From Apostichopus japonicus (taxonomy: Eukaryota; Echinodermata; Holothuroidea; Aspidochirotida; Stichopodidae): 64,000 nt of DNA. Each line of letters starts with the position of its first letter. The first letter of the stretch is position 1. Position numbers and translations under genes: made by a program. Where the stretch lies: positions 34,570,668 through 34,634,667 of the forward strand of contig NC_092569.1 in assembly GCF_037975245.1 (NCBI RefSeq), written 5' to 3'. The notes under the pieces are model-generated. The model made no database searches. It worked only from the letters and a program-made list of their open reading frames with translations, and was not told where the DNA came from. This document shows positions 1 to 64,000 of this stretch, one piece after another.

Positions 1-3000
1 TATATGAGGTCTCTCAAGCCAACTCCGATGAATGGGCGTAGGAATCCGCCTTAAAATTTGTAGCCACAAATATTGCATTCAACCACTTATCACGACTATA
101 TATTAGCCATACAAATGAATCTAACCGCAAGACTGTGAAAAAAGTATCCATGAATTTTTGTGTCAGGCTTATAAGTGCATGCACACCCGTAGGAGTGGTC
201 TCGTGATTCCCGAATCAACGTAATATATCCCTCGACTGACAGTTTTGAGAGGACTGTCGACAAAAACAAATGGGTCAATGGCCCTGCCCAACCACGATGC
301 GAACGCCACTCAGATATCTGTACTGTAATGTGATTATCGACAAGTATAATAAGTAAAGGTTTCCTTCTAATTATATGTACAAGATTAAGAACAAAGCATT
401 ATAAAAATGACCTGAAGGACCGTACTGACCCCTAATACACTTCCTATGTCAGCAACGAAGCAGTTGTGGCGGCACGTAACTCCGTCCCCTTGGTAGTTTT
501 GATTACAGTAGCATTTACGGACACCGCTCCTCTCAGTGCAGGTTGCGTGACTACTACACTGGTAACTTTCATGTACAAGCCGGCTGTTCCTACAAGTTGA
601 TTTTCGTGTACATCTTGAATTGATGTAAAAGTGGCCCTCCTGTTTTAAGATATTCAGCAAAAAGAAAACCAACAACTAATAAATGAATTATGCATTTGCG
701 GTTGTCATATTGAAATGTACTGGATTTCAACGATGGGTGGCCACGTGATTCCCGACTAAACGTAATACATCCCTCGACTGAAAGATTTTACTGTATTGGC
801 GACAAAAAACTGGGTCTATAGCCCCTACACAACCACGATGCGCACGCTACTCGGTTATCTGTAAATGCAACGTAATTATCGACAAGTATAAATAGTAAAG
901 GTTTGCTTCTAATTATATGGACAATGATTTAAAAAAACCCATTACAAAATGACCTAAAAGAACCGTACTGACCCCTAATACACTTCCTTTGTCGGCAACG
1001 AAGCAGTTGTGGGTGCACGTCACTCCGTCCCCTTGGTAATTTGGATTGCAGTAACATTTACGGACACCGTTAATCTCAGAACAGGTTGCGTAACTACTAC
1101 ACTGGTAACTCTCATCCACGAGCCGACTGTTCCTACAAGTTGATTTTTGTGTACATCTTGAATTGATGTAAAAGTGGCCCTCCTAATTTAAGATATTCAG
1201 CGAAAAGAAAAACATCAACATCAACTCATAACCGAAATAAACAGAATGTGTCAGGCTTATCAGTGCATGCACACCCGTAGGAGTGGCCTCGTGATTCCCG
1301 ACTAAACGTAATATATCCCTTGACTGACAGTTTTGACTGGACTGGCGACAAAAACAAATGGGTCAATGGCCCCTGCCCAACCACAATGCGCGCGTCACTC
1401 GGATAACTGTAAATTTAAAATGAATATTGACAAGTATAAAGAGTAAAGGTTTGCTTCTAATTATATGGACAATAATTAAGAACGAAGCATTATAAAAAGG
1501 GCATGAAAGAACCGAACTGACCCATAACACACTTCCTATGTCAGCAACGAAGCAGTTGTGGGTGCACGTCACTCCGTCCCCTTGGTAGTTTTGATTACAG
1601 TAGCATTTACGGACACCGTTCCTCTCAGCACAGGTTGCGTGAGCACTACACTGGTAACTCGCCTCTATAATCTGGTTATTTTGGCAAGTTGATCTTCGTG
1701 TACATCCTGAATTGATGTAAAAATCGCCAACCTGATTTAAGATATTCATCAAGTAAGAAACAACAAATAAACAAATTATAAATTTGCGGTTGTCACAGTG
1801 AAATGTATATGATTTCAACGGTGGGTGGCCAATGATAAATCCCCTCGAATGATCTAGGTATGGATAAGAACCTTTTCGAAAAATATATGAGGTCTCTCAA
1901 GCCAACTCCGATGAATGGGCGTAGGAATCCGCCTTAAAATTTGTAGCCACAAATATTGCATTCAACCACTTATCACGACTATATATTAGCCATACAAATG
2001 AATCTAACCGCAAGACTGTGAAAAAAGTATCCATGAATTTTTGTGTCAGGCTTATAAGTGCATGCACACCCGTAGGAGTGGTCTCGTGATTCCCGAATCA
2101 ACGTAATATATCCCTCGACTGACAGTTTTGAGAGGACTGTCGACAAAAACAAATGGGTCAATGGCCCTGCCCAACCACGATGCGAACGCCACTCAGATAT
2201 CTGTACTGTAATGTGATTATCGACAAGTATAATAAGTAAAGGTTTCCTTCTAATTATATGTACAAGATTAAGAACAAAGCATTATAAAAATGACCTGAAG
2301 GACCGTACTGACCCCTAATACACTTCCTATGTCAGCAACGAAGCAGTTGTGGCGGCACGTAACTCCGTCCCCTTGGTAGTTTTGATTACAGTAGCATTTA
2401 CGGACACCGCTCCTCTCAGTGCAGGTTGCGTGACTACTACACTGGTAACTTTCATGTACAAGCCGGCTGTTCCTACAAGTTGATTTTCGTGTACATCTTG
2501 AATTGATGTAAAAGTGGCCCTCCTGTTTTAAGATATTCAGCAAAAAGAAAACCAACAACTAATAAATGAATTATGCATTTGCGGTTGTCATATTGAAATG
2601 TACTGGATTTCAACGATGGGTGGCCACGTGATTCCCGACTAAACGTAATACATCCCTCGACTGAAAGATTTTACTGTATTGGCGACAAAAAACTGGGTCT
2701 ATAGCCCCTACACAACCACGATGCGCACGCTACTCGGTTATCTGTAAATGCAACGTAATTATCGACAAGTATAAATAGTAAAGGTTTGCTTCTAATTATA
2801 TGGACAATGATTTAAAAAAAACCATTACAAAATGACCTAAAAGAACCGTACTGACCCCTAATACACTTCCTTTGTCGGCAACGAAGCAGTTGTGGGTGCA
2901 CGTCACTCCGTCCCCTTGGTAATTTGGATTGCAGTAACATTTACGGACACCGTTAATCTCAGAACAGGTTGCGTAACTACTACACTGGTAACTCTCATCC

Positions 3001-6000
3001 ACGAGCCGACTGTTCCTACAAGTTGATTTTTGTGTACATCTTGAATTGATGTAAAAGTGGCCCTCCTAATTTAAGATATTCAGCGAAAAGAAAAACATCA
3101 ACATCAACTCATAACCGAAATAAACAGAATGTGTCAGGCTTATCAGTGCATGCACACCCGTAGGAGTGGCCTCGTGATTCCCGACTAAACGTAATATATC
3201 CCTTGACTGACAGTTTTGACTGGACTGGCGACAAAAACAAATGGGTCAATGGCCCCTGCCCAACCACAATGCGCGCGTCACTCGGATAACTGTAAATTTA
3301 AAATGAATATTGACAAGTATAAAGAGTAAAGGTTTGCTTCTAATTATATGGACAATAATTAAGAACGAAGCATTATAAAAAGGGCATGAAAGAACCGAAC
3401 TGACCCCTAACACACTTCCTATGTCAGCAACGAAGCAGTTGTGGGTGCACGTCACTCCGTCCCCTTGGTAGTTTTGATTACAGTAGCATTTACGGACACC
3501 GTTCCTCTCAGCACAGGTTGCGTGAGCACTACACTGGTAACTCGCCTCTATAATCTGGTTATTTTGGCAAGTTGATCTTCGTGTACATCCTGAATTGATG
3601 TAAAACTCGCCAACCTGATTTAAGATATTCATCAAGTAAGAAACAACAAATAAACAAATTATAAATTTGCGGTTGTCACAGTGAAATGTATATGATTTCA
3701 ACGGTGGGTGGCCAATGATAAATCCCCTCGAATGATCTAGGTATGGATATGAACCTTTTCGAAAAATGTATGAGGTTTTTCAAGCCAACTCCGATGAATG
3801 GGCGTAGGAATCCGCCTTAAAAATTGTAGCCACAAATATTGCATTCAACCACTTATCACGACTATATATGAGGCATACAAATGAATCTAACCGCAAGACT
3901 GTGAACAAAAGTATCCATGAATTTTTGTGTCAGGCTTATAAGTGCATGCACACCCGTAGGAGTGGTCTCGTGATTCCCAAATCAACGTAATATATCCCTC
4001 GACTGACAGTTTTGAGAGGACTGTCGACAAAAACAAATGGGTCAATGGCCCTGCCCAACCACGATGCGAACGCCACTCAGATATCTGTACTGTAATGTGA
4101 TTATCGACAAGTATAATAAGAAAAGATTTCCTTCTAATTACATGTACAAGATTAAGAACAAAGCATTATAAAAATGACCTGAAGGACCGTACTGACCCCT
4201 AATACACTTCCTATGTCAGCAACGAAGCAGTTGTGGCGGCACGTAACTCCGTCCCCTTGGTAGTTTTGATTACAGTAGCATTTACGGACACCGCTCCTCT
4301 CAGTACAGGTTGCGTGACTACTACACTGGTAACTTTCATGTACAAGCCGGCTGTTCCTACAAGTTGATTTTCGTGTACATCTTGAATTGATGTAAAAGTG
4401 GCCCTCCTGTTTTAAGATATTCAGCAAAAAGAAAAACAACAACTAATAAATGAATTGTGCATTTGCGGTTGTCATATTGAAATGTACTGGATTTCAACGA
4501 TGGGTGGCCACGTGATTCCCGACTAAACGTAATACATTCCTCGACTGAAAGATTTTACTGTATTGGCGACAAAAAAACTGGGTCTATAGCCCCTACACAA
4601 CCACGATGCGAACGCTACTCGGTTATCTGTAAATGCAATGTAATTATCGACAAGTATAAAAATGTAAAGGTTTGCTTCTAATTATATGGACAATGATTAA
4701 AAAAAAACCATTACAAAATGACCTAAAAGAACCGTACTGACCCCTAATACACTTCCTTTGTCGGCAACGAAGCAGTTGTGGGTGCACGTCACTCCGTCCC
4801 CTTGGTAGTTTGGATTGCAGTAACATTTACGGACACCGTTAATCTCAGAACAGGTTGCGTAACTACTACACTGGTAACTCTCATCCACGAGCCGGCTGTT
4901 CCTACAAGTTGATTTTTGTGTACATCTTGAATTGATGTAAAAGTGGCCCTCCTAATTTATGATATTCAGCGAAAAGAAAAACATTAACTTATAACCGAAT
5001 TATACATTTGCGATTGTCATAGTGAACTAAACAGAATTTCAACGATGGGTGGCCACGTGATTCATGACTAAACGTAATAAACATACAATAATTCCAACCG
5101 CAAGACTGTGAAAAAAGTACCCATGAAATTTTATATCACGCTTATAAGTGCATGCACACCCGTAGAAGTGGTCTCGTGATTCCCAAATCAACGTAATATA
5201 TCCCTCGACTGACAGTTTTGAGAGGACTGTCGACAAAAACAAATGGGTCAATGGCCCTGCCCAACCACGATGCGAACGCCACTCAGATATCTGTACTGTA
5301 ATGTGATTATCGACAAGTATAATAAGAAAAGGTTTCCTTCTAATTATATGTACAAGATTAAGAACAAAGCATTATAAAAATGACCTGAAGGACCGTACTG
5401 ACCCCTAATACACTTCGTATGTCAGCAACGAAGCAGTTGTGGCGGCACGTAACTCCGTCCCCTTGGTAGTTTTGATTACAGTAGCATTTACGGACACCGC
5501 TCCTCTCAGCACAGGTTGCGTGAACACTACACTGGTAACTCGCCTCTATAATATGGTTGTTTTGGCAAGTTGATCTTCGTGTACATCCTGAATTGATGTA
5601 AAAATCGCCAACCTGATTTCAGATATTCAGCGAAAAGAAACAACAAATAAACAAATTATGAATTTGAAATGTATAGGATTTTAACGGTAGGTGGCCAAAG
5701 ATTTGTTCCCCTCGAATGATCTAGGTACGGGTATGAACCTTTATGAAAGTTTTATGAGTTCTTTGAAGCCAACTCCTATATAGGGGGCGTAGGGATCCGC
5801 CTTAACAAAAAGTAGCTGCAAATATTGCATTCAACGGCCTATCGCAACTATACATTAGGCATACAAATAAATCTAACCGCAATACTGTGATAAAAAAGTA
5901 TCCATAAATTTTTGTGTCAGGCTTATCAGTGCATGCACACCCGTAGGAGTGGCCTCGTGATTCCTGACTAAACGTAATATATCCCTTGACTGACAGTTTT

Positions 6001-9000
6001 GACTGGACTGGCGACAAAAACAAATGGGTCAATGGCCCCTGCCCAACCACGATGCGCGCGTCACTCAGATATCTGTAAATGTAAAATGAATATTGACAAG
6101 TATAAAGAGTAAAGGTTTGCTTCTAATTATATGGACAATAATTAAGAACGAAGCATTATAAAAAGGGCATGAAAGAACCGTACTGACCCCTAACACACTT
6201 CCTATGTCAGCAACGAAGCAGTTGTGGCGACACGTCACTCCGTCCCCTTGGTAGTTTTGATTACAGTAGCATTTACGGACACCGTTCCTCTCAGCACAGG
6301 TTGCGTGAACACTACACTGGTAACTCGCCTCTATAATCTGGTTATTTTGGCAAGTTGATCTTCGTGTACATCCTGAATTGATGTAAAACTCGCCAACCTG
6401 ATTTAAGATATTCATCAAGTAAGAAACAACAAATAAACAAATTATAAATTTGCGGTTGTCACAGTGAAATGTATATGATTTCAACGGTGGGTGGCCAATG
6501 ATAAATCCCCTCGAATGATCTAGGTATGGATATGAACCTTTTCGAAAAATGTATGAGGTTTTTCAAGCCAACTCCGATGAATGGGCGTAGGAATCCGCCT
6601 TAAAAATTGTAGCCACAAATATTGCATTCAACCACTTATCACGACTATATATGAGGCATACAAATGAATCTAACCGCAAGACTGTGAACAAAAGTATACA
6701 TGAATTTTTGTGTCAGGCTTATAAGTGCATGCACACCCGTAGAAGTGGTCTCGTGATTCCCAAATCAACGTAATATATCCCTCGACTGACAGTTTTGAGA
6801 GGACTGTCGACAAAAACAAATGGGTCAATGGCCCTGCCCAACCACGATGCGAACGCCACTCAGATATCTGTACTGTAATGTGATTATCGACAAGTATAAT
6901 AAGAAAAGGTTTCCTTCTAATTATATGTACAAGATTAAGAACAAAGCATTATAAAAATGACCTGAAGGACCGTACTGACCCCTAATACACTTCGTATGTC
7001 AGCAACGAAGCAGTTGTGGCGGCACGTAACTCCGTCCCCTTGGTAGTTTTGATTACAGTAGCATTTACGGACACCGCTCCTCTCAGCACAGGTTGCGTGA
7101 ACACTACACTGGTAACTCGCCTCTATAATATGGTTGTTTTGGCAAGTTGATCTTCGTGTACATCCTGAATTGATGTAAAAATCGCCAACCTGATTTCAGA
7201 TATTCAGCGAAAAGAAACAACAAATAAACAAATTATGAATTTGAAATGTATAGGATTTTAACGGTAGGTGGCCAAAGATTTGTTCCCCTCGAATGATCTA
7301 GGTACGGGTATGAACCTTTATGAAAGTTTTATGAGTTCTTTGAAGCCAACTCCTATATAGGGGGCGTAGGGATCCGCCTTAACAAAAAGTAGCTGCAAAT
7401 ATTGCATTCAACGGCCTATCGCAACTATACATTAGGCATACAAATAAATCTAACCGCAATACTGTGATAAAAAAGTATCCATAAATTTTTGTGTCAGGCT
7501 TATCAGTGCATGCACACCCGTAGGAGTGGCCTCGTGATTCCTGACTAAACGTAATATATCCCTTGACTGACAGTTTTGACTGGACTGGCGACAAAAACAA
7601 ATGGGTCAATGGCCCCTGCCCAACCACGATGCGCGCGTCACTCAGATATCTGTAAATGTAAAATGAATATTGACAAGTATAAAGAGTAAAGGTTTGCTTC
7701 TAATTATATGGACAATAATTAAGAACGAAGCATTATAAAAAGGGCATGAAAGAACCGTACTGACCCCTAACACACTTCCTATGTCAGCAACGAAGCAGTT
7801 GTGGCGACACGTCACTCCGTCCCCTTGGTAGTTTTGATTACAGTAGCATTTACGGACACCGTTCCTCTCAGCACAGGTTGCGTGAACACTACACTGGTAA
7901 CTCGCCTCTATAATCTGGTTATTTTGGCAAGTTGATCTTCGTGTACATCCTGAATTGATGTAAAACTCGCCAACCTGATTTAAGATATTCATCAAGTAAG
8001 AAACAACAAATAAACAAATTATAAATTTGCGGTTGTCACAGTGAAATGTATATGATTTCAACGGTGGGTGGCCAATGATAAATCCCCTCGAATGATCTAG
8101 GTATGGATATGAACCTTTTCGAAAAATGTATGAGGTTTTTCAAGCCAACTCCGATGAATGGGCGTAGGAATCCGCCTTAAAAATTGTAGCCACAAATATT
8201 GCATTCAACCACTTATCACGACTATATATGAGGCATACAAATGAATCTAACCGCAAGACTGTGAACAAAAGTATACATGAATTTTTGTGTCAGGCTTATA
8301 AGTGCATGCACACCCGTAGGAGTGGTCTCGTGATTCCCAAATCAACGTAATATATCCCTCGACTGACAGTTTTGAGAGGACTGTCGACAAAAACAAATGG
8401 GTCAATGGCCCTGCCCAACCACGATGCGAACGCCACTCAGATATCTGTACTGTAATGTGATTATCGACAAGTATAATAAGAAAAGATTTCCTTCTAATTA
8501 CATGTACAAGATTAAGAACAAAGCATTATAAAAATGACCTGAAGGACCGTACTGACCCCTAATACACTTCCTATGTCAGCAACGAAGCAGTTGTGGCGGC
8601 ACGTAACTCCGTCCCCTTGGTAGTTTTGATTACAGTAGCATTTACGGACACCGCTCCTCTCAGCACAGGTTGCGTGAACACTGCACTGGTAACTCGCCTC
8701 TATAATATGGTTGTTTTGGCAAATTGATCTTCGTGTACATCCTGAATTGATGTAAAAATCGCCAACCTGATTTCAGATATTCAGCGAAAAGAAACAACAA
8801 ATAAACAAATTATGAATTTGAAATGTACAGGATTTTAACGGTAGGTGGCCAAAGATTTGTTCCCCTCGAATGATCTAGGTACGGGTATGAACCTTTATGA
8901 AAGTTTTATGAGTTCTTTGAAGCCAACTCCTATATAGGAGGCGTAGGGATCCGCCTTAACAAAAAGTAGCTGCAAATATTGCATTCAACGGCCTATCGCA

Positions 9001-12000
9001 ACTATACATTAGGCATACAAATAAATCTAACCGCAATACTGTGATAAAAAAGTATCCATAAATTTTTGTGTCAGGCTTATCAGTGCATGCACACCCGTAG
9101 GAGTGGCCTCGTGATTCCTGACTAAACGTAATATATCCCTTGACTGACAGTTTTGACTGGACTGGCGACAAAAACAAATGGGTCAATGGCCCCTGCCCAA
9201 CCACGATGCGCGCGTCACTCAGATATCTGTAAATGTAAAATGAATATTGACAAGTATAAAGAGTAAAGGTTTGCTTCTAATTATATAGACAATAATTAAG
9301 AACGAAACATTATAAAAAGGGCATGAAAGAACCGTACTGACCGCTAACACACTTCCTATGTCAGCAACGAAGCAGTTGTGGCGACACGTCACTCCGTCCC
9401 CTTGGTAGTTTGGATTGCAGTAACATTTACGGACACTGTTCCTCTCAGCACAGGTTGCGTGAACACTACACTGGTAACTCGCCTCTATAATCTGGTTGTT
9501 TTGACAAGTTGATCTTCGTGTACATCCTGAATTGATGTAAAAATCGCCAACCTGATTTAATATATTCAGCGAAAAGAAACATCAGATTAACAAAATGATG
9601 AAATTGCCGTTGTCACAGTGAAATGTACAGGATTGTAACGGTGGGTGGCCAATGATTTATTCCCCTGAATGATCTAGGTACGGGTATGGATCTTTATGAA
9701 AGTTTTGTGAAGTCTTTGAAGCCAACTCCGATGAGGAGGCCGCGGGGTCCGCCCTGAAAGGTAGCTGCAAATATTGCATTAAAACGGCCTATTGCGACTT
9801 TAAATTAGGCCTACAATTAGATTCTAGCCGCAAAATTATCGTTAGTTGTATCCATGCATTTTAGTGTAAGGTTTATAAGGGAATGGACATATGTGGGTAT
9901 AGCCTTTTGCTTCCTGAGTATATGTAAGTAAAATATTTGATTCTTATTATATGGGAAAAATCATTAAAAGCAAAACACTTAAAATGTAAGAACCGTACTG
10001 ACCATTAATACACCTCCTTTGTCAGCAACGAAGCAGTTGCATTGGTTGAGAGGGATGCATTTTTCTTGGTGTCTCAGATATTCACCGACGCAAACACATT
10101 GCTCTGATTTTGTGCGAGAGGTAGCCGAGATGCAAGTATTAGGGTGGTCACAAGTCCTCTCACATGTCTCATTGCTAAAAATCTCATTAGCTGGACACCA
10201 TTCAAGGATTGTTTCTAGAGAACAGGAAAGAAAAAATGAAAATAATAGTAACCTTATACAGTCACGACATATATTACATGTGGCATAGAATAGTTTGTCG
10301 TCATTACTTAAATACGTGGTTGTCAGAAGGTTAAAGGAAAGCAACATACACTCAGAAGCTGCTCGAATAAATGTAGAACATTTTAAATAGGTAGTGGCCG
10401 TTCCGTAGTCACATTAATGTTACTATTTATTCTGATAACGAGATAAAACACCATCATTTGTTGTGCAATTAGTCTGAACCAGGTAGTCATGGTTTGTTTC
10501 TGTTTCAGAGTTCTCTAGGTGTAAGTATACTGCTTTCTGACAACAATGGTAATTAATAACAACATCAAAATTCTTCCGTTGGTTGTTCTGATCAAACTGG
10601 GAGACGAACCTGGTTTAATTGTAAACGTTATGTTGTACTAACGTTAGGAACGGTTCTTTGTTCAGAGCCATGGTCGGTGTTGAGTACGAAGCAGTCTTGT
10701 AGTGAGTGCGTAATCACACTTTAGCTAATGAAGGCATTTTGGAATTCTAGTATGGATACTAATGCAAGATTAAGTGTTTGAACTCGCACTAGAAGCTTGT
10801 ACTTGCACTCATATCATATCATATTCTACTTGCTACGATATGTATTGTAGCGCCGTTGTACTCGCTGATATACTATAAGTATACTCGTACTATATATATT
10901 GTAGCAGTTTCTTCAAAACATATTTGACATGCCAAGTTTACTTCCAAAAGATCCTTTCGTTTTCAGAATAAACCTTTCATTTTCTGCGCGTTTACGTTTG
11001 ACATTTAATAAATGATCACGATTTTTATGATTTTTTTGACTTTATATTTAATAATGTAAAAGACACTTACCATCTGATATTTCGAATGTTCCTAAACTAG
11101 ATATATAATAATCCCCCCATTCATCTGAGATACGAAACTCGTCGTATGTTACATAGTAAGTTTCTCCAGCAACGTTCTCAAAGTCCATTCGCAGTTGGTA
11201 TCGCTTTTGATTTGTTAAGACGGCAATTTTCTCATTTCCGATCCAAAAGTCACTCCCTAGAAAGCCAAAGCCATTTCTGAAGTCTTTCCAACTTCTACTA
11301 AAATTTACAGAATCCGATCTTCGTCGCTGTAATACCTTCAAAGAATATCAAAGAAGTTAACTAGGACGTGATTGAATTATTATTATTTGTTCCCTACTGC
11401 AATGCGATATGTTGCTAACAACTATTACACAGAAATACTTTTATATTTCTAACTTCAGTTTGTAGTTTGGGCTAGATGTTTACAGTTCCCTTGGAAGAAG
11501 AACTGCACTGTACCTAAATACAATCTGTACTTAAATTCCACAATATTAAAAATAATTGATTCAAACTTTCGTTTCGATAAAAAAGCGAGATTCTATTTGA
11601 AATAACGACTTTGTATTACATCGCTTTATATTGCTGCAATCAAAATCTGAAGTAAATTTGTACAAAACTATTTAAACTTGAAAAGAAAACATCAAGTAAT
11701 CAGCCATACCGTCCATCCACCAGTATCAAGATCATTGTTACAGTAAGCCTCAAACGGTCCCGGATAGCCATCTGGTTTAATAAGATACACTCCAGATGTA
11801 TTGTGGGTAGAGGAACATGCATTCGATACTTCTTTGCAATCTCTCGGATACGCAGGTTGTTGAAAAACAAAGTATGAAGAACCTGGATGGAAAGTAAAAC
11901 AAGGTTATCATTTTATTGTAACTGAAAAAATAAGTTTAGCTAACGAAAATATCGCCTAAGATGCTTTATCTCAATTGCCTCTCTCCACCCAGGGGTTAAA

Positions 12001-15000
12001 TGGGTACATGTGAGGTAACTTGTCATTGGACGCAGTATATAACTGCAGCCGTCTGGAGTGATTGTCTCTGGGACAGGTTATCATTGAACATGGGACGCGT
12101 TTGTAAAGCTCTTTGAAACCTATCGCTGATAAAAAGCGCTACATGAATCGAATATTATTATGATTATAAGATTCTTTAGCTAATTGTAAGAGAGCTGGTG
12201 TCGTTACTAAGACAATTAAGGCATCAGTTTAAATATCAAATAGTACTCAACTACCATATATTCGAAGATATCACGACTAAAATTAAATGAGGTAATTGTT
12301 ATTTAATTCTCAGATGTAACTGTTTTGAAGCATTATATGTGACTAGTTGTCAGCCAATAATGGAAAGTCAAAGACCAAGTATCTTGAGTTTCTTTTTCAT
12401 CAAGCTTCCGTAGTTATCAATCATATCCAAGTGAGATCAAAAGACTCACGTAAACAGGCCAATCCCATTTGTTGTACCTAAGAAATATCATGTAGCACGT
12501 AGGATATGAAAAGATCGAAGGTATACTACTCAGAGGAAATCAACCTCGAAATAGATATTTGGAAATAGTGACACGATTGAAATACAAAACGTCAAGAGCG
12601 ACCATTTAAAGGCTAACATTTCCAGCCATTCAAGTTGTCCAACTGAGGTGTTAATGTTTATAATACATAAGTGATATACCTTACAGAAGTTACTTCTTAT
12701 AATAAGAAAAATCATATGATATAAATAATACACATACCTGAAGATCTTCCCTCGGTACTGACGATTATCTGTGTAATAAAAGACATTTACTGAATACATT
12801 ACAAGACATACAGAGTATTGCAGTCAACAAAAAGCAGGATCAGATTAAATCTAATGTTAATAAAACCAGTTTGAGGGAAAGAAAGAACCTTTCGCAAACT
12901 GGTCTAATATATGTTAGTTTAAGAGTAAAGTCGATTTATACTTTGGTAAAGTTTCCGGATCACCACTTTAAAGATGTTTTTCTTTTGTCTATATCCATAT
13001 CTACTTTACAGGTCAATGATGACTTACAGCGTACAACTTTCTTCCAGGAAACATTAGATTACTGGCATTTTCCGGTTTTACAGCTACTCTGGCACATGAT
13101 ACGTACGTGAAGGACAAAGGCAATAGCCGGCTGCTTCCTTAAACACCTTTGTTGCTTAATGCAGACAGATGTTCTTTGTTCAAGTTATATTTTGACATTA
13201 GAACATTTCAGACACGAGTTGTAACGCATTTGTGTTTAACAGTCCTTAAGAACACGTAGGGATCATTAACATCGTCCCAGCTATTCTTGTTGGACTAAGA
13301 TTACCGTGTCTTGATACTTACCGTGCACAATGAAACTCTGAGTTTTGAAAGGTGTCATTTTACTTTTAAGGTAAGTTCATAGCCTTAGATTTGTATATCT
13401 TACTAACCAAACAATTGTAGCAGCGCTGTAGAACCTCAGCTAAGCTTCTATTTGAAATCATTGTTTCTAGTATTGTGCCGATATCGCCAATATCGGACCT
13501 GTTTGATATCCAATATTTCAATCTCAATATCGGCCCCATACCGATACCGATTTTTTTTTAAAAGCCAGAATGGATGTCAAATCGCACTTTCAGTCATACT
13601 TTAATACATGAGGTATCAGAATTATCATCGGCTATCGTAAAATATTGCACAACTCACAAACAGTAACCAATTGATAAATCTCTTGTGCCTATTCTATAAC
13701 ACTAACCCTAACCTCTTTTTAACTGAATGATCATAGTCCCCAACAAGATGATATGCAAGAAACTGTGTGCTAGCATTTTGTCCTTGGAGAAACACAAGTC
13801 CATTCTTCCTGTCACTTCTGTTGAACGATTCTCTACTCTGTTTGACCCACCACTTTCACAATTTAAGCTGCAAGTCTTTAACAAATTATCGTCACATAGA
13901 GCCACGAATTTCTTAGCAAATTTTTTTAAAAGATGACATCGAGTAAAACTGACTTCATATAGAAAAGACATAAGCGTATCCTAGCTAAGAACTTTCACTA
14001 CTCTTAGTGATTAACAGAACCAAAACCACAATATTTTATTTATTTATTTTAGCTTCCGTAAAAATTATATCCTACCATTTGCCGGCTATACTGACAACTA
14101 AGCCTAGCCAAAATTAGCAAGTTCCTCGTCGTAGAATTATTCGTTAAACAACCGGAAACAAATTGTGATACACAAACTTGATTCTCGAAATACGATCTTT
14201 TCAACAGTCACTTATGTTCTAACAAAATGCATCCATGCAGCTTCTTAGAAGATACACAATTTTTGGAATGATTCAGTAGAGGGTGACCACTTGTTATAAC
14301 ATGTATTCTCAGCTGAGGACTTAGAAGCACTGTTCAACTTAGTGTGGTAAGCTACTCCTGTAGTTATACATATAGTCACATAGACTGGTGAAATTTACTT
14401 GAAAGCGCTACAAAGACTGCTATGTACGTAACGTCCAGTGGCCCCTGACTGGTATGCTTACAGATCGTTATATCATTAAATCGGTATGTATTTTTTTCAG
14501 AACTTGTGTCATGCTTGTTTGACCAGCTAGAACAGATTAATAAATCACCGCAAGAAACAAGAAGTGGCTTTTGTTGTGGGAAAAAAATGTTCGATATTGG
14601 TTTGCCGTTATTGTCAATGAGGCTTAATCCTACGGATATGCCGCCAATATTGCAAATATCGGCCGATCCCGATATCACAAACGATTATCGGGGCAACACT
14701 AGTTTTGATTGGCACTAGATCAGTTTATCCCATTTGTTTGTTCGAATGATAAAAGTCATAGTCGGGATAACGATGTCAATTCCTTCCTCCTATCTCCTTT
14801 TCTTCTTGCCTTATGCTCCTTATTATAGCAGACATAGGGCGTTATAATGTTAGGAAGTTGAATTTCTTCAAAGCGAAAATAATGTCACGAACTTACTTTT
14901 TGCAATAGATCGTTGTACTTATTGCTAGGAATAAAATATGCTCCATTGCAAAGGCAAAGAACCAACAGCATTGCACTTCGTAGTTTATGTTCATACAATG

Positions 15001-18000
15001 ATAGAACGAAAACAACACAAAAATGATTCCTCTGATAAACCTGCTAAATGTTGTGGATATTACGTTTGAACTGTGCTGACCCAAAATTGCTCACGAAAAT
15101 GGTACACATACCATAATAGAACGTCCTAAAACTTCTTACAATCACAGCAAGACGATAAAGAGCAGAAATCGGAATTGGCTCCAACAATATAAGTCATTCT
15201 CACACGTATTACACACACACAAACTGTGAAAAGGGTCAAATTGGAAATCTGTTGTCCTTTTACAGAGAATAACATCGAACTAGATTGGACTTGATCAAGT
15301 CTCCCACTGGCGGAATTATCCCACAATGACGGAAGTTAAGATGGAAGACATTTGGCTACTCACATCAAAACGCATGCTGGTCATGAATACTGAAATATTG
15401 CGAAACAAATAACATGATCATTGCATATGATTGTGGCCCATATTTCATTATAAGTGAAATCTTTACAGAAGCCCCTGTTTTGAACGCTCACATGACGACA
15501 AAAATATTCTTCCTGTACATGTTTGGTTCACCGCCATTCAAACTGTTATCTACCATGCAAAATGTAAAACAACCTTAGTAACGCTACCTCGACAAATCTA
15601 CGTGGTGCAGTAAGAAGAATCGACGTTTAGCATTAAAATTGTATCTTTTATAACATGATAATCATGATGATGATAAAAATTGCAAGAAATAAAGAATGTC
15701 AACAGAAAGGACAAAATAAAAAGAGGAAGTTAAGGAAGACACGAGGAATTTAATCTTTTTTTCTTTCAGACCAAGTCATTCATGACTCAAATTCCATAAC
15801 GTGATATTGCTCTGCCATAGTGGATAATATTTTAACAAATACTCGGCTTTAAATTTGTAAAAGTATGAAAGATTGGAAGCAGCTTAAACAAACACATGTA
15901 TTTTTGTTTGTTAATTCCAAATAGTAACGACATAGACATGTTAGAACAGTCGAGCATATGACAGTTCACATTTTATGAAATGACGATGTTATCTGTCAAG
16001 ACAAAAACATATTGTATAGCATTCCCAGTAGTGAATTTATACAATTCTCTAAATAAACCAGAGAACAAGCTTTAGATCAATATGAATAATAGAAGAATAT
16101 GGCTCTTGGATACATAAAATAGTATCACACTATCTAAAGTCATGAAAAAAATTAAAATCTACATTTTATAGTTTGCTGTTGCCAACAGAGTAAAGTGCAC
16201 AGTATAATAATATCTCCACAAAAAGATTGATGCGGCCAAGGCGATTTGTTTGGGATATAGCCAAAGTTTTGTTGTCGTCGATAATGTTATTCAGGAAGCA
16301 CAGACGGTGTTCGACGTCATTGTTTTATCTGTATGAAAAATTGTGTTTATTAACCAAACACTGAGTATGTTTGTTCCTTTGAATACAGTGCTCGTTCGAA
16401 AGAGCCACAAATTATGATATAAAGGAATTTAATTAGATATCCTTCAACATATAAAGCGAATTATTACCATACAGTGAGTAATGATAAATGTTATGATTAT
16501 AATATTTTCTAGTTTTTGCAACGTGTTAGAAAAGAGACCTTTAAATACAGTGTAATGTATTTTATGTTGTTTAATTTCTTAAAGTCTATCATCGATGGTT
16601 TTGTTAAGTATTGGGAGAGTTTCCTTTGTATACTGAATTATATTACATGTTACGAAGCGTTACGTTTTGTACTACACCGAATAGCCACATCAGAAAGGGG
16701 GGTGTAAGTCCACTGATTGAGGGCAGCGAAGAGCGAGAGTATGGGTGGGGAGCGGTGACTACTCTCATCGCATACATATTATAGATTGAGTACATTTCAG
16801 TGGTCGTATTATAAGTAGTCTGGTCATTAAGTATGAAAGACGACATGCATGAGAATATCTTCGCGTTGGTTTTACATTAAATTACTGTTTTCAAATTGAG
16901 ACTATTAAACGTTACAAGAACGTTTACATTATCGCCACGACTTAAATGAACACATTGTGTGGAAATCAAAATAAACTACGGTATTTGTGGTTAAAGAATT
17001 AAAAGATAACTTAAAGGATCATGAATATCTGTCTTTCTCGTAGTAGTCTATTTCCAGATAATACGCTAACACCTAATACACTATTTCGCATAGTTTTAGT
17101 TAATATATGAATTAGATATTTAGTTCTTTGCATGGTGAACTAGCCTTAAATATTCCAATATTTGACAGAAAACATCACTTTGGATTGTCATTAGAATGTT
17201 GGTGAACTGGATTGTGTCAAAAGGCTTTTTTTTTTAATAAAGATGAAATGTAATTTAAATTTGGTGATAATTTTCTCACTCCAATTATGTTGTATTACTT
17301 GTTCTCTGTTTTTTTTTACTGTTATAGATTATTTCTAAGTAAATAAAGAAAGACAAACAAAAAACAACAAAGCTATAAATTGAAAAGTATAAATATTTAA
17401 AAGACAATCAACTAGAATAAGAATCAGTTTATTTTTAAAAGTTATAGAAACGTTCTCTGCATCTGCACTGAGTTATACCGCTAGTAATATCGGCCTTTAG
17501 TGTTATTCGTATGATCGGGTGAAATTTTAGATTTGCCTGTCACACCTTGTCCAGAATGCAGCCTAAATTTGGAGCTATAATGTCAAAAAAACTGAATAAA
17601 TGGAAGAAAAAAATACAATTCCTTCGTGCATTTGTCTTTATTTAATAAGGCATTTATGCAGCTTTTGATTTTTCTTATTTTTAGTCTGGATTGATTACAC
17701 AAAGACTAATGAAACATTACTACGATTTTATTTTGAGTATGATTTTATAACGTCTTTTCCATTGGAAAGAGACTTTCAATCCTTTTAATCTTCTAGTTTA
17801 TTCAAAATACAGATTTTGTAATAACAATATTAATTTTAAATACTACTCTCACAATAATATTGGTTGAAATTATTATCACTAAATCGCTAATGATTGCTAG
17901 ACGTCAACGTCGTTGCACATTTTTAATTACATTTTACATTTTTCGTTGCACGTTAATTAGAAATACACAGTGAAACAAGTCGCACACATTCGACAAACAA

Positions 18001-20331
18001 TGCAATAATTTATAAGTGTTTCATTTTAACTCACAAGAATAAAAAAGAAGTAAAAACAGCTCATTGTTCATAGAAGTACGTTAAACGAAAAGGTATTTTA
18101 TCGTTTCTTAAATATATGTATTGAATGCCATATGAGCATATCAGGGATGTGGACATTTTCTGTTACTGTTTTAGTTAGCTAACGATATCTAAATATATCT
18201 CAATTAAGTTTCCCATTCGGAATCATAATCTTCTTTTTTCCTTTTAATTTCCCTCTTATGTTGGCAATGTGATATGACATTAGGTATGAGTCGGTATCAA
18301 GGAGTTACCTTTGGTCAAGTTATATTATTTCTCGACATAATCATTAAGGAATCAGCCTCATTTAACTGTCACTTTAAGAAAAAATCGACAAAGTTTTTCT
18401 TTACAAACTTTATCATTTCAAATAAAATAAAGGAACATGTCTTACATTTGTTCTGCTCTAATATCCTTCATATTTAAAATAACGGAATATTGGGATTATA
18501 TTTCTTTGGAATCTCTTACAATATATAGCGCAACTGTAGGAAATGAGAAACATAAAAAGAGAGAAAAATGAGAAGCTAGCCACTTAAACCGCCGGAGACA
18601 TTTTCATGATCGCGTATCATACCATGCTTTAATGTAAGCAATTTAAAACCAGAACGTACTGCATGAAAAATAACAAATGTTATGTTTGTGGAAGTATTTT
18701 ATCTTTGATAATTCGTTCTGCGATAAATCCGTGTAACCTAAGTTTTCTATTTTCAGCATTACTTTAAGTTTCCATAAATTAGTTTTAAATTATATTGACG
18801 TGTACACCAGTTGGATTTATTGTTATTCAACTTTGTTCCATGAATAATATGATATTTTCAAAATACATTTCAAAGTACCTTTATTTTTGTTGAAGATTGT
18901 TTTTTCAAACTTTGACACACATATAACGATATCTATTAAAGAGATCTCTATGAGCATGTAAAGGAAGTAAATATTTACGTGCTCTTTAGAAATTTATATC
19001 TGAAACTTTCGTGTTTGGATGATAGTTCAAACAATATAATCAAACGTACAACTGAGCATTTCTTCTAATTTGATTAAACCTGAACAACAGTTTAAAGTTA
19101 TAGATTTCTAATTTAAAGGATGTACCTTGTCATTATAGTTTTGTTCACTGTAGTTACCCAATTAAGCATCTTTGTGATTGGATTATCACATAGAAATTGT
19201 TTTGTTTTAGATTAGTTAACGCACATGTTGCTTTAATGTATTCATCAGGATAACTTGGACAAAGACGAGCAATAAAATGTCTGTTCGGAAATCATATCAA
19301 AATAACAGAGCTGACAAAGGAAGTTGCCTTTACGCAGATGAAAACCAAGTTATTCGTATGTAGTTTATATCGAAAAAATAAAAGCAAGGCATTATAATAA
19401 ATATAAAAAAAAACATTGAAAACATTTAACTATACAAAGCTTACCGAATAACGCTCTGTTTCAAAAGGGAATCTCATGATTGGATTTTTAACAAGAAAAA
19501 CTGTTTTTTTTTAAGTTATTGTATAGTGTTTTAGTTATCGCTGAAATAAATGAATTTCTTGTTTTTAGTTATCGTACTCGTAGCCAATATTATGGAGTAT
19601 ACATTTATGAACTAGAATGATTTACATTTGAATTTAAGCTCACTAATTTTTAATATCAATTCAGTGTTGTAACGTGTTGGTATGGATCTGTGAGAGGTAG
19701 GGTTGGCTATTGGAGGGAAACCTTGTGAACAGATGTGCTGTAAAGGATATGTTTGGAACGATATACTCATAAGTTTGAAAAAAGGATTACTTTTTCCTGG
19801 CCATATCACGAAACTTGATTGACTTTGAAAAATTGGTGTGTAACGAAAACACGTTTGAGATGTATGAATGAGCTTTTCTTCTAAGTATTTTACATGTGAG
19901 CAAATTTTAAAGAATACTGTATATAAGCAAAGAAGAACCGATTAGAGCTAATCTTTTGTTTTTATTCCAATATATGTGGTTAAATTAAAAGACGTTTCGT
20001 TATTTTGATCGAAACACTGCTGTCTTTTCGCGAAGTTAAAAATTCTGAGTATTTCTAATTGAAGGCCTTCAAACTGTAATTTATCAGGAATTTTTATCGA
20101 TATTTTACTATTATTTCGAAGACGCTAACTCTTCACTTTTCACATAATTTAATATTAACAGAGTTAGCTCAACAACACATTGATGCAACTTATGTTATTT
20201 TTTCGAAACAGAAAATATTTCAATGGAGTAAAATATAAAATATATTAAACAATGGAAAGACTTACCATTTCTGTTCCAAACGAGTTCCATATCGTCAAAA
20301 CAGTCAAACAAACTTTGAAACAATTCTCCAT
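1..20331 (-). CDS. Gene 1: secreted FReD(partial)-TIL-EGF(>=14) protein, 3' end outside window
   Basis: This is a spliced gene read right to left. Coding exons are 20331-20266, 12768-12738, 11882-11710, 11335-11071, 10214-10003, then fourteen 210-nt EGF exons from 9551-9342 down to 639-430. Every junction is GT-AG and phases agree (0, 1, 0, 1, then 0 throughout), giving 1229 residues with no stop. Order: signal peptide, A and B parts of a fibrinogen-related domain, TIL module, EGF array. By homology with gene 2 the missing 3' end should be an EGF-FReD exon and two further FReD exons left of base 1. Known for the family: FReDs bind sugars or microbial ligands. Inferred: secreted recognition protein with a long EGF stalk. 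Exons are called by eye; transcript evidence is lacking. Confidence 0.85.
430..639 (-). CDS. Gene 1 EGF exon 14 (class B1), last in window
   Basis: 210 nt, 0-0, B1 signature, ends VLG before GTCAGT. It is the last coding exon before the left edge. The 429 bases beyond it are intron. In gene 2 the array ends with an EGF-FReD fusion exon, so at least three more exons are expected outside the window. Confidence 0.85.
973..1182 (-). CDS. Gene 1 EGF exon 13 (class B2)
   Basis: 210 nt, 0-0, B2 signature, same protein as EGF exon 10. The intron to the next exon is 333 nt, the short intron class that lacks the spacer carrying the recurrent intronic repeat. Confidence 0.85.
1522..1731 (-). CDS. Gene 1 EGF exon 12 (class A)
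   Basis: 210 nt, 0-0. Class A, but the last two codons read Leu-Trp (TTATGG before GTCAGT) where siblings have Leu-Gly. Start is VGDF, where its 1883-bp twin has VGEF. These are among the few differences between the two trimeric units. Confidence 0.85.
2313..2522 (-). CDS. Gene 1 EGF exon 11 (class B1)
   Basis: 210 nt, 0-0, B1 signature. Encodes the same 70 residues as EGF exon 14, 1883 bp to the left. Acceptor is TTAAAACAG. Confidence 0.85.
2856..3065 (-). CDS. Gene 1 EGF exon 10 (class B2)
   Basis: 210 nt, 0-0. Carries the B2 markers (SSYATCSEING, DKGSVLG). The copy 1883 bp to the left (EGF exon 13) encodes the same 70 residues. Confidence 0.85.
3405..3614 (-). CDS. Gene 1 EGF exon 9 (class A)
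   Basis: 210 nt, 0-0. VGEFYINSGC start, SSA-type SAHATCAERNG middle, TCTHNC end, last codons VLG. Corresponds to EGF exon 12 at a spacing of 1883 bp, with only isolated substitutions. Confidence 0.85.
4197..4406 (-). CDS. Gene 1 EGF exon 8 (class B1)
   Basis: 210 nt, 0-0. EGHFYINSRC start, RNSRLVHESYQC, TERSGVRKC and TCRHNC end: the B1 signature. Same type as EGF exons 11 and 14. Confidence 0.85.
4742..4951 (-). CDS. Gene 1 EGF exon 7 (class B2)
   Basis: 210 nt, 0-0. EGHFYINSRC start, TQKSTCRNSRLVDESYQC, then the B2 markers SSYATCSEINGVRKC and CFVADKGSVLG. Acceptor is ATAAATTAG in place of the usual TTAAATTAG. Confidence 0.85.
5403..5612 (-). CDS. Gene 1 EGF exon 6 (A/B hybrid)
   Basis: 210 nt, 0-0. 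Class A N-terminal half, class B1 C-terminal half, and the same IRS marker as EGF exon 4, showing the two were copied together. The exon marks the boundary between the two-exon repeats (to the right) and the three-exon repeats (to the left). Confidence 0.83.
6188..6397 (-). CDS. Gene 1 EGF exon 5 (class A)
   Basis: 210 nt, 0-0, reading VGEFYINSGC to CFVADIGSVLG. Its 1577-bp-shifted twin is EGF exon 3. All eight Cys present. Confidence 0.85.
6980..7189 (-). CDS. Gene 1 EGF exon 4 (A/B hybrid)
   Basis: 210 nt, 0-0. Class A start, class B1 end, with the marker CFVADIRSVLG (Arg for Gly) shared only with EGF exon 6. The open frame is bounded by acceptor ATTTCAG... and donor GTCAGT as in its siblings. 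Confidence 0.83.
7765..7974 (-). CDS. Gene 1 EGF exon 3 (class A)
   Basis: 210 nt, 0-0, VGEFYINSGC start and TCRHNC end. It corresponds to EGF exon 5 exactly 1577 bp away and appears identical to it. Confidence 0.85.
8557..8766 (-). CDS. Gene 1 EGF exon 2 (A/B hybrid)
   Basis: 210 nt, 0-0. Class A N-terminal half (VGDFYINSGC, NNHIIEASYQC) joined to a class B1 C-terminal half (ERSGVRKCYCNQ, TCRHNC). A Thr-to-Ile change just before the second Cys separates it from the other two hybrids. Belongs to the third 1577-bp unit. Confidence 0.83.
9342..9551 (-). CDS. Gene 1 EGF exon 1 (class A)
   Basis: 210 nt, phase 0-0. Starts VGDFYINSGC, continues RSTCQNNQIIEASYQC, C.C at KCYC, then NYQGDGVTC and ends CFVADIGSVLA before GTCAGT. 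Eight Cys: a six-Cys EGF core plus one Cys before and one after. Differs from other class A exons by RNSVRKC and an Ala at the last codon. First EGF after the TIL module. Confidence 0.85.
10003..10214 (-). CDS. Gene 1 exon 5: TIL (trypsin-inhibitor-like, cysteine-rich) module
   Basis: After acceptor TTCTCTAG the exon encodes ETILEWCPANEIFSNETC, ERTCDHPNTC, EQCVCVGEYL and KCIPLNQCNC: about nine Cys with the CPANE start, C.C pair and final C.PL..C spacing of TIL modules. The tail CFVADKGGVLM is homologous to the tail of every EGF exon, so the two exon types share an end, probably through exon fusion or gene conversion. Phase 1 in, phase 0 out, which adapts the FReD (phase 1) to the 0-0 EGF exons. 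A protease-inhibitor role is possible but a structural role is equally likely. Confidence 0.82.
11071..11335 (-). CDS. Gene 1 exon 4: fibrinogen-related domain, B subdomain
   Basis: The exon encodes VLQRRRSDSVNFSRSWKDF, then NGFGFLGSDFWIGNEKI, LTNQKRYQLRMDF and a run ending FEISD, the standard FReD middle block (QRR, W..Y/F, GFG, FW.GN, L.). It ends in phase 1 at GATG followed by GTAAGT. A normal FReD continues into an exon with the calcium site and GAWWY pocket; here the next exon is the TIL module, so this FReD lacks its P subdomain. Confidence 0.88.
11710..11882 (-). CDS. Gene 1 exon 3: fibrinogen-related domain, A subdomain
   Basis: The exon starts after CCAG and reads SSYFVFQQPAYPRDCKEV, ending DTGGWT before the donor GTATGG. 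It carries the typical FReD opening: DC, then SGVYLIKPDGYPGPF, a Cys in EAYC, and the DTGGWT block where FReD genes commonly have a splice site. Phase 1 in, 0 out. It pairs with exon 4 to form the first two thirds of an N-terminal fibrinogen domain. Confidence 0.85.
12738..12768 (-). CDS. Gene 1 exon 2: 31-nt linker exon
   Basis: A micro-exon between acceptor TTACACAG and donor GTATGT. It encodes IIVSTEGRSS plus the first base of a Gly codon completed by exon 3. Its phases (0 in, 1 out) fit both neighbours exactly. It is conserved in gene 2 with one residue change (T to A). It forms the mature N-terminus just after the signal peptide. Confidence 0.75.
13465..14707. mobile_element. Possible hAT-like non-autonomous element in intron 1
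   Basis: The left edge reads CTAGTATTGTGCCGATATCG. The right edge, reversed, reads CTAGTGTTGCCCCGATAATC. Both are followed by further GATATCGG words, giving rough inverted ends about 1.24 kb apart. I could not find a matching 8-bp target duplication, so the call rests on the end similarity alone. In gene 2 the right end is missing: about 580 bp present here (14.58-15.16 kb) is absent near 56.7 kb. Confidence 0.35.
20266..20331 (-). CDS. Gene 1 exon 1: signal peptide
   Basis: This exon has 22 codons beginning MENCFKVCLTVLTIW, with a short hydrophobic core typical of a secretory signal. It ends ATG followed by the donor GTAAGT, phase 0. The same exon with a single residue change (L to F in the core) occurs at 61674-61739, which supports it as coding. 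Too short to be found as an isolated open frame. Confidence 0.8.
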
Positions 20332-20403
20332 GATTTCGAGTTTGTATAAATGACATGCAAAAATATATTCGATGAAGTGCAAGATGGCAAATGACACAGG
20401 GTC

Positions 20404-20411
20404 TCTATTTA
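20404..20411 (-). promoter_or_regulatory. TATA-like element of gene 1
   Basis: CTAAATAG on the minus strand, about 73 nt upstream of the start codon. The surrounding sequence is almost unchanged at the same place before gene 2. Spacing would allow a 5' UTR of roughly 45 nt. A core promoter role is inferred from position and conservation only. Confidence 0.4.
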
Positions 20412-22612
20412 GGGGTTACCAACACCCTATTGAAATGACCGTAGTAGTATGGATGTCCATTAATGCCATCATTTTATTTGAAATATGATTTGGTGAAGAG
20501 CTTATACAAATGTGCTGCACATCTATAGTATTATTGGCTTGTGTGTAAAGAAGACCATTCGACATGCGCAATCCAATTTAATAAAATTTACAGCTATATA
20601 TATCTTGAACTTCAGTCAATAGTCCAGTAAGCTTCATTTGCATAATTTTGGATTGTCCTTGTTCCGATAAATACAGCATACCACCTACTGTATGCTTATT
20701 GACTATCGTGCCTCTAGTTCCAACGACAGCAACGGTATTGCAATTCAATCAATGTAAATGTATTTGGTTTTAAACGAATATTAATAATAATGATCACTTT
20801 TAATCTACAATACATTTAGTGTGGTTTATGTTAAAGTTATGTAGTTGTGTGCCAAACGACGTCAATGCTAGTAGGAATGTTGATTTACTTGTTCTGGTTA
20901 AGCTGCTTTTACCGATATTTTAAGAAACATGTATGAGTAATTATTTTAGCTAAGTTACTTCGCTTTTGGTTGGAAGGCAAAATTAAAGCAGTATCGAAAG
21001 GACAGGAAGTGATACTACTAATAAGCACTATATAACATGCATGAACTAGTACAATACATCTTATATACCGTGAAATTTACGGTATGATCCATTCTACACT
21101 ATCAATATGTATGTACAAATATCTAATTAACACAGTTTGGAACATTCGAAGTTGGTCAGTGGTACGCTATATGAACAATACTTCCTTGTTTTATGATGCC
21201 TGCATCACATCCTGTTTGCGGAATCGAGTATTCTCACATCTGATTGAATAAACATTTTAGCTGTTACACTGGGCTTTGACTAATTTGTTTATAGACTGTA
21301 AGAATTACATCAATAATGACTGTAAATTATAAGGAAAAATATTTTTCATTTATATAAGATATTTAATCAAGGAGCATGTTTTGACCTATGGAAAGGTAGG
21401 TTGGATATTAGATTTTTTCTTTGATACAAATTTTTAAATGAGATGTATATCTGTTAACCAGCAGAGGTGTAGCTAGAGATTATTTGGAGGCGTAGAGCTA
21501 CTTTATAAGCGTAGCTATAAGTGGTTCTTTTAACAGTGGCCCCCATTTCTCAGGGGGCCCGAGGGTTGGCTACCAACGGAGACAACTGTCAGTGATGATT
21601 TTGCATGAATAATTATATGAGTACCAGCACGCCCACGCAATTCTATTATTTAGCTGACAGTGGCGTAGCCAGATGTAGAGGAAAAGCTGCCCCTCCCACA
21701 CACAAAAACATTTTCATGGACGAAAACTGGGAAGGCAAGGAAAATTAACCAAGAAAAATAAATAGCTATCATATATGATACTGGATAGGTTACTCTATGT
21801 TACAGCACGGCGTTAAGTGCTTCTCAGAAGGCTTCTCTCTTAAGCTATATGCCCACTAAGCACATTAATAGGTTTGTATTAACAAATTCACTTCGAGTCA
21901 GTTATAATCATTTCTAGACAAAATTCCGTGAGTCGCACGGCACTGGATTGTCATCTTTAATAAAAGGTCACTGAGAAAGGAGATAAATGCGTTTACCTAC
22001 CCTCATGTTCTATTATGTATTTTAAATGTATTATGTATTCAATATATACAAGGCCGTAGACACAGGGACCATGGGAACACGAACCTAACCACCCCCCCCC
22101 CATCCCGAGAGTTTCTAGCAAGTGGTTAACAAATGTTATAACACCCGAACGCAAATGTATTTAATATAAAATGAAAATGATAGCATCATGCTTCTCAACA
22201 CCCTTACTGAGACAAAATTTTCAGAAAGGTGAGGGTACACTACTCCCATTAAGCCCCACCCTGTCTTAAGATCCCTCCCTAGTACGGACGTCCACCTAAA
22301 ATTTGAATTAAATTTCGTAACAGGGTGTACAGACTGTACATTTTCATGCAATTGCATATCGGTACAGGCGTTAAGTCAACCTTAGTAGATATCGGTAGTT
22401 CAAGCAGATTCTGTGAACCGTCTGAAATAGTACAGTATTACTTAATTGAAACTTGTTTTGCCAATGCCAGACATGCCAGGCATATTAAATATACAATATA
22501 AAATTGATACACTTTTCAACTATAGCGATGCATTTCACGGCAGAACTAAATCTTTAAGCTAACCCTTTTTATTAGTTCAGAAAACAAATACTTTGTTATG
22601 TAAACCAGTTGA
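20412..22612. other. Upstream flank of gene 1, no gene seen
   Basis: Non-coding by eye and closely matched at 61.8-63.9 kb. It contains words such as CAGAGGTGTAGC (21463) and GTGGCGTAGCCAG (21661) that resemble hAT-type transposon ends, so part of this flank is probably old transposon. A diverged third copy of its central part lies at 27.07-27.89 kb. Confidence 0.5.
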
Positions 22613-24700
22613 GTCTAGATACAATACGTCAAACCTTCGAAGTATTCCGCGTACTGCCGAGGTGACTATTGTTGCACGAAAAAAGAACCGGGTATCCCAT
22701 TGACGTTGCGCGAAAGAGAAACTAAATATTGGATGTTGTGCCTGGTTTACTCACTCTTCAATATATGAATTCTCGTAGGCCTTGACTTTGAATGCCATAA
22801 CAAATTGTGACAAATAAAGATGGAAACACATTTGGCAATTTCTGTGGGTGAAATTGGATCCCGTATTAAATCAATCATTGCATGGCTAATCAAATGATTT
22901 CTTCTCTGGAATTTGTTTGTCCATGATAAAAATCTGTTCAGGTGATGCAGAATTTATTCAGCAGGTGGTTCAAGTCCACCAACAGATAACATTAAGCCAC
23001 TCACTTTCCAAGAAGAATATCAAACTTTTGAGCACTTAATGTTACTTGATATAGAAAAAAGGCTAATCCTATGATAGAAATTTTGTATGACAATTGGCAA
23101 AGCGATCAATGTGTAAATTAGTAAAGGCATCATAATTGACGCACCTTCGTAATTGACGAATATTCAAATTTTGCTAAACGAATCAGCAGGCAACAAAGCA
23201 GAGTTACATATTTTATGAGTTTGAATCCACTTCAGGTATATGCTGATCAAATTGTGTTTTTTTTTTTTTAAATCTTTTGACATCCTCTCCCAATTTTTGC
23301 ACGTATTTTTGGCATTCAGAAATCTTACTTCCTACAAATAACCAAACTTACCTAAACATGAAACCACTACTCCCAGGGACCTGGTCTGTCTGAGTTGAGA
23401 GGCTCAATATCGGGGTATAAAATACTTGACACGGCAGACATTTTGTGGTCAAATTCTGCTCACTATATACTTGAAGGGGCAATGCCAGTACAAAAAGATC
23501 TCTTAATGTACAGTTAGCTTGTTACAACAATGTGACAGTATATGTGTACAATTGGTAAACATTTCATAATTTTTCAACAACACATACATTAACACTTAAA
23601 TGAGACAGTGCCCCCCCCCCCCTTGTAAATAAAGAATAGGAGCTGGTGTTGTTAAAGCTCATTGCCAGCTTTGTATGGTTAAAACACAAACAAACCCACT
23701 GGTGGGACTATGAGAGTTGGGAGAGGGGCAGATTATGTCTCCTTCCACATTTTCCCAGAACTTGAGCAAATTTTCAAATACACAACTAGAAACCCAAATT
23801 TCTCAAGAGGGGTAGGGGCACCCCCTTGTTCCCTCTCTCAGGTTTGCCTCAAAACTAGTACTTGGTGTGACCTGTTTTTTTCTTAAACTAAGTAATTTGT
23901 TTGTCTTGTCCTTTTTTCTAGGAATACATGTGCTGGCTCCAAAAGAGTCTATCTCTTTTTAGCACTGTGGGTGAAATAGACAGTTTAATAGCTATTTTTG
24001 GCTAAGTAGGAATATTCTTGGTGATAGATGTTTCATTTAATATGTGCCTTTGGACACCGAAACCCATTTATATGTTAAGTAATGTGTCTGGTAATTTATT
24101 AATTAAGCATTAATTGACAGCTGGTAGGTCACTGGACCCTAGATTCTAGGGAGTGAAGGGCATAGGGTTGGAGGGGGAAGTTGAGACAAAGGCTAAATTA
24201 TGAATATCCAATGAACCAACCTTTGTGTTTGATTGGTTTAAGGTGTGTGAACAATTATAATAGAATGTATTCTTATTATTATGGGATGTATTCTTATTAT
24301 TATTATTATTATTATTATGGGATGTATTAAGAATTATGTGATGGAATAAATAGGGTATGATGGTAGGGGGACAAAGTTAAGAATAGTTACTGAAGCTGAG
24401 TTGCTTATAGGTAGAGTAGAAGAGAGGAAGGATTAAGTTTGAGATGGTTGGGCACGAGGTCATAATTATTTTCTAAGACTAACTTCACCAGTATTAGAAT
24501 AGAGGATTAGTATAAAATTAATTTAAAGTTAAGTGGACACTTGAAGCGTTTTCATAGATGTTTTGTGAATACCTGGAGCTTGTTCTTTAAATGGATATTT
24601 TATTTAAGTAAACACCTAGAACTGTTTTACATGGAGATTTTATATTCAATAAAAGTTTATCACCCGAAGTTGTAGCCATGGAGGCAGACCTACATTTCAT
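22613..24700. other. Intergenic, no gene seen
   Basis: AT-rich, with no open frame carrying recognisable domains. Contains a C tract near 23612 and an ATT microsatellite flanked by a short direct repeat (GGGATGTATT) at about 24265-24330. Confidence 0.5.
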
Positions 24701-24710
24701 CCTGTTCTAA

Positions 24711-24962
24711 TATCTGGCAACCATACTATTTGTTGTGCTAATTTTCTGTTGTGACGGAACTATAAATCCCCTTTTTAATTCTACGTCCTTGTTTGGCACC
24801 GGACATGAAGCCCTGCGACGACCCAACCCCAGTGATGAACAGCGCCTTCTGGAGACCGAGACGCCCCAAGGGGTTATTTTTCCCCGAGTAGCGAGCTACC
24901 CAGAGAGCCACCCTACTCCAAAGACGTCACCAACTAAGGGAACCGCCCTCGAGGTTTCCTGA
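24711..24962 (+). other. GC-rich open stretch, unrecognised
   Basis: An open frame of about 83 codons runs from just after a TAA (24708) to TGA (24960-24962). It begins with a hydrophobic stretch (ATIFVVLIFCC) and continues as a Pro/Glu/Ser/Thr-rich tail (HPTPKTSPTKG). It stands out because base composition is far more GC-rich than its surroundings. It has no ATG near the start, so it could be a terminal exon of an unseen gene, a transposon fragment, or chance. I do not recognise it. Confidence 0.25.
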
Positions 24963-25186
24963 TGAGACAACTTCATTTTCAATAACGTTAGGTCTACTCG
25001 CGCCGCGATTTTGTTTTTATTTCGTTGGGACCGATAAGTATTTTATTTTCCAAAAAGTTCAGTGGAGTCGTTATAACATGTAAGAGCTCCAAAATATGTA
25101 AGTTTACACCCCTGAATATAATTATACATTTTACTTTAAGTTCAAGTAACCCCTTTGAGTTTAATGCAACGTTCATGTGCATAGTA

Positions 25187-25745
25187 ACATTTCTATTTCA
25201 AACCAAGTTGTATCGTCCAGAATAAAGGATACAAAAGTATTGATGTGGTTAATGATTGCTGCAGTAAAGATTACATGGTACATGAAGCTGGTAACAAAAA
25301 TTTACGATATTAATATAACAACTAATCGAACATCGCGATAACTAATAACGGCATTATAATTAGTTTGATAGTCTGAGCTTAGAGGGTTATTAACAAATTA
25401 TGTATGTATAGTTTTATTTAATGTCACTCAATTTGTCAAAAATCAAGTCTTTGGATTGCTTAACAAAATGGGGTTTATTATCATTCTTTCAGAAACTCAG
25501 GCGATGTTAAGAATACATTTGGCTAACATTTCTTTTTAAACCGAGTTTTATCGTCCAGAGTAAAGGATTATTTACAATGATAAAGGCGGTTAATTATTGC
25601 TACGGTAAATATGCCATAGTTTTTGAAGCTGATAACAAAGATTTCCATCTTCATGAAAAAAAAAAATCAAATATCACGAAAACTAAAACGGCATTAGGCC
25701 TACTAAGAGATTAGACCGGCTATTATGAAGATTAATATACCAAGG
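25187..25745. repeat. Two diverged tandem copies of about 340 bp
   Basis: The segment from AACATTTCTATTTCAAACC (25187) through CGTCCAGAATAAAGGAT and AACGGCATTA is repeated from about 25527 (CGTCCAGAGTAAAGGAT, AACGGCATTA). Identity is clearly below that of the gene repeats, so this is an older duplication. No coding content seen. Confidence 0.6.
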
Positions 25746-27069
25746 TTACAATACTGGTTGTGAGGAGGCTGACAAATATTTGGAAGCTTAGAGCAGATAA
25801 AGGCAAAATAATGAGTGTTCTTCTTCAATCATGGGTTATGGGATCAAGTGGATTATGTCTTTCTTTTCCGTAAAGGATGAATTTAGGCAGAATTTCAACA
25901 ACAACAAAAGTTTTCAAAACCCTAATAACTCGAAGAAAAACATGTTTTGTGTTTTTAATATCATGTAAATAATACCTTCAGATGACATTCAGAAATTGCT
26001 AATGTATTTTAAACATGATGTCATTTGAGATTAGAAACTTCTTACGTCTAATCTTGCATCTGAGGAATTGAACTAATGTATTAGATAATACAGTCTTGAA
26101 ATTGTTATTGATGAACTTCGGTTAAGTCCTGTTTAAGGTTCTTGGTAAAGTCTTAAAATGATAACAACAAATCTGGGCTAATAATTTAATTATGCAAGTT
26201 ACGACCAAGCGATTAAAAATGATAATGTTATGTAACAGTTACAGACCTAAAGTGTTCTAGCGGTGAGGGGATGGTTGGGGGGAGGGGTTGAAAACCATTA
26301 ATGAAATGATAGAGATTTGTGACATTGACCATCAAATTACATTCGTTACTCATTTTATTTTAATAATGTAATTATCAATAGTGTAGCAATCATTACTCAA
26401 TGTAATTAGTCAGTTAGATGACGTTATTAATTTATGACTTCCATGAACAGATCAATGCCCAGTGTCTATAGAACAATCGGATCATTTGCTTAATTGGTTT
26501 AAATTGTCTCCAATTATCTCTACAACTTATATTGACTCAATTTGGAAATCTCTATGGAAAACGTTTATTCATTGAAACCAACGGCAGCAATCAATAATTT
26601 TCCTAGATATTTAGATGATGATATGTGTTACTTCTTCAATGTTTGCTTATAGCTTAGGTGCATGGTTACAGTTACAACGATCGTCAATAACAAGTCCGCC
26701 ATCAACAGATACATAAACAACAAGTCGGTACTTTTAAGAACAGTCCACCTCAACCCAAGTCCCCTTACATCGAGACTACAACAGTGTGTGGTTTTGGTTT
26801 AACTCCACAATAGAACACACCGCCGAAGATTAAGAAATAGGTCATGTTGCCATATAGTTGGAAATAGAGGGCGGAATCACAATATATGTATAACCACTAA
26901 GAAGAGACCATTAAAGATTACTAAAGCGAGGAAGAGATGTACACTCGAATACATGCATGCCCGTGTAAGCTAATCTTTGGGTGTCATTTATTTCAATTGT
27001 GCTAAAGCATTGCGAAATAAACAGGCAGAAATATATATATATAGGCCTATATATAAAGTCACTAACTTA
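25746..27069. other. Intergenic, no gene seen
   Basis: AT-rich, with no supported feature. Confidence 0.45.
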
Positions 27070-27890
27070 TATAATTATAGTTGTGCAGCGGAATACTATA
27101 TGAACAATACTTCCTTATGTATTGTACTATGGCACATCCTGTTTGGGGAATGGAGTATTCTCACATCTGATTTTATAACAATGTCAGCTGTTTCATTGGA
27201 CGAGGAATATGTATGAACTATAATATTTACATCCATACTGTTTATCTTATATACGTGATATTGAAACTTACGACCTGTATTGACAAATTAAAAGGTACAT
27301 CGTATCATATTTTGCTTTGGCCTAAACCTCTTTTATATTGAACGGCTTAGCTATAGACGGTTCAAGCACTTCGTGTTACCCTTGCCCGCAGTTCTCAGGT
27401 GGTAGTGAGGTTTGGTTCCTAACAGTTTTAGCCAACGGATGACAACTGTCAGTCATGTTTTTGAATGAATAAATAAATGAGTGTTAGCATGACTACAATA
27501 AGTATTATTTTGCTGACAGTGGCGTAGTCAGAGTTAGAGGGAAAGTGCCCTCCCCCCTCCCCTTAGACACTGGATTTTCGGGGCAGAAACTGGGGTGGCA
27601 TCAAACATTGGCAAAATAATAAACAGCTATGATGTATGATGTTGGGATATGCTACTTGATTTTACAGCACGGTGTGATCTGCTTCTCAGAAGGTATCCTT
27701 CTTTAGCTATAGTCCTCCTTAGCATAGAAAGAGATTTCTCTCAACAAGTTAACTTTGAGTCAGTAATTGATACTTCTAGTCAAAGTTCCGTGAGTCGTAT
27801 GGTAATGGATTGTCGTCTTATTAAGAGATCACTGAGAAATCAGATAAATGTGAATACCTACCCACGAGTATTACTATTTTTTTTATAAAC
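27070..27890. repeat. Diverged third copy of the gene-upstream segment
   Basis: Shares ordered blocks with 21.15-22.0 kb and 62.55-63.4 kb: TATATGAACAATACTTCCTT, CACATCCTGTTTG.GGAAT, TATTCTCACATCTGAT, GTGGCGTAGYCAGA, CAAAGTTCCGTGAGTCG-like. It is more diverged than those two are from each other. It is either a dispersed repeat or a remnant of another duplicated gene flank. Confidence 0.6.
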
Positions 27891-28511
27891 GTTTCATATC
27901 GTTTTAAAGTTTTATATCATTAATATATCGTAGTATAGCGGTTGAATTGGACGAAGTTTTCCGTCGTATTTATTTCAGGTTGGATGTAGTTTCGCTGGGA
28001 ACAGGCAGCGTTTATGAAACTTAACAGTTCGTCTAGTTAGATTTTTTTACTATGACCAATCTCAATGCGAAATAATTGTGTAAAACGGTCTTAGTTTGGC
28101 AGTGAGTTCACGAGCTTTTGTCTGGATCGGCTGTTGATATCAATTTGTGTAGTCTCTTCCACCAGTTTCAGCATAGATAGGCCTTAAAAGGAGCGTTCGA
28201 CATTCGTCACGTTTATGATTATGGGACGAGCAAATCTGGCTAGGCCTGTGAGCAATTTTATGTTGTCTAGGCCAGCAACGGTTGGGTAGAATAGGGTTCG
28301 CTAACACAACAATATCAAGAATACCAGTCAGAATACCAATACACTTAAGATGGCAAAACATCTCCTTAATTATTTCTTAAGGCAGTTTGCTTTCTGGCTA
28401 TCAGTCATAATTCGCAAAGTAAAGAACAATTTCAGGAGTTTTGAGACAAGTTTGCTGTTGTTGCCGCTAAGATTTTTGGAAGATGCTCTTACAACCTCAG
28501 ATTTGCAATTG

Positions 28512-28571
28512 CGTAAAAGATCGCTTTAGGCAGTGTAATGGAGTAAAAGATCGCTTTAGGCAGTGTAATGG
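28512..28571. repeat. Exact 30-bp tandem duplication
   Basis: The 30-base word beginning GTAAAAGATCGCTTTAGGCA occurs twice in direct succession without a mismatch. Confidence 0.9.
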
Positions 28572-29826
28572 AGTAAATTACTCTTCCCGGTGACTTGGCG
28601 TTTTTATTCTACTGCCTCCTTTCCTCTTTTTTCTCTCTTTCTTTTTCCTTCCTTCCTTCCTCTCCTTCCTCGCTTCCTCGCGCCCAACGCCCTCTGGATA
28701 CGCGCCTGGTTACAGCGATAATTTGTTCGCGCATCAATCTGCAGCTAAAAGACAAGATAAATAACGGGGAAAATGTACGAAGTCGCGCTAATCGAGTAGC
28801 GGTTAAAAGTAGCAGTAAGGTACTGTTTAGGCTTACGACTCGCGCACACCTTGCTACAGTGTATTGTATATACCTAGTAATATTAGAGCCATAATGCAAC
28901 AGAGGCCAAGCAATCTTAGTAGGTGTTTTTACAGACGTTTCATTTCAATTGTTTAAGACTTAAAGTAGGCCTAGCTGCTTATTTATGATTATGCGACATG
29001 TTTTACTTTGTTCAACACATACTTTTGGTGCAACATTTCTTACTGCAAAGAAACATGACTTTCCAATTCGCAATTACGTAGCACCATGTATCTGCCTAAC
29101 TGCCAAACCTTTGTTCATAGAAAGTATTGATGTTGCGGATCTGTACTTTGAAGACTCGAACAACAATCATAGACCTACTGGTAAGTGAAATTTGGCAAAT
29201 AGAGTTTTGGTCACGGTCGCCAAATAGCGAGTACTTTTAACAATATTTGTCGAGGCCTGAAAACCTTCAAAACATAAATTCCCATGGTAGAAACCATGGA
29301 TACTGTTCATACATGGTATATGGATTTGCCATATTGAGTACAAGAACCCTATTGCTTGTGAGGTCAAATCTCTTATATATAATATATATTATAATAGGTA
29401 ACCAGAGGTCTAACTCTGAAAAACCTTTTACATGATATCTAACGATGGAAATCGTGGATACCTCTAATACTTGGTGTGTGGATTCATAGCATTGATTAAA
29501 ATTCCCCTATTGTTTATGGTGGAGGTGTATATAGCCACACACAACAGACTGACCTGTGTTTATCATGCAATAGTCTTATTGTAAAAGCTAGTTCTGGTTA
29601 TACTAACAATCAGAAGTCTAGTGCATTGAAGTCATCGAAACCTCAATGCATTCTGCATTCTGGTTTTTAATGTGACAGACCTGTCAGCAGTAAAGAAGAA
29701 ATTCAGGATTTGATAAGATCATTGTCTATTTAAAATGTTTAATTGGGTTGCTTTTTGAAGTAGAAATGTTATTTTGTCATTTTGTTTTTAATTACGTCAG
29801 TATTTAACTATTAAGTTTTGGTTATA
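28572..29826. other. Intergenic, no supported gene
   Basis: Contains a pyrimidine-rich tract (about 28608-28680) that creates overlapping open frames on both strands, neither with recognisable domains. Confidence 0.45.
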
Positions 29827-30015
29827 ATGGGGGCAGCGGAGCTGACAAAGGAAGCAGAAGACGAAGCAGGGAAAGCTTAAGAGGCTTTAAAACAAGCCAA
29901 AGATACAGAAAAGAGACGAGTGGCCGAGGAAGCTGAAAAAGCGACAAAAGAGAGAGACCCTAATTTGTTCCCATTTTATCAAACCAAATGTGATCAAAGA
30001 AGAGAAATTAATTAG
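29827..30015 (+). pseudogene. Charged coiled-coil-like coding remnant with one internal stop
   Basis: Reading from ATG gives an Ala/Glu/Lys-rich, helix-prone sequence (GAAELTKEAEDEAGKA, TAA, EALKQAKDTEKRR, EEAEKATKERD) ending at TAG, 63 codons in all with an in-frame TAA at codon 18. Such composition is unusual in this AT-rich intergenic DNA. It may be a fragment of a degraded gene or repeat. Not assignable to a family. Confidence 0.3.
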
Positions 30016-31462
30016 CTTTTAATTAGTTTTTGAATATTATATATTTTATTTGTTGCCAAATGTAAAATTGGCCATGACCCCCCCCCCCCCCAAATAGAAG
30101 AAGCAATGGATGGAATTATACTTTTGCTGTTAATTCATAAGGCTAAGCACAATGTTGTCGGTAGATGGGGAGAGTAGGAGGTGGGTTGAAGAGGTTATGG
30201 GAGAGAGTGGGGTAATGGGTAAAGAATTAAAGTAAAATATATAGAAGAAGATAAATATAACTTCACAAATTATCCTTTTGAAACTAAACCCATCGAGTGA
30301 TCTGGAGAACTGACACACCTTCTTTAACTGTAAATGTAGGTATGTACAATATTGTGTTCAAATATGTGTGGGAAACTGAAAAAAAAGAGCTTCAAGTTTT
30401 GTTTTCTTACCTCATAATGAAAAGTTATCTCATATTTGAAATATTGTTGCAGAATGTTACAATAATATTCTTGTTATCACTCTATGGTCATCTACTTCAC
30501 AATATTACAAACAGAATAAAAGTCAAAATGTTCGTTACAGAATAAATATTAGGTTTTAAACAACTATTTTCTTCCACATGTTTGTTATTGAATTGAGTGG
30601 TTTTGACGTGACTGTATTGTGCAGTCCACATGTGCATTAGGTGAGTATTTCAAGCATTACATTATATTATGTGTGGTTTCTTAATTCGGTTTCTCTCCAC
30701 TGTTAGATAAGGTACTCAATGACGTTATAGGATTGTTTACTTCCTACATTATTAATTTTTCACAAAAAAATTAAACATCTCCCAAATTTAGCGATAGTAC
30801 ATCTGCTTTCAACATTGCGTTATTTTAAGTTGACTATGTACATGAGATTAACAACACCACGTGCAACCACAGAATACTTTGTCATCAGTTGACATGGCCG
30901 GTATTAGACGATTTATTTAGGGATATTGTAATATATATATATTTATAAATATTACCCTATGTTTTGTGAGTAGTTCGACGGCAACCCTGATAATGACTTC
31001 ATATAAACATATAAGTATTTGAAATGTGTGTGTATATGTCCTAGAAACCAAGAATCGTTAAGAATCCACTTGCAATTGTCCATTTCCAACCAACTATTAA
31101 TACTTGGGGGGGGGGGGGGTTGGGAGGGTGAGGGTTGATCTACGAGGGATGCGACAAATTAAGGAAAATGCACAAGTTTACTTTATTTTATTTTTTATTC
31201 TTTTGTGAGACTCAACTATCAAACAACAGTAAGCGGGTAATATTAATAATTTGACATAAATTTCAATAAATATCTTCTCATTCCCTTAGAAAATTAATTA
31301 TGTATCGAATCGTCCCGATTGTAATTTATGTTGCATTTTCTTCTTCTTTCTTGTCTATGGCACCTCCAGCTGTCCGATGATCAAACATATGTATCGATTT
31401 TTTCTTACTTTGTAAGTAAAACCTGCTCTTTTGGGCGATGTGTTATTTATACAGTATTTTGT

Positions 31463-31818
31463 CTACACAGGCCGTATTTTCATATCTGTGTATTGCAGGC
31501 TACATCCGTGACCGTTCAAACTAGAACTAGACCAGAACATGAACGATCCTCGAGTAGAGCCGTCGTAGTCTCTGTTGAGGTGAGAAAGAACGCATTTTAC
31601 GCAGTTGTCGCTGCCATCGGGAAACACTGCACAATAATAACTATACTAGCAGATTGATCGACAATCAGAAGCAGAATTCTTTCTTCTACAGTGATAAATT
31701 TCATAGAACCACCAGGCTCCTCGGTGTCCCTCCGCACAGTCGTAGCTGCTCCATCCATCGTTGTCTCGGTCTTTTGTACTGAACTGTTTATTGTTGCTAC
31801 CAGACAAACGATCATAAC
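31463..31818 (-). pseudogene. Third copy, last exon: FReD P subdomain with premature TAG
   Basis: Starts YDRLSGSNNKQFSTKDRDND after TTGCAG, with the calcium-loop motif KDRDNDG and GAWWF. An insert follows (YEIYHCRRKNSASDCRSIC, TAG, YSYYCAVFPDG), then a recognisable tail with STRGSFMFW and MKIRPV before a second TAG. The frame is otherwise open, so the stop is a single recent lesion. The insert aligns in position, but poorly in sequence, with the gene 2 insert. Confidence 0.8.
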
Positions 31819-33120
31819 CTGCAACAAACGAGAAAGAGTAAATAAACCGATATATTGATTATCCGTCACATGCAGATGGGGAAAACTACTTTAAACGAAT
31901 ACTAGATTTGAGTAACTAGAGTCGCTAATATCGCCCTTTATTTTATATTTATTTATCGTCATTTATTTACAATACTCTTCATTCATTCATTCATTTATTT
32001 GACTCTTATTCATAAGTTCACTACTGAGTAGTTTCCTACTCTGTAAAAACTCTTGTTATAAATTTAATGTGTGTGTCGGTGTTATATCTTATAATTTGTT
32101 GAATTATATTTGAATTATTTGTTGAATTATTGAATAATTGTTGAATTATTAATATATTAGAATAATTTAATTTGGATAACCATTTTTTTTATATTTCTCT
32201 ACGTATTCAACCCAGTGCTTACGTTTTTCTTTTACCACATAGGCTAACTTAGGCTCTTTTCGAACCTGGACAAGGAGGGTGGAGAGGGGGAGGGGCTGTG
32301 TGATGTAGCTTCATATATCATTCAAGTTAGGAAAACAAAGGTATCATTGTAAGATATAGTCCTGAGTAATCTAACATGTTATAATTACATACAAAGTAAT
32401 AATTGCATTTTGCAGAAAAGCCATCTCCCCATAAAACAAAAATCAAATAGACGGCATCATCTGCATGTCAATATTATGGTTGTGATATAATATCTGGCCG
32501 GCTCCAAGTTCCCTGTTCTACTGTAAACAGGGTACACAGGGTGTTATTGCCATCGATTGTTCAATTCCTTACCCTATATCTATAGCACTTTTTAATATTT
32601 GTATCTTTTAACTTGAGCTGATACGTTGGACTATAAACGTAGATTGAAATTTACACTATACACAAATCATGAAATAAATACGTTTAAATGAACAATAGAA
32701 CCGACATTGTATAAGGTGAATTTACTATTGATTTAGTAGCTAATATTTTAGGTTTCCACAAGGTAACCAAAATTCGATGTATTACATTTATGAAAATCTT
32801 GAATGATATTAATTATCGGCATTTTATTATTTAGTTCTTATCGACATGTACAATCTAGTCTCGTACGTATATCTTCTTCGAACAGACTGAATGATTGATT
32901 GATTCTATTTCTCGAAACTATATAGACGAATATTTAAAAATAAAACATTTCTGATTCCTCTGTTTCAATGTTCTATGAATGATAAACCCTAGATTATTTT
33001 ATATATAACATGATTATATTAACATAGCGCCTCAACGTTTGCACATATGAAAATCATCGAACATACATACCACTTGAAGTCTCACTATACAGTAACGAGA
33101 AGAGACATGTGACTACTCAC

Positions 33121-33382
33121 CTGTATTTCCACTGTGTGATCCAACTGATAGTCGATACTTGTCTGCCTCGTTATTAATGCGAAAAGTCGAATAGACGGCA
33201 TAAAACGATGATGAGCCAGAGTCCCGTAGATCAATACGTAGCTGGTACCTTTTCTGGTTGGTCAGAGAGTGAATAAATTTGTTACCTAGCCAGTGGTCGT
33301 GATTTTTATTACCAAAACCGTTCTTGTAGTCCGACCAACCACGATAAAAGTCAGCAGAGGAACTCGATCGTCGCTGGAAAAC
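33121..33382 (-). pseudogene. Third copy, FReD B-subdomain exon (intact)
   Basis: 262 nt, phase 0 in, 1 out. VFQRRSSSSADFYRGW, then GFGNKNHDHWLGNKFIH, LTNQKRYQLRIDLRD and a terminal SVGSHSGNT. Differs from gene 2 at scattered residues, with no frame damage. Confidence 0.82.
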
Positions 33383-33633
33383 CTATGAAATGAAGAAAAA
33401 AAGGTTAATACAACTATAGAATCTACCAATCCTTAAGAGCATGACATTCAAAGCCGAAAAATAGTTAATAAAGATATAAATATTGTGAAAGTGAGATAAT
33501 TCGCAAGAGTACTTTGTTACTTGATTTGCTTTCCTAAAATGGTCAAGTTCATCTCAACGGGACCTGCAGTGCATCATTTTGAGTAAAGTGAGGAAGTTAA
33601 GAATTTAAGTCCTTCATTGTTTGCATTACTCAC

Positions 33634-33939
33634 CGTCCATCCTCCTCCGTTACTTTCCATCTCACAGTAAACCTGAATGCCGCTTGACCAACAATCAGGG
33701 TAAATGGTGTAAACACCATCACTGCGTGTACCGGAAACATAAAGCTCGTAGCAATCTTTTGGGAGGCTTGTGCACGTCACTCCGTCCCCTTCGTAGCCAT
33801 CATTACAGTAACATTTACGGACACTGCTCCTCGTATCACAGGTTGCGTGACTACCACACTGGTAACTCTCATCTACACGCCGGTTGTTCCTACAAGTCGA
33901 TTTCCGTGTACATCGTGAATTGATGTAAAAGTGGCCCTC
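33634..33939 (-). pseudogene. Third copy, EGF plus FReD A-subdomain exon (intact)
   Basis: 306 nt, 102 residues, 0-0. EGF core with NDGYEGDGVTC, then directly SLPKDCYELYVSGTRSDGVY and NGGGWT. Two codons shorter than in gene 2 at the EGF-FReD junction. It has an extra Cys in YPDCW where gene 2 has Gly. Confidence 0.82.
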
Positions 33940-34028
33940 CTAATTTAAGATATTCAGCGAAAATAAAAACGACTAATAAATAAATTATTAATTTGCGGTT
34001 GTCACAGTGAAATGTACAGAATTTCAAC

Positions 34029-34403
34029 GGTAAGTGGCGATTGATAAATCCCCTCGAATGATATAGGTATGAGTATCAACCTTTATGAAAGTTTTATGAA
34101 GTATTTGAAGCCAATTCCGAAGTAGGAGGCGAAAGGATCCGCCATAAAAAAGTAGCTGCAAATATTGCATTCAACGGCTTACCGCGACTATACATTAGGC
34201 CTACAAATAGTTCTAACCGTAAGACTGAAAAAAAAGTATCTATGGAATTTTGTGTCAGGCTTATAAGTGGATGCACACTCGAAGGGAGTGGTCTCGTGAT
34301 TCCCGACTAAACGTAATACTTCCCTCGACTGACAGTTTTGACTGGACTGGAGACAAAAAAATGGGTCAATGGCCCCTCCCCAACCTCGATGCGCACGCCA
34401 CTG
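34029..34403. repeat. Recurrent intronic repeat with hAT-like end
   Basis: On the minus strand the right edge reads CAGTGGCGTGCGCATCGAGG and continues GGGGCCATTGACCC. Degenerate versions of the same block occur in the long introns between EGF exons of genes 1 and 2 and give the repeated open frames there. The opposite edge (AAGTGGCGATTG) is a weak inverted match. No target duplication found, so transposon origin is an inference. Confidence 0.4.
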
Positions 34404-34525
34404 AATTATCTGTAAATGTAATGATTTTATCGACAAGTATAAATACTAAAGGTTTCCTTCTAATTAAATGGACAATGATTAAGAACAAAGCATTATATAA
34501 CATTTCCTGAATGAACCGTACTGAC

Positions 34526-34708
34526 CCCTAATACACTTCCAATGTTAGCAACGAAGCAGTTGTGGATGCACGTCTCTCCGTCCCCTTGGTAGTTTGGATT
34601 GCAGTAACATTTACGGACACCGTTCCTCTCAGCACAGGTTGCGTGATCACTACACTGGTAACTCGCTTGTATAATCTGGTTGTTTCGGCAAGTTGATTTT
34701 CGTGTACA
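34526..34708 (-). pseudogene. Third copy, 5'-truncated EGF exon
   Basis: Matches EGF exons from CTRKSTC to NIGSVLG before GTCAGT, but the first eight codons and the acceptor are replaced at about 34709 by unrelated sequence in which the reading frame stays open. Confidence 0.75.
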
Positions 34709-35450
34709 CCGTTGTACCGCGAAATACACTGGTCCTCGACGAAGTTTCTCGCGATCCCAGAAACAGCAGTCACCTTCTTTCCGGCGATGCTCCAAAATAG
34801 AAGACGGACTTCCAGCCGCAATCGAGTGAAGCACAAGTCGAACTTCTCGCCGACTAAATATTACCAGAGTCAGTCCAAAATCAGCTTTATAGCCACCAAC
34901 TCCTGGCGTAACGAACTTCCTCAACGGAGACAGAAATTCTTCACCTTCTCCGAAATAAAGACTGGAAAACTGTACTTTCACAGCAAAGTCCTCTTCAAAC
35001 TTCTGAATGGAAGTGTAGAATCAATCTTGTTATCGATATCTCAATCTTTCAGAAACTACTGGCAGTTGAGCACTGACGATATATAGTAGAATGGTATAAT
35101 ATGTGTCGTCGCTTGTATTCGTTCAGAAACTGAGAAACTCTTCGATCTGGGCGGTTTTTATACGATTCGCCATGTCAAGAATCATCTAGATCTTTCTCGA
35201 TACACTTGACCCAGTTTCTCTATTCTTGGAAGTCCTTTGCATATCTCGCGAACGTTCCGGAGAATCCACGAAGATGCCGTGCACAGCTTACACGCGATTC
35301 CACGTAAACCGACGTTAACCCGAGACCAGCGTGTCATCATAAGGAATATACCAGAACAATCGTGTATTATAACATTCTGACGCGGTAACCCGACCTAATT
35401 TCTCAAATACTGATTTATCACGTAGGCAATTTTAAAGACTTTCTATATAA
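34709..35450 (-). other. Unassigned sequence joined to the truncated copy, with long open frame
   Basis: The minus-strand frame entering the truncated EGF exon stays open for about 105 codons upstream, back to a TGA near 35.02 kb. It includes SSLYFGEGEEFLSPLRKF and EGDCCFWDREKLRRG. A possible acceptor (CTTCCATTCAG) lies at its start. Composition is more GC-rich than the flanks. I cannot assign a family. It may be an exonised transposon fragment or a new 5' exon, and the open frame could be chance. Confidence 0.3.
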
Positions 35451-37250
35451 TAACATTAGGTTCCTCACTAGCAGTAACTAGCGTTAGGCTACAATGGGCC
35501 CTCGTAACAATGTATACACCAGCTCTTCTTAATTTTAGAGCAACTAATACACCCTTGAAGAGGGAAATAACGGTCATATAAGAAGATACAAAGATTACGT
35601 AATTAGTAGAATTAGAATAATTTAATAGAACATAAGTCCAAACCACCTGTGAAAGATCCTGATTAAATAAGTTATAGCACCTTGCGTCAATTTACGGTGT
35701 AACTTTGTAGACCGATACCTTCTATAGATGTATAAGCAGTAGAGGCGTCAATCATATAGAGGGGGGGGGGGAGGGGGACACGTCCCCACTTCTAAAGGGT
35801 GGGGACACAATATAAAATGTTACTCCACCCACAGGTTTTGTAACTGATTCGCGTAGGCGCTGGAGTATCATCCAGACTCATAATGACTCGTGTATCCCAC
35901 AAAGGGAGCTTAAACATTGTGCTACATGAGATTAGTATGTTATTAATTTTAAATTCTCATCTGCTCGACCACCAGATGAAAAATAGAGCTTTGCAACTGG
36001 GTTGAAATAAGAATTATGGATTTCATTGATAGCGTAAATTAAATGAGGAACCGCGCTCATATATCTCTGAGGCTATCTGCACAGGCCACTTGATAATGAA
36101 AGCCCGAATCATTCGCTAATCTCCTTCCATAATATATAAATATATTTTTATCATAGTATATCGAATTTCACGTACAAGCATAACACTATATGTGTAAATA
36201 ATATTGTGGAATCAGTTTAGTTAGCAAAGTCACCCAGGATAGTTTTGAAGTGTTTTGAGAAAATTACATATATCAAACGAGATTTGAGACAGATAGTCAT
36301 GTTGTTGTTATAACCATGTTAGTCATTATACCTCAAGTTCTAGTTTAGTAGTTCTGTATATTTGTTCAAAAAATATTTTATTTCAAGTTCACTGGTGCCA
36401 ACTACAGGGCCTTAGCCAGCGGGGTAGGGGGGGGGGGGGTGCGGGGCAGCTGCCCTTTTAAAATTTCACTTCCTAAATGAAAGTAAGCCTACGATAATAT
36501 GAACGTCTGGACAGTTTGCGAAATGTTCATATCATTTCTTCTGATATCATTAGTCAGTTGTGTGCAACCTCAAGATTCTAGGCACGTGTTGTATGAATGG
36601 CGTTCAAAAAGAACACAAGGTTGGGTTTAACCGCTCATCACGTATATGCACAATAAATGCACAATACATGTAGAGAGTTCCTAAGATTTAACCTGCGTGA
36701 ACAGTGTAGCAGTCTAATATGAAACTACGGTACATAAATATATTTATTACGTCTATATGTCCGACAATGACGGCCTATCAGTTTTATTGTTAGCCCTTAT
36801 ATCAGTGCCCCAATGTTTTTACTAAGAATATTGAGGCACTCAGTTCCCCTTCACAGCCCAGTAACTGAGTCCAAATGCCATTCCCCTCCCTCCCCAGTAG
36901 GTCCCTTTTTGGCATGTAAAACAAATAATGATAACAAAAAACTAACAATTAATTTACACCAAACTCCCCATATAGATCCCCTTCAGCATATATAGGCTAC
37001 GGATACCATCAGAATGCCCTACAGCACACAGCGTGCTTTTATTTCTTCACTTACCTGTGTAAAACAATGAATAACGCAGAGTTTACAAAGAAACGTAAAG
37101 CCTTCATTTTTCCTCTACGAAGTGATTTTATTCCCATTAACCTTTTCTGAAGTGTAATTTAAAAAAATGAGATCTCAAAATGTTTAGATGCAATTGACAA
37201 GGCCTGGGAAGTGCCATTTCCGGCAACCTGGGAGGCATATTTGGCAAAGC
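35451..37250. other. Intergenic, transposon-like debris
   Basis: No gene seen. G-rich runs at about 35761 and 36427. The stretch near 36406 (AGGGCCTTAGCCAGCGGGG, then GGGGCAGCTGCCC) resembles the ends of hAT-type elements common in invertebrates. Confidence 0.4.
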
Positions 37251-37251
37251 A

Positions 37252-37757
37252 TTATGGAACGCGAAAAGGGAAAACATATTTCGTTGTCTAGACTAAACTT
37301 CCGTTGTCTTAACTTACGTTGTTGTCATCCGCGCTGTTCAACATTATTGCTCAACCCAGTAATGTAAAAAATAGGCGTTTCGCACGAAATTAAACAAACA
37401 TCACCAGCGCAGGAGAATGCATGATATGTACCACTACAACTACTAGGCCTACTACTGTTACACCAGGGAATTCCATAAAAACTCACTGGTTACACCTAGA
37501 GCCATATTAGAACTCCAACTACTGCTACTAGTAGACTCAACAATGAAAATAATTCTAAACAGTCTGCACTTTACCCACATATCCTAATTAACGACGTGCT
37601 TATAGTAAGCATATGCAGCGCAAACTGAATTTAGTTTGAGAAGAGCTATTCTTTTTAGTTTTTACATAACGTGGTCGAGCAATTGTTGAACAGCGCCGAT
37701 GGCAACAACTTAAGTTTAGACAAAGTAATAAGTTTTCCCTTTTCGCGTTCTATAAAA
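37252..37757. repeat. Fold-back (inverted-repeat) element, arms about 105-125 bp
   Basis: Left arm 37252-37374 matches, as reverse complement with mismatches, right arm 37652-37757. Shared blocks are GAACGCGAAAAGGGAAAAC, GTTGTCTA.ACTTA-like, GCGCTGTTCAACA and ATGTAAAAAA. The spacer is about 280 bp. A related single arm (TATGGAACGCGAAAAGTGAA) recurs at about 42513. Confidence 0.65.
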
Positions 37758-37802
37758 CATTCTTGCTACACTCTCGCCAACCGATGGTGGCGCTCAGATA
37801 GT

Positions 37803-37810
37803 GTCATGAT
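37803..37810. repeat. Target-site duplication, left
   Basis: GTCATGAT, directly before the left inverted end. The identical 8 bases follow the right end at 42380-42387. Confidence 0.85.
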
Positions 37811-38401
37811 CAGAGCCGTATATAGAGAGAGTTTGGCCAACTGGCGATTTGTGACGTCACACGCAAACCATGGGCATCAAAATAGGTCCAGTTGTCGTTA
37901 CCAGTTGCGCGAAACACGAAAAACACCACACACAATATATAGCAGCTTTGCACACTGTGCTCGTTGCGAACAAACGAAGCGACTCAGAATGTCAGATTTT
38001 GACAGGCATACGAGGAACAAAATGGATATCATGTAATGAATTAGAGTATGCGTTAGTTAATGACATTTACGTTTATCTTCACACCTGAAATGCATAGAAA
38101 ACTGGCTGAAAACCTGTCATTACACTTGTTTTATTTTACGCCTCATACTACTAGTCCTACTTTAGTCATACAAACGAAAAGCACACATCACAGTCCTGGC
38201 TAGGCTATATTACAGACGCAGAACTATAGCATCAGGCCTACAGTAATAGATCCTTCAATTAAATAAAGTAGGCCTACACATAAAATGACAATTTATGATT
38301 CACTGATCTTTTCAGGTTTGCCAAAAGTAGTTGTACCAGAGGTCATTGTATTAAACTCCAGAAGTTACATAGTAGGATTAATATTCGGCATAACTTTTTC
38401 T

Positions 38402-38535
38402 CTAAAGTCTAATACAACTTATACAAGGGTTGTGAATGGATGGAATGGTTTGCCTGAGAAGGTTGAATTGCAATTAGTGTGAATGGGTATAAGAATACTT
38501 TGGATGAGTACATTAAGCATTGTAATTGGGCATGA
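38402..38535 (+). pseudogene. Non-LTR reverse transcriptase C-terminal fragment
   Basis: One frame reads TTYTRVVNGWNGLPEKVE. After a one-base frame change another reads VNGYKNTLDEYIKHCNW. This order (RVVN.WN.LP, then VN.(F/Y)K..LD) is the usual end of CR1/Jockey-type reverse transcriptases. It is a short relic within the DNA transposon. Confidence 0.45.
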
Positions 38536-38599
38536 CATTTGATGTCCTCGGTTTTATTCCTCTCATATAGCCTTAGGGTCCTTAATGGGGACTTAATGT

Positions 38600-41200
38600 C
38601 TCTCCTGGTCTTTTTTTCTACTAAACTTTATACTTGAGTGTAGGAGTTAGCAATAGTTGGGAGTCTGTGGGCAAACCTAAAACTGATATTGTGGTGTTAA
38701 TTTCTCAGGAATGTAGTACTAGGCTATAGTAGGTGCAACAGATTGAATGGGTCTGTCGAGAAAAAAAAAACCTGCAACAACTGAATCCTGGTGTATGTTG
38801 TAGCTTATGTATTTTCCATTAACATATACACTATACGGTCATGTCCTTAATAGGGTTTCATGGATCACACTGACATAGTGTGCCTACTTGTCAGTGTTGT
38901 CAACTGAGCACAGGGCTGATGACATCATTCAGTTTGTTATTATGCAGACAGCAAATGGCCATAATGATAACTATTAATTGTTACTTATTCTTCATACTGC
39001 CCTTACTGGCCTTACCTGAACAGTGATGTATAAAAATGGAAGAAGTTGTTAAGCTTTTCATTTAAGAATCGTTTCAGCCTGTCCTATTTCAAACATATGA
39101 TTGGCAGGTTTCCACGTTACATAGCTTATCAAAATGGAGCTGTTCTGTAAAGCAAGAAAATCACACATATGCATGCATACAAACACACTCATATAACAAT
39201 TTCTGAATATCTTTTCAGCTGCCCAAAGGTACTGGAATGCAAGCTCTGTTGGGTGAATTAAAAAACCCTCATTGTACTCTTTTATTATGGTCGGCGTAGC
39301 TGGAACCAGCAATGATGGTGATGTGGATTTGACAGTACCTAGACAAGAATTCAATAGCTGCTTTGTATTGAAGTGGGTTCAACTTGCTCAAGGCCATGAC
39401 AGGATGACGACTACACATCAGGATGAATTATCTGTTGCAGAGCTTTATAAACCAGGCAGTTGTTGAAACATCCATTGGGTGACCCTCACAGTCTACCAGG
39501 CACTGCATCACAGAAGCAAAACGAAGTGTGTGTGATACCTTCATCTTATGAGAGTGGAATGGTATCAGTGTGGCCTCTGTCAATTTGGCTTCAAGTCTTT
39601 GTTTTCTTGAAAGCTGAGAAGATCTTTCAGTGGTTTCACACTGACCTCTGTACTTGACAATTCATGTGTACTTGCCAGCTCAGGAGGAAGCCAGATTTTA
39701 ATTACATTAGCCAATGCTGACTTTTTTTTGGACATGTGGTACATCTGCAAGGAGGTGAAGGAAGCAGTTGGAGTTGCATGGATGTGGAATCTTGTTGATA
39801 GTCTGGCAGTCTTATCCACAGATTATCCCAAAGCTTCTCCACATTGCCACATTCAGAACTTATTCGATGATAAACTTGAAAATTGCAGGAATCTAACGAA
39901 GCACCGATCAAGGGAATTTGTTTGTATAATTATTGAAAGCTGTGACCTTCTGATGTTACAGACTAATGTGAAATAAAGGGCAGTAGATTACCTTGTAAAT
40001 GAACCTTGTTATTGTTTGATTGTATCTAATGTTTGCAAAATTTTAAGTTGCATGCTACCAATTGAAACATAATTCTTTCTCTATTAATGGGATGTAAATA
40101 CTTCTCCTTAAAGGGTGTGAAGACTCCTGCACAAAGAAACGTCTCATGCTGGTTATCTGACCTAGTTTCGAATGCGGTGTAACAGAAGTGTTAGACACCA
40201 CCATTGATCCCAGAAAATACACACACAGCTTGCTACCATCTGTAAATAGACATTAGTGTAAAGTCAATACAAACATCACAGTCAATACCCACAACACAGT
40301 GCACATAGCAGCGTGGACATCTCAGGTCTAGATAAAAGATAAAAAGGTATCAGGTTTCATTACTGTCTACATTTTGCAGCGACACAAAAAAAATTTCACT
40401 TGCAAGCAACGGAAAGTAAACTTTTTCAGAGCGCGGCATGCGGTTTAGGGCGAGTCTTCAATACCTTTAAATATACTGCATCGGTTGTTGTCACTTGATC
40501 ATTTGCTTGTGTGTGAGCTAAACAGCTTAAATAATATGTAAAAAAATAATACAAACTTTCAAATTGCCAGATATTTACTTGCTCAAAATCATTATGCCAT
40601 CATGATTTGTTGCTATCCTTGAGTCCATTATTCAGATGATGAGGCAGATTCCCTTCAACTCTCCATGATGAAGGTAAAACCTTATATCTTAACCAACTGC
40701 CATTGAGTGTCCATTTGAAAGTTTCAAACACACAAGTGCATTGATTAAAACAAAGACTTTATTGCTGTGGTTGCAGGAACTGGATTTCAGCCTAGTAGTC
40801 ACTCACCAGGTTCGTCTTTATCAGTCTGCTAACTGTGGCTTTTTATGTTAGGAGTTTTTCTTCAAAGCACATGTCACCTTTGATTTGTAAAAAAAGTCCT
40901 GAAATTCAGGGAGTTAAAATTTACTGTCTAAAGATAATGTTAAAAGATTTTTTTTTTAACTTCAGTCGTCAATGTGGGTGTCAATTAAGGGAATAAGGAG
41001 TTACTGATGCAATGACTTTCTGGCATAAGTGCATTTATAATGTGTTAAAACTTGAAAGGTGTATCATACTGCATCCCCCCTCCCCCTCTTAATTTGCACT
41101 CCGTTGGAATGCACAGACAGTTTTGCTTATTAATGAAATACCAGTTAACACTAAATTTTCAAGTCTTCCTTTAAAACAGTCAAACGAAACCGTGCATTGC
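38600..41200. other. Interior of the DNA transposon, no gene seen
   Basis: Short open frames on both strands (for example 39.06-39.98 kb) show no domain I recognise. They could include decayed transposase, but I see no conserved motif to support that. Confidence 0.4.
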
Positions 41201-42080
41201 CTAAGCTAGGCCTACGCAATAGTTTGAACATTTCTTTATCAACATGTGGTGACAGGGCTCTTAAGATAATTCAGTGACCAAGACAAGAGTGTAGGGTAGT
41301 CTTTGCAATAAGCATGACTAAGGTTAGGCTACCAGTACCATAATTAGCCTTGGCCTAGTGGTCTTTGAAATGTAGCCTAGGCCCCAGCTACTTTGATAAA
41401 TGAACTTTGACTGCATCCAAATTAAACCAAGTCCTAGGCTATACTTTTGAAGAAGAAAAAATTAGGCTGAATTCATGTTAGCCTAAACAGGCTAGGCCAA
41501 TGCTGACAATTAACACAAACCAAGATCATTTAACCATTTGGGCACTTGTTTATGGCATACTAAAAGGGTCTATATAATTAGGCCTGATTGTGTACACAAG
41601 TTGCCAATGAGTATAGACCTAGCCTAACTAGTTTAGGCCTAGGCTACTTTGTTTTCCTTAGGCCTAGTTTAATTGGGCCTTATACTGTGCCATATTATGT
41701 AATGTGCTATAACAGTTGTAGTAATAGCAAGAATGGTCCAGGTCTAAATAAGCCAAGGCTTAACTTATGCTTCGGGCTTAACTAAGGATTAGGGCTTTAC
41801 GTGATGCCTAGAGGCTAGCCCACCCTTTTACATTAACTAAAAGTGATACTTTTTTAGGCTAGGCATAGCCTAGGCATACATGTGCGACTGAAACTGCCAT
41901 GCCTATGATTAGGAGAGCTGGCATAATGAAATCGAATTTGTGGATCGTAAAACGAGAGAGAATAGCCATGAATGTAATTACAGAAACCAGTCTGAACGTA
42001 AAATTCTCGCATTGCTTATACATTACTCGTATTACACTAGGGCCTATGACTAGTATGGGCCTAGGCTACACAGACTTTTT
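41200..42080. repeat. Dense cluster of TAGGCCTA-type palindromic words
   Basis: At least a dozen AGGCCTA, TAGGCTA or GCCTAGG words occur in under 900 bp (for example near 41204, 41376, 41618-41640, 41658, 41855-41880 and 42050). The same word appears singly elsewhere (25695, 27043, 28970, 37445, 38235). It looks like a low-complexity family built on a GGCC palindrome. Function unknown. Confidence 0.6.
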
Positions 42081-42379
42081 TTCATTAGATCTCCATCTTG
42101 TTCTTTCTACTTCCAAAAATTCCTTTTCTTTTATGGTCAGCCGGACAATCAAACAACAATATCCGTTCTGACCGATTGCAGCATCCCCAGCACCATTTCT
42201 TTCATAATTTCGTACTTTTTTCGTGTACACAAACGATAGTCTATACACTGTGAGTATGCGTGTCGTCTGCTATAAAGTTTTCAAGTGGACCTATTTTACC
42301 ACCCTGTGTGGGCGTTTTCCCTCTCGACCAATCCAAATCGGTTACATGGTTGGCCAAACTCTCTCTATATACGGCTCTG

Positions 42380-42387
42380 GTCATGAT
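42380..42387. repeat. Target-site duplication, right
   Basis: GTCATGAT, directly after the right inverted end; partner of 37803-37810. Confidence 0.85.
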
Positions 42388-42659
42388 GGTCCCTTTTAGG
42401 AAATGGCTCACCTACTAAAATTTTCTTTAAAACCCCCTGGTATAACGCACCTCAAAGCATTACTGTGTAATATTTGGACGATACATAATGTTTCTCGATG
42501 TTCCTCAACTGTGTATGGAACGCGAAAAGTGAAAAGTTTAAGAATGTTTCCGTTTGGGTTTAAGTTTCAATTAACCATGATACGGCTCTAAGTCACACCC
42601 GGATGTTAAATAGACAAGTCTTCCTTAATTTAAGTAAAATCACTTGTCAGCTGTTGACT

Positions 42660-44220
42660 TTTGTTTAAATTTATCTATGACTGACATATCAATCCAGGGA
42701 CAAGCAAAAGTGAAGCTTTTAATGTCTCAAATTAAGAAATTAAGAAATCGGCTGGTTTCGATAATTTCTGCCCGAACATTATAAAATTGATAATACCTTA
42801 CATTGTAAAACCACTGACTTATATTTTCAACCTCTCATTTACCTCGGGTATTTTTCCTGATATTCTTAAAATTGCCAAAGTCATACCGATATTTAAAAAG
42901 GGTGACGTTCATTTATTTAGTAATTATCGTCCCATTTCTATACTACCTTGTATATCTAAAATCTTGGAAAGGTTGATTTTTAACCGTCTCAATGCTTTCT
43001 TTGATAAGTTTCATATTCTCAATGAAAACCAATTTGGTTTTCGTCCTGGCCACTCTACAGAACTTGCTTTGGTCAATGCAGTGGATAAAATTCATAGTGC
43101 TCTTGATTCGGGTGATAATTGTATTGGTGTTTTTTTAGACCTTTCCAAGCATTCGATACCATCGATCATGGAATTCTTCTGAGGAAATTATCACATTACG
43201 GTATTAGAGGTCTAGCTCTTTCTCTCATTTCAAGTTATTTGTTTAACAGGCAACGGTACGTTTCTTTTTCTGGAATCAATTCTGATAATCGTTCAGTTAA
43301 GTGCGGAGTTCCTCAAGGGTCTATATTAGGTCCACTTCTTTTTATAATTTATATAAATGATATTTGCAACGTCTCTACAAATTGCTCGATTGTCCTTTTT
43401 GCTGATGACACTAATATTTTTTTTCTCTGACAGCAATGTAGAAACTCTTAAAGTAACCATATGTAATGAATTAAATGCGTTTTATGATTGGTTTTCTGCT
43501 AACAAACTGTCTTTGAATATTGATAAAACAAATTATGTGGTATTTGGAAACTCCTCTAGAACATTAAATGCTGATTTATATATGCATGGTATTTGCCTTA
43601 AAAGAGTCGATAATATTAAATTTCTTGGTGTGTATATTGACTCTCAGCTCTCTTGGAAAGTCCATATCAATCATGTTTGTAAACAAGTTTCTAGAGGTGT
43701 AGGTATTTTATATAAGTTAAAATATACTTTTCCAAGGAAAATTCTGAGATCTATTTACTATAGTATTATATTTCCTCATCTATCGTACTGCTCTTCAGTT
43801 TGGTCTGGTACCTTAAATACTAACCTTAATAAGCTTGTCATTCTCCAAAAACGGGCTGTGAGGCACATGACGTCTTCAGCTCCACGTGATAATACCAGTC
43901 ATTTATTCTCCTCCTTAAACGTGCTCAAGTTCACTGATCTCATTTCTATAAATGTTCTGACGTTTACTTATCGTGCTATGAACAATCTGCTTCCAAGTTG
44001 TTTTGCTACCTTTTATACAATTGGTCACTCTATTCACAATTATAATACAAGACAAGCTGGTCATTTACGTGCTTCTTTTTTTCGTAATTCAAAGAGCATG
44101 CAAAGCCTCTGTTATCGATCTATTTCTTTGTGGAACAATCTTCCGATCAACTTGAAATCATATACTTCCGTGGCTTCATTCAGGCGACATCTGAAAAATT
44201 ACTATGAAAGCCTTTATTGA
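42660..44220 (+). pseudogene. Reverse transcriptase, frameshifted
   Basis: Motifs in order: KVIPIFKKGD and NYRPISILP, NQFGFRPGHSTE, FLDLSKAFDTIDH (split), [45 protein letters not shown], and a C-terminal SLWNNLP region ending ESLY. The catalytic Asp residues (FLDL and FADD) remain, but the frame is broken three times: near 42745, at 43149 (one base lost in AAGCATTC) and in the T run at about 43418-43426 (one base gained). It therefore cannot make a full enzyme. Confidence 0.9.
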
Positions 44221-44479
44221 TTGTATCCGTTGTAAGGGGTGGGAGTAGGTGGTGGTGGCTGGGGGGGGGGTTAGTGTTATTTGTCTTATTTGTTAAGGTT
44301 ATCTGTTTTTTTTTGGGGGGGGGGGGGTTCTTTTATAGGTGTTAAGGTTTTCTATTTTCTTTGATGGGAGTACTCTATTCGATTAAGCCCACAAGGGTTC
44401 TTAGTTTACTTCCTTTCATATATTTTACTTATTTGCAGTTATATTGTTTTGTTCACCTTGTATTACTATGTGTTGAAAC

Positions 44480-44893
<414 letters not shown>

Positions 44894-45189
44894 ACTTGAA
44901 GATTTATAGATGTGAGTGCCACCCCCCCCCCCCCTTCGCGCCCGCCGAAGCTTCATACTACACACATTTAACCATGACTATCTAACTCGAAATCATTTGT
45001 GATTCGTAATTATTAATTTTCCACAAACAAATTAAACATCTCCCAAATTTAGCGATAGTTCCTCTGTTTTCAACATTGCGTTATTTTAAGTTGAATATGT
45101 ACACGAGATTAACAACACCATGTGCAACCACAGGATACTTTGTCATCAGTTGACATGGCTGGTATTAGATGATTTATTTAGGGATGTTG

Positions 45190-45191
<2 letters not shown>

Positions 45192-45267
<76 letters not shown>
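45192..45267. repeat. (TA) microsatellite, about 38 units
   Basis: Pure TA run of about 76 bp. The homologous site in the truncated copy (about 30930-30945) has only about a dozen bases of TA, so this tract expanded after duplication, or the other contracted. Confidence 0.95.
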
Positions 45268-45272
<5 letters not shown>

Positions 45273-45665
45273 AATGTTACCCTATGTTTTGTGAGTAGTT
45301 CAACGGCAACCCTGATAATGACTTCATATCCATATATAAGTATTTGAAATGTGTGTGTATATGTCCTAGAAACCAAGAATCGTTAAGAATCCACTTGCAA
45401 TTGTCCATTTCCAACCAACTAATAATACTTGGGGGGGGGGTGGGAGGGTGAGGGTTGACTACGAGGGATGCAACAAATTAAGGAAAAATACTAAGTTTAC
45501 TTATTTTATTCTTTTGTGAGACTCATACAATAATCAATTTTCAAACTAACAAACAACAGTAAGCTGTTTAATATTAATAATTTGACATCAATTTCAATTA
45601 ATATCCTCATTCCCTTAGAAAATTAATTATTTAGTCGAATCGTCCCGTTTGTAATATTTGTTGCT

Positions 45666-45671
45666 TTTATT
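45666..45671 (-). terminator. Candidate polyadenylation signal of gene 2
   Basis: AATAAA on the minus strand about 116 nt past the stop codon. A second AATAAA lies at 45505-45510. Choice between them is uncertain. Confidence 0.4.
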
Positions 45672-45786
45672 CTTCTTCTTTCTTGTCTATGGCACGTCAA
45701 GCTGTCCGACGCTCGAAGATCTGTATGGATATTTTCTAAGTAAAACCTGCTCTTTTGGGCAATGTGTTATTTATACAGTGTTTTGT

Positions 45787-46121
45787 CTACACAGGTCGTA
45801 TTTTCATTTCTGTGTATTGCAGGCTGCATCCGTAACCGTTCAAACTATAACTATACCAGAACATGTACGTTCCTCGAGTAGAGCCGTCGTAGTCTCCGTT
45901 GAGATTTGAATAAGTGCAATAGTCACAGCAGTTGCCATCAGGGAAATAATAGCAATAGTAATCACTAGTACGGCAATAACTATAACAATAATAATAATAA
46001 TAATCACCGTACCACCAGGCTCCTCTGTGTCTTTCCGCACAGTCGTAACTACTCGATCCATCGTTGTCCTGGTCTTTTGTACTGAATTGTTTATTGTTGT
46101 TATAAGACAAAGCATTATAAC
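45787..46121 (-). CDS. Gene 2 exon 12: FReD P subdomain with Tyr/Cys-rich insert
   Basis: After TTCTTGCAG it encodes YNALSYNNNKQFSTKDQDND, the calcium-binding loop, then YDCAERHRGAWWY. An insert of about 27 residues follows (GDYYYYYCYSYC, RTSDYYCYYFPDGNC) before the usual C..SNLNG block, STRGTYMFW and the end MKIRPV. In ordinary FReDs GAWWY is followed within about three residues by the Cys of the SNLNG block, so the insert lies at the ligand-pocket loop. Its TAT-rich codons resemble a short repeat expansion. Stop TAG at 45787-45789. Confidence 0.88.
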
Positions 46122-49100
46122 CTGCAAGAAACGAGAAAGAGTACATAAACCGGTCAATTTATATACTTTGAACGAATCCAACATCGGGTGCAAAATAGAG
46201 GGCAGTGCGTTTTTGTCCTACCAATATGAAAACGTCAGTTCCGCGATTTTGTTGTTTTCTGTTTTCAATATTTAGGATACATAAGGTGGTAGTTTGTCTT
46301 TGCAAGGACGTTTTTATATTTCTTTTGTTTTGTTCCGTTTGGAATACAGTGCCACAACAGGAGTAAAATACGGATGGGGAAACTACTTTAACCAAATACT
46401 ACGTTTGGGTTACTAGAGTCGCTAATATCGCTCTTTATTTTATCGGCATTTATTATTACTATTCATTCTTTTATTTATTTGATTGTTATTTTAAAGTTCA
46501 CAAATGAGCTTCCTAACTCTGTCAAACTCTAGTTATAAATTTCTTGTTTGTGTCGGTGTTTAATGTTGTAATTTGTTGAATAATAATATGTTTAATTTAA
46601 TTTGCATAACCAACTTTTCATTTATCCCCTTATTCAACAAAGTGCTTATTTTTCTTGTACCACATAGGCTAACTTAGGCTCTCTTCGAACTTGGATAAGG
46701 CGGTTGTGGGGGGAGGGGGGAGTAGGGGGCTGTGTGATGTAGCTTCCTATATTATTCAATTTAGGAAAACAAGGGTATCATTGAAAGATCTAGTCCTGAG
46801 TAATCTTACATGTTATTATTACATACAAAGTAATAACAGCATTTTGCTGTAAAAGCCATCTCCAAATAAAACAAAAATCAAGTAGACGGCATAATTATTT
46901 CTATCAATATTATGGTTGTAATATACTATCTGCCCGGCTCCAAGTTCCCTGTTCTACTGCATACAGGGTATACAGAGTGTTATTGTCATCGATTGTTCAA
47001 TTCTTTACCATATATCTATAGCACGTTGTAATCGTTGTATCTTTCAACCTGAGCTCATACGTTGGACTATAGACGTAGATTGAAATTTACACTATACACA
47101 AATCATAAAATCAATACGTTTAAAAGAAGAATAGAACCGACATTGTATAAAGAGAATTTACTATTAATGTAGTAGCTAATATTTTAGGTTTCGACAAAGT
47201 AACCAAAATTCGATGTATTACATTTATGAAAATATTGAATGATATTGATTAATGGCATTTATTAAGTTCTATCAACATGTGCCATCTAGTCTCGTACGTA
47301 TAACTTCTTCGAACAGAATGATTGATTGATTAAAATTTATCGAATCTATACAGACGAATATTTCAAATATTTGAATGTTCTATGCATGATAAACCCTAGA
47401 TGACTTTACACATAACATGATTAAATTTAAATAGCGAATCAAAGTTTTCACATATGAGAATCATCGAATATACTTACCACTTAAAGTCACATTATACAGT
47501 AACGAGAAGGCACACGTGGCATGCTTCCAGGTACTACTAATATGATATTAACCCCTTTGTAAGTTTGAAGTAATGCGAGTTTGGTAGACAACAGCGAGCG
47601 ACAAGGCAACAGACATTTACGATAATTTTCAGAATACTCGTTTAGGTTGGGATGATAGTGATGTTGAGATTTACTCTCTCTGTGTCAGAAATACATGGAC
47701 ACTGGCTACTATTATAATATCTACTGCCATAGTTTTATATATTGTTAGGTGCTTGTTACGTGCAAACACGGCCAAGAGACTTGTGTTGCCAATGAAAAGC
47801 GGATCTTATCGTCTGCTTCTTATGTCTGTACACATTGTATACAGTCCTGAAACCTACGTGCGTTCCAGTTGTACTTCAAACGCTTGAAAGAAAATAGCAA
47901 TGTTTGGAATTTAAAATTGCTGTGAACCTTGAACTTATATATCATTTAGCCAGGAATGCGGTAGCTATGAGATCAGGACATTAGTTGTTAGTTGCTTCTC
48001 CTAATTCACGTAATCGGTCCAGATTTATGTTTGCGTCAATGATTAGAACCATCAATTACTCACCTGTATTTCCACTGTGTGATCCAACTGATAGTCGATA
48101 CTTGTCTGCTTGGTTATTAATCCTAAAAGTCGAATAGACGGCGTATTTTGATGATGAGCCGGAGTCCCTTAGATCAATACGAAGCTGGTAAGTTTTCTGG
48201 TTGGTCAGAGAGTAGATATATTTATTACCTAGCCAGTGGTCATGATTTTTATTACCGAAACCGTCCTTATAGTCCCTCCAACCACGATAAAAGTCAACGG
48301 AGGCACTCGATCGTCGCTGGAAAACCTATGAAATAAAAAAAAAAGTGAATCCAGCTATATAATCTAGTTATCCGTAAGAGCATAACATTCAACGCCGTTA
48401 GATAGCTAACAAAGATATGGATACTGTGAAAGTGAGATAATTTGCAATAGTGTTTTGTTTCTTGATTTTGGTTCTTCCTTAAATGGTCAAGTGCATCTCA
48501 AAGAGATCTGCAGTGCATCATTTTGAGGAATGTAAAGTATAATGTGAGAAAGTTCAGAATTTAAGTCCTTAATTGTTTGCGAAGCTCACCGTCCATCCTC
48601 CTCCGTTACTTTCCATCTCACAGTAAACCTGAATACCGCGTGGCCAACCATCAGGGTAAATAGTGTAAACACCATCACTTCGTGTACCGGAAACATAAAG
48701 CTCGTGGCAATCTTTTGGGACCACCTCGCGGGTGCACGTAACTCCGTCCCCTTCGTAGTTTGTATTGCAGTAACATTTACGGACACCACTCCTCGTAGCA
48801 CAGGTTGCGTGACTACTACACTGGTAACTTTCATCTACAAGCCGGCTGTTCCTACAAGTTGATTTTTGTGTACATCTTGAATTGATGTAAAAGTGGCCCT
48901 CCTGTTTTAAGATATTCAGCAAAAAGAAAAACAGCAACTAATAAATGAATTATGCATTTGCGGTTGTCATATTGAAATGTACTGGATTTCAACGATGGGT
49001 GGCCACGTAATTCCCGACTAAACGTAATACATCCCTCGACTGAAAGTTTTTACAGGATTGGCGACAAAAAACTGGGTCTATAGCCCCTACACAACCACGA

Positions 49101-52100
49101 TGCGCACGCTACTCGGTTATCTGTAAATGCAATGTAATTATCGACAAGTATAAATAGTAAAGGTTTGCTTCTAATTATATGGACAATGATTTAAAAAAAA
49201 AACATTACAAAATGACCTAAAAGAACCGTACTGACCCCTAACACACTTCCTTTGTCGGCAACGAAGCAGTTGTGGGTGCACGTCACTCCGTCCCCTTGGT
49301 AGTTTGGATTGCAGTAACATTTACGGACACCACTCCTCTCAGCGCAGGTTGCGTGACTACTACACTGGTAACTCTCATCCACGAGCCGACTGTTCCTACA
49401 AGTTGATTTTTGTGTACATCTTGAATTGATGTAAAAGTGGCCCTCCTAGTTTAAGATATTCAGCGAAAAGAAAAACATCAACTTATAACCGAATTATACA
49501 TTTGCGATTGTCATAGTGAAATGTACAGAATTTCAACGATGGGTGGCCACGTGATTCATGACTAAACGTAATAAACATACAATAAATCCAACCGCAAGAC
49601 TGTGAAAAAAGTACCCATGAAATTTTATATCAGGCTTATAAGTGCATGCACACCCGTAGGAGTGGTCTCGTGATTCCCGAATCAACGTAATATATCCCTC
49701 GACTGACAGTTTTGAGAGGACTGTCGACAAAAACAAATGGGTCAATGGCCCTGCCCAACCACGATGCGAACGCCACTCAGATATCTGTACTGTAATGTGA
49801 TTATCGACAAGTATAATAAGTAAAGGTTTCCTTCTAATTATATGTACAAGATTAAGAACAAAGCATTATCAAAATGACCTGAAGGACCGTACTGACCCCT
49901 AATACACTTCCTATGTCAGCAACAAAGCAGTTGTGGCGGCACGTAACTCCGTCCCCTTGGTAGTTTTGATTACAGTAGCATTTACGGACACCGCTCCTCT
50001 CAGTACAGGTTGCGTGAACACTACACTGGTAACTCGCCTCTATAATATGGTTGTTTTGGCAAGTTGATCTTCGTGTACATCCTGAATTGATGTAAAAATC
50101 GCCAACCTGATTTCAGATATTCAGCGAAAAGAAACAACAAATAAACAAATCATGAATTTGAAATGTACAGGATTTCAACGGTAGGTCGCCAAAGATTTGT
50201 TCCCCTCGAATGATCTAGGTACGGGTATGAACCTTTATGAAAGTTTTATGAGTTCTTTGAAGCCAACTCCTATATAGGGGGCGTAGGGATCCGCCTTAAC
50301 AAAAAGTAGCTGCAGATATTGCATTCAACGGCTTATCGCAACTATACATTAGGCATACAAATAAATCTAACCGCAAGACTGTGATAAAAAAGTATCCATA
50401 CATTTTTGTGTCAGGCTTATCAGTGCATGCACACCCGTAGGAGTGGCCTCGTGATTCCCGACTAAACGTAATATATCCCTCGACTGACAGTTTTGACTGG
50501 ACTGGCGACAAAAACAAATGGGTCAATGGCCCCTGCCCAACCACGATGCGCGCGTCACTCGGATATCTGTAAATGTAAAATGAATATTGACAAGTATAAA
50601 GAGTAAAGGTTTGCTTCTAATTATATGGACAATTATTAAGAACGAAGCATTATAAAAAAGGCATGAAAGAACCGTACTGACCCCTAACACACTTCCTATG
50701 TCAGCAACGAAGCAGTTGTGGCGACACGTCACTCCGTCCCCTTGGTAGTTTTGATTACAGTAGCATTTACGGACACCGTTCCTCTCAGCACAGGTTGCGT
50801 GAACACTACACTGGTAACTCGCCTCTATAATCTGGTTATTTTGGCAAGTTGATCTTCGTGTACATCCTGAATTGATGTAAAAATCGCCGACCTGATTTAA
50901 GATATTCATCAAGTAAGAAACAACAAATAAACAAATTATAAATTTGCGGTTGTCACAGTGAAATGTACAGGATTTCAACGGTGGGTAGCCAAAGATTTGT
51001 TCCCCTCGAATGATCTAGGTACGGGTATGAACCTTTATGAAAGTTTTATGAGTTCTTTGAAGCCAACTCCTATATAGGGGGCGTAGGGATCCGCCTTAAC
51101 AAAAAGTAGCTGCAGATATTGCATTCAACGGCTTATCGCAACTATACATTAGGCATACAAATAAATCTAACCGCAAGACTGTGATAAAAAAGTATCCATA
51201 CATTTTTGTGTCAGGCTTATTAGTGCATGCACACCCGTAGGAGTGGCCTCGTGATTCCCGACTAAACGTAATATATCCCTCGACTGACAGTTTTGACTGG
51301 ACTGGCGACAAAAACAAATGGGTCAATGGCCCCTGCCCAACCACGATGCGCGCGTCACTCGGATATCTGTAAATGTAAAATGAATATTGACAAGTATAAA
51401 GAGTAAAATAGTAAAGGTTTGCTTCTAATTATATGGACAATGATTAAAAAAGGCATTATAAAATGACCTGAGAGAACCGTACTGACCCCTAATACACTTC
51501 CTTTGTCAGCAACAAAGCAGTTATGGGTGCACGTCACTCCGTCCCCTTGGTAGTTTGGATTGCAGTAACATTTACGGACACTGTTCCTCTCAGCACAGGT
51601 TGCGTGAACACTACACTGGTAACTCGCCTCTATAATCTGGTTGTTTTGACAAGTTGATCTTCGTGTACATCCTGAATTGATGTAAAAATCGCCAACCTGA
51701 TTTAATATATTCAGCAAAAAGAAACATCAGATTAGCAAAATGATGAATTTGCGGTTGTCACAGTGAAATGTACAGGATTCTAACGGTGGGTGGCCAATGA
51801 TTTATTCCCCTGAATGATCTAGGTACGGGTATGGATCTTTATGAAAGTTTTGTGAAATCTTTGAAGCCAACTCCGATGAGGAGGCCGCGGGGTCCGCCCT
51901 GAAAAGGTAGCTGCAAATATTGCATTAAAACGGCCTATTGCGACTTTAAATTAGGCCTACAATTAGATTCTAGCCGCAAAATTATCGTTAGTTTTATCCA
52001 TGCATTTTAGTGTAAGGTTTATAAGGGAATGGACATATGTGGGTATAGCCTTTTGCTTCCTGAGTATATGTAAGTAAAATATTTGATTCTTATTATATGG

Positions 52101-55100
52101 AAAAAATCATTAAAAGCAAAACACTTAAAATGTAAGAACCGTACTGACCATTAATACACCTCCTTTGTCAGCAACGAAGCAGTTACATTGGTTCAGAGGG
52201 ATGCATTGTTCTTGCTGTCTCAGATAATTACCGACGCAAACACATTGCTCTGTTTCTCTTCGAGAGGTAGCCGAGATGCAAGTATTAGGGTCGTCACAAG
52301 TCCTCTCACATGTCTCATTGCTAAATATCTCATTAGCTGGACACCATTCAGGGATTGTTTCTAGAGAACAGGAAATAAAAAAATGAAAATAATAGTAACC
52401 TGATACAGTCACGACATATATTACATGTGGCATAGAATAGTTTGTCGTCATTACTTAAATACGTGGTTGTCAGAAGGTTAAAGGAAAGCAACATACACTC
52501 AGAAGCTGCTCGAATAAATGTAGAACATTTTAAATAGGTAGTGGCCGTTCCGTAGTCACATTAATGTTACTATTTATTCTGATAACGAGATAAAGCACCA
52601 TCATTTGTTGTGCAATTAGTCTGAAACCAGGTAGTCATGGCTTGTTTCTGTTTCAGAGTTCTCTAGGTGTAAGTATACTGCTTTCTGACAACAATGGTAA
52701 TTAATAACAACATCAAAATTCTTTCGTTGGTTGTTCTGATCAAACTGGGAGACGAACCTGGTTTAATTGTAAACGTTATGTTGTACTAACGTTAGGAACG
52801 GTTCTTTGTTCAGAGTCATGGTCGGTGTTGAGTACGAAGCAGTCTTGTAGTGAGTGCGTAATCACACTTTAGCTAATGAAGGCATTTTGGAATTCTAGTA
52901 TGGATACTAATGCAAGATTAAGTGTTTGAACTCGCACTAGAAGCTTGTACTTGCACTCATATCATATCATATTCTAATTGCTACGATATGTATTGTAGCA
53001 CCGTCGTACTCGCTAATATACTATAAGTATACTCGTACTATATATATTGTAGCAGTTTCTTCAAAACATATTTGACATGCCAAATTTACTTCCAAAAGAT
53101 CCTTTCGTTTTCAGAATAAACCTTTCATTTTCTGCGCGTTTACGTTTGACATTTAATAAATGATCACGATTTTTATGATTTTTTTGGCTTTATATTTAAT
53201 AATATAAAAGACACTTACCATGTGGTATATCGAATGTTCCTAAACTAGATATAGAATAATCCCCCCATTCATCTGAGATACGAAACTCGTCGTATGTTAC
53301 ATAGTAAGTTTCTCCAGCAACGCTCTCAAAGTCCATTCGCAGTTGGTATCGCTTTTGATTTGTTAAGACGGCAATTTTCTCATTTCCGATCCAAAACTCA
53401 CTCCCTAGAAAGCCAAAGCCATTTCTGAAGTCTTTCCAACTTCTACTAAAATTTACAGAATCCGATCTTCGTCGCTGTAATACCTTCAAAGAATATCAAA
53501 GAAGTTAACTAGGACGTGATTGAATTATTATTATTTGTTCCCTACTGCAATGCGATTTGTTGCTAACAACCAGTACACAGAAATACTTATATATTTCTAA
53601 CTTCAGTTTGTAGTTTGGGCTAGATGTTTACAGTTTCCTTGGAAGAAGAACTGCACTGTACCTAAGTACAATCTGTACTTAAATTCCACAATATTAAAAA
53701 TAATTGATTCAAACTTTCGTTTCGATAAAAAAGCGAGATTCTATTTGAAATAACGACTTTGCATTACATCGCTTGATATTGCTGCAATCAAAATCTGAAG
53801 TAAATTTGTACAAAACTATTTAAACTTGAAAAGAAAACATCAAGTAATCAGCCATACCGTCCATCCATCAGTATCAAGATCATTGTTACAGTAAGCCTCA
53901 AACGGTTCCGGATAGCCATCTGGTTTAATAAGGTACACTCCAGATGTATTGTGGGTAGAGGAACATGCATTCGATACTTCTTTGCAATCTTTCGGATACG
54001 CAGGTTGTTGAAAAACAAAGTATGAAGAACCTGGATGGAAAGTAAAACAAGGTTAACATTTTATTGTGACTGAAAAATAATTTCAGCTAACGAAAATATC
54101 GCCTAAGATGCTTTATCTCAATTGCCTCTCTCCACCCAGGGGTTAATGGGTACATGTCAGGTAACTTGTCATTGGGCGCAGATTATAACTGCAGCCGTCC
54201 GGAGGGATTTTCTCTGGGACAGGTTATTATTGAACAGGGGTAATATAACGTCTGTAAAGCTCTTTGAAACCTATCGCTGTTTAAAAGCGCTACATGAATC
54301 GAATATTATTATTAATATTTTTACTATAAGACTTTTTTGCTAATTGTAAGAGAACTGGTTTCGTTACTAAGCGAGTTAAGGCAATGCATCAGTTTAAATA
54401 TCAACTATTACTCAACTATCATATAGTCGAATATATCACGACTAAAGTTAAATGAAGTAATCGTTATTGAATTCTCAGATGTAACTGATTTGAAGCATTA
54501 TATGTGATTAGTTTTCAGCCTGCAATGGATATTCAAAGACCAAGTAACTTGATTTCTTTTTAACCAAGCTTCCGTAGTTATCAATCATATCCAAGTGAGA
54601 TCAAAAGACTCACGAAAACAGGAAAATCCCTTTTGTTCAAAGTACCTGAGAAAATATCGTAGGATATAATAAGATCGAAAGTATACTACTCAGTGGAAAT
54701 CAACCTCGGAATAGATATTCGGAAATAGTAACACGATTGAAAAACAAAACGTCAAGAGCGACGATTAAAAAGCTAACATTTCCAGACATTCAAGTTGTCA
54801 AACTGAGGTGTTAACGTTATAATACATAAGTGATGTAACTTACAGAGGTTAACTCTTATTATAAGATAAATCATTATTATAAATATTACACCTACCTGAA
54901 GATCTTCCCTCGGCGCTGACGATTATCTGTGTAATAAAATATATTGACTGAATACATTACAAGACATACAGAGTATTGCAGTCAACATAAAGCAGGATCA
55001 GATTAAATCTTATGTTAATAAAACCAGTTTGAGGGAAAGAAAGAACCTTTCGCAAACTGGTCTAAAATATGTTAGTTTAAGAGTAAAGTCGATTTATACT

Positions 55101-58100
55101 TTGATAAAGTCTCCGGATAACCACTTACAATGATGTTTTTCTTTTGTCTATATTCCATATCTGATTTACAGGTCAATGATCACTTACAGGGTAGAACTTT
55201 CTTCCAGGAAACATTAGATTACTGGCATTTTCCGGTTTTACAGCTACTCTGGCACATGATACGTACGTGAAGGACAAAGGCAATTGCCGGCTGCTTCCTT
55301 AAACAGCTTTGTTGCTTAATGCAGACAGATGTTCTTTGTTCAAGTCATATTTTGACATTAGAACATTTCAAACATGGGTTGTAACACATTTGTGTTTAAC
55401 AGTCCTTAATAACACGTAGGGATCATTAACATCGTCCCAGCTATTCTTGTTGGACGAAGATTAACGTGTCTTGATACTTACCGTGCACAATGAAACTCTG
55501 AGTTTTTAATGGTGTCATTTTACTTGTAAGGTAAGTTCATAGCCATAGATTTGTATATCTTGCTAACTAAACAATTGTAGCAGCGCTACAGAAGCTCAGC
55601 TAAGCTTCTATTTGAAATCATTATGTCTAGTGTTGTGCTGATATCGCCAATATCGGACCTGGCCGATATCCGATTTTCAATCTCAAAATCGGCCCCATAA
55701 CGTTACCGATATTTTTCAACAGCCAGTATGAAAGTCATATTTTAATACATAAAGAATCAGAATTATCATCGGCTATCGTAAAATATTATATTGCACAGCA
55801 CACAAACAGTAACCACTTGATAATTCCTTTGTGCCTATTCTATAACATTAGCCCTAACCTCTTTTTAACTGAATGATCATAGTCCCCAACAAGATGATAT
55901 GCAAGAAACTATGTGCTAGCATTTTGTTCTTGGAACAACCCAAGTCCATTCTTCCTGTTACTTCTGTTGCACGGTTCGTTACTCTGTTTGACCTACTACG
56001 TTCAAAACTTAAGTTGCAAGTCATATACAAATTGTTGTCACATAGAGCCACGACATTCTTAGCAAAGAATGTTAAAAGATGACAAGTTATGAATAAAACT
56101 GACTTCATATAGAAAAGACATTAGCGTATCCTGGCTAAGAACTTTTACTACTCTTAGTGATTAACAGAACCAAAACCACGATATTTTCTTTATTTTTTTA
56201 ACTTCCGTAAAAAATATATCCTACCATTTGCCGGTTATACTGACAACTAAGCCTAGCCAAAATTAGCAAGTGTATCGTCCTTGAATTATTCGACAAATTG
56301 TTTCAAACAAAATTCTCAAAATACAATCTTTTCAACAGTCATTTATGTTTTAACAAAATGCATCCATGATACTCATTGCAGCTTTGTAAAAGATACACAA
56401 TTTTTGGAATGATTCAGTAGGGGGTGTCCACGTGTTATAAATTGTATTCTCAGCTGAGGACTAGAAGCACTGTGCAAGTTAGTGTGATAAGCTACTACTG
56501 TACTTATAAACATATAGTCATATAGACTTGTGAAATTTACTTTAAAGCGCTACAAAGACTGGTATGTACGTAACGTTAAGTGGCTTGACTTGTCTGCTTA
56601 CAGATCGTTATATCATTAGATCGGTAAATTTTTTCAGAACTTGCGTCATGCTTGTTTGACCAGCTAGAACAGATTAATAAATCATCGCAAGAAACAAGAA
56701 GTAGCTTTGTTGTGGAGGAAAAAAGAGCAGAAATTGGAATTGGCTCCAACAATATAGGTCATTCTCACATGGATTACACACACAAACTGTGTGTGTGGTC
56801 AAATTGGAAATCTGTAGTCCTTTTAAAGAGAATAACGTCGAACTAGATTGGACTTGATCAAGTCTCCTACGGGTGGAATTTTGTCTTACAATGACGGGAA
56901 ATTAAGATGGAAGACATTTTGCTACTCACATCAAAACGCATGCTTTTCATGAATACTAAAAGATTGAAAACCAAATAACATGATCATTGCATATGATTGT
57001 GGCCCACATTTCATTATAACTGAAATCTTTACAGAAGCCCCTGATTTGAGTCCTCACATGACGACAAAATTATTCTTCGTGTACAATTTTGGTTCACCGC
57101 TATTCAAACTTATATCTACAATGCAAAATGGTAGAAGTACGTTATGGCACAGCAAATGTACGACGACCTTAAAAACGCTACCTAAGAAGAATAGACTTTT
57201 AGCAATAACATTATATGATCATGAAGATGATAAAAATTGCAAGAGATAAAGAATGTCAACAGAAAGGACAATATAAAAAGAGGAAGTTCAGCAAGAATGA
57301 AGGAATTTAATCTCTTTTCTTTCAGACCAAGTCATTCATGACCAAAATTCCATAGTGTGATATTGTTCTGCCATAAGGGGAAAGAATTGAACCAATACTC
57401 GGCTTTAAATTTGTAAAAGTATGTAGGATCGGAAGCAGCTTAAACACATTTTTTTCTTGTTTTTTAATGCCAAATAATTATGATATAAAGATATTAGAAC
57501 ATCCGAGCATATGGCAGTTCAAAGTTTATTTAATGACGATTTTGTCTTTCAAGACAAAAACATATTGCATATTGCAAAATGGTATCACACTAATGTCATG
57601 AAAAAATTAAAATCTACATTTTATACTTTGCCGTTGTCAACAGATTGAAGAGGTCAAGGCGATTTGTTTGGTATATAGCCAAAGTTTTGTTTTTGTCGTC
57701 GAGAATGTTATTCAGGAAGCACAGGCGGTGTGCGACGTTATTGTTGTTGTAAAACATTGTGTTTCATGTCACCGTATGCTGAGTATCACATGCCGTTTGT
57801 TCCCTTGAATATAATGGAGGAATTTAACTCGATATCCTTCAACATATAAAGCGAATTATTACCATACATTGAGTAAGGATAGATGTTATGATAATACTTT
57901 CTAGTTTTTGCAAGGTGTTAGAAAAGAGACCTTTAAATACAGCGCAATGTATTTTATGTTGTTTAATTTGTAAAAGTCTATCATCGATGTTATTTTTAAG
58001 TACAGGGAGCGTTTCGTATGTATACTAAATTATAATACATGTTACTGTAAACGATATACGAAACGTTACGTTTTGTACTTCACCAAATAGCCACATCACG

Positions 58101-61100
58101 AAGGGAGGGTGTGATTCGGGTAGGAGGGAGTGATTGAGAGCAGCGAAGAGGGAGGGTATGGGTGGGGATCGGTGACTACTCCCATCGCATACATGTTATA
58201 GATGGAGTACATTGTCAATGGTCCTATTATAAGAAGTCGGGTCATTAAGTATGAAAGACGACATGCATGAGAATATCTTCGCGTTGGTTTTACATTTTAT
58301 TTCTCTATTTAAATTGAGACTATTAAACGTTACAAGAACGTTTACATGATCGCCACGACTTTAAGGAACACCTTGTGTGGAAATCAAAGTAAACTACGGT
58401 ATTTGTAATTAGAGAATTAACAGATAACATAAAGGATCTGAATGAATTTCTGTCTCTCTCGTAGTAGTTTATTTTAAAGTTATACGTTAACAACTAATAC
58501 ACTATTTCGCACAGTTGTAGTTAATATATGCATTACATATTTAGTTCTTTACACGGTGAACTAGCCTTAAATATTCTAATATGTGACAGAAAACATCACT
58601 TTGGATTGTCATTAGAATGTACGTGAACTGCATTGTGTCAAAAGGATTTTTTCCAATAAAAATGAAATGTAATTTATCTTTTGGTGAGAATTTTCTCACC
58701 CAAATTATGTTGTATTACTTTTTCTCTGCTTTGTTTTACTGTTATAGATTATGTCTTAGAATAAAGAAAAAAGACAAACATAAAACAACAAAGCTATAAA
58801 TTGAAAAGTATAATTATTTAAAAGACAATCAACTAGAATAAGAATCAGTTTATTTTTAAAAGTTATAGAAGATTTCTCTGCGTCTGTATTATGTTATTAC
58901 GCTAGTAATATCGGCCTTTAGTGTTATTCGTATGATCGGGTGAAATTTTAGATTTGCCTGTCGCACTTTGTCCAGAATGCAGCCTAAATTTGGAGCTATA
59001 ATGTCAAGAAAACTGATTAAATGGAAGAAAAAATACAATTCCTTCGTGCAATTGTCTTTATTCAATAAGGCATTTATGCAGTTTTTTTTTTTGTCTTATT
59101 TTTTTGTCTGGATTGATTACACAAAGACTAACGAAACATCTAACTACGATTTTATTTTGAGTATGATTTTATAACGTCTATTCCATTGGAAAGAGACTTT
59201 CAATAGTTTTAATCTTCTAATTTATTCAAATTACAGATCGTCTAATAACAGTATCAATTTTAAACAATGTTCTTACAATAATATTAGTTGTAATTATTAT
59301 CACTAAATCGTTAACGTCGTTGCACATTTTATTATAATAGCGCGACACGTTAATTAGGAATACACACTTAATCAAGTCGCACACATTCGACAAATAATGT
59401 GATACTTTATAGGTGTTTCATTTTAACTCACAAGAATCAAAACTAAAGTGAAAACAGCTTAATGTTCATAAAAGTACGTTAAAAGAAAAGGTATGTTACT
59501 TTTTCTTAAATTAATTTATTGAATGCCATATGAGCATATTAAGGGATGTGCACATTTTCTGTTACTGTTTTAGTTAGTTAACGATATCTAAATATATCTC
59601 AATTAAGTTTCCCATTCACAATCAAAATCTTCTTTTTTCCTTTTAATTTCCCTCTTATGTTGGCAATGTGATACGACATTAGGTATGAGTCGGTATCAAG
59701 GAGTTACCTTTGGTCAAGTTATATTACTTCTCGACATAATCATTAACGAAATCAGCCTCATTTAACTGTCACTTTAAAAAAAAATCGACAGAGTTTTTCT
59801 TTACAAACTTGATCATTTCAAATAAAATAAAGGAACATGTCTTACATTTGTTCTGCTCTAATATCCGTCATATTTAGAATAACGGATTATTGGGATTATA
59901 TTTCTTTGGAATCTCTTACAATATATAGCGTAACTGAAGGAAATGAGAAACACAAAAAGAGAGAAAAATTAGAAGCTAGCCACTTAAACCGCCGGAGACA
60001 TTTGCATGATCGCGTATCATACCATGCTTTAATGTAAGCAATTTGAAACCAGAACGTACTGCCTGAAAAATAACATTTGTTATTTTTGTGGCTTTGTGGA
60101 AGTATTTTATCTTTGATAATTCGTTCTGCGATAAATCCGTGTAACCTAAGTTTTCTATTTTCAGCATTAATTTCAGTTTCCATAAATTAGTTTTAAATTA
60201 GATTGACGTGTACACCAGTTGGATTTATTGTTATTGAACTTTGTTTCCTTGAATAATATGATATTTTCAAAATATATTTCAAAGTACCTTTTTTTTTGTT
60301 TTGTTGAAGACTGTTTTTTCAAACTTTGGCACACATATAACGATATCTATTAAAGAGATCTCTATGAGCATGTAAAGGAAGTAAATATTTAGGTGCTCTT
60401 TAGAAATTTATATCTGAAACTTTCGTGTTTGGATGATAGTTCAAACAATATAATCAAACGTACAACTGAGCATTTCTTCTAATTTGATTAAACCTGAAAA
60501 ACAGTTTCAAGTTATAGATTTCTAATTTAAAGGATGTACCTTGTCATTATAGTTTTGTTCACTGTAGTTACCCAATTATGCATCTTTGTGATTGGATTAT
60601 CACATAGAAATTGTTTTGTTTTAGATTAGTTAACGCATATGTTGCTTTAATGTATTCATCAGGATAACTTGGACAAAGACGAGCAATAAAATGTCTGTTC
60701 GGAAATCATATCAAAATAACAGAGCTGACAAAGGAAGTTGCCTTTACGCAGATGAAAACCAAGTTATTCGTATGTAGTTTATATCGAAAAAATAAAAGCA
60801 AGGCATTATAATAAATATAAAAAAAAACATTACATTTAACTATACAAAGCTTACCGAATAACGCTCTGTTTCAAAAGGGATCTCATGATTGGATTTTTAA
60901 CAAGAAGAACTGTTTTTTTTTAAAGTTATTGTATAGTGTTTTAGTTATCGCTGAAATAAATGAATTTCTTGTTTTTAGTTATCGTACTCGTAGCCAATAT
61001 TATGGAGTATACATTTATGAGCTAGAATGATTTACATTTGAATTTAAGCTCACTAATTTTTAATATGAATTCAGTGTTGTAACGTGTTGGTATGGATCTG

Positions 61101-61739
61101 TGAAAGGTAGGGTTGGCTATTGGAGGGAAACCTTGTGAACAGATGTGCTGTAAAGGATATGTTGGGAACGATATACTCATAAGTTTGAAAAAAGGATTAA
61201 TTTTTCCTGGCCATATGAAACTTGATTGACTTTGAAAAATTGGTGTGTAACGAAAACACGTTTGAGATGTATGAATGAGCTTTTCTTCTAAGTATTTTAC
61301 ATGTGAGCAAATTTTAAAGAATACTGTATATAAGCAAAGAAGAACCGATTAGAGCTAATCTATTTATTTTATTCCAATATATGTGGTTAAATTAAAAGAC
61401 GTTTCGTTATTCTGATCGAAACACTGCTGTCTTTTCGCGAAGTTAAAAATTCGGAGTATTTCTAATTGAAGGCATTCAAACTGTAATTTAACAGGATTTT
61501 TTATCGATATTTTCCTATTATTTCGAAGACGCTAACTCTTCACTTTTCACATAATTTAATATTAACAGAGTTAGCTCAACAACACATTGATGCGACTTAT
61601 GTTATTTTTTTCGAAACAGAAAATATTTCAATGGAGTAAAATATAAAATATATTAAACAATAGAAAGACTTACCATTTCTGTTCCAAACGAGTTCCAAAT
61701 CGTCAAAACAGTGAAACAAACTTTGAAACAATTCTCCAT
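45787..61739 (-). CDS. Gene 2: complete secreted FReD(partial)-TIL-EGF(5)-FReD protein, 831 aa
   Basis: Twelve coding exons: 61739-61674, 54926-54896, 54030-53858, 53483-53219, 52360-52149, 51696-51487, 50891-50682, 50106-49897, 49445-49236, 48901-48590, 48325-48064 and 46121-45787. The lengths sum to 2496 nt (831 residues plus stop) and every junction keeps phase. Domain order: signal peptide, FReD lacking its P subdomain, TIL, five EGF, complete FReD with the calcium-loop motif and a Tyr/Cys-rich insert. Family knowledge suggests a secreted, oligomeric carbohydrate- or microbe-binding protein. The nearest named families are fibrinogen-like protein A and other FREPs, but this exact architecture is not one I recognise. 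Confidence 0.88.
47588..47887 (+). other. Open stretch with membrane-like segment inside a gene 2-specific intron insertion
   Basis: The last intron of gene 2 holds about 540 bp (47.51-48.05 kb) absent from the truncated copy. On the plus strand 99 codons are open, from a TAG to a TGA, including WTLATIIISTAIVLYIVRC, a plausible membrane helix. No start codon precedes the helix. Probably a fragment of an inserted element; not assigned to a family. Confidence 0.25.
48064..48325 (-). CDS. Gene 2 exon 11: FReD B subdomain
   Basis: 262 nt, phase 0 in and 1 out. VFQRRSSASVDFYRGWRDY, then GFGNKNHDHWLGNKYIY, LTNQKTYQLRIDLRD and SVGSHSGNT before GTGAGT. All standard FReD middle motifs are present. 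It is 90 percent or more like the truncated-copy exon by eye, and much more distant from the N-terminal FReD exon 4. Confidence 0.9.
48590..48901 (-). CDS. Gene 2 exon 10: fifth EGF fused to FReD A subdomain
   Basis: 312 nt, 104 residues, 0-0. Residues 1-56 are an EGF of class B (EGHFYINSRC, NYEGDGVTC). Residues 57-104 are TREVVPKDCHELYVSGTRSD, then GVYTIYPDGWPRGIQVYC and ESNGGGWT. EGF and FReD share a single exon with no intron between them, unlike the rest of the array. Confidence 0.9.
49236..49445 (-). CDS. Gene 2 EGF exon 4 (class B)
   Basis: 210 nt, 0-0. EGHFYINSRC start, SSHATCAERSG middle and CFVADKGSVLG end. It combines features of the B1 and B2 classes of gene 1, perhaps nearer the ancestral B exon. 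Confidence 0.87.
49897..50106 (-). CDS. Gene 2 EGF exon 3 (A/B hybrid)
   Basis: 210 nt, 0-0. Class A start (VGDFYINSGC, NNHIIEASYQC) joined to TERSGVRKCYC and TCRHNC of class B1. The hybrid therefore predates the separation of genes 1 and 2, or has been spread by gene conversion. Confidence 0.85.
50180..51400. repeat. About 800-bp tandem duplication of EGF-intron sequence in gene 2
   Basis: The intron block containing CTCGAATGATCTAGGTACGG, the GGATCCGCCTT word and the recurrent intronic repeat is repeated 800 bp apart (about 50.20-50.62 kb and 51.00-51.42 kb) with very few differences. It is the unit scar of EGF exon duplication in this paralogue. Confidence 0.8.
50682..50891 (-). CDS. Gene 2 EGF exon 2 (class A)
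   Basis: 210 nt, 0-0. VGDFYINSGC to CFVADIGSVLG with TCRHNC, matching gene 1 EGF exons 3 and 5. Confidence 0.87.
51487..51696 (-). CDS. Gene 2 EGF exon 1 (class A)
   Basis: 210 nt, 0-0. Has the RNSVRKCYCNP marker also seen in gene 1 EGF exon 1, confirming positional orthology of the first EGF after TIL. Ends DKGSVLG. Confidence 0.87.
52149..52360 (-). CDS. Gene 2 exon 5: TIL module
   Basis: 212 nt, phase 1 in, 0 out. ETIPEWCPANEIFSNETC, then ERTCDDPNTC, EQCVCVGNYL, QCIPLNQCNC and CFVADKGGVLM. All Cys are conserved with gene 1. The substitutions (L to P, H to D, TK to RE, E to N, HQ to QQ) are mostly amino-acid changing, hinting at relaxed or positive selection on the surface. Confidence 0.85.
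53219..53483 (-). CDS. Gene 2 exon 4: N-terminal FReD B subdomain
   Basis: 265 nt, phase 0 in, 1 out. Nearly the same as gene 1 exon 4. Differences include SEFWIG for SDFWIG, DFESVAG for DFENVAG, and a changed C-terminal tip (FDIPH for FEISD). No P subdomain follows. Confidence 0.9.
53858..54030 (-). CDS. Gene 2 exon 3: N-terminal FReD A subdomain
   Basis: 173 nt, phase 1 in, 0 out. SSYFVFQQPAYPKDCKEV, IKPDGYPEPFEAYC, and DTDGWT where the consensus, gene 1 and the C-terminal FReD have GGWT. The donor is GTATGG, as in gene 1. Confidence 0.87.
54896..54926 (-). CDS. Gene 2 exon 2: 31-nt linker exon
   Basis: Encodes IIVSAEGRSS plus one base of Gly. Acceptor TTACACAG, donor GTAGGT. The length and phase match gene 1 exactly. 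Confidence 0.75.
61674..61739 (-). CDS. Gene 2 exon 1: signal peptide
   Basis: 22 codons, MENCFKVCFTVLTIW and onward, ending ATG before GTAAGT. Start chosen as the only ATG in a good position below a conserved TATA-like word and because it is shared with gene 1. Confidence 0.8.
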
Positions 61740-61810
61740 GATTTCGAGTTTGTATAAATGACATGCAAAAATATATTCGATGAAGTGCAAGATGGCAAAT
61801 GACACAGGGT

Positions 61811-61818
61811 CTCTATTT
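61811..61818 (-). promoter_or_regulatory. TATA-like element of gene 2
   Basis: CTAAATAG on the minus strand, same spacing to the start codon as in gene 1, inside a highly conserved block of about 200 bp. Confidence 0.4.
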
Positions 61819-64000
61819 AGGGGTTACCAACACCCTATTGAAATGACCGTAGTAGTATGGATGTCCATTAATGCCATCATTTTATTTGAAATATGATTTG
61901 GTGAACAGCTTATACAAATGTGCTGCACATCTAAAGTATTATGGCTTGTGTGTAAAGAAGACTATTCGACATGCGCAATCCAATTTAATATTATTTACAG
62001 CTATATATATCTTGAACTTTCAGTCAATAGTCCAGTAAGCTTCATTTGCATAATGTTGGATTGTCCTTGTTCCGATAAATACAGCATACCACCTACTGTA
62101 TGCTTATTGACTATCGTGCCTCTAGTTCCAACGACAGCAACGGTTTTTCAATTCAATCAATGTAAATGTATTTGGTTTTAAACGAATATTAATTACAATG
62201 ATCACTTTTAATCTACAATACATTTAGTGTGGTTTATGTTAAAGTTATGTAGTTGTGTGCCAAACGACGTCAATGCTAGTAGAAATGTTGATTTACTTGT
62301 TCTGGTTAAGCTGCTTTTACCGATATTTTAAGAAACATGTATGAGTAATTATTTTAGTTACTTCGCTTTTGGTTGGAAGGCAAAATTAAAGCAGTATCGA
62401 AAGGACAGGAAGTGATACTACTAATAAGCACTATATAACATGCATGAACTAGTACAATACATCTTATATACCGTGAAATTTACGGTATGATCCATTCTAC
62501 ACTATCAATATGTATGTACAAACATCTAATTAACACAGTTTGGAACATTCGAAGTTGGTCAGTGGTACGCTATATGAACATACTTCCTTGTTTTATGATG
62601 CCTACATCACATCCTGTTTGCGGAATCGAGTATTCTCACATCTGATGGAATAAACATTTCAGCTGTTACACTGGGCTTTGACTAATTTGTTTATTGACTG
62701 TAAGAATTACATCAATAATGACTGTAAATTATAAGGAAAAATATTTTTCATTGATATAAGATATTTAATCAAGGAGCATGTTTTGACCTATGGAAAGGTA
62801 GGTTGGATATTAGATTTTTTCTTTGATACAAATTTTAAATGAAATGTATATCTGTTAACCAGCAGAGGCGTAGCGAGAGCTTATTTAGAGGCGTAGAGTT
62901 ACTTTATAGGCGTAGCTATAAGTGGTTCTTTTAACAGTGGCCCCCATTTCTCAGGGGGCCCGAGGGTTGGCTACCAACTGGGACAACTGTCAGTCATGAT
63001 TTTGCATGAATAATTATATGAGTACCAGCACGCCCACGCCATTCTATTATTTAGCGGACAGTGGCGTAGCCAGAGGTAGAGAAAACGCTGTCCCTCCCAC
63101 ACACAAAACATTTTCAGGGACGAAAACTGGGACGGCAAGGAAAATTAACCAAGAAAAATAAATAGCTATCATATATGATATTGGTCCGGTTACTTTATGA
63201 TACAGCACAACGTTTAGACTGCCTCTCAGAAGGCTTCCCTCTTAAGCTATATGCCCACGAAGCACAGAAATAGGTTTCTATTAACAAATTCACTTCGAGT
63301 CAGTTATTGACATTTTTAGACAAAATTCCGTGAGTCGAACGGCACTGGATTGTCGTCTTTAATAAAAGGTCACTGAGAAAGGAGATAAATCCGTATACCT
63401 ACCCTCATATCCTATTATGTATTTTAAATGTCTTATGTATTCAATATAAACAAGGCCGTAGACACAGGGACAATATATAATGAAAATGATAGCATCATGC
63501 TTCACAACACCCTTACCGAGACAAAATTCTCTCAAAGGTGAGGGCACGCTCCTCCCCTTAAGCCCCACCCCTGTCCTAAGATCCCTCCCTAGTACGGACG
63601 TCCACCTAATATTTGAATTGAATTTCGTAACAGGGTGTACAGACTGTAAATGTTCATGCAATTACATATTAGTGCAGGCGTTAAGTCAACCTTAGTAGTT
63701 ATGCAGTAGTTCACGCACATTATGTTAACCGTCTGAAATAGTACAGTATTAATTAATCGAAACTTGTTTGTCCAATGCCAACCATGCCAGGCATATAAAA
63801 TGAACAAAATAGAATTGATACACTTATCAACAATAGCGATGCATTCCACGTCAGTACTAAATCTTTTAGCTAACCCTTTTCAGTATTTCAGGGGAAAAAA
63901 TACATTTTTATGTAAACCAGTTGCACTTTTCGGATACGTTGGAGGTAGACATGAAACTGTTAATACAAGTCGACAGTTTGAAATAAAATGTCGTACGTTA

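Follow-up and report, generated by a model that had tools for sequence, protein, structure and literature searches.

The analysed window, a stretch of 64,000 nucleotides from the genome of Apostichopus japonicus, contains, as judged by sequence, two genes and one gene remnant that belong to a large tandem echinoderm gene family, hereafter called the C9 family after the chromosome on which it lies. Its members are predicted to encode secreted, Cys-rich fibrinogen-related lectins, in which the second of two fibrinogen-related domains (FReD2) would be the recognition head and a variable loop would give each paralog its own specificity; we assign this reading a probability of approximately 60%. 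The exon order, as read from the DNA, is signal exon, 31-nt exon, F1a, F1b, TIL-like exon, (TILa+EGF)n, F2a, F2b and P exon.

One member, hereafter called gene 2, extends from 61739 to 45787 on the minus strand and consists of 12 exons, which join to 2496 nt, corresponding to 831 amino acids and a stop codon. The exact join of the exons, with GT...AG at 11/11 introns and a single frame, reproduced the uninterrupted twelve-exon, 831-residue protein proposed in a preliminary description. Exon 1 (61674..61739) includes the start codon and a putative signal peptide (MENCFKVCFTVLTIWNSFGTEM) of only moderate hydrophobicity, followed by the donor gtaagt. In the paralog L043 this exon is conserved, with 15 nt inserted in frame and the donor unchanged. 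After an intron of approximately 6.7 kb, exon 2 (54896..54926, 31 nt, phase 0 to phase 1) was placed by its AG/GT edges and by the need of the frame, since the signal exon ends in phase 0 and F1a starts in phase 1. The AG on its acceptor side and the GT on its donor side are present in both genes of the window, and it aligns at its full 31 nt in the paralogs L045 and L043. Exons 3 (F1a, 53858..54030) and 4 (F1b, 53219..53483) encode the first and second halves of a truncated FReD (FReD1); exon 4 ends in phase 1 and no P exon was found behind it. Exon 5 (52149..52360) encodes a TIL-like module and is followed by four 210-nt exons which each encode one TILa+EGF_3 unit, namely exons 6 (51487..51696, phase 0-0), 7 (50682..50891), 8 (49897..50106) and 9 (49236..49445). 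Exon 10 (48590..48901) fuses a fifth unit to F2a, the start of FReD2, exon 11 (F2b, 48064..48325) encodes the middle of FReD2 and ends in phase 1, and exon 12 (F2c, 45787..46121) encodes the P subdomain, including the calcium motif and a 30-residue Tyr/Cys-rich loop, and the stop codon. A perfect ATC array adjoins gene 2.

The joined gene 2 protein, minus the 31-nt exon, was scanned with Pfam. Fibrinogen_C (PF00147, 294.1 bits, cut-off 22), TILa (PF12714, 93.1, gathering cut-off 27) and EGF_3 (PF12947, 104.7, gathering cut-off 28.5) were above their cut-offs, the latter two in five stretches each. FReD1 alone scored 121.3 bits with Fibrinogen_C and stops at profile position 123 (positions 2-123 of 221), and therefore lacks the P subdomain, whereas FReD2 is complete, with A, B and P subdomains; the P-less FReD in front and the complete FReD at the back had been described correctly. 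An overlooked P exon after F1b was considered and rejected, as tblastn searches of the paralog loci examined, with the P part or F2c as query, gave P-type matches only after F2b. The TIL module reported behind the first FReD is present as an exon with 150 scored matches in the genome, but can only be called TIL-like, its Pfam match (PF01826, profile positions 1-55 of 55) being below threshold at 18.5 bits against a gathering cut-off of 24.5. This match appears only when the TIL exon and the first unit are scanned alone, and in the proteins of L041 and L042 no TIL match reached E ≤ 1. The EGF array was likewise found, with EGF_3 in the five stretches, but each repeat exon is a TILa+EGF_3 composite. 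In the L042 protein EGF_3 is above its cut-off (31.8) and TILa just below (26.0). No Pfam match to VWD, C8, a collagen-like N-terminal region, Ig/IgSF or FN3 was found in the joined gene 2 protein. The TILa half of the repeats, the chromosome-wide family, the hypervariable loop and a single-FReD relative go beyond the preliminary description, the observation of which was confirmed and the interpretation partly supported.

Gene 1, also on the minus strand, keeps the same architecture as far as the window reaches, as had been stated. It has a signal exon (20266..20331), a 31-nt exon (12738..12768), F1a (11710..11882), F1b (11071..11335), a TIL-like exon (10003..10214) unusually diverged from the paralogs compared, and 14 TILa+EGF_3 exons of 210 nt (430..9551), and extends beyond the window start. 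The nearest downstream last-FReD exon on the same strand is at C9:34561535-34561891, outside the window. A third copy (31466..34735, minus strand) is a 5'-truncated remnant comprising part of one unit, a unit joined to F2a, F2b, and F2c with an in-frame stop. Between gene 2 and this remnant F2b has a pN/pS of approximately 0.28, that is, ordinary purifying selection.

The same assembly as that of the window (671.6 Mb), whose mitochondrial COX1 reads AAA as Asn and thereby most likely marks it as an echinoderm genome, was searched for further copies. Each of the 150 TIL-exon candidates that were scored gave a match, and all were on chromosome C9, which excludes a chance origin of the gene model. 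The F1b exon was found just upstream of the TIL exon in 38/38 distinct TIL loci examined, including the two genes of the window (from 40 stretches, L039 being a repeat of L010 and L046 of L022). For 89 of the 150 TIL exons there was a same-strand downstream F2c, compared with 1/150 in the opposite-strand control; for F2c within 40 kb of TIL, 89/98 were paired. The other 61/150 TIL exons had no F2c partner among the 146 C9 places scored, perhaps because only 150 of 875 candidates were scored. Stop codons, counted by eye among 150 matches of each exon, were present in ten F2c and three TIL matches. The paired loci so far number some ninety, a few of which are near-identical.

The gene model could in principle be a false join of two neighbours, one a short gene for FReD1 and the other a gene of the TIL-EGF-FReD type, and the long intron after exon 1 would fit such an error. 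We consider this very improbable. The order of F1b and TIL holds in every distinct locus examined, the gap between them is approximately 0.4-0.9 kb, compared with a median TIL-to-TIL spacing of 30.5 kb, and FReD1 alone would have neither P exon nor stop. In gene 2 the phase-1 end of F1b agrees with the phase-1 start of TIL, and the same phases are possible in L041 and L042. Separate mRNAs do not explain the arrangement, since the exons follow one another in the same order in paralogs up to L042, the exons of which are 45-68% identical to those of gene 2, and exon phases agree with gene 2 in L041 and L042. The lengths of F1b (265 nt) and F2b (262 nt) fit the splice sites in all three genes.

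Inflation of the family by the assembly, through uncollapsed haplotypes or false duplications, would account for the near-identical pairs: L019/L020 and L026/L027, each pair separated by 678 kb, have 99.9% identity over 3.2 kb, and the same holds for L031/L032, separated by 807 kb. As a general explanation it has hardly any probability, as genes 1 and 2 differ by 6.8% in non-exon sequence and 65/66 loops of the last exon are distinct, with a mean identity of 38%.

Over 120 pairs from 16 loci, F1b had a mean divergence of 2.4%, compared with 5.3% and 4.7% in the flanking introns. Family-wide diversifying selection on the TIL exon had been considered because this exon has a divergence of 6.1% between the two genes of the window, compared with 1.8% in nearby introns. 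It was dropped because over the 16 loci the TIL exon (5.1%) is similar to the upstream intron (4.7%), gene 1 being an outlier among the pairs compared.

The most variable part of the family lies in FReD2. A Tyr/Cys-rich loop of 22-43 residues is present in 66/66 last exons at the ficolin-type acetyl pocket, before the pocket Cys, compared with 2-3 residues at the corresponding site in other FReDs of the genome (5 readable of 8 loci). The set comprises 60 of the 150 F2c matches, hand-picked down the ranking, stop-free and with most near-duplicates omitted, and the last exons of gene 2, L041, L042, L048, L049 and L050; the F2c of L046, which has a stop, and that of the remnant were excluded. Of the 60 picked exons 55 were paired with TIL, and L075, L079, L100, L107 and L109 were unpaired. 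Mean identity among the 66 exons was 0.38 in the loop and 0.72 and 0.71 in the framework before and after it, and loop identity was below that of both framework parts in 2115/2145 pairs. The loop sequences include 65 distinct ones.

The best solved match by sequence is FIBCD1 (4m7f, E 9.1e-53), for which the S1 pocket residues and subunit interface loops are given in the available text of PMC3908420. The calcium motif is kept in 64/66 FReD2s, but the S1 pocket residues (Tyr405, His415, Tyr431, Ala432) differ from the acetyl-lectin set. The pocket His is replaced in 66/66 (A in 43, T in 11, G in 10, N and S in one each), the Tyr405 position has F in 46, Y in 19 and L in one, and the SYADG segment is replaced in the 66 exons, mostly by THMFW/TNIFW-like letters. 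Loss of the pocket His is not special to the two-FReD family, since among five other FReDs examined only L002 and L003 have a His directly after the Cys.

In 96 pairs which had the same shape and a framework pS of no more than 0.3, the loop had a pN/pS of 0.69, and values above 1 were looked for in these pairs and not found. Loop pS (0.307) was higher than that of the framework (0.190), and loop pN (0.211) was slightly above framework pS. With pN/pS below 1 and raised pS, the variation fits a hypermutable or relaxed sequence no less well than it fits diversifying selection. The loop variation may thus be a neutral by-product of duplication in genes which act as regeneration or wound-closure factors, the role proposed for expanded sea cucumber FREPs: those of A. 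japonicus occur as clustered tandem duplicates, the expression of which rises after evisceration (PMC5638244, available text), and the ficolin family of a brittle star is expanded (PMC11310086, available text). We regard this as rather improbable, since variation is much greater in the loop than elsewhere in its exon, and since the 66 exons, from which rows with stops had been excluded beforehand, are open despite changes in loop length. Wound and immune roles are, moreover, not mutually exclusive.

TIL-TILa-EGF modules are characteristic of proteins resembling mucins and zonadhesin. With TILa and EGF_3 arrays and a loop composition of 27% Tyr and 12.8% Cys, the C9 proteins might instead be matrix, mucus or adhesive proteins in which the loops are sites of cross-linking, not recognition, and a flatworm protein with VWD, C8, TIL and EGF domains functions in temporary adhesion (PMC6410801, available text). 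VWD and C8 have no match here, the loop occurs only at the FReD ligand site within a conserved framework which keeps its calcium motif, and a cross-linker does not need 65 distinct loops in 66 copies; this alternative appears unlikely, although less so than a regeneration role.

A recognition function thus remains the preferred reading, and the parts of the protein may be assigned to it as follows. FReD2 would be the recognition head, in which the variable loop takes the place of the acetyl pocket and confers a specificity of its own on each paralog, and the (TILa+EGF)n region would form a stalk of variable length. The P-less FReD1 retains the A/B part, which is the site of the subunit interface in FIBCD1, and may therefore serve in assembly or anchoring, not in binding. 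The repertoire would have grown by tandem duplication, by changes in the copy number of the 210-nt exon and probably by triplet slippage in the TAT-rich loop.

A possible origin of the two-FReD layout can be proposed. In a tree of five genes the FReD1s (support 0.992) and the FReD2s (0.961) form separate groups, both of which contain the pairs gene 2 with L041 and L042 with L050; on this branching both FReDs are older than the radiation of the family. A single-FReD relative, L113, has the order F1a-F1b-P exon with phases 1/1, and no TIL was found between its F1b and P exon. It joins the FReD1s with a support of 0.858 in a tree rooted by a single long-branched outgroup, L001, and is 50-53% identical to FReD1s compared with 45-49% to FReD2s. 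This suggests that a TIL...F2b cassette, with phase 1 at both edges, entered the phase-1 intron that separates F1b from the P exon in an L113-like gene; the matching intron phases of L113 would point to exon shuffling as the way in which a two-FReD protein arose.

In gene 2 the end of F1b and the start of the P exon are both in phase 1, so that skipping of the whole cassette would remain in frame, and the matching phases predict a splice switch. It is conceivable, although somewhat doubtful, that the family forms a germline recognition repertoire of two-headed FReD proteins with a fixed scaffold and one variable loop, together with a short single-FReD splice form. The loop (Tyr/Ser/Cys-rich, 22-43 residues) would then have been lengthened through in-frame slippage of TAT triplets, and each gene could yield two receptors of common specificity, one long and two-headed, the other short and ficolin-like. 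In this reading the loop resembles antibody CDR3 in position and composition. Invertebrate immunity probably relies on large, diversified families of innate receptors, few of which are known to confine their variation to a single loop of an otherwise constant scaffold. As the FReD fold has solved ligand complexes, the position of the loop, the calcium site and the pocket are directly readable, and the specificity of individual loops is testable.

In literature searches covering titles, abstract openings and passages no match to the FReD-TIL-EGF-FReD arrangement was found. The earlier statement that FReD proteins carry a single C-terminal FReD was too strong, as mosquito FREPs also have multiple FBG domains, two or three, most of which are not full (PMC1242226, available text). 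There, two FBG domains are joined by a hinge of approximately 20 or 150 amino acids, one protein has a lipase domain, and the word EGF is absent from the available text. The A. japonicus FREP clusters described earlier likewise show a large tandem expansion, mainly on one linkage group, and the available text describes neither a two-FReD/TIL/EGF layout nor loop variation (PMC5638244). The FREPs of the snail Biomphalaria, which likewise form a diversified family and contain a fibrinogen domain (PMC7588048, available text), have one or two IgSF domains, whereas the joined gene 2 protein has no Ig match. Tenascins share EGF and a C-terminal FReD with the C9 family, but their fibronectin III repeats have no match here; VWD-type mucin- and zonadhesin-like proteins share TIL-like and TILa modules, but not VWD-C8. 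FIBCD1, ficolins and tachylectin-5A share with FReD2 the FReD itself by sequence, the calcium motif and the positions of Cys401 and Cys414. They differ from the C9 family, which has the 22-43 residues before the pocket Cys, the replaced pocket His, an extra P-less FReD in front and no collagen match in Pfam. The SpTransformer genes of the sea urchin are not a FReD family and are comparable by analogy only. Their immune gene clusters adjoin GA and GAT repeats (PMC8634487, available text), which may be compared with the ATC array beside gene 2.

When each module was searched against the window (C9:34570668-34634667, in an assembly of 671.6 Mb and 35 contigs) with tblastn, three minus-strand copies were located: gene 2 at 61739-45787, gene 1 from 20331 downwards and a remnant at 34735-31466. 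The twelve-exon gene 2 with an uninterrupted protein, as proposed in the preliminary description, was recovered: the joined exons amount to 2496 nt, coding for 831 residues plus a stop, with GT/AG at 11 of 11 introns, and at the sequence level the gene is real. Its 31-nt exon is demanded by the phases, and alignment gives the same length in gene 1 and in two paralogs (L045, L043). L043 also keeps the signal exon, with the same donor and a 15-nt in-frame insertion. A signal peptide is likely for gene 2, short of proof because its hydrophobicity peaks at a moderate value (9-residue mean 2.19).

A perfect (ATC)137 array (412 bp, 100 % match, 44482-44893) lies directly downstream of gene 2; GA and GAT repeats are reported likewise to flank the sea urchin SpTransformer immune genes (PMC8634487). 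Between gene 2 and the remnant, at 42736-44220 (+), the coding sequence of a reverse transcriptase is split over different frames; it is called LINE-like from the look of the translation. Family homology in the remnant ends inside a TILa+EGF exon (34708-34735 and beyond), abutting other sequence of higher G+C, as if the 5' part had been replaced through insertion or deletion.

Pfam assigned Fibrinogen_C, five TILa and five EGF_3 stretches to gene 2, with family scores over the cut-off, and each 210-nt exon is therefore a TILa+EGF_3 unit; the "EGF array" described earlier does contain EGF_3, but EGF alone was wrong. The TIL module is also matched, but under the Pfam cut-off. The front domain, FReD1 (exons F1a and F1b), indeed lacks the P subdomain, covering positions 2-123 (gene 2) or 2-144 (L041) of the 221 in the profile, and the rear domain, FReD2 (F2a, F2b, F2c), is complete in gene 2. 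The closest solved structures are angiopoietin-1 for FReD1 (4jyo, E 4.2e-27) and FIBCD1 for FReD2 (4m7f, E 9.1e-53).

Searching with the TIL exon gave at least 150 matches, all on C9 between 4.2 and 35.8 Mb; 150 of 490 candidates were scored and all 150 matched, two overlapping at 27.88 Mb, and the numbers are lower bounds. An internal stop was counted by eye in 3 of these 150. The surroundings of 40 TIL exons (34 + 6) were read in stretches of 3.2-10 kb, L039 repeating L010 and L046 repeating L022, which leaves 38 distinct loci, including the two genes of the window; F1b lies upstream of TIL in all 38. Five loci (L041, L042, L048, L049, L050) have F1a, F1b, TIL, at least one unit, F2a, F2b and F2c, their aligned parts being free of stops; L046 has the full set with a stop in F2c; in L035 one TILa+EGF stretch contains a stop. 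Unit number ranges from 1 (L041, L048) to at least 14 (gene 1).

A same-strand F2c was present downstream, before the next TIL, for 89 of the 150 listed TIL exons, compared with 1 of 150 when strands were swapped. For F2c within 40 kb of a TIL, 89 of 98 C9 places among the matches listed were paired. The 61 unpaired TILs among these matches include every TIL at 30.4-31.5 Mb, a group in which the F2c match of L051 covers the first 37 residues only. Since 150 of 875 F2c candidates were scored, the F2c of most unpaired TILs is read as missed rather than absent.

Three pairs (L019/L020, L026/L027, L031/L032) are near-identical (99.9 %) over 3.2 kb. They are either recent segmental duplications or assembly duplicates, and the true gene number is therefore uncertain. 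Four TIL loci at C9 34.65-34.72 Mb recur at 35.33-35.40 Mb, approximately 678 kb apart; of three such pairs compared over 3.2 kb, two were 99.9 % and one 99.2 % identical, reflecting either recent segmental duplication or assembly duplication. Elsewhere in the assembly, COX1 is found on contig C35 and, in broken pieces, on C29 (14745-31219), the latter either as copies in nuclear DNA or because a mitochondrial contig is scrambled. When the C35 gene is translated with NCBI table 9, the code of echinoderms and flatworms, AAA occupies sites that are Asn in solved COX1 chains, many ATA codons occupy Ile sites, and TGA is read as Trp with the frame intact; the source is accordingly taken to be an echinoderm.

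In a FastTree phylogeny of the A/B part from five genes, FReD1s (support 0.992) were separated from FReD2s (0.961), and gene 2 with L041 and L042 with L050 paired up inside both groups, so the ancestor of these five genes already had both FReDs. Mean divergence in F1b (2.4 %) was lower than in the flanking introns (5.3 and 4.7 %; 120 pairs, 16 loci); when gene 2 was compared with the remnant, pN/pS was about 0.28 for F2b and 0.36 for the final TILa+EGF unit. Genes 1 and 2 are separated by 10 FReD1 changes across F1a and F1b, 9 nonsynonymous, which are too few to judge. Lengths of 265 nt for F1b and 262 nt for F2b agree with the splice sites of gene 2, L041 and L042. The TIL exon of gene 1 (10003-10214) has 13-18 site differences from gene 2, L010, L014 and L015, and that of gene 2 has 1-6 from five other paralogs; the divergence in gene 1 would be compatible with a patch of gene conversion or with local selection.

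At C9 17.99 Mb, L113 (the surroundings of last exon L109) contains F1a-like (52 %) and F1b-like (51 %) exons, with a long-looped P exon directly after them; searches at E up to 1 detected neither TIL nor EGF nor F2a/F2b in the interval from the F1b-like to the P exon. Judged by the flanking sequence, the F1b end and the P exon start are both in phase 1, and the gene 2 block from TIL to F2b enters and leaves in phase 1. L113 joined the FReD1s (support 0.858, tree rooted on L001), with 50-53 % identity to FReD1s and 45-49 % to FReD2s. The simplest reading, drawn from one relative and one outgroup, is that a single-FReD gene received the TIL-to-F2b block between its F1b and P exons, an insertion that would leave FReD1 without its P subdomain. 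Were this so, skipping of the block is predicted to give an in-frame single-FReD isoform; the frame is open in gene 2. The region 15.7-18.6 Mb of C9 holds 43 of 150 listed last-exon matches (by eye) and 0 of 150 listed TIL matches, and may represent a sister group of single-FReD genes, L113 being the one member read.

Compared with FIBCD1, the extra residues of gene 2 FReD2 occupy precisely the interval from GAWWY to the Cys of C-x-x-SNLNG. In FIBCD1 that Cys is Cys414, which is linked to Cys401 and preceded by a cis bond, and the acetyl pocket comprises Tyr405, His415, Tyr431, Ala432 and Trp443 (PMC3908420). Loops of 22-43 residues, with 65 distinct sequences, occur in the 66 last exons compared; the loop is rich in Tyr (27 %) and Cys (12.8 %). 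Its mean pairwise identity is 0.38, compared with 0.72 before and 0.71 after it, and falls below both framework parts in 2115 of 2145 pairs; the calcium motif is retained in 64 of 66 and His at the pocket position in none. Among the other FReD loci fetched (L001-L008), five were readable here (L001, L002, L003, L004, L006), and these have 2-3 residues at the loop site. Only L002 and L003 have His directly after the Cys, so its loss is not by itself special to the family. The long loop also occurs in L109, and so extends beyond TIL-type genes. Further FReD matches cluster on C7, C8 and C20 (L002, L003, L005-L007); those readable at the binding site (L002, L003, L006) all have the usual short loop.

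Tyr is encoded by TAT in 466 of 587 loop codons versus 199 of 449 in the framework, which suggests triplet slippage. Over 96 same-shape pairs, pN was 0.211 in the loop and 0.073 in the framework (2.9 times), and pS 0.307 and 0.190; the loop pN/pS of 0.69 and its raised pS count against a simple selection story.

The protein would be secreted, with FReD2 binding a target via the variable loop and a calcium-stabilised P subdomain, and the disulfide-rich stalk setting the reach. An assembly role for FReD1 would fit, because it retains the A/B part and lacks the ligand part: the FIBCD1 subunit interface is placed in the A/B part (PMC3908420), and in FReD1 interface loop L1 lies inside the match and L3 at its edge. 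By analogy with fibrinogen-related proteins (FREPs), immune recognition is the favoured function; roles in regeneration or in adhesion are the main rivals.

In the open papers searched, no description was found of the FReD-TIL-EGF-FReD architecture or of a loop repertoire of this kind. Of related systems, tandem FREP expansions have been reported from echinoderms (PMC5638244) and proteins with several fibrinogen domains from mosquitoes (PMC1242226).
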